Shown: piece after piece, positions 1 through 21,103 of the stretch
Layout: each line of letters begins with the position of its first letter
Position numbering within the stretch: position 1 is the stretch's first letter
From: a virus
Length of the DNA stretch: 21,103 nucleotides
IMG/VR virus record: IMGVR_UViG_3300032288_003704
Coordinates: 1-21,103 of that record
Reading direction: 5' to 3' (one strand)
Program-made: the position numbers and the translations under genes
The notes under the pieces: model-generated
Databases searched by the model: none
What the model saw: the letters and a program-made list of their open reading frames with translations, nothing else
What the model was told of the DNA's origin: nothing

Positions 1-567
1 AACACAGTTACGAACCAGTGCTGTTAGTGCTTTAGGTTTACGGCCCATATCACCTTTTAAGTCTCCGGCTTCAAACTGATTGACATCAGTGGGAGTAAGC
101 AACATACCTAAACTGTCTAGTACAATTAGAACCTTAGGGCGTTGATCTTCAGGCAATGTTTTATACTCTTTAACAAACTCTGTGATCATTTTGGCCACAT
201 CGTCAATCATAGCCATATTGAGTTTGAGAAGTTTCTCATCGCTTGTGTCAACTCCAAGAGCGTGTAACCACGCTTCGTCAAGTGCGTTCTCAGTGTCGAT
301 AAGGATAACATAAATGCCTTGCTCCTGAGCATTCTTGACGAGATTTCCTGAGCAGATAAAGGATTTACCCGCACCAGATTCGCCAGCGAATACAGTAACT
401 TTGCCCATTGGTATACCCTTATTAAAGTCCCCACTAATAAGGTAGTTAAGAGCGTAGTTGTTGGTTGAGATCCAGTCTGTTGGGTCGTTAAATCCAACGG
501 AGATACCGTCAATACTTTTTGTAATACTTTTGCGAAATTTTGAGACATCAAAAGGTTTAGTAGCCAT
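1..567 (-). CDS. uvsX: UvsX-like RecA-family recombinase (C-terminal part outside window)
   Basis: RecA-family strand-exchange protein that coats single-stranded DNA with gp32 and drives homologous recombination and recombination-dependent replication in T4-like phages. The 189 N-terminal residues are present. The Walker A loop GESGAGKS is at residues 62-69. The RecA-type catalytic glutamate lies in LIDTENALDEAW (E93), and the Walker B strand VLIVLDSLG has its aspartate at D151. The start ATG at 567 is preceded by a good ribosome binding site (CAAGGAAACTAATT-ATG). T4 UvsX has about 390 residues, so roughly half is missing beyond base 1. It lies just downstream of gp32, its functional partner, 59 bases away and separated by a hairpin. 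The family call is secure; UvsX rather than a generic RecA is inferred from the gp32/terminase context. Confidence 0.95.
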   Translation of the reverse strand, partial: MATKPFDVSKFRKSITKSIDGISVGFNDPTDWISTNNYALNYLISGDFNKGIPMGKVTVFAGESGAGKSFICSGNLVKNAQEQGIYVILIDTENALDEAWLHALGVDTSDEKLLKLNMAMIDDVAKMITEFVKEYKTLPEDQRPKVLIVLDSLGMLLTPTDVNQFEAGDLKGDMGRKPKALTALVRNCV

Positions 568-603
568 AATTAGTTTCCTTGATTAATTTTTATTCTAAGA
601 TAG

Positions 604-625
604 AACAAGGGGTTTCCCCCTTGTT
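604..625. terminator. GC-rich hairpin between gp32 and uvsX, possible terminator
   Basis: A perfect 9-bp stem (AACAAGGGG / CCCCTTGTT, 604-612 with 617-625) has a 4-base loop. It begins 2 bases beyond the gp32 stop codon. On the plus strand it is followed by a T-rich run (TTTTTATTTT), the classical terminator layout. On the minus strand, in the direction of the genes, only a mixed tail (TTGTTCTATCTT) follows. It may attenuate gp32-to-uvsX transcription, protect the gp32 mRNA 3' end, or block antisense transcription. Confidence 0.6.
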
Positions 626-626
626 T

Positions 627-1631
627 TTATTTTGCTCGATTACGAATCATTGCTAGGATATCTTCAGCACGTTGACTTGAAGGTTTAGCAGCAGTGGCCT
701 GTACCGGAGCAGTTGCTACCGGTACATCATCTTCCTCGTCGTCTCCGACAAAAGGACTAGAAGATTGTGTAGGAGCAGGTGCTGCCATGACTACCGTAGC
801 AGGTGCTGCCGATGTCTCTGCATCGTTACTACTTTTACCTTGGAATCCACTAGGTTTGTAGTATTGGCTCCAACGATCTGGATCATATGCTTGACCATCA
901 ACTGATGCTTCAAACATCTCCTTGATAACTTTTAGCTCTACTTCACCAGGTCTCTTTGGTAAGAAGTCACTAAGATTATAAAGACCAAAACTATCAATTG
1001 CCGCTTGTTCTTGTGCTGTTAGTGCGGTTTCCTTACGACTCCACTTAGATGTGGAATAATCTGCATAACCACCTTTACTAGTTTTAGTAACAGTGAAATC
1101 TAATCCCGCAGTGTAATCTGTTGGCATACTTTCTAATTCTGGATCCATTAGTGCAGCCTTAATCAAATTAAAAATTTGTGGACTAATAACAAATCTACGA
1201 ATAGGATTCTCAGGTGGTTTGTCGTCTGCCAATGGGTTTTCTCTTACGAAACCTTGAAATAAGTACGATTTTTTCTTCCAATACTTACGACCCATTTCCT
1301 CTAGACCAGGATCTTTAAACCAAGTTCTTACTTCAGCTAATATAGGGCAAGAATTTGGTTCCCACATTTCCACACAAGGAACTTGTACAATAACAGGTTT
1401 ACTGTCAGCTTGTCCTTTGATACCAGCAAATGGTAATTTAATCATTTCTCTAGCTATCCAGAAAAAATCATTCTTTGGATTAGAGTCGGGTAAGAAACGA
1501 ATTTTTGCACTAGATCCTTCTGGAATGTTCCAGTGTGCATAGATGGCGTTGTCGCCTTGTGATTGCCCGCCTTGCGAACGGTTTTCTTGCGCTTGTAGTT
1601 TAGCGCGAATTTCAGCTAATGAAGTGGCCAT
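627..1631 (-). CDS. 32: gp32-like single-stranded DNA-binding protein
   Basis: Single-stranded DNA-binding protein of the T4 gp32 family, which protects ssDNA and organises replication, repair and recombination. It has 334 residues (T4 gp32 has 301). The OB-fold core covers about residues 30-200, with the typical stretch around KKSYLFQGFVRENPL (120-134) and a conserved FVISPQIFNLI segment (147-157). As in the family, a low-complexity linker leads to an acidic patch (DDEEDD, 297-302) that would recruit partner proteins. An extra basic segment ending DILAMIRNRAK follows it. The T4 zinc site (one His, three Cys) is not intact: only C86 and C95 lie in the equivalent region. The start has a strong ribosome binding site (AAGGAG, 8 bases before ATG) and its own early-type promoter. 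It is adjacent to uvsX, its partner in recombination. Confidence 0.9.
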   Translation of the reverse strand: MATSLAEIRAKLQAQENRSQGGQSQGDNAIYAHWNIPEGSSAKIRFLPDSNPKNDFFWIAREMIKLPFAGIKGQADSKPVIVQVPCVEMWEPNSCPILAEVRTWFKDPGLEEMGRKYWKKKSYLFQGFVRENPLADDKPPENPIRRFVISPQIFNLIKAALMDPELESMPTDYTAGLDFTVTKTSKGGYADYSTSKWSRKETALTAQEQAAIDSFGLYNLSDFLPKRPGEVELKVIKEMFEASVDGQAYDPDRWSQYYKPSGFQGKSSNDAETSAAPATVVMAAPAPTQSSSPFVGDDEEDDVPVATAPVQATAAKPSSQRAEDILAMIRNRAK

Positions 1632-1696
1632 AATATATTCTCCTTAATAAATGCCATAATAGTTTGTGCCAAGATATACACAAGCATGTTTACTAG

Positions 1697-1724
1697 TGTA
1701 TAACATTTTTATTTATGATGTCAA
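1697..1724 (-). promoter_or_regulatory. Sigma70-type promoter for gp32, with a late-like octamer inside it
   Basis: Read on the minus strand there is a consensus -35 box TTGACA (1719-1724), a 16-base spacer and a -10-like TATACA (1697-1702), 65 bases upstream of the gp32 start. A CATAAATA octamer (1710-1717), like the T4 late promoter, lies inside the spacer. This suggests gp32 can be transcribed early by unmodified host polymerase and perhaps again late. Function is inferred from sequence only. Confidence 0.65.
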
Positions 1725-1735
1725 AATAAATTTAA

Positions 1736-3184
1736 TTATTTTTTGCCTAAACCTGACAACCATTTAATGATAGATAGTTCTTCATTGACCACCGGTTCGT
1801 CCATTGTAGTAGCGCCGACTGCTTGAGCAGGTACAGTTGGTTGCTGAGGTATTGGCTGTGTATTAGTATTTTGTTGTTGTAATATTTGAGATATTTGGTT
1901 TGCTAAAGAGTCTTCTCCATTCGACGATAACCATTGTACTACGGCTATCCGGATATCCGTATCCGGCCCTTGTATATTTGATATTTGTTCTAATTCATTG
2001 AATAAATCATCTGCACCATCGAAACCAATCCTTGCTAGCAATGATTTAGCATCAATTGCATCAACACCTACTAATAATGGTTGTTGCATTAGGTCTAGTA
2101 GATCATCCTCATTCTTATCGTCGGCATCATTACCCCAGTTTACTTCGGCGATATTTTCTGCCCATGACATGAATTCTTTTGCTTCGCTAGTTTCCATATT
2201 TTTTTGTCGTTGATAAGCTTTATATACATAAGGAAGAGCCTCATTGAATCTATCATCGTATATTTTTTTAACAAATCTTTCTCGTAAAGCATCAATATCT
2301 AATTCATCCTCTACAATATTATTTTGTCCTAGCATATTCTCTAATATTTCTTTACCGTTTCTTCCTTGTAATTTTTTTAGATGTTCTTTAACCTCATTAT
2401 ATCTATGAATAGCTGCTTCAACCATACCAGAAGTTTCAACATCTTCAAAAGTACGATTACGCATTGAACGCACAAAGTGCCTCATGCTGGCCATTTCCTT
2501 AACCATTTCATTTATTAAATTGCTGCCTTCGTCGCCGAATCTACCACCATATCGTAAATGATTGGCTGTTGCTCTTGCACCATGTAAATTTGTATGATCT
2601 AATAAGAATCTTTCGCCGACAGGAGTTTCAACAAAAATATGCTCAATTTGTCTAGCCCTGGCTCCATGTCTTTCGGGGTCAATTTGGTCTCTGTGTTTAA
2701 TGATCAGTTTGTGTGTACCCACGTCGCCGAAACTTACGTGTTTATTATTTCCATGTCCGTATAATTTGCTTTCAGCAATAGAAAGTTCGTCTTTTGAATA
2801 AGTGGCATCTGCTTTACTTTGTTGTCTAATGTCTTTTAAGTCTAAATTACTTTTGTTAATATCTCTTGTGTCAAACATAAGCATATTTCTTCTAGCAAAC
2901 ATTCTTAGATCTCTGAGAAAACTAAACCATTCTTTTTGTTCTGGTCCTTTAAGTCCATCGGTGATATTTGTTGAAAAATAAATTTTAAGAGAATTTTCAT
3001 CAATGAGACTTATCGTGACATTTCCGAAATTTTTTCCTTCTTTATTAATATAATCAAAGTTAAAAAATCTTGCATTTTCGGGTTCATTGGTTGAAGTAGC
3101 GGTGTCATCGCCGATACTAACGTTATCAAATCGTGCCCTAATTTTATTAAATAACGCTTCTGATATTTTGTCTAATTCACGCAT
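1736..3184 (-). CDS. Conserved phage protein of unknown function with C-terminal LxxIxxLSG tag
   Basis: A 482-residue protein of a type I recall from environmental T4-like phages, with no established role. Residues 1-120 look like an alpha/beta domain (FFNFDYINKEGKNFGNVTIS, then FLRDLRMFARRNMLMFDTRDI). The middle is rich in charged residues and His/Arg (HGARARQIEHIFVETPVGERFLL), and about 240-345 is helical. A Gln/Pro-rich linker then leads to a C-terminal tail, EELSIIKWLSGLGKK. That tail matches the tag ending two proteins of the accessory block, ELNDILWLAGRHKR and ELTDILRLAGRNK. No catalytic motif is evident. It starts 6 bases after the oxygenase gene with no clear Shine-Dalgarno, so coupling to the upstream genes is likely. 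A virion or morphogenesis role is plausible from position only. Confidence 0.8.
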   Translation of the reverse strand: MRELDKISEALFNKIRARFDNVSIGDDTATSTNEPENARFFNFDYINKEGKNFGNVTISLIDENSLKIYFSTNITDGLKGPEQKEWFSFLRDLRMFARRNMLMFDTRDINKSNLDLKDIRQQSKADATYSKDELSIAESKLYGHGNNKHVSFGDVGTHKLIIKHRDQIDPERHGARARQIEHIFVETPVGERFLLDHTNLHGARATANHLRYGGRFGDEGSNLINEMVKEMASMRHFVRSMRNRTFEDVETSGMVEAAIHRYNEVKEHLKKLQGRNGKEILENMLGQNNIVEDELDIDALRERFVKKIYDDRFNEALPYVYKAYQRQKNMETSEAKEFMSWAENIAEVNWGNDADDKNEDDLLDLMQQPLLVGVDAIDAKSLLARIGFDGADDLFNELEQISNIQGPDTDIRIAVVQWLSSNGEDSLANQISQILQQQNTNTQPIPQQPTVPAQAVGATTMDEPVVNEELSIIKWLSGLGKK

Positions 3185-3190
3185 AATGTA

Positions 3191-3757
3191 TTATTTATGG
3201 CTAAATTTGCCAAAGTAGGTATAACTACTAAGACGTAAATGCCCAGCTGGGACTTCATTTAACATTCCGTGCCAATGTCCTGGGTGATTCAGCATTAGAT
3301 ACCCGGTATTACGTTTGTAGGGAAAAGCATAGCGAATTTTTGTCCCTTGGGCGTCGTTATAAAAAACCGTTCCTAACTCATAATCAGAATCTGTCAGGTA
3401 TATTTGCATAGCCATTAATGGATTATATTCCCGTTCAGCACCATCTTCATGTATACTACAACTGAACCCTTCGTAATCTAACCAGAAACTGCTCCATGCT
3501 TTTTTATACTCAAAAACAACTTTAGTAACACTTTCAACATAAGTTAAAAATCTAGAGTTAAAGTAAGTATCTACTTCGCTAAGAGGACTACCTACATATG
3601 GAAGTAATTTTCTACGTTTCCAATCGGCTTGCATATCTTGCTCTTCCCATGGGTGATCTAACCACGGTAATTGATTAATTCTTTCGATTAATTCGTCGGG
3701 TAATACATTTTCTACTCTGAATAAATCAGGAATATTATCTACAGGTTCAATTATCAT
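3191..3757 (-). CDS. 2-oxoglutarate/Fe(II)-dependent oxygenase-like protein
   Basis: A 188-residue protein with the iron-binding facial triad of the 2OG-Fe(II) oxygenase superfamily: H103 and D105 in SIHEDG, and a distal histidine in HPGHWHGML (H163 best spaced). R175 in GHLRLSSYTYF is the expected 2-oxoglutarate anchor. These enzymes hydroxylate proteins, nucleotides or small molecules and are common in T4-like phages of aquatic bacteria. The substrate cannot be told from sequence. The start ATG overlaps the terminase stop by 4 bases (ATGA) and has no visible Shine-Dalgarno, so it is probably translated by coupling from the large terminase. That suggests late expression, and a target such as a virion or tail protein is possible. 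The family call is good; the function is open. Confidence 0.8.
   Translation of the reverse strand: MIIEPVDNIPDLFRVENVLPDELIERINQLPWLDHPWEEQDMQADWKRRKLLPYVGSPLSEVDTYFNSRFLTYVESVTKVVFEYKKAWSSFWLDYEGFSCSIHEDGAEREYNPLMAMQIYLTDSDYELGTVFYNDAQGTKIRYAFPYKRNTGYLMLNHPGHWHGMLNEVPAGHLRLSSYTYFGKFSHK
3192..3199 (-). promoter_or_regulatory. Late-promoter-like octamer CATAAATA
   Basis: CATAAATA on the minus strand is formed by the last codons and stop of the oxygenase gene (CAT AAA TAA). It lies only 7 bases before the ATG of the 482-residue gene. It resembles T4 late promoter TATAAATA, but a start site some 6-10 bases downstream would leave almost no leader. It may be fortuitous. Confidence 0.3.
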
Positions 3758-5316
3758 ATCATTATAAAAGGCATAGGTGCAACGTAATCATCTACACTAT
3801 CACGTAATTTTTCATCTAATTCAGCATCATAACTTTGTAGACTTTGAACCATCCTTAACGCCAATAAAGTTGCAGATACCAGATCATCTGTTTCACCTAT
3901 TTTAGCTTTAAATCCCGGGCCGTCGGCTACAAAAGATTTTAATTCACTGATTAAATTTTTACTATTAATTGTCATCTTACGATTTTCTATTAGATTTTTT
4001 AATTTAGCACAAATTGCTATTTTTGATTTATTTGTTGTGGTAAACCCTTTACGGTGTAATCTCATTTGCCCCGATTTGACTGGTTGGCTTAGAAAGGTTC
4101 CTTTGATGTTTTCTTCTCCGATTTCATTGATTACAACTAATGCTGCTTCACCTAACGTGTTGTTTTCAACAGAATAGTAAATATCATTTATTGTTCCTAT
4201 ACTATCGTAAAGATATTCACAAATTTCTTTAAGAATAACAATTTGTCTTTGAACCGGAGTTGTGTTATGTTGCCACTCGGCAACTTGAATCATTGAAGGT
4301 ATTTCGAACACTTGTATTGCTGCAGGATCTCCGCCGGTACCAAGACTTGGATCTAATCCTACTACATAAGTCTTTGTACGTTCTGGTTTTTTATACCAAC
4401 GAACTTGTCCTTGTCGTTCAATTGGATCTCGTCCTTGTAATTCCGATAATGATATAGAATTAATTAAAGTCTCATCATAAATTAAAAATTCACATCCATG
4501 CTCTCGACGAAAACGCTCTTCTCCGATACGACCAATTTCTTCTTTTTTCCATGTTTCATCTCTATCTGGATGTTCCCACCAAGATGCTTGGTAAGCTTTA
4601 AATCCGTTTATTCCTAACGCTGTTGGATTTCCATATTCGTCTGTACATTTATTTGCTTGTTTCCAGATAAAAGCAAACTGATCCTCGTCAGAATTTGGCG
4701 TGCTGGTAATAATAGCTTTACCACCAGTGCTTAATGTAGGTGATATAGATGTCCAGAATTCTTTAGCTATAGTGGGCCTAACAAACGCAAACTCATCACA
4801 GTACAGTAGTGTGATTGACATACCTCGACCAGTTGTTTCGGTCGTTGTTTGGCTTACAATACGTGATCCATTTTCAAAATCAATTGACCCTTTGTTATAG
4901 CTAGTAACTCCTGCTCTAATCCAGTCTGGACATAATTCGTATGCATACCGTACACGCTGCATGATTTCCTGGGCGCCTGAATATTTGTGTGCTGCAATTA
5001 AAATAGTAGAATCGGGACGAAACATAGCATGCCAAAGTAAGTATCCTGCAGCACTTGTAGTTTTACCGGTTTGTCTGGGCATTAGAGAAATGCTGAATCT
5101 ATTAGTATGATAAGTATCTATAAGTCTTTGTTGATATTCAAAAGGTTGATACAACATTTTGCCCTTTACCGGATGCTGAATGTAAAAATAGTTACTCATG
5201 AAATATTCCGGACCCGTATCTGGATCTGCACACTTCATAAATTCTATTATTTGTTCTTCAGAAAAGTTGACTTTTTGATAGGGACTCTTTATAATACTAG
5301 TTTCATTGGTTTTCAT
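3754..5316 (-). CDS. 17: Terminase large subunit (gp17-like ATPase/nuclease)
   Basis: The DNA-packaging motor: ATPase that translocates DNA into the prohead and nuclease that cuts the concatemer. It has 520 residues, shorter than T4 gp17 (610). ATPase domain: adenine-contact region around QPFEYQQRLID (57-67), Walker A MPRQTGKTT (79-87, K85), Walker B LLYCDEFAF (170-178, D174 and catalytic E175), coupling motif TSTP (204-207). RNase H-fold nuclease: D322 in VVGLDPSLGTGGD, E384 in SVENNTLGE and D478/D479 in GETDDLVSATLLALR, corresponding to the three metal-binding acids of T4 gp17. All key residues are present, so the enzyme should be active. It sits after the GIY-YIG gene (8-base gap) and overlaps the oxygenase by 4 bases. 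The small subunit is about 10 kb upstream, not adjacent as in T4. Confidence 0.97.
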   Translation of the reverse strand: MKTNETSIIKSPYQKVNFSEEQIIEFMKCADPDTGPEYFMSNYFYIQHPVKGKMLYQPFEYQQRLIDTYHTNRFSISLMPRQTGKTTSAAGYLLWHAMFRPDSTILIAAHKYSGAQEIMQRVRYAYELCPDWIRAGVTSYNKGSIDFENGSRIVSQTTTETTGRGMSITLLYCDEFAFVRPTIAKEFWTSISPTLSTGGKAIITSTPNSDEDQFAFIWKQANKCTDEYGNPTALGINGFKAYQASWWEHPDRDETWKKEEIGRIGEERFRREHGCEFLIYDETLINSISLSELQGRDPIERQGQVRWYKKPERTKTYVVGLDPSLGTGGDPAAIQVFEIPSMIQVAEWQHNTTPVQRQIVILKEICEYLYDSIGTINDIYYSVENNTLGEAALVVINEIGEENIKGTFLSQPVKSGQMRLHRKGFTTTNKSKIAICAKLKNLIENRKMTINSKNLISELKSFVADGPGFKAKIGETDDLVSATLLALRMVQSLQSYDAELDEKLRDSVDDYVAPMPFIMI

Positions 5317-5324
5317 ATTATTAC

Positions 5325-5918
5325 TTATGTTTTAAAAACAATCCAACCATTATTGTCTGGCCGTTTACCATTTGCAACTTGACACATAAGTTTTAACGAT
5401 AATGAATGCTTCTTACATCCTTGTCGTAGAGATAAAAATTCTTCTGATACACCTGCAGGCGATACAAACACACATTTAGTTGATCGATATGACGATCCGC
5501 TAATTCCTTTATTCCACGCAGGATGATTTGCTTTTTGTTTGCTATTTTTTAAGTTTCGTGTGTGTAACTCACTTTTTGGTTTACCTATTAATCGTTGCGC
5601 TATTAATTTTTTAGTAAAAACAGACATTCCTGCCGATCCTTCGCCGCCTTCTGTCCTATTTTGCAAAATGCCTGTTCCTATATCCTTGCGACCATACCAA
5701 CTAATTAATCGTCGCTCAATAGCAAATGCTCCAATTTCTGTTAAATTGGATTCTACAATTATGATATTTTTAAAATTAGGTGGTCTATTGACATTATAAT
5801 GCTTGCGCCAAGCTCGACCATTAATGCCTTTTCCTATATAATAAGGTGTGGAATCAGATTCTCTTAGATAGGCATAAACATAGAAGCCATTGGGGATATT
5901 TTTATTACTAAATAGCAT
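5325..5918 (-). CDS. GIY-YIG homing-type endonuclease
   Basis: GIY-YIG nuclease, 197 residues from the chosen start. The catalytic module is at the N-terminus: FYVYAYLRE (12-20) and YYIGKG (26-31) form the two signature strands, R35 follows in GRAWRKH, and the catalytic glutamate and helix are in [16 protein letters not shown], then [11 protein letters not shown]. The C-terminal third ([19 protein letters not shown], then a [19 protein letters not shown]-like segment) resembles the modular DNA-binding repeats of phage homing endonucleases. The frame is open to a GTG at 5978, but ATG 5918 is preferred because AAGGAA precedes it by 9 bases and the first 20 residues of the longer form look non-conserved. 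It lies directly upstream of the large terminase, a common insertion place for phage homing endonucleases. I see no sign that it splits a gene. Confidence 0.88.
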
Positions 5919-5981
5919 TGCTGATAGTTCCTTATAAACTGTTAGAGCCGGTGGATCTGCCAGGATCGCGATCGGCACTTT

Positions 5982-5989
5982 TATTTATC
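5982..5989 (-). promoter_or_regulatory. Late-promoter-like octamer GATAAATA upstream of GIY-YIG/terminase
   Basis: GATAAATA on the minus strand, 63 bases upstream of the preferred GIY-YIG start, in the short divergent gap before the plus-strand HNH gene. It fits a T4-type late promoter (TATAAATA) and would restart transcription for GIY-YIG, terminase and downstream genes after the opposing HNH gene. Confidence 0.4.
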
Positions 5990-6007
5990 AATTTATAGAG
6001 TTTTCAA

Positions 6008-6541
6008 ATGTCAGGACACACTTTATTACTTAACAAGGATTACACTCCTATATCTGTATTACCATTGAGCGTAATTGATTGGCGCCATGCAGTCAAACTC
6101 ATGTATCTAGGAAGAATTCAAGTTATTGAAACGTATCCGGACTGGATAATCCATAGCGAAAAGCTATCGATTAATGTCCCCAGTGTGGCTATTACCAAAG
6201 AATACTTTAATTTTAAGCGTAAAGTAAATTTTACACGTTACAATATGTATCTGCGTGATCTTTATCAATGTCAATACTGCGAAGATACTTTTGATTTTGA
6301 TCAATTAACTATCGATCACGTAGTTCCTATTAGCCACGGCGGCAAAACTGAATGGACTAACTGTGTAACTAGTTGTAAGGCTTGTAATTGGCGTAAAGCA
6401 GATAAAGCGGTTATGAAACCAATACGCAAGCCTTATCGTCCAGATTATTGGGCATTAGCTGCTGCTTGGAAACATAGTCCATTTAGAGTTAAAGATCCTA
6501 AGTGGAATCAATACTTAGGTAGAGATAGAGAGGCTGCTTAA
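6008..6541 (+). CDS. HNH endonuclease, the only plus-strand gene
   Basis: HNH-family nuclease of 177 residues. The core spans residues 86-135. It has a zinc-binding CQYC (88-91) and CKAC (123-126) pair around the metal-binding beta-beta-alpha motif LTIDHVVPISHGG (D103-H104, H110) and the asparagine in TEWTNC (N118). An N-terminal domain of about 80 residues (LLLNKDYTPISVLPLSVIDWRHAVKLMYLG) is the type often found before phage and bacterial HNH domains. The C-terminal part is rich in Trp and basic residues. It runs against every other gene in the window. Its stop overlaps the stop of the 69-residue gene by 3 bases (tail to tail), and its start lies 90 bases from the GIY-YIG start. No strong Shine-Dalgarno is seen. 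It is probably a selfish endonuclease acquired separately; a role in packaging or host DNA attack is possible. Confidence 0.9.
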   Translation: MSGHTLLLNKDYTPISVLPLSVIDWRHAVKLMYLGRIQVIETYPDWIIHSEKLSINVPSVAITKEYFNFKRKVNFTRYNMYLRDLYQCQYCEDTFDFDQLTIDHVVPISHGGKTEWTNCVTSCKACNWRKADKAVMKPIRKPYRPDYWALAAAWKHSPFRVKDPKWNQYLGRDREAA

Positions 6542-6747
6542 ATTGGTTTTTCGCCTGTTAAATATGGCTTAGAGAACCACAGTTTAAACCATTCTTCAGT
6601 ACCAGGGCGAATATTATGAGTTTTCATAAGTTCGCCCTTTTCATTTCCAGTTACTGAAATATTACTGCCAGGAAAGCCTCGGTACTCCTGCATTACTGCA
6701 CGATTACCTATGCCTGCTAATAATTTTAACTCGTCAATGCTGTCCAT
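6538..6747 (-). CDS. Small conserved phage protein with N-terminal LAG motif
   Basis: A 69-residue protein of unknown function. The N-terminus (MDSIDELKLLAGIGNR) carries the L-x-x-L-x-L-A-G type motif shared with the accessory-block proteins. The C-terminal segment NIRPGTEEWFKLWFSKPYLTGEKPI (residues 45-69) is of a form I recall as recurrent in T4-like environmental phages. No catalytic residues or membrane segment are evident. It starts 23 bases after the nuclease gene with only a weak ribosome binding site, and converges on the HNH gene. The shared motif suggests association with the same head or virion assembly pathway as the larger LAG proteins, but this is inference. Confidence 0.7.
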   Translation of the reverse strand: MDSIDELKLLAGIGNRAVMQEYRGFPGSNISVTGNEKGELMKTHNIRPGTEEWFKLWFSKPYLTGEKPI

Positions 6748-6770
6748 ATGGAATTATTGGGCGATCATCG

Positions 6771-7577
6771 TCACTCGGCTGACTTACACTTTTGTCTTTT
6801 AGCTTGAGTCAGTGCTCCAAAGTCTACAGGCCATTCACCGCCTACTGGTAGTTCTGTGACTCCAGGTGGAAAGGCAAATATAGTTCCTGATTTTTGTTGA
6901 ATTGCAGCGATACTAGCACGTACTCGAGTTAAATCATTACCTTGATTGCCTTCATGCTTAAAATACCAACCTGCTGCTTGCTTGGTATTTTGATTTATAA
7001 CAATTTTATAAAAGCCTGTAGGAACTACAACACCATTACCAATTCTTTTATCTGTGGCTGTATTATATACTGCGCCTACGTAGATATTATATGTGTTGTT
7101 TGTTTGTACTGCCCAACCACGCACACTAGTTTCAAGTAGTTTCCAAATGCCACGATTTAGTCCACCTAACTGCGGAAACATATTAGTCATTAAGAAACTT
7201 TCATATTCTACTTGCTGGTCCCAACTTAGATCGCCGTCTGGAGCAGCATGACCTTTATCATATCCTGTTCCAGCATAATCTTCAGGGCGAGGTCCGTTAG
7301 GGACACTAGCATCAGCAACAAATGCATTAGTGCGCGGCCAACATCCTAATGCGTTGGCTGGAGTTAATGTATATGTTACATAATTAGGAATTTTAGCGGC
7401 GGCATCATAACCGACAAAATATGCTCTACGACAAATTGGTGTCACTGCTTTGCTGGCCTGTGGGAATCCATATGGATTGTGTACTGCACATTTTTCCGGA
7501 GGAAGCGGTGCTGTTTGATTCCATGCAAATGCTGCGGGTGCTACTGTTAATAACAAGATTGAAAACCATTTTTTCAT
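6771..7577 (-). CDS. Secreted non-specific DNA/RNA endonuclease (NUC family)
   Basis: A 268-residue protein of the Serratia-nuclease-like beta-beta-alpha-metal family, which cleaves DNA and RNA with Mg2+. The signature GYDKGHAAPDGD (105-116) corresponds to the family DRGH motif: H110 is the general base and K108 replaces the usual Arg. The metal-binding Asn and downstream Glu lie in TNMFPQLGGLNRGIWKLLE (N132, N141, E149); N141 and E149 have the 8-residue spacing known for the family. A clear signal peptide opens the protein (MKKWFSILLLTVAPAAFA, cleavage likely after residue 18), so it is exported to the periplasm or outside. A Shine-Dalgarno AAAGGT precedes the ATG. It follows the 168-residue gene by 17 bases. 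Possible roles: destroying incoming DNA of competing phages, or scavenging nucleotides from lysed cells. Confidence 0.9.
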   Translation of the reverse strand: MKKWFSILLLTVAPAAFAWNQTAPLPPEKCAVHNPYGFPQASKAVTPICRRAYFVGYDAAAKIPNYVTYTLTPANALGCWPRTNAFVADASVPNGPRPEDYAGTGYDKGHAAPDGDLSWDQQVEYESFLMTNMFPQLGGLNRGIWKLLETSVRGWAVQTNNTYNIYVGAVYNTATDKRIGNGVVVPTGFYKIVINQNTKQAAGWYFKHEGNQGNDLTRVRASIAAIQQKSGTIFAFPPGVTELPVGGEWPVDFGALTQAKRQKCKSAE

Positions 7578-7594
7578 AATTGACCTTTATTTAA

Positions 7595-8101
7595 TTACCA
7601 AGCTCTACATGACCAATAACGAGCACTAGTGCGTGGGCCTGGATTTTTACAATTGTGTCTGGCTCTAAACGACTTACGGCGTTTAGGATTAGACTTTTTA
7701 ATTTTCATGTTAGGATCACCAAAGTTAACTTTAACTACATTACCTTTAGCGTTTTTAACATAAACTTTTGATTTTTTAACGTCGCCCTTCATTGGCTTGC
7801 CTAACGGAACATTGCGACCTTGATATTCGGCTTCTTCTAAATCATTGTTAGGACTTTTGTCATTGTTAATATCATTATAAGCAGTGGGCATGTTTGAATC
7901 TTCTGTTAAATATCCAACATGCGTTAAAATTCTCATAATTGTGTCGTCTGCTTCGATAACAATACCATCATCAAGTATATCAACTACATAAGTTTCAATT
8001 AGTGTTTCATCGCGAGCGATTTCTATTTCAAATATATCTCCAGTAATAGGATTCTCACAGGATTCTTCTACTAATTTAATATACTCTAATAAAGACTTCA
8101 T
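7595..8101 (-). CDS. Putative internal virion protein with capsid-targeting-like N-terminus and basic FRARHNC tail
   Basis: A 168-residue protein of unknown function made of three parts. Residues 1-13 (MKSLLEYIKLVEE) resemble the T4 capsid-targeting peptide (MKTYQEFIAEA), with a possible gp21-type cleavage site at LVE. Residues 17-60 are a small acidic beta domain (GDIFEIEIARDETLIETYVV, then DDGIVIEADD), a form I recall from other marine and freshwater phages. The last third is very basic and ends NPKRRKSFRARHNC...ARYWSCRAW, with H149, C151 and C165 as possible metal ligands and a role in DNA contact plausible. This tail recurs in phage proteins of unknown function (I think DUF5872-like, not certain). 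It overlaps the preceding gene by 4 bases (ATGA). A packaged, DNA-associated head protein is the best guess. Confidence 0.75.
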   Translation of the reverse strand: MKSLLEYIKLVEESCENPITGDIFEIEIARDETLIETYVVDILDDGIVIEADDTIMRILTHVGYLTEDSNMPTAYNDINNDKSPNNDLEEAEYQGRNVPLGKPMKGDVKKSKVYVKNAKGNVVKVNFGDPNMKIKKSNPKRRKSFRARHNCKNPGPRTSARYWSCRAW

Positions 8102-10071
8102 TTTTTTACTCCGGGGCGAGGGATAGCAGGAGATGTTGGGGCCTTTGGTGCTGCTGGTGCAGCTGGTTTGCTCTTTCCTCCCACTGGACCTTCATTGGGA
8201 CTAGGAGGATTAATACCTAAGTCTGCCGTAAAAATTTCAGCTTGACCAGTATCACCTTTTGGTCTTTGTGGATCAACTTCTCTTACTAAGACACTATCTA
8301 ATAGACTTTGCAATTCTTCGTCTAATTCAACTTCTTCTGCCATTGGATTGTCGCCTAACTTTGCTCCTGTTGGGTACATATCTTTTTTTCGGTGTAAGTC
8401 TGTACCTTGATGTATGATGCTGTCTACAGAGTGATATTCTTGGTTAGGATCATTGGCATACTCCATCATTTCATCATCGTCATTGCTGACCATAACAACT
8501 GGTTCTTCTGTATGTGAATCATGTCCCATATGGCCCATGCCAGCTAATTTAAGCATTTGTATTAATGCCTCGGCATCGCCGCCTTGAGCTGAAATAGTAA
8601 CACTTTTAGTCCCATCACTACTCATATTAGTACTAATATTCATTGAATCACGCTGATCCATGCCCATGTCGCCACATTCTTCAATACGACTTTCACTTAA
8701 TCCAGCTAAACGTGCTAGCTCACTTAAAGTATCGTCCATCACAGGCATTACTGTTTCTTGGAATTGGCGACTATGTCCCATTGACTCTAGCTCATCAGCA
8801 AAATGATCGCTCACCCAATGAAATGGATCACCTTCACGTGCTTTAGCAACGCCATATGGCATCTCACCATTGTCTATATAATAATCGTACAGTGCATTAT
8901 AAAGATCTTCATCTAAGTCAGCACCATTTAAAAAATTCTTTGTTTCATGTTTAAATCTTGTAACAATATGTTCTAAGTTACTACCAGCTTCTAACATGAG
9001 ACTTTCACTTACTTTAGATTTTTTATGAGCTTTCCAGGCAGTAGCATAGGCAATAGACTTCTCTTTAGGTGTTATTTTACCATCTTTGGCATAACCTTTT
9101 TTAATATGCTTGACCATACGTTCGGCTTTAGCACCTGGAGGTGCTTTTTCATTTATTTGTAAGCCACTTAATCTCAGTATATCATTGAATGCTTCTTCAA
9201 GTTCTTCTAGGTCTTCATCTAATTCTGATTCTGGTAATGTAGTACCCATTGGCCCTCTTTTTGCAATCTGATCTGGAGTATCTGTTCTTACATTAGTAGA
9301 TTGACCAAATCCCCCCTTAACAGCTTGAGGGTCATCTTTTGGTTGATCTACAGCATATTGCACTTTAGTTGGATCATAGCCGCCGCCATATGTTTTGCTT
9401 GGAAGTGCTGCTTGCCCCGAATCCTTATTGCCTGTTCCTATAGTAGGGTTACTGAAAATGCCGGACGTGGCTGTTTGTGCAGCAGGTGCAGCAGGGGCAG
9501 GAGCTGCGGCCGCAGGAGCTTCGGCAGGGCCTGCTTGAGGTTGAATATTTGGTGCCATGCCTGATATTTGAGCAAATGAATCTTGTGCTGCTTTGTCAGA
9601 CGCTGCTTTAGCAAATTGTCCGCCAATATTTTGTCCGGAACCGATGCTTGGATCAACTTCTGTAGAAGCAGCAGGAGCTGGAGCTGATGCCACAGTGGGT
9701 ATATTGGTGTTAGTATTTGTGCCTTGAGTTGGTTGAGCATCAGTGTTGGTCTGCCCGGCGAACCCAGCCGGAGGAGGGGCAGCATTAGCATCTCTCGCAT
9801 TAGCTGTTCTTTTATCGCCGCCTGCATAATTACTTGTTTGCGTTTGGGCAGCAGTGGCTTGATTAGCTGCTGCTGGTGCTGGTGCTGCTGGTTTTTTTAA
9901 ATCTGTACCGTAAGTAACAGTTTTATTAGTTTTTGGGTCTGTCCACTGAAAAGTCTTAGACCCGCCGGCAAGTGCTGTTTTACGTCCGGCTGCAAATGCA
10001 TCTTTAAAAGATTGTGCCGGTGCTGCCGGAGCTTCTTGCTCAAATAATTTTAAAAGTTTTTTCATATTCAT
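8098..10071 (-). CDS. Large mosaic virion-associated protein (capsid-targeting-like start, Ala/Pro linkers, three LAG motifs)
   Basis: A 657-residue protein built from short modules joined by low-complexity linkers. Residues 1-13 (MNMKKLLKLFEQE) look like a T4-type capsid-targeting peptide. Residues 21-60 hold a SFKDAFAAGRKTA / KTFQWTDPKTNKTVTY module, and 61-235 is a long Ala/Pro/Gln-rich, probably disordered stretch. A LAG motif follows (FNDILRLSGL, 295-304), then a lysine-rich helical module (PPGAKAERMVKHIKKGYAKD, KEKSIAYATAWKA, 311-348) and a Glu/Asp- and Tyr-rich module (364-430). Two more LAG motifs are LSELARLAGL (449-458) and LIQMLKLAGM (503-512), followed by an acidic region and a Pro/Ala tail. 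I recall several of these modules from unrelated phage proteins. No enzyme motif is seen. A Shine-Dalgarno AAGAG precedes the start. A late-like promoter octamer lies 49 bases upstream inside the previous gene. Confidence 0.8.
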   Translation of the reverse strand: MNMKKLLKLFEQEAPAAPAQSFKDAFAAGRKTALAGGSKTFQWTDPKTNKTVTYGTDLKKPAAPAPAAANQATAAQTQTSNYAGGDKRTANARDANAAPPPAGFAGQTNTDAQPTQGTNTNTNIPTVASAPAPAASTEVDPSIGSGQNIGGQFAKAASDKAAQDSFAQISGMAPNIQPQAGPAEAPAAAAPAPAAPAAQTATSGIFSNPTIGTGNKDSGQAALPSKTYGGGYDPTKVQYAVDQPKDDPQAVKGGFGQSTNVRTDTPDQIAKRGPMGTTLPESELDEDLEELEEAFNDILRLSGLQINEKAPPGAKAERMVKHIKKGYAKDGKITPKEKSIAYATAWKAHKKSKVSESLMLEAGSNLEHIVTRFKHETKNFLNGADLDEDLYNALYDYYIDNGEMPYGVAKAREGDPFHWVSDHFADELESMGHSRQFQETVMPVMDDTLSELARLAGLSESRIEECGDMGMDQRDSMNISTNMSSDGTKSVTISAQGGDAEALIQMLKLAGMGHMGHDSHTEEPVVMVSNDDDEMMEYANDPNQEYHSVDSIIHQGTDLHRKKDMYPTGAKLGDNPMAEEVELDEELQSLLDSVLVREVDPQRPKGDTGQAEIFTADLGINPPSPNEGPVGGKSKPAAPAAPKAPTSPAIPRPGVKK

Positions 10072-10074
10072 TTT

Positions 10075-12267
10075 TTATCTCTTGTGCCTTCCTGCTAACC
10101 ATAAAATATCGTTAAGTTCAGTATTTACCGACTCGGGTATCACCTTTTCTGCTTGCTTCTGTTTGATAATATCTCTAATTGGATCATCGGAATCTGTTGG
10201 AGATTTTTTAATTGGGATATATGGCTCGTAATTTTTTAAACTGTCTCTAGCAGCAGTAGCTTTCCAATCTATATTATCGTTAGCCGAAGGAGAAGTTTTA
10301 CCAACTTGGTCAATTGACGAAACTGGCTTTTCTCTTGCTGCTTTAGCTATATCCGAATATCGTTGCATTTGAGCCAACTTCTCAGCTGCGGCGGCTCTAG
10401 CGGCTGTTACACTTGGATCTTCCTTACTAAGATCTAGATTACTAGAAGGGCTAACTGTACTAGATGATGAATCTCCTGACGTAGTTGTATCGCTGCCTTT
10501 TGGTGCTTGTTGTAAATTAGATTGTGCTGCGATACGCTCACGCTCTCTACTAGCCGCGTCAGGTTCCCCTGCTTGTTTTAACTTCTTATCAGCCATATAT
10601 GCATCGTATGCTGTCTGTGTTTTTTTACCCCACTTACCATCAATGCCGTCACCTTCAGGACCAAAGCTACCTAGGTCGTATCCAGCAGCTTTTAATTTTT
10701 TCTGCATTGCTCTGACTTTATCGCTGCCCGGATTTGTTCTGGGAGGTTTATAGTCAGCTGGTAAATTACTATGAGGAACATCTAGTCCGTCTTTATCATC
10801 TGCCTTTGGTGGTTCAGGTGCTGGCTTTGGTGGTTCAGGTGCTGGCTTTGGTGGTTCAGGTGCTGGCTTTGGTGGTTCAGGTGCTGGCTTTGGTGGTTCA
10901 GGTGCTGGTTTAGGCTTATCTTTATCGCCTTTACCAAACAGATAGTCCCATAGTGTTGCTTCGTCAATTCCTACCGTGCGTTTTAAGCCCCGACCTGGTG
11001 AGTAGTCAAATGATGCTTTACCTGTATCTGGATCTGTTTCAACATCCGTGCCTTGAAGAACATCTGTTGCAGCACCGGCTATAGCCGTTCCTGCTGCTGT
11101 TTGTTTACCAACCGACTTCCAGTCAACTGGTCGTTTTGCTTCAATGTCTCTCGCAGTTGCTCGTTCAACGTCTGCAGCAGATCGCGTCCTCTCTACATCG
11201 GCTTTAGATTGTCTTGTAGTAGCAGCAGCATCGGCTTTAGATTGTCTTGTAGTAGCAGCAGCATCGGCTTTGGCCTGTCTGATCTTATTTTCAATATCTG
11301 CTTTAGTACCTTTGACCTCTGCCTGGCTTAGATCTTGCATTGAGGTTCTTGTTTTATAATCATCAATGTGTGCTAATCTTTGTGCAGGATCCATGTCCGG
11401 TGTTGTGCCGTATCTAACATCTTGATATGCACCTCTTAATTTTTTAGCTGCAGAAGTAGGAATATCTACTAACTCATTGCCGACTGCTGTCGCTGCTTTT
11501 TTTCCTGCTTGATATACGTTACCAATTTCGTCTGCTGCTTTACCAATTCCTGCTTTAGTGGCCTGGTATGCCGGAGGGATATTTTTTGCGGCCCATTGAC
11601 CACCAGCTTTAATAGCATTCCACCCAGTCTTTGCTGCATCAAGTCCTGTTTTTAACCAGGCCGGGGCTTCATCAATTCTTTGATTATTAATTTGATTGCC
11701 CGATTCGGTAAAAAAATTGCCTCGACGATCTTTATAGATAAAAATTGTATTCTTAATTTCATCTTCAGTCAATGAACACTTTTTTAGTTCGAGCTCTTCC
11801 TTAATAATTGCTGCATGTAATCTATTATTTTTCATAATCTTACTTTCTGGCATATAACTTGGGTCATAATCGGATCCACGTGCTTTCCAATAGCCGCCTG
11901 CTTCTTTATCTTTTTTAGCTGCTGCTGCAACTTCTTCGTCACTGGGTAAAAAACTTCCTGTTCGAATTTTATCTCTACCGGCTTGAATCGCAGTACCAGG
12001 TATAGCTAATATCGGAATGGCAGAGGCGGCTGCAATAGCACTACCTACACTATCGCCAGCAGTTGCTCTTTTTGCTGCATCAAGTCCTTGATATGCCATA
12101 TTTACACCAGGTAATACTTTTTTACCAATGGCCTTTACAGCAGAAGGAACTTTAGGAAGCTGGCTAGCTAATGCGCCCAATGCAGTTGTAGATGCTACGT
12201 CCCTAGCGGCTCCCACTGACTTGTCTACGCTGATTGTTCCTGCTTCAAAAATATTACTAATTTTCAT
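10075..12267 (-). CDS. Peptidoglycan-binding-domain protein, putative internal/ejected virion protein
   Basis: A 730-residue modular protein. The N-terminus MKISNIFEAG resembles a capsid-targeting peptide ending in a gp21-type I-F-E site. Residues 70-97 are Ala/Gly/Ile-rich and hydrophobic (GSAIAAASAIPILAIPG), possibly membrane-interacting. Residues 200-270 are amphipathic Ala/Lys/Gly-rich helices, like membrane-active or DNA-binding proteins. Residues 333-358 hold an 11-residue repeat (ADAAATTRQSK) and 453-487 five KPAPEPP repeats. A peptidoglycan-binding_1-type domain follows at about 513-560 (DKVRAMQKKLKAAGYDLGSF, DGKWGKKTQTAYDAY). The C-terminus SVNTELNDILWLAGRHKR nearly matches that of the GH19 protein encoded just upstream. 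It overlaps that gene by 4 bases. No catalytic domain is seen. A role in docking onto or crossing the cell wall, perhaps ejected with the DNA, is inferred. Confidence 0.8.
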   Translation of the reverse strand: MKISNIFEAGTISVDKSVGAARDVASTTALGALASQLPKVPSAVKAIGKKVLPGVNMAYQGLDAAKRATAGDSVGSAIAAASAIPILAIPGTAIQAGRDKIRTGSFLPSDEEVAAAAKKDKEAGGYWKARGSDYDPSYMPESKIMKNNRLHAAIIKEELELKKCSLTEDEIKNTIFIYKDRRGNFFTESGNQINNQRIDEAPAWLKTGLDAAKTGWNAIKAGGQWAAKNIPPAYQATKAGIGKAADEIGNVYQAGKKAATAVGNELVDIPTSAAKKLRGAYQDVRYGTTPDMDPAQRLAHIDDYKTRTSMQDLSQAEVKGTKADIENKIRQAKADAAATTRQSKADAAATTRQSKADVERTRSAADVERATARDIEAKRPVDWKSVGKQTAAGTAIAGAATDVLQGTDVETDPDTGKASFDYSPGRGLKRTVGIDEATLWDYLFGKGDKDKPKPAPEPPKPAPEPPKPAPEPPKPAPEPPKPAPEPPKADDKDGLDVPHSNLPADYKPPRTNPGSDKVRAMQKKLKAAGYDLGSFGPEGDGIDGKWGKKTQTAYDAYMADKKLKQAGEPDAASRERERIAAQSNLQQAPKGSDTTTSGDSSSSTVSPSSNLDLSKEDPSVTAARAAAAEKLAQMQRYSDIAKAAREKPVSSIDQVGKTSPSANDNIDWKATAARDSLKNYEPYIPIKKSPTDSDDPIRDIIKQKQAEKVIPESVNTELNDILWLAGRHKR
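10078..10131 (-). repeat. Copy 1 of the SVNTE...LAGR terminal tag sequence
   Basis: Codes the last 18 residues (SVNTELNDILWLAGRHKR) of the peptidoglycan-binding protein. It is an imperfect direct repeat of 12267..12323. It contains the late-like octamer GTAAATAC (in SVNTE), and its last codons plus stop supply Shine-Dalgarno-like bases (AGGAAGG, AAGAG) for the next gene start at 10071. Confidence 0.75.
10121..10128 (-). promoter_or_regulatory. Late-promoter-like octamer GTAAATAC inside the C-terminal tag codons
   Basis: On the minus strand, TCGGTAAATACTGAA encodes the S-V-N-T-E part of the tag. It lies 49 bases before the ATG of the 657-residue gene, a suitable distance for a T4-type late promoter with a short leader. 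The same sequence at a similar distance occurs before the 12267 start. Confidence 0.4.
10805..10909 (-). repeat. Five tandem 21-bp repeats encoding KPAPEPP
   Basis: Five head-to-tail copies of a 21-base unit (tttggtggttcaggtgctgg + c/t on the plus strand). The first four are identical and the fifth differs at its last base. They encode a rigid Pro-rich spacer (residues about 453-487) just before the peptidoglycan-binding domain. Near-perfect DNA identity suggests recent expansion by slippage, and copy number probably varies between relatives. Confidence 0.95.
11198..11280 (-). repeat. 33-bp direct repeat (two full copies plus a partial)
   Basis: Two identical 33-base units (11198-11230, 11231-11263) are followed by a partial, diverged third copy. 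They encode the 11-residue repeat ADAAATTRQSK, which fits an extended amphipathic helix or coiled coil in the middle of the peptidoglycan-binding-domain protein. Confidence 0.9.
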
Positions 12268-13754
12268 TTATTACGTCCTGCCAGTCTTAATATGTCGGTT
12301 AATTCCGTTTCAGTATTTACCGATTCTGGAATTCTAGTGTAACCACTACCAACTTTTTCACGATCCAAATTTGATTTAGTAGCAGGTGCTATTCCAAACG
12401 GATTTACTTCTGTATCTCTAAGAGACGAATCACTATCAGATTTTACCGGCGTTGTTAAATTCCCTTTTTGATTAGGACCTGGCTCATATTTAGGTGGTTC
12501 AGCAGTAGGTACTACAGATTTGGGTTCAACAAATTTAAGTTCAGCCTTTTTATCTGCATCATCTTTATCAAATTTACGCATAACATCTTTTACAGTCGGG
12601 CCAGTATAAACATATGTTTGTGGTCTACCTGCTATGTCGCGGGGCTGACTTGGAGGGGTGGATACTTTAGCATCTGCATCACTTGGTTGATCTGATGATG
12701 TTGATGGCTTACCTCCCTGTCCTGTTTTTGTTGTTGCGGCAGTAGTTGCTGCCACGGTTGCTGTAGCTGGTAACGAATCTAATTTTTCAACTTGAGCAAG
12801 AACCTGTTTTGCTCTTTTACTACCTGGAGCATAAAGAGGACCGCCAATGGCATAAATTACTTGTTCATGTGCCTCTTTTTGATTATTAACTGTTTTCTTA
12901 TGAATTCCGGCATTTTTTAGATATTGTACAGAAGCTGCATTTGCAAGTTGCGGATCTCTGAGCAGCATATCAGGATCTTTTACTAACGCTCCATTTAGAC
13001 CTAGATCTTTATCTATCCTAGCATAATTTGCTTTACCGGTAATTTGTATTGGCCCACGACCTCTATATTTGTAACCACCTATATGTCCATAAACTGTGTC
13101 ATAAAAAGCTTCTGGATTTTTCTTAAGTGCAGTAAGTTCAGCATCACTCAGTGCTAGTAATTTAGGTTTATCGTGAAAAACTTTTCTAATATGGGCATTT
13201 GTAGAACCGGCATAACTTTTTTCACCAACGTTTGCATTGCCAGATTCATGCCTGGCCTTAGCCATGATTGCTTTTCTAATGTATGGATCTTGAAAATTTT
13301 TTTCTACTTCGATTTCAAATGAAGATTTTTTTTTTGATTCTTCGTTCAAATCAGGTTCAGTCCACGGCCTATTATATTCTATATCGGCTTGTTTTTTAAT
13401 TTTTTCAACATTGTCTAGAGTATACGGAACTTTATATGCACCTAGATCATCTAACCATTGATCTAAATTTTCAGGTGCATCTTTACCTGTATATCCTTTA
13501 TAGACATCTTTGGCAAATTTTTCTGCCGCGGGTGCAGCTTTTTGAGTAACAAATTTTTCTCCTCGTTCGATATTTCTACCAACCGATTGGCCAAAATTCC
13601 AATCTTTTTCGCCTTTACGTTTTTGAAGTAAGTAATCGCCTAGTGTTGCACCTGCGGCTGTTCCGCCTAGTGCGGCCAATGCAAGAGGCAGAAACTCATC
13701 AAGTCTCTGCTCTTGCAACTGAGATTCACCAATTATGTCTTTGATTTTCATCAA
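12264..13754 (-). CDS. GH19 lysozyme/chitinase-domain protein with capsid-targeting-like N-terminus and LAGR tag
   Basis: A 496-residue protein with a GH19-type glycoside hydrolase core at about 145-325, able to cleave peptidoglycan or chitin. The catalytic acid is in AKARHESGN (E170). The substrate-cleft signature YRGRGPIQITGKANYARIDKDLG (230-252) and the MLLRDPQLANAASVQYLKNAG helix (263-283) are well preserved. The N-terminus MMKIKDIIGESQLQEQ looks like a T4 capsid-targeting peptide with an I-G-E cleavage site, followed by a hydrophobic Ala/Leu/Gly stretch (21-43). The C-terminal 170 residues are Pro/Thr/Ser-rich and disordered, ending SVNTETELTDILRLAGRNK, nearly the same as the next protein. 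It overlaps both neighbours by 4 bases. It could be the endolysin, but the N-terminus and tag point to a virion-packaged lysozyme. The enzyme family is secure; its location is inferred. Confidence 0.88.
   Translation of the reverse strand: MMKIKDIIGESQLQEQRLDEFLPLALAALGGTAAGATLGDYLLQKRKGEKDWNFGQSVGRNIERGEKFVTQKAAPAAEKFAKDVYKGYTGKDAPENLDQWLDDLGAYKVPYTLDNVEKIKKQADIEYNRPWTEPDLNEESKKKSSFEIEVEKNFQDPYIRKAIMAKARHESGNANVGEKSYAGSTNAHIRKVFHDKPKLLALSDAELTALKKNPEAFYDTVYGHIGGYKYRGRGPIQITGKANYARIDKDLGLNGALVKDPDMLLRDPQLANAASVQYLKNAGIHKKTVNNQKEAHEQVIYAIGGPLYAPGSKRAKQVLAQVEKLDSLPATATVAATTAATTKTGQGGKPSTSSDQPSDADAKVSTPPSQPRDIAGRPQTYVYTGPTVKDVMRKFDKDDADKKAELKFVEPKSVVPTAEPPKYEPGPNQKGNLTTPVKSDSDSSLRDTEVNPFGIAPATKSNLDREKVGSGYTRIPESVNTETELTDILRLAGRNK
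12267..12323 (-). repeat. Copy 2 of the SVNTE...LAGR terminal tag sequence
   Basis: Codes the last 19 residues (SVNTETELTDILRLAGRNK) of the GH19 protein. It is an imperfect direct repeat of 10078..10131. The CTGGCAGGACGT codons place an AGGA about 9 bases before the next ATG at 12267, so the tag DNA also acts as that gene's ribosome binding site. Confidence 0.75.
12313..12320 (-). promoter_or_regulatory. Late-promoter-like octamer GTAAATAC inside the GH19 C-terminal tag codons
   Basis: TCGGTAAATACTGAA on the minus strand, within SVNTE codons, 45 bases before the ATG of the peptidoglycan-binding-domain gene. It is identical to the sequence around 10121 and resembles T4 late promoters. Confidence 0.4.
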
Positions 13755-14560
13755 GCAAACTTATCTTTTTTAGGACGACCGCGGCCTTTTGGCGTGGTAT
13801 CAACATCTGCGCCTTTATCTACTGCATCATAATCACGCTCGTGTTTAACACCAGTTTTAGTAACTGTTTTCTTACCATGTGATGTTTTACCTTCTTTGTC
13901 ATCCATACGCTTTTTAGCGTCGGCTACTGTAGGGAAACCTTCACGTACTGGCTCCATGTTTCCATCACCGTCAAGGTCTGCCTTTTTAAGACCTTGCGCT
14001 CTGGCTTTCATTAAGTTTCCTGAAAATTTATTTCCTTCAGTTTTTTTCTTGGCGCCGGCAATTTTATCGGCATAGGTAATCTTATCTGGTGGTGGTGCCA
14101 GTTTGGCAAACTTCTGTTGCTTGGGTGTTAAAACATCTTCGTTGGCATCGGCTTCATCCATCTTGTCATGCTTCGCACGGATCATGGCCATTTTTTCTTT
14201 ACTAGCACCGTCACGGCCGGCTTTTTGTAGTGCCTTCATGCCAGTTTCGCCGTATTTCTTTTTGCCTAAGTATGCTTGTAGACCGCTTTCCTCTACTTCG
14301 CTTTCTTGCATTTTTTTAAAACCATGATATTTTTCGTTTAACTGTTTTTCAACTTTAGCAATTGCTTCAGCAATTGCTCCTTTATCTTTCTTATCTTTCT
14401 TCTTGCTTTCATGTTTGTGATCCTTACACTTACATTTTGCCATCGGCTTACCGCAACTGCCACAGTTCTTTGCAGCTTCAGTTAGAGATTCTTTAAAAGA
14501 ATCTTTTTTACCTTCTAACTGATTAATTTTGTTTAAGATATCATAGATATTGTTGCTCAT
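13751..14560 (-). CDS. Basic putative DNA-binding head protein (Cys cluster, EF-hand-like loop, AT-hook)
   Basis: A 269-residue, very Lys-rich protein of unknown function. Residues 1-29 (MSNNIYDILNKINQLEG...ESLTEAA) hold a helical start with a gp21-type L-T-E/A site. A CGSCGKPMAKCKC cluster (C33, C36, C43, C45) could bind zinc and is followed by a poly-charged His/Lys region. Residues 91-135 (GLQAYLGKKKYGETGMKALQ) and 145-170 (TPKQQKFAKLAPPPDKITYADKIAGA) are modules I recall in environmental phages. D195-L-D-G-D-G resembles a calcium-binding EF-hand loop. The C-terminal KGRGRPKKDKFA (258-269) is a typical AT-hook. It starts in a TAATG overlap with the upstream gene and overlaps the GH19 gene by 4 bases. 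A DNA-condensing internal head protein is the best inference. Confidence 0.75.
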   Translation of the reverse strand: MSNNIYDILNKINQLEGKKDSFKESLTEAAKNCGSCGKPMAKCKCKDHKHESKKKDKKDKGAIAEAIAKVEKQLNEKYHGFKKMQESEVEESGLQAYLGKKKYGETGMKALQKAGRDGASKEKMAMIRAKHDKMDEADANEDVLTPKQQKFAKLAPPPDKITYADKIAGAKKKTEGNKFSGNLMKARAQGLKKADLDGDGNMEPVREGFPTVADAKKRMDDKEGKTSHGKKTVTKTGVKHERDYDAVDKGADVDTTPKGRGRPKKDKFA

Positions 14561-15183
14561 TATTTCTTTCCTTTAACGGGTGGTAATTTTGGTTTATGTG
14601 TTCCTAAAGGACTAGTAGTACCTTGAGGTAATTGATTTGTAGTTTGTGCTGCTTTAGTTCTTTCAGATGCACGAGTAGAAGTTAATGCAGGATCAGATTC
14701 CAATGCAACCATCTTAGGTGATTGTTTATCTAATTCCTTGAGCATACTATCTTTACGCTTTTCGCCTACTAATTCTTGTCCGCCCGGAACATCTTTAAGT
14801 TCATTATCTAATAGCAATGCACCAGTATGATCTTTACCTAGCGCCTCTGCATAATCATTTTGATCTGCTTGCTGTTTACCATATACACATACCCACTCGG
14901 CTTGCATACCGGTGCGCTCTTTTAATAATTGAGCGATTTGAGGTGCAGTAGTTGGATATGCTACTGTAGCTTCAAATTGCCAGCATTCGCAAGCACCCCA
15001 TTTTGGGAACTCTCTGTGTTCTTGTATGGGTAAACTTTTTGCTTTACTAATACTTACAAGTTCGTAAGCATTAAGTGCATTCTTGATTTCTTCCATAATT
15101 TCATTTGGATCTTGTTTTGCAACTTTAATCCTAAAATCATATTGGGTATTTCTTTCTGAAATATAGGCTTGTAAACTTTTCAT
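14560..15183 (-). CDS. Putative internal virion protein with T4-like capsid-targeting N-terminus
   Basis: A 207-residue protein of unknown function. The start MKSLQAYISE-RN is the closest match in the window to the T4 internal-protein targeting peptide MKTYQEFIAEA, with a gp21-type I-S-E cleavage point after residue 10. Residues 14-102 form an alpha/beta domain (YDFRIKVAKQDPNEIMEEIK, FEATVAYPTTAPQIAQLLKE, AEWVCVYG) of a kind I recall in head-module proteins of environmental phages. The rest is a Pro/Lys/Thr-rich disordered tail. It is the first gene after small terminase, with a good Shine-Dalgarno (AAGAGGA, 8 bases before ATG), and it shares a TAATG overlap with the next gene. Its head location is inferred from the N-terminus and neighbours. 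Confidence 0.75.
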   Translation of the reverse strand: MKSLQAYISERNTQYDFRIKVAKQDPNEIMEEIKNALNAYELVSISKAKSLPIQEHREFPKWGACECWQFEATVAYPTTAPQIAQLLKERTGMQAEWVCVYGKQQADQNDYAEALGKDHTGALLLDNELKDVPGGQELVGEKRKDSMLKELDKQSPKMVALESDPALTSTRASERTKAAQTTNQLPQGTTSPLGTHKPKLPPVKGKK

Positions 15184-15201
15184 AATAAATCCTCTTATTA
15201 G

Positions 15202-15209
15202 GTATTTAT
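15202..15209 (-). promoter_or_regulatory. Late-promoter-like octamer ATAAATAC
   Basis: GCATAAATACC on the minus strand, overlapping the small-terminase stop codon and 18 bases before the ATG at 15183. It resembles T4 late promoter TATAAATA. The Shine-Dalgarno of the 207-residue gene lies between it and the start, so a very short leader would result. Confidence 0.35.
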
Positions 15210-15700
15210 GCGGTTTTATTCTTTTGAAGAATCTGTTCTAATAGAGCATTTCTATCTAATACTATACCTTGTCCCTCTAGAGGTTTACCTTCGGGATTAT
15301 CTTTACTAATCTGATGATCTAGTCGAGCTTTTTGTAATTGTAGCTGTACCATTTTTAGCTTCTTATCTATTTTAGCTGTTTTGGCGGTAATTGCATGTCC
15401 GAGAAGCGTACTAGCACTTTGTAGTACTACTCCCGCAAATCTAGGATCCATATTCATACCAAGATCCATTAAATCTTGAAATTTATCTTTGGCTAAATCT
15501 GCTAGCTCATCTAGCTCCGAATCTGAAGCTGATAAGTCGCGAATCATGGGCAGAGCATTATCAATTTTATCTATAGCTGCATCTACTTGCAGGATAACTT
15601 CTTGATTATCGTCAATTGATTGTAAAGCTTCGCTGGGTTGTACGACATTTTCGTGTGATATATCGGGTAGATCAAATAATTCAGATAATTTTTTTGTCAT
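15206..15700 (-). CDS. 16: Terminase small subunit (gp16-like)
   Basis: Probable small terminase, which recognises or regulates DNA for packaging and stimulates the gp17 ATPase. It has 164 residues, the same as T4 gp16. The acidic N-terminus (MTKKLSELFDLPDI) matches the gp16 family start, and a central pair of long helices (about 62-82 and 86-130, e.g. LDELADLAKDKFQDLMDLG and KTAKIDKKLKMVQLQLQKARLD) fits the oligomerising coiled-coil core. The C-terminal tail is variable. It lies 8 bases after the gp4-type gene, without a recognisable Shine-Dalgarno. The large subunit is about 10 kb downstream, separated by the accessory block, whereas T4 has 16 and 17 adjacent. The assignment rests on size, helix pattern and context; sequence identity is low. 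Confidence 0.75.
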   Translation of the reverse strand: MTKKLSELFDLPDISHENVVQPSEALQSIDDNQEVILQVDAAIDKIDNALPMIRDLSASDSELDELADLAKDKFQDLMDLGMNMDPRFAGVVLQSASTLLGHAITAKTAKIDKKLKMVQLQLQKARLDHQISKDNPEGKPLEGQGIVLDRNALLEQILQKNKTA

Positions 15701-15704
15701 GCTC

Positions 15705-15712
15705 GTATTTAC
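15705..15712 (-). promoter_or_regulatory. Late-promoter-like octamer GTAAATAC in a small hairpin
   Basis: CGGTAAATACG on the minus strand, at the gp4-type stop codon and 4 bases before the gp16 ATG. The octamer is the loop of a short inverted repeat (GCTCG/CGAGC, 15701-15717). It is too close to the start to give gp16 a normal leader. Confidence 0.3.
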
Positions 15713-16143
15713 CGAGCTCGACCTTGGTGAAACATATCATTTTCTGTTACTACTCTGAATCTAAGTCCTTGTTGTTTACACCATGCATTAGCTGCTTCCC
15801 ATTTAAACTGATTTAATACAGCATAAGCTTTATCTCTTGTGCTCCTAGCCGCTTCTAGTGTAGTCTCGCGAGAAGGTTTTATTTCTATTAGTTCACCAAA
15901 TTTTTTTCCGTCTTTGGTTACATAGAAAATAACAAAATCGGGTATATAGATTGTATTTTTATTAGTAAACGGATTTTTATAAGGAATATGAACTGCTTCG
16001 TTGGCCCATTGCAGCACTGATGGGTTTTCGTCGCAAAAACGCATAAAAGTATGCTCCCATGAACTTCTAAAATGGGGTACTTTTTTTCCGACATATTTGT
16101 CCGGATTTAGCAGCTGATAAAACCCATTGGCAAATTTACTCAT
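15709..16143 (-). CDS. 4: Head completion protein, gp4-like (restriction-endonuclease fold)
   Basis: Homologue of T4 gp4 (also called gp50/65 in older maps), needed to finish DNA-filled heads before tail joining. It has 144 residues (T4 gp4 has 150). The family start FANGFYQLLNPDKYVG is clear, followed by RSSWEHTFMRFCDENPSVLQWANEAVHIPY. A PD-(D/E)xK nuclease-like core has E30, the IPDF aspartate D69 and E87-x-K89 in LIEIKPS, so DNA-end trimming is a plausible activity. It overlaps the 133-residue gene by 4 bases (ATGA) and immediately precedes small terminase, a logical packaging/head-completion pair. Confidence 0.9.
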   Translation of the reverse strand: MSKFANGFYQLLNPDKYVGKKVPHFRSSWEHTFMRFCDENPSVLQWANEAVHIPYKNPFTNKNTIYIPDFVIFYVTKDGKKFGELIEIKPSRETTLEAARSTRDKAYAVLNQFKWEAANAWCKQQGLRFRVVTENDMFHQGRAR

Positions 16144-16541
16144 GGAAGAATAGTTCTTAAGACATATTTGTTTAAAGTAGTTTGATTATTGATTCCCACA
16201 TAGCTTGTTCCAACTCTTTCAAAATTTAAGAACATGGCTGTGTAAGCATCTAATTCCCCAATTGATAATTTTTGAAATTCTTCTAATACAGACATAGGAT
16301 CAATTCCTTGCTTCACTGATGTATATATAACTGCACTAGCCAATGCCCTAGCTCCTATTTTAGTTTCAGCTACTTGTTCAAAATATGCAATTATTGCACT
16401 ATCAACGTTACTACTAACATTAACTGGAATATTAAAATAGTTATTGAAAAAACTTTGAACATCTTTAGTGTCAATTGAATTTACATTGATACCTTTTGTA
16501 TTGGTTGGATATTCTCTAATTGGAAGTGCAGTATTAGTCAT
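16140..16541 (-). CDS. Conserved small virion protein of T4-like phages
   Basis: A 133-residue protein I recognise as a recurrent member of the neck/tail module of environmental T4-like phages, with no named function. Residues 1-40 (LPIREYPTNTKGINVNSIDTKDVQSFFNNYF) lead into a helical middle (VDSAIIAYFEQVAETKIGARALASAVIYTSVKQGIDPMSVLEEF), then ELDAYTAMFLNFERVGTSYVGI and a short tail (YVLRTILP). It is shorter than relatives I recall, which carry an insertion before the ELDAYTAMFLN segment. The start is in a TAATG overlap with the 61-residue gene and the stop overlaps the gp4-type gene, so the three are probably translated together. A role in head-tail joining is inferred from neighbours. Confidence 0.75.
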   Translation of the reverse strand: MTNTALPIREYPTNTKGINVNSIDTKDVQSFFNNYFNIPVNVSSNVDSAIIAYFEQVAETKIGARALASAVIYTSVKQGIDPMSVLEEFQKLSIGELDAYTAMFLNFERVGTSYVGINNQTTLNKYVLRTILP

Positions 16542-16726
16542 TATTTGTCCTTAGCGACTCTTTGATTACTAGGAATAATTGGAACTTTAGTTCTTAAGGT
16601 TGAATCACTAAAGTTGCTCAGGTAAGTTTCGATAGTGCTAGTATCTTTATCTACTAATTCTTCTTTAGTTAACCCAGAACTATTTCCGAAAATTGTTGTA
16701 GTAAATATTGTGCTGTTAGTTTTCAT
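16541..16726 (-). CDS. Small hypothetical protein between virion genes
   Basis: A 61-residue protein of unknown function (MKTNSTIFTTTIFGNSSGLTKEEL...). It is polar, Ser/Thr-rich at the start, with one predicted helix region around residues 19-45 and a basic end. It has no signal peptide, membrane segment or catalytic motif. It is real by context: it fills the space exactly, starting 4 bases after the 535-residue gene and ending in a TAATG overlap with the next start. It may be a small virion or chaperone protein. Confidence 0.6.
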   Translation of the reverse strand: MKTNSTIFTTTIFGNSSGLTKEELVDKDTSTIETYLSNFSDSTLRTKVPIIPSNQRVAKDK

Positions 16727-16730
16727 AATA

Positions 16731-18338
16731 TTAAGGAATAGGAGGAGTTTGTTTACCGCCTATTTGCGACCCTGGTCCTGTTATAAAATCGGTGTTAGGA
16801 TTACCTTTACTAATAAATTTTGCTGCTTCTCTATTGGCCACTGTAACTTGTTTTGGAATAAATTTATTCGAATAAGGTGTTTGTTGTAAAGGATTGATAT
16901 CAACAACCTTTGTGTTACTTCCAATTTCAAATACTGGATTTTCTACGGGTGCAGCCAAAATTCCGCTATTGTCTAGACTAGCGGATTGTACCGATGCTGA
17001 TCTGTTTTCTGCAAGTTTTTGCAATGATTTGGCATAACTGTAGGTATCAGCTGGATTCTCAATGCCTTGTACAGCCAATGGAGAATTATAACCAATCTTA
17101 ACCACTTTGTTAATTGGACCTCCTGATAGTGATCCTGAACTATTTACTATAATACCGGATGCTAGTCCTACTGCGGCGCCAACAGACGGATTTCCAGCCA
17201 CAGCAGTTGCGCCAATAAAACCTATACCAGCGGCTGCAATACCGGACAAACTTTTACCATTGCTAATAATACTCCCTGAGGATGCTCCCGGAGAGGCCGG
17301 AGTTAATGCAGTAGGCGGCGATGTTCTTGCTGCCCTGGCTCCGTTATATGGCACAAAAAATTTATCGCGAGGATCTCTTCCGGCTATCATATCCAATCCA
17401 GCCTGGACTAATTCGCCCTTTGCTAAGCCAGTTAAATTTATATTTTTATTTTTATCGTAGCTACGTAAAAGTTTAAACGCTGCTGCACCATAATTACCTC
17501 CAGTAGCGTCGCGAGATATTTCATCAGCTGCTGATAATATCCCACCCGGCCCTAATATTGAATTTGTACCTCCTCCTAATGCACTCAATGGGCTCGGGGA
17601 TTTATCATAATGCAAATCTGCAAATCCTTTAACTGTATTTGAAGTTACATAACCACTGGCATATAATATACTTTCGTACGAGATAGTCATAGTATGATCT
17701 AATGTTGAACTGGCGCTCTCACTACCATGACTACCATGACTAAAATTAGTAATAATTGGGTTTATAAGAGTATATTCGCTAAATTGTCTTTTATATAAAC
17801 TATAAATTCTAATAGATTGAAAATACTTATTATCTCCGCCCGAGGATCTTGGATGGTATCCAAAACGATTTAACACATCTCTTGGGCCTGGCTGATATTT
17901 GTGATTCTGATAATAATTAGGATTAACCGCCCCACTGCTATCTGCAAATCCATTATCTGCATCTCGATAATAATAGTTATAATAGTCAAACCATAAGTTG
18001 CGAACTACATTAGACATATCGTCATGAAACGCAATATTCACTGAATCATATTTAATTTTAGTTTGTACAACATTTGGTCTATTGTAACTATTAAGAACTT
18101 TAGTATCAAAAGTAAACTTTGGTAAATCAACATTTTTTACTAACATACCAGCTTCTAATTGTTGATCCCTACCTACAAAAGTTAACGAAGGATTAATGTC
18201 AAAGAATACATGATATAAAAACCCATGCTTAGGTGCTAGTGCATAATTATAACTTCTAAATAATTTAGAAGCATGCGTATAATCTTTAAGATTATCGCCG
18301 GCAGCTATCTGTTTAAAAAATCCGTCAAATATTCCCAT
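16731..18338 (-). CDS. Virion structural protein with tail-tube-like N-terminal half
   Basis: A 535-residue structural protein conserved in environmental T4-like phages. Residues 35-250 look like a tail-tube-type beta domain: GFLYHVFFDINP (39-50), LVKNVDLPKFTFDTKVLNSYN (66-86), IKYDSVNIAFHDD (95-107), an aromatic stretch LWFDYYNYYYRD (115-126), then FQSIRIYSLYKRQFSEYTLINPIITNFSH (173-201). This pattern fits tube-like or tube-capping proteins, so a tube-initiator/terminator role is possible. The C-terminal half is Gly/Ser/Ala/Pro-rich with a long hydrophobic Gly/Ala segment at 365-398 that could be membrane-interacting. It follows tail tube, separated by a strong intrinsic terminator, so it must have its own promoter. 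No Shine-Dalgarno is visible before the ATG; the leader is TTGACATAAATATTATT-ATG. Confidence 0.75.
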   Translation of the reverse strand: MGIFDGFFKQIAAGDNLKDYTHASKLFRSYNYALAPKHGFLYHVFFDINPSLTFVGRDQQLEAGMLVKNVDLPKFTFDTKVLNSYNRPNVVQTKIKYDSVNIAFHDDMSNVVRNLWFDYYNYYYRDADNGFADSSGAVNPNYYQNHKYQPGPRDVLNRFGYHPRSSGGDNKYFQSIRIYSLYKRQFSEYTLINPIITNFSHGSHGSESASSTLDHTMTISYESILYASGYVTSNTVKGFADLHYDKSPSPLSALGGGTNSILGPGGILSAADEISRDATGGNYGAAAFKLLRSYDKNKNINLTGLAKGELVQAGLDMIAGRDPRDKFFVPYNGARAARTSPPTALTPASPGASSGSIISNGKSLSGIAAAGIGFIGATAVAGNPSVGAAVGLASGIIVNSSGSLSGGPINKVVKIGYNSPLAVQGIENPADTYSYAKSLQKLAENRSASVQSASLDNSGILAAPVENPVFEIGSNTKVVDINPLQQTPYSNKFIPKQVTVANREAAKFISKGNPNTDFITGPGSQIGGKQTPPIP

Positions 18339-18343
18339 AATAA

Positions 18344-18351
18344 TATTTATG
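18344..18351 (-). promoter_or_regulatory. Late-promoter-like octamer CATAAATA after the tail-tube terminator
   Basis: TTGACATAAATATTATT on the minus strand, directly after the terminator T-run and 5 bases before the ATG at 18338. The upstream terminator makes a promoter here likely, but the octamer is so near the start codon that a leaderless or alternative start would be needed. Confidence 0.35.
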
Positions 18352-18353
18352 TC

Positions 18354-18379
18354 AAAAAAAACCCGGCCAAAGCCGGGTT
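18354..18379 (-). terminator. Intrinsic terminator after tail tube gene
   Basis: On the minus strand: AACCCGGC, 4-base loop, GCCGGGTT (perfect 8-bp GC-rich stem, 18360-18379) followed by a run of T residues (18354-18359 and the adjoining stem Ts). It starts 20 bases after the tail tube stop codon. This is the clearest Rho-independent terminator in the window and separates sheath/tube transcription from the rest, which would allow high tail-tube expression. Confidence 0.95.
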
Positions 18380-18398
18380 AATTACAAAACAAAAAATA

Positions 18399-19049
18399 TT
18401 AAGTGCGCTGCATACCGGTAGCGGCTAACTGATCTCCTAGTCTACGACCTACCGCAGTTCCTACACCTGTACCTAACGGTGTTTGAATAGCATTATCGTA
18501 TTGAATTGTGAGAGTAATCATGACAGGATCATTGGCGCTATAATCCATGTCGCCGTAATTAACTTGTGATAGGAAAGCTCCATATAGTTCCCATGTTTCT
18601 AATACATTTGCAGCCATTGATCCTGTTGGATTATTACTATTACCGCCATCTAGCATTTCAAATTTTAAAATAAATTTATAGTCAGCTCCTACTCCTGCAC
18701 TAGCCTGTTCCATAAAATCAAATTGTTTCTGAATTTGTGTTCCGATTAATTTACTTACATTGTTTCCTGCATCGTCACGTAACGTAACAGTTACTGGTTC
18801 CCATGTTGGCTTGCCAATTAAATTTATTTTACTGTTGTAAACATCAATTGGAAAGGTATTAAAATTTACATTCGGCCGGCCAATAGTTGCTACTTGTTTA
18901 GTAAGATCTACTGTACCTACCGTACCTCCAAAATTTTGGAATTCGGCCCGAAATCTATATTTTAATTTCGGCATTAATAAACCTTGAGCTCCGCCTGTTT
19001 CGCCGGTAGCTAAAGGAACTGTAAATCTATTCAATGAACCTATTGCCAT
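18399..19049 (-). CDS. 19: Tail tube protein (gp19-like)
   Basis: The hexamer-forming inner tube protein of the contractile tail, 216 residues (T4 gp19 has 163). Family features: LMPKLKYRFRAEFQNFG (25-41) opening the beta barrel, QVATIGRPNVNFNTFPIDVYNSKINLIGKPTWEPVTVTLRDD (52-93) with the strand/loop typical of gp19-like tubes, and a late segment YGAFLSQVNYGDMDYSANDPVMITLTIQYDNA. The extra length lies in the N-terminal arm and the C-terminal Gly-rich tail. It has a good Shine-Dalgarno (AGGAG before AATAAC-ATG), follows the sheath gene, and is followed by a strong terminator: the expected gp18-gp19 pair of high-copy tail proteins. Confidence 0.93.
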   Translation of the reverse strand: MAIGSLNRFTVPLATGETGGAQGLLMPKLKYRFRAEFQNFGGTVGTVDLTKQVATIGRPNVNFNTFPIDVYNSKINLIGKPTWEPVTVTLRDDAGNNVSKLIGTQIQKQFDFMEQASAGVGADYKFILKFEMLDGGNSNNPTGSMAANVLETWELYGAFLSQVNYGDMDYSANDPVMITLTIQYDNAIQTPLGTGVGTAVGRRLGDQLAATGMQRT

Positions 19050-19066
19050 GTTATTCTCCTATTATA

Positions 19067-19076
19067 GGTATTTACC
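19067..19076 (-). promoter_or_regulatory. Late-promoter-like motif GGTAAATACC before tail tube
   Basis: GGTAAATACC on the minus strand, 17 bases before the tail tube ATG, in the 79-base gap after the sheath gene. It is similar to the octamers at 10121, 12313 and 15705. It resembles T4 late promoters but leaves a short leader; the Shine-Dalgarno is just downstream. Confidence 0.4.
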
Positions 19077-19094
19077 ATATTTTTTGTCAGGTAA

Positions 19095-19116
19095 ATGGAG
19101 TCATATATGACTCCAT
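19095..19116. repeat. Perfect 22-bp palindrome between sheath and tail tube genes
   Basis: ATGGAGTCATATATGACTCC + AT is a perfect inverted repeat lying just after the sheath stop codon. It is followed on the minus strand by TTTACCTGAC rather than a T-run, so it is at most a weak terminator. It may be an mRNA-stabilising hairpin or a protein-binding site upstream of the late-like motif. Confidence 0.75.
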
Positions 19117-19128
19117 AATATACCTACA

Positions 19129-21103
19129 TTATACTCCTGCCGCTATATCACCTGGATTTTTCAATCTAATTGGGATATAAATAAACTCAACTGCTTTCAT
19201 TGGCTCAATTGCAATGTCTACATACAACTCATTTCTAGCTATACGAGTTGGTGTATTGTTAGTTTCGTCACATACAACTATATAATCGTAAATTCCTCTT
19301 TTACTAATTAAGTCATTGATGGCGCCACTGATAACATTTTTAATCTGATCCCTAGTAATTTTATCGTTAGGTTCAAATAAGTATCCATCACCAATTCTAG
19401 CTAAAATAGTTCTAATATAATTAACTAAACGTGCAACATTAATACGATCCAATGAACTTGCAGTTGGGTTACGTGTTTTTTGTCCCCAAACAACTAGACC
19501 AACCCCTGGAAGATTAGTAATAGGATTAATTTTATTTTCGTATAACGTATCTCTTAACCCCACTCGAATTCCGTTAAATGTAAATTCTCCTGTTGCAGAG
19601 TCAATATAACCAATGCTTGATGCATTATCAACTAAACCTCTTCTTGATCCAGCTGGTGCAAACCATTGATAACTTACGTTGTCGTTATAAATCATTGTTC
19701 GTAGTGCCATGTGACTGGCTGGAACCACAACATCGTTACCTTGTAAGTCTGATGTTTTACCACACGGATAATAAACTCCTAGATAAGGACTAGCGGTGGC
19801 TAATCCGTCTCCGTTGGTATTATTACTCCAATTTGCAATATCAATAGCATTAGGCGCTAACCGCATAGGTGTGTCACCTAAGACAAATGCAGTTTGTGCT
19901 CGATCATTGTTTAATGCTACCATCTCGTCAATTAACTCTGGATATCCCGGAGCGCAAATAATATTAAAGAAATATTGATCTTCTCTTATTTCTGTGCTGG
20001 CGATTAAAGCAGCTTGCATAGCGGCTGTGACCATTTTTCTTTGCGCTTGTCTTCCCATATATGGGCTACCGTTGTCTTTTAATCCACTTGCTGTTTGCCA
20101 GGTATCTTTAATGGTTGGTAAAGAACCACTCGCTCCAGGAACAGTTGGCAGATCTGGATAAGCAACTGCATTAAATTTATTACTTACATACTGTTTAACA
20201 TTATAGCCACTTCTTCTCATGTTAAAAAGTAACATTCCTCTTGGATATAATCTATAATCCGGTGCATCTTGATCAATATAATCGCTTTCTAGTAGATCAA
20301 TAGTTGATGGTAAGCTACCTGTGATTATATCAGTAGTTCCATCTATATCCCAACGAGCATCTGCAAATACTATTCCATTCTGCCCAGTTTGATCGGTGTT
20401 ATCAATTAATATCCAATTTGATCCATCATATCTGTAAATTACTGGATAATTTTCTAGATCTCCGGAATCTAACCACAGATCGCCTGCTACTAAAGCAGTT
20501 AATCCGTCGCTTTGAAATTCTGGTTCGCTTGCACTAACAATAACTCCATTTGGGTCTGTAGCACTTAAATCGTAACCTCTAGAATCTGTTGTAGATCCGT
20601 CATAATATAAACTCTTATATCCTCTCCATCCTCCGATTTCATTGATCATAATGTCAACTGTCGCAGGATCACTGTAGTACCATAAAGTACCATCAGCTGG
20701 TGCTTGATATGGTTCTGTGGTACTAAAGGTATAAGTAAGAGCTTCCCAGTTTGTTAATGCTAAACTGCTGCCATATAAAATAGTTCCACTTGTAGAGCTA
20801 CTAAACCCTGCATCTGCAATTGGGTTACCTGTTACATCTGTTAAATAAATATCTCCACCATAAACGTGAGTAAATGTAATAACATTATTATCTACAGTAA
20901 CATTTAATTCGGGAATATTTGCAGCTAAAATATCACTAACAAAACTTGATTGACTAGTGCCAGTTAGAGTAATAGTTGTTTCATTTATTGTGGCAGAGCC
21001 AATTTCTGTAACTCCAATAGTTAGTTCATCACTAACTGAAAATGGATTTGCGGCAATTGTACTTCCGCTAACTGAGGTTTGTCCTGCTTTACGACGACGG
21101 AAT
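19129..21103 (-). CDS. 18: Tail sheath protein (gp18-like), 5' end outside window
   Basis: Contractile tail sheath subunit. The frame is open without a stop from the window edge (21102, codon phase) to 19129, giving 657 residues and no start; T4 gp18 has 659, so only a part at the N-terminus may be missing. The conserved C-terminal half is clear: an NLPGVGLVVWGQKTRNPTAS segment, INVARLVNYIRTILARIGDGYLFEPND, ITRDQIKNVISGAINDLISKRGIYDYIVVCDETNN and AVEFIYIPIRLKNPGDIA at the end. The part seen upstream holds Ser/Thr-rich beta domains plus inserts (SEPEFQSDGLTALVAGDLWL) that probably form the outer sheath surface. It pairs with the tail tube gene downstream. An internal ATG at 20649 is not the start, because the upstream frame is coding. 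Confidence 0.95.
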   Translation of the reverse strand, partial: FRRRKAGQTSVSGSTIAANPFSVSDELTIGVTEIGSATINETTITLTGTSQSSFVSDILAANIPELNVTVDNNVITFTHVYGGDIYLTDVTGNPIADAGFSSSTSGTILYGSSLALTNWEALTYTFSTTEPYQAPADGTLWYYSDPATVDIMINEIGGWRGYKSLYYDGSTTDSRGYDLSATDPNGVIVSASEPEFQSDGLTALVAGDLWLDSGDLENYPVIYRYDGSNWILIDNTDQTGQNGIVFADARWDIDGTTDIITGSLPSTIDLLESDYIDQDAPDYRLYPRGMLLFNMRRSGYNVKQYVSNKFNAVAYPDLPTVPGASGSLPTIKDTWQTASGLKDNGSPYMGRQAQRKMVTAAMQAALIASTEIREDQYFFNIICAPGYPELIDEMVALNNDRAQTAFVLGDTPMRLAPNAIDIANWSNNTNGDGLATASPYLGVYYPCGKTSDLQGNDVVVPASHMALRTMIYNDNVSYQWFAPAGSRRGLVDNASSIGYIDSATGEFTFNGIRVGLRDTLYENKINPITNLPGVGLVVWGQKTRNPTASSLDRINVARLVNYIRTILARIGDGYLFEPNDKITRDQIKNVISGAINDLISKRGIYDYIVVCDETNNTPTRIARNELYVDIAIEPMKAVEFIYIPIRLKNPGDIAAGV

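Follow-up and report, generated by a model that had tools for sequence, protein, structure and literature searches.

A block of putative head-packaged proteins with scaffold-like terminal peptides in a T4-like jumbo phage

We propose, with a probability of about 0.7, that a block of consecutive genes in a T4-like jumbo phage encodes cargo that is recruited to the prohead through scaffold-like peptides at the N- or C-termini of the proteins and trimmed by a gp21-type protease; here the packaging, the cleavage, the ejection and the docking partner are what we infer from comparison of sequences. According to this scenario, the block proteins would be loaded into the prohead by means of two short peptides that mimic the terminal segments of the phage's own gp22-type scaffold, at least one of which would be present on every cargo protein. 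One would be an N-terminal leader (about 8-28 residues) with [LI]-x-E|[A/S/G] at its end; the other, which we term the LAG box, would be C-terminal or internal and usually has a further [ILV]-x-E|S site beside it. As the prohead assembles, these peptides would anchor the cargo on the scaffold core or on the inner shell, and the gp21-type protease of the S77 family would then cut after Glu, thereby destroying the scaffold and freeing the cargo, which would stay in the head with the DNA. As the cargo includes a GH19 peptidoglycan hydrolase along with AT-hook and peptidoglycan-binding proteins, it is most likely delivered into the host cell during infection, where it may help to breach the wall and to manage the incoming DNA.

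The initial annotation had already regarded the block as a head-packaged, protease-processed set, and the comparative evidence supports this view well. Nonetheless, it can be upheld only in part, because one of the six proteins (F207) lacks a conserved site, because the set is wider than the block, and because the C-terminal or internal signal had been missed. In particular, the products of 1736-3184 and 6538-6747 belong to the set by virtue of their LAG boxes, so that it is not confined to the block.

The window and its relatives

The window, i.e. the whole stretch of 21,103 nucleotides that was analysed, covers part of the genome of a T4-like jumbo phage, with PA5oct and Phosso as the nearest named relatives. 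The region with the protease, capsid and scaffold genes falls outside this 21-kb record; the comparative set comprised 48 related loci, from which 53 independent (dereplicated) block N-termini were obtained. An S77 protease of the gp21 type scores above the cut-off in four relative contigs, as well as in PA5oct (gp331), Phosso, 121Q, RaK2, Vibrio 2.275.O, SCTP-2 and Atu_ph07, and in the relatives its gene adjoins that of the gp23 capsid protein. The propeptides of the major capsid proteins (MCPs) of the relatives are predicted to be cleaved at LME|TATAGAT or LME|AATAGAT (LVE|NASAGAT in PA5oct), i.e. they end in the same motif as the cargo leaders, the window's own MCP being outside the record.

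The six ORFs of the block (7595-15183; on the minus strand, like the gp4-like gene and the s69 and g2 genes below) and their N-termini are otherwise as initially annotated, with the corrections given below gene by gene. As to the neighbouring genes, the gp4-like gene upstream of the block (15709..16143) indeed matches a PHROG of head closure (phrog_218, E 8e-38), while the label of small terminase for 15206-15700 found no support, the sole match being a PHROG of unknown function.

The LAG box and its relationship to the scaffold

The LAG box is a helix that ends in L-A/S-G (pattern: hydrophobic-x-x-hydrophobic-x-x-L-[A/S]-G), often lies at the C-terminus with another [ILV]-x-E|S ahead of it, and occurs in several block proteins as well as in the two additional products mentioned above. 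In all 11 phages sampled, the gp22-type scaffold ends in a box of the LAG/LSG type (e.g. the tail VGVEELRRLAGIK), and most of these scaffolds also start with an [LI]xE leader, e.g. MSKLEKLLKE|S in 121Q. The gp22 scaffold of T4 likewise possesses such a leader (MLKEQLIAE|A), and no LAG-type box is found at its end. The string 'ESINT' is common to T4 gp22 and the cargo tails, which may be a coincidence.

A profile built from the scaffold C-termini alone, with a match threshold of 15 bits, finds four boxes in the window (in s69, B657 and D495) compared to 0.00 after shuffling, and six, four and four boxes in three relatives compared to 0.07-0.08. None is found in T4, and the matches in PA5oct are the scaffold and two virion-detected proteins, gp281 and gp249. 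In D495 the box (12267..12323; 18.4 bits) forms the C-terminal tail SVNTETELTDILRLAGRNK after IPE476|S, and in the AlphaFold model of this protein the ends are disordered, one domain is GH19-like, and a C-terminal helix (residues 480-490) stands isolated. C730 carries the same string in its tail (10078..10131; SVNTELNDILWLAGRHKR after IPE712|S), which scores below 15 bits and was identified by the regular expression and as a homologue of the tail of D495. B657 possesses three internal boxes (15.0-16.7 bits): EAFNDILRLSGL (9160..9198; residues 292-304), followed by QINE|K, DTLSELARLAGL (8698..8736; residues 446-458), followed by SE|S, and EALIQMLKLAGM (8536..8574; residues 500-512). Outside the block, the small protein s69 (6538..6747) has an N-terminal box, MDSIDELKLLAGI (6709-6747; 20.1 bits), and g2 (1736..3184), a member of a virion protein family (phrog_13484, virion structural protein), has a C-terminal one, VNEELSIIKWLSGLGKK (1739-1789), which matches the regular expression; the window's own g2 scores lower with the scaffold-only profile, and its homologues in G001 and Phosso reach at least 15 bits. 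The N-terminus of g2, MRELDKISE|A, was considered as another capsid targeting sequence (CTS) and rejected, since a homologue reads ISA|A; only the C-terminal box was kept. Of 15 C-terminal boxes, 12 are preceded by a cut site at a distance of at most 20 residues (expected number 2.2; p about 2e-8), and no matching upstream site accompanies the other three.

It is an evenly balanced proposition, in our opinion, that the terminal peptides of the scaffold, above all the C-terminal LAG box, constitute a portable, protease-releasable loading tag that unrelated proteins have acquired at either terminus or internally, and that decides what is carried by the virion and injected. In engineered P22 particles, cargo fused to the scaffold gets packaged, and the tag, if real, would be the natural counterpart of this type of loading. 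Alternatively, the N-terminal leader alone could be responsible for packaging, as in T4, and the LAG box could be a self-association helix of scaffold or cargo, or a docking site for the portal, the terminase or a chaperone, shared by chance. N-terminal signals suffice on their own in T4 and P1 (PMC9026906, PMC9024508), 121Q has the box on its scaffold and on no cargo, A168 and E269 in the block lack it altogether, and the genes of s69 and PA5oct gp281, both with an N-terminal box, are situated near terL. However, the box occupies the extreme C-terminus of 11/11 scaffolds and recurs, directly behind a protease site, in the C-termini of non-homologous cargo proteins, as expected of a releasable docking peptide, and we regard this alternative as rather unlikely.

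The proteins of the block

Returning to the proposed head-packaged set, the claim that all six genes share a T4-like leader holds for five of them: A168, B657, C730, D495 and E269 start with a short leader that ends in [LI]-x-E, followed by A, S or a close variant, and the site at the small residue is conserved in their homologues and relatives. The site ESLTE|A proposed for the AT-hook protein E269 (13751..14560) corresponds to LTE28|A, which gives a leader of about 28 residues (14477-14560), and it is kept in the family: the P2 position varies (T, A, K, S, I, N) while [LIV]xE|[SGA] stays in 37/37 distinct members. The AT hook itself (residues 257-267) is a subthreshold match. In D495 (12264..13751) the GE|S site stands and the start does not, as the gene begins with the ATG at 13751, overlapping the upstream stop (TGATG); the leader is therefore MKIKDIIGE|S (13725-13751), with the cut predicted after E9, not E10. 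MKISNIFE|A of C730 (10075..12267; leader 12244-12267) is as initially described. For B657 (8098..10071) the annotated cut QE|A does not fit [IL]xE, and the actual match is L9-F10-E11|Q12 in MNMKKLLKLFE|Q (10039-10071), with MNMRDLIDLFE|APA in homologues. A168 (7595..8101), with an almost invariant basic C-terminal domain, does possess a cut-site leader, MKSLLEYIKLVEE|S (8063-8101), in which the site can now be specified as LVE12|E or VEE13|S; its homologues begin with MKSFRDYLTE|A or MKTFREYLNE|A, close to MKTYQEFIAE|A of T4 IPIII.

The sixth protein, the ferredoxin-like virion protein F207 (14560..15183), had been assigned a cut after ISE10. Among its approximately 49 homologues K2, Y7, I8, N12 and Y15 are invariant, and E10 is replaced by A, S, Q or D, with R or L at P1'; for both reasons we rejected F207 as a cleaved CTS. 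The first nine residues of its uncleaved-looking N-terminal helix, MKSLQAYISE, are still CTS-like. In the AlphaFold model this helix (residues 4-11) has low pLDDT and precedes an alpha/beta ferredoxin-like domain, for which a search of the PDB returned weak matches (best Foldseek E 0.0019, VIA-align Z <=7.1), none naming a function.

D495 is predicted to be a GH19 glycoside hydrolase of the phage endolysin type by both sequence (PHROG endolysin, category lysis, E 4e-15; Pfam GH19, E 2e-5, 24.9 bits, the cut-off being 25.5) and fold (GH19-type endolysins 4ok7 and 8p8e in the PDB, Foldseek E 1.5e-4 to 1e-3). The enzyme domain in this slot swaps among GH19, SLT, GDSL and LysM, and the tags stay. 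C730 exhibits weak matches to PG_binding_1 (residues 516-570) and to phrog_1224, which is described as endolysin yet filed under head and packaging.

In PA5oct, gp282, gp281 and gp278, which are homologues or syntenic neighbours of window genes, have been flagged as virion proteins by ESI-MS/MS; these flags indicate presence only, in distant homologues (gp282 of F207, gp278 of g2) or in the syntenic gp281. LAG boxes occur in 2/93 virion proteins and 0/345 others (p = 0.045), and N-terminal sites in 15% and 9%, respectively (p = 0.08); both differences are weak, though in the right direction, and we do not treat them as main evidence. The list also includes enzymes such as RNR and hence is not purely structural.

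The resemblance of the D495 domain to phage endolysins, together with the endolysin description of phrog_1224 and a secreted-type nuclease among the neighbouring genes, would also agree with the block being a lysis or tail-associated lysozyme cassette (GH19, peptidoglycan-binding, nuclease), with late products that act from the cytoplasm or the baseplate rather than as head cargo. We consider this improbable: endolysins have no need of disordered tails of 100-170 residues with protease sites, the non-enzymatic neighbours follow the same tag pattern, phrog_1224 itself is filed under head and packaging, and the PA5oct homologues and syntenic genes are virion-detected.

Evidence for the processed, head-packaged set comes from the recurrence of the N-terminal site, defined as [LIVM]xE|[AGSTDNQ] at residues 4-20. 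It is present in 39 of the 53 block N-termini, compared to 13% by shuffling (binomial p about 4e-24), and in 20 of 29 N-terminal families, against a background of 4/37 in upstream genes and 12/172 (7%) in the rest of a 137-kb relative. At P1 only Glu is enriched (24 compared to 3.7 expected, with P1' restricted to A/G/S/T), while D, K, Q and other residues are not. Non-homologous proteins in the same slot have a common cut-site pattern, with leaders that vary in length between about 8 and 28 residues; the predicted target peptides of the gp21-type protease are IPESVNTELNDILWLAGRHKR, MKIKDIIGESQLQ and ESLTEAAKN. In PA5oct, the predicted mature proteins would begin with G10 in gp333 (MKINDIITE|G), S19 in gp281, A7 in gp258 and S10 in gp246. 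The hydrophobic moment was tried as a test of amphipathic leaders and proved uninformative, the peptides being too short. That the N-terminal likeness is a coincidence, short amphipathic starts (MK-I-x-x-I-x-E) being common and needing no protease, is very hard to credit, for even though the six genes are a small sample, F207 fails on conservation and most leaders do not exceed shuffled hydrophobic moments, the site and its P1 Glu are enriched across relatives and families, and genes elsewhere in the same genomes stay at the shuffle level.

Comparison with known systems

If our proposal is correct, one could tell from the sequence what a phage head contains, and a genome scan for the two tags would identify the injected proteins. 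The N-terminal targeting rule of T4 would then also apply to a large, mostly uncultured lineage, with a second, C-terminal tag derived from the scaffold; the swapping of enzyme families in one packaged slot would be explained, and engineered particles could be loaded by tags at both ends of the cargo. A search of open-access papers, a set that leaves out most of the early publications on T4 and the proteome study of PA5oct, yielded no description of a head-targeting motif that lies at the C-terminus or is shared with the scaffold.

Among the systems studied thus far, the ejection proteins of SPN3US and phiKZ come from jumbo phages in which a gp21-like protease trims many head proteins after Glu (PMC10052503, PMC7411985). 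However, they represent another lineage, with the motif A/S-x-E and mostly N-terminal propeptides of more than 100 residues, and C-terminal processing has not been found in them except in the protease itself. The scaffold of P22 binds the capsid protein by a C-terminal helical segment (PMC9962691), which is a basic helix-turn-helix, whereas the LAG box is shorter, hydrophobic and present on natural cargo, with docking as a putative role only. In phage P1, an N-terminal peptide of DarB on its own directs a reporter to the head interior (PMC9024508), but a separate scaffold has not been identified there and a C-terminal or internal scaffold-like box has not been described. In PA5oct, gp281, gp282, gp278 and gp249 are virion-detected proteins with N-terminal sites or LAG boxes, three of them encoded in the same gene neighbourhood as in the window. 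On the other hand, strong boxes are found on only two PA5oct proteins, and at the corresponding place this phage has no counterpart of the window's enzyme cargo.

The system from which the rule derives is that of the T4 internal proteins IPI, IPII, IPIII and Alt, whose CTS is cut by the S77 protease gp21 at [LI]-x-E; gp21 processes both ends of Alt (PMC9026906). The likeness comprises the short leader ending in [LI]xE, the gp21-type protease and gp23 capsid protein of the relatives, and the near match of leaders in the A168 family, such as MKSFRDYLTE|A, to that of IPIII. The differences lie in the cargo (GH19, SLT, GDSL, LysM and AT-hook proteins), in the range of leader lengths, and in the second tag, which matches the C-terminus of the scaffold here and is absent from T4 gp22. 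That the label at the end of the cargo is that of the phage's own scaffold suggests a simple rule for what the virus loads and injects. These comparisons suggest that the system is a variant of T4 capsid targeting, in which the new part would be the second tag borrowed from the scaffold.

Phage affiliation and the block of six genes

This 21.1-kb IMG/VR viral fragment comes from a T4-like jumbo myovirus: the isolates with the most similar large terminases are Pseudomonas phage PA5oct (55.5%) and Sinorhizobium phage Phosso (52%). The window also encodes a tail sheath, tail tubes, a gp4-type head-closure protein and a gp32-like protein. The sheath (19129-20649) is far shorter than that of PA5oct (879 aa) and aligns to its PHROG profile over the C-terminal half alone (467-912 of 915). 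A homing-endonuclease-like gene (5325-5978) and an HNH endonuclease gene on the opposite strand (6008-6541) adjoin the terminase gene and are likely mobile elements.

In the order of transcription, gp4 is followed by a 164-residue gene without known function and by six genes, named here by letter and product length. F207 (14560-15183) comes first, followed by E269 (13751-14560), with a conserved C-terminal AT-hook-like GRGRPKKDK (a subthreshold match), and D495 (12264-13751), a GH19 protein in whose structure model both ends are disordered, residues 144-325 form a confident domain and residues 480-490 an isolated helix. C730 (10075-12267) has a weakly matching peptidoglycan-binding domain, B657 (8098-10071) contains three internal copies of the "LAG box", a helix ending in L-A/S-G, and A168 (7595-8101) has a conserved C-terminal domain that is basic and contains Cys/Trp. 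This domain (7595-7850; KKSKVYV...RRKSFRARHNCxNPGPRxxARYWSCRxW) is nearly invariant and corresponds to phrog_7595, of unknown function. In C730, about five perfect copies of the seven-residue repeat PAPEPPK (10800-10915) likely form an extended linker, and TTRQSKADAA repeats lie near 11200-11290. Residues about 23-121 of C730 (11900-12200) form a Gly/Ala-rich hydrophobic module common to otherwise unlike block proteins; its homologues weakly match a two-TM holin family, and it could insert into a membrane once ejected. Residues 307-356 of B657 (9004-9153) form a module, KAPPGAKAERMVKHIKKGYAKDGKITPKEKSIAYATAWK, that matches phrog_30733 and phrog_12887, both of unknown function, and that also occurs on a separate short protein in one related locus (L045).

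Predicted cleavage sites at the N-termini

The initial annotation regarded the block (7595-15183) as candidate head cargo with T4-like capsid-targeting N-termini. We compared it with 48 related loci, retrieved with F207 as the query and with genes called by a simple script. The syntenic genes diverge widely in sequence and retain a leader ending in [LIVM]xE plus a small residue, e.g. (a slash marks the predicted cut) MKSFRDYLTE/A, MKTFREYLNE/A, MNMRDLIDLFE/A, MDPKLLRLYSNIIDE/A, MKINEIISE/G, MKAKEIIDE/S and MSDPRFFRRYLDILDE/Q. Such a site at residues 4-20 is present in 39 of 53 dereplicated block N-termini, compared to 13% in shuffled controls, which preserve composition and ignore phylogeny; the frequency is at the shuffle level both upstream of the block (4/37 genes) and in the remainder of one 137-kb relative (12/172). 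With P1' restricted to A/G/S/T, Glu alone is enriched at P1 (24 vs 3.7). In the E269 family [LIV]xE/[SGA] is found in all 37 sequences while P2 varies, which we take as the mark of a conserved protease site. F207 departs from this pattern: many of its homologues have A, S, Q or D in place of the Glu.

The genes for the protease, scaffold and capsid of the window phage lie outside the record; relatives with enough sequence encode, in this order, an S77 protease, a 368-residue gp22-type scaffold and gp23. Their capsid propeptides end in LME/T, LME/A or LVE/N, which supports the protease rule within the lineage. The annotation of the Phosso and Atu_ph07 scaffolds as "DNA double-strand break repair Rad50 ATPase" is almost certainly an error caused by their coiled coils.

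A terminal box shared with scaffolds

D495, C730 and the product of 1736-3184 end in IPESVNTETELTDILRLAGRNK, VIPESVNTELNDILWLAGRHKR and VVNEELSIIKWLSGLGKK, respectively, and the 69-residue product of 6538-6747 starts with MDSIDELKLLAGI. A box of the same kind is carried by scaffold C-termini: EIKRLAGLK in relatives, EELRRLAGIK in PA5oct and HELRRLAGIEK in Phosso, while LAG, LSG, IAG or NAG ends occur in 121Q, RaK2, GAP32, Vibrio 2.275.O, SCTP-2, Atu_ph07 and an unverified CM1 record. A profile built only from 11 scaffold ends (some of them close kin, down-weighted) yielded, at >=15 bits, 4 matches in the window (0.00 by shuffling), 6, 4 and 4 in three related genomes (0.07-0.08), 3 in Vibrio (0.15), 5 in Phosso (0.45), 1 in 121Q, and 4 in PA5oct (0.35), namely the scaffold, gp281 twice and gp249. 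In relatives, C-terminal boxes have an [LIVM]xE/small site at most 20 residues upstream in 12 of 15 cases (2.2 by shuffling), and in PA5oct gp281 and an L045 protein an N-terminal box is followed by VKE/S or LNE/S.

The PA5oct box carriers other than the scaffold, gp281 and gp249, were detected in the virion, in a mass spectrometry list that contains enzymes too; the scaffold, gp330, lacks a virion flag, which is what one expects of a destroyed protein. In gp249 the box is accompanied by a basic tail. A second run of small virion-detected PA5oct proteins, gp245-gp258 (in the stretch 150001-200000 of that genome, with gp258 at 148636-149247), has N-terminal [LIV]xE sites on some members (MKKVFE/A, MKIKDILVE/S) and is likely a second packaged set.

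Proposed mechanism and exchange of cargo

The simplest account is that the block encodes head-packaged cargo imitating scaffold ends. Through this mimicry the cargo would enter the prohead core, where the protease would trim it, and the trimmed cargo would remain in the head. Sequence patterns, their conservation, synteny with virion-detected PA5oct proteins, and the protease and capsid of relatives are observed; packaging, cleavage, the docking partner and ejection are what we infer from them. Delivery of the set with the genome would fit its content of envelope-degrading enzymes and a DNA-binding protein. At the C730/D495 position the encoded protein differs among relatives: it may be of the GH19, GDSL esterase or LysM type, or an SLT transglycosylase that in some cases also bears LysM. 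The tags are for the most part retained. Beyond A168, 6771-7577 encodes a DNA/RNA non-specific endonuclease of the secreted type with a signal-peptide-like start; several relatives have a different small secreted protein there (QGVTYDAQIVRVNDGDTVVIA), thermonuclease-like by eye, which suggests a nuclease swap.

Comparison with bacteriophage T4

In T4, cleavage by gp21 follows L/I-x-E, and both ends of Alt are cut; targeting requires no more than the first ten residues of IPIII and involves positions 4 and 7, and positions 8 and 10 matter in processing (PMC9026906). Our T4 controls show the same kind of leader: MKTYQEFIAE/A in IPIII, with its annotated 10-residue precursor segment, MAKINELLRE/S in gp24 and MLKEQLIAE/A in gp22. 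Unlike the scaffolds of the relatives, T4 gp22 ends without a LAG box, and the scaffold-only profile found 0 matches in T4 at >=15 bits. Near its C-terminus, gp22 contains ITESINTPDTEA, similar to the VPESINTEL stretch that precedes the LAG boxes of the cargo.

Follow-up and report, generated by a model that had tools for sequence, protein, structure and literature searches.

Putative head-packaged wall enzymes with a scaffold-like tail in a fixed gene slot of a PA5oct-related phage

Two adjacent genes at positions 10075-13754 of a phage genome fragment in all likelihood encode modular wall enzymes that are packaged inside the phage head. The analyzed stretch, here called the window, is the IMG/VR record IMGVR_UViG_3300032288_003704 with 21,103 bases. 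Since this record is a fragment of a larger genome, the lysis genes of the phage are out of view. Head packaging is well supported by T4-like N-termini, protease-type sites, a scaffold-like tail, a locus among head genes and near-identical N-termini on virion proteins of the Pseudomonas jumbo phage PA5oct. It appears likely, although less so, that the two proteins are head cargo from which the tags are removed and which leaves with the DNA and cuts the wall at entry. More generally, contractile-tailed jumbo phages may possess a plug-in wall-enzyme cassette, in which a fixed slot holds a T4-like head-entry peptide, a cleavable tail copying the scaffold and a freely swapped enzyme between them; we give this generalization an even chance.

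Judged by its sequence, the window comes from a T4-like jumbo phage with kinship to PA5oct. Sequence comparison revealed 55% identity between the terminase large subunits of both phages, and the gene order from sheath to terminase is the same as in PA5oct. The gene content of the window comprises a tail sheath protein, two tail tube proteins, a gp4-type head closure protein, the terminase, SSB and UvsX. The surroundings of the two genes, which we refer to as the slot, are as follows.

3754-5316, minus strand: terminase large subunit, 55% identical to PA5oct; marks the packaging locus
15709-21102, minus strand: gp4-like head closure protein, two tail tube proteins and tail sheath, as in a contractile-tailed phage
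13751-14560, minus strand: slot border, core-like protein with the start NNIYDILNK and the AT-hook-like end GRGRPKKDKFA
14560-15183, minus strand: slot border, homologue of the PA5oct structural protein gp282 (ESI-MS/MS)
8098-10071, minus strand: opposite slot border, core-like protein in which an L..(I/L)..L(A/S)G motif occurs three times internally, with a conserved ERMVKHIKKGY domain
7595-8101, minus strand: conserved neighbour with the CTS-like start MKSLLEYIKLVEES
1736-3184, minus strand: virion structural protein family with the terminal motif of the slot proteins (EELSIIKWLSGLGKK)

Several further observations concern this neighbourhood. The AT-hook-like C-terminus of the 13751-14560 protein is kept in relatives and scores below the Pfam cut-off. 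The conserved domain of the 8098-10071 protein spans 48 residues (ERMVKHIKKGY...YATAWKA) and is 80-90% identical across many contigs. Among the head genes lies one for a DNA/RNA non-specific endonuclease (6771-7577, minus strand) that seems to have a signal peptide. At the same position relatives encode another short protein, whose start is likewise signal-like, which ends in AREYYGEAKQSWCN and may be a member of the endonuclease I family; this position may be a second swap slot. A GIY-YIG-like endonuclease gene (5325-5978, minus strand) and an HNH endonuclease gene (6008-6541, plus strand) both adjoin the terminase gene, the latter being the sole sizeable plus-strand gene of the window. Finally, a 69-amino-acid protein (6538-6747, minus strand) carries a LAG motif at its N-terminus (MDSIDELKLLAGI) and has relatives of up to 90% identity.

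Both open reading frames of the slot, described by the sequence-only reading as a GH19 enzyme and a neighbour with a peptidoglycan-binding domain, were confirmed on the minus strand, with a GH19 match at the Pfam cut-off and a weak peptidoglycan-binding domain. Their features are listed below, where an arrow marks a predicted cleavage site.

12264-13754, minus strand: slot protein 1, GH19 wall enzyme with putative head-targeting ends, 496 amino acids; TTG start, ATG one codon on
13725-13751, minus strand: CTS-like N-terminus MKIKDIIGE with the predicted prohead protease site IGE↓S
13638-13694, minus strand: Ala/Gly hydrophobic segment FLPLALAALGGTAAGATLG, residues 21-39, Kyte-Doolittle value 1.47
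12780-13298, minus strand: GH19 catalytic domain, residues 153-325, with the invariant Glu170 and a second Glu at +8
12267-12332, minus strand: IPE↓S site and scaffold-like tail SVNTETELTDILRLAGRNK
10075-12267, minus strand: slot protein 2, partner with the weak peptidoglycan-binding domain, 730 amino acids
12244-12267, minus strand: CTS-like N-terminus MKISNIFE↓A
11929-12153, minus strand: Ala/Gly hydrophobic hairpin region spanning residues 39-113; its identity to relatives is 54-64%, and in one of them (L138) it is joined to GH19
10804-10908, minus strand: linker of five PAPEPPK repeats
10558-10722, minus strand: PG_binding_1 domain, residues 516-570, weak; replaced by LysM in relatives
10078-10140, minus strand: IPE↓S site and scaffold-like tail SVNTELNDILWLAGRHKR

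The Pfam family PF00182 matched residues 226-278 of slot protein 1 with 24.9 bits, just below the cut-off of 25.5; in the genome search the score was exactly 25.5. The protein also matched the PHROG endolysin family 181 (E=4e-15). Structure prediction for the whole protein was confident at about residues 142-326 only (mean pLDDT 55), and Foldseek retrieved GH19 endolysins as the best solved matches of the predicted GH19 domain. Thus, the predicted fold and the catalytic glutamates assign slot protein 1 to GH19, with a Pfam score of 24.9-25.5 at the cut-off. A dN/dS ratio of about 0.07-0.2 for the GH19 domain indicates strong purifying selection. In slot protein 2 the match to PF01471 (E=9e-4, 19.8 bits) remained under the cut-off of 23. 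Each window protein has one recognized domain, and some slot proteins of relatives have two. The hydrophobic Ala/Gly segments attributed to both proteins were found at residues 21-39 of the GH19 protein, as listed, and at residues 76-94 of its partner (Kyte-Doolittle value 1.74). In L138 a single polypeptide combines GH19 with the hydrophobic region of the second protein. This fusion suggests that the two window proteins work together. Together with the GH19 catalytic residues and the LysM domain that takes the place of the weak peptidoglycan-binding domain in relatives, it is in agreement with the proposed division of labour in which one protein cuts and the other binds.

The N-termini were analyzed with a strict CTS motif of nine residues, M[KR]xx[DENSQA][FILVY][ILMFV]xE, which was written after examples had been seen. 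In a relative of 354 kb (G008) the motif was found at 9 of 526 gene starts compared to 0.19 expected, with a maximum of 3 in 2000 permutations; the corresponding ratio of about 48-fold is optimistic because the motif was fixed post hoc. None of the 1520 internal Met of this genome showed the motif, and this zero count speaks, together with the T4 precedent, for a real signal. The start of the window GH19 protein (MKIKDIIGE↓S) matches the strict motif. The partner (MKISNIFE↓A) deviates from the strict spacing, but its I-x-E↓A site is present. At the start of both proteins there is thus a short MK peptide with L/I-x-E at its end, as known from T4. The capsid-targeting-like starts noticed before hold for both, in the case of the partner with regard to the site only. 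The T4 proteins IPII and IPIII start with MKTYQEFIAE↓A, which is a precedent independent of the motif design. T4 gp21 cleaves behind L/I-x-E, and for packaging the ten N-terminal residues of IPIII are enough (PMC9026906). Two PA5oct proteins starting with MKINDIITE and MKIKDILVE are close matches, and both are marked ESI-MS/MS in the notes of the GenBank record, the source of all mass spectrometry marks used here. For a looser CTS pattern the association with detection in PA5oct was not significant (6/93 versus 6/170, p=0.22). Other CTS-like-tagged proteins of the 354-kb relative (L102, L106, L107, L109) contain HD_4, amidoligase, LysM, GGACT plus GH19 and putative metallopeptidase domains, which suggests a broad set of head cargo.

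At the C-terminus the two window proteins share the almost identical tails recognized in the sequence-only reading, IPE↓SVNTE..L.DIL.LAGR.K, with 17 of 21 aligned residues identical. Nine of these 17 identities are encoded by different codons; therefore, the shared tail is maintained by selection at the protein level and does not stem from a recent copying of DNA. A tail of the form [VI]PES[VI]N.E..DIL.LAGR.K closes most slot proteins of the relatives. It is missing in the L010/L159 type and degenerate in L005. None of the C-termini of the 354-kb relative carries a LAG tail, so this tail is not universal.

The tail resembles the end of the scaffold protein, whose gene in this clade is flanked by those of the gp21-type protease and of the major capsid protein. 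All 80 scaffold homologues fetched, representing 42 distinct C-termini, end in E[IFL]KRLAGL; the scaffolds of PA5oct, Phosso and Atu_ph07 end in LRRLAGIK, LRRLAGIEK and LKRLAGIKK, respectively. A matrix trained on the cargo tails alone was used to rank C-termini. The scaffold came 2nd of 263 C-termini in PA5oct, 1st of 54 in Phosso (53 open reading frames of a 41-kb region plus the scaffold) and 3rd of 172 in the relative G005. Most cargo tails are opened by a [VIL]-x-E↓S/A/T site, and a minority is without it. In scaffolds an L-x-E↓S site precedes the LAG motif, and the capsid protein has L-M-E↓A/T/S. A gp21-type prohead protease with 55% identity to PA5oct gp21 is present in G005; the window ends short of that region. 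In PA5oct a strict LAG pattern was not significantly associated with mass spectrometric detection (3/93 versus 2/170), and the link of LAG to detection was loose (p=0.005, unadjusted). The PA5oct scaffold itself carries no virion-detection mark in its record, as expected for a protein that is degraded.

Relatives were collected with the terminase and neighbouring genes as bait. This yielded 20 genomes including the window in which the locus is complete from the 13751-14560 gene to the 8098-10071 gene; in one of the 20 (L143) the contig stops inside the second gene of the slot and the far border lies outside it. All slot-bearing relatives are metagenome contigs. A wall-acting protein occupies the slot in 20 of 20 genomes. 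Its class is GH19 in six, SLT-type in nine, a lambda-R-like endolysin with GDSL in two, another transglycosylase in one and GDSL only in two, the GDSL-only slots (once with LysM) being without a proven wall-cutting domain. In five homologous pairs of different enzyme class the flanks are 40-65% identical and the catalytic region 21-37%, whereas a same-class control pair is 80/81/81% identical throughout. On the tree of a neighbour gene the enzyme class requires 9 changes compared to a shuffled mean of 9.8. Consequently, the identity contrast and the count of class changes indicate that the enzyme was swapped while the frame was kept. A search for direct homologues of either window protein in the phage collection gave domain-level matches only, and an IMG/VR pattern search with either protein returned just one near-identical contig. 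Among the matches listed, terminase-type loci below about 78% identity have an empty slot or a fused core protein and no match to the window GH19 or peptidoglycan-binding protein. In PA5oct the equivalent slot holds no hydrolase; at its position lies gp281, without a detected domain. This virion protein (L083:18440-19936) starts with MFNINDILRLAG, followed by VEETASAGASSAGG, a sequence similar to the cut site in the capsid protein. We found no description of the slot or the tail in the open-access literature searched.

The simplest reading of these sequence facts, which we hold to be somewhat more likely than not, is that the tail docks like a scaffold C-terminus and is then cut off. During head assembly the CTS-like N-terminal peptide would join both proteins to the prohead core, as in T4, and the LAG tail would dock at the docking place of the scaffold C-terminus. 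The sites suggest that a gp21-type protease would then cut after I-G-E, I-F-E and I-P-E and remove both ends, leaving the mature enzymes inside the head. These would exit with the DNA, and their hydrophobic segments would help them to reach or cross the membrane. The partner would hold the wall and the GH19 domain would cut it locally, easing entry. Release at entry and a local wall opening comparable to T7 gp16 are likely in view of the enzyme class and of gp16 itself (PMC5380687). Since the packaged IPs and Alt of T4 are delivered to the cytoplasm (PMC9026906, PMC3012670), an additional step would be required to get to the wall, and the hydrophobic segments are candidates for it. A wall enzyme in the cytoplasm is useless unless it reaches the periplasm, which counts against a role in entry.

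This destination of the T4 proteins also fits an explanation in which the proteins are packaged but are no entry enzymes and act at a later time or another place. They could, for example, be structural proteins of the core or scaffold with an enzyme domain that serves lysis, superinfection exclusion or the defence against rival phages. Such cargo would share all the packaging evidence, and in the 354-kb relative the tagged cargo comprises numerous domains unrelated to the wall (HD_4, amidoligase, GGACT), so that packaging alone implies no entry role. We nevertheless regard this explanation as unlikely, as a wall-acting protein of whatever family in 20 of 20 slots points to a wall function for the slot. 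A mere chance or low-complexity similarity of the ends without shared function is hardly credible. The motifs are short and the patterns were set after inspection, but synonymous codon changes lie beneath an unchanged tail, the ends are conserved over many genomes with different enzyme domains, and the permutation tests and the 80 of 80 scaffold C-termini argue against it as well.

Contractile-tailed phages usually also carry a baseplate lysozyme. Tail or baseplate lysozymes, or tail-associated virion proteins, would be in line with the sheath and tube genes located 3-7 kb off in the same operon direction and with the SLT domains of some slot proteins, which match "lytic tail fiber" PHROGs. 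This assignment is improbable in view of the tags and the tail, which indicate the prohead core. Furthermore, the Pfam scan of the window revealed no baseplate-hub or needle domain with lysozyme of the T4 gp5 type, and PA5oct encodes its baseplate hub/tail lysozyme gp350 elsewhere. Ordinary lysis endolysins with odd ends are a distinctly improbable alternative, even though the GH19 protein matches PHROG endolysin families and the 21-kb fragment shows no other lysis gene. A lysis endolysin would be compact, untagged and part of a lysis cassette; slot protein 1 has 496 amino acids, predicted head tags on both ends and a place in a head and packaging locus where neither a holin nor a spanin was identified. 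The length of slot proteins goes up to 1489 amino acids, with several domains. The sequence-only reading held that typical endolysins lack these features and proposed to look for a separate one. The 354-kb relative contains, as a control, a compact endolysin-like GH19 protein of 208 amino acids without tag or tail, and in addition a CTS-tagged GGACT plus GH19 protein and a GH19 protein of 1088 amino acids. PA5oct, too, has its own annotated endolysins. A search of eight relatives for other lysins (PF00959, PF01464, PF13539) gave only one T4-type lysozyme.

Several known systems come close to the preferred reading, packaged wall enzymes acting at entry. With T4 IPI-III and Alt the window proteins share the N-terminal MK peptide ending in L/I-x-E, and relatives of the window share the gp21-type protease and the gene order gp21, scaffold, major capsid protein. 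T4 Alt is also cut at its C-terminus, a precedent for cleavage at both ends (PMC5694885). In contrast, the T4 IPs are DNA-binding or anti-restriction proteins without a wall-cutting role, T4 gp22 lacks the LAG motif at its end, and a shared scaffold-like tail of the cargo is not described in the T4 literature searched. T7 gp16, SP6 gp36 and phiKMV gp36 are likewise large internal proteins with a wall-cutting domain, and in relatives the SLT domain of some slot proteins matches PHROG 342 (internal virion protein with endolysin domain). These podoviruses have an extensible tail (PMC5380687), whereas the window has sheath and tube genes. The window GH19 protein is not homologous to T7 gp16 and has no match in PHROG 342, which only SLT-bearing relatives match. 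The original proposal of head-ejected wall-opening proteins that act as gp16 does is supported in part. Packaging is backed well by the tags, the protease-type sites, the scaffold-like tail, the head locus and the PA5oct virion N-termini; ejection and local wall opening would be the last step.

Polyvalent proteins, which are multidomain proteins, are likewise predicted to be packaged in the head and injected. Some of them contain lysozyme domains, for which a role in breaching the wall has already been postulated (Iyer et al. 2017, PMC5512222). The window type differs from them by a putative loading tag at each end, the fixed slot and the wall theme. In engineered P22 loading, cargo is brought in via the C-terminal part of the scaffold and is freed inside by cleavage (PMC9962691); there a long scaffold piece is used, whereas the window tail is natural and has about 20 residues. 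The GH19 endolysins SPN1S and KTN6 gp46, the best Foldseek matches, share the GH19 fold but are compact, while the window GH19 protein has 150-170 extra residues on each side and the putative head tags.

Head-borne wall enzymes are documented for the podoviruses T7, SP6 and phi29, and one review places the enzymes of its contractile-tailed examples in the baseplate (PMC5380687). If the entry reading is true, contractile-tailed phages use a second route to the same end, head-carried wall cutters having so far been found mainly in short-tailed phages. The swapping of enzymes at one slot would then be a natural experiment on the wall that each phage must cross. A tail copying the scaffold end would offer a simple and testable signal by which large phage heads are loaded with enzymes, and in many uncultured phages head cargo could then be recognized from sequence. 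If the cassette reading holds as well, the tail would be a natural general cargo-loading signal for such heads.
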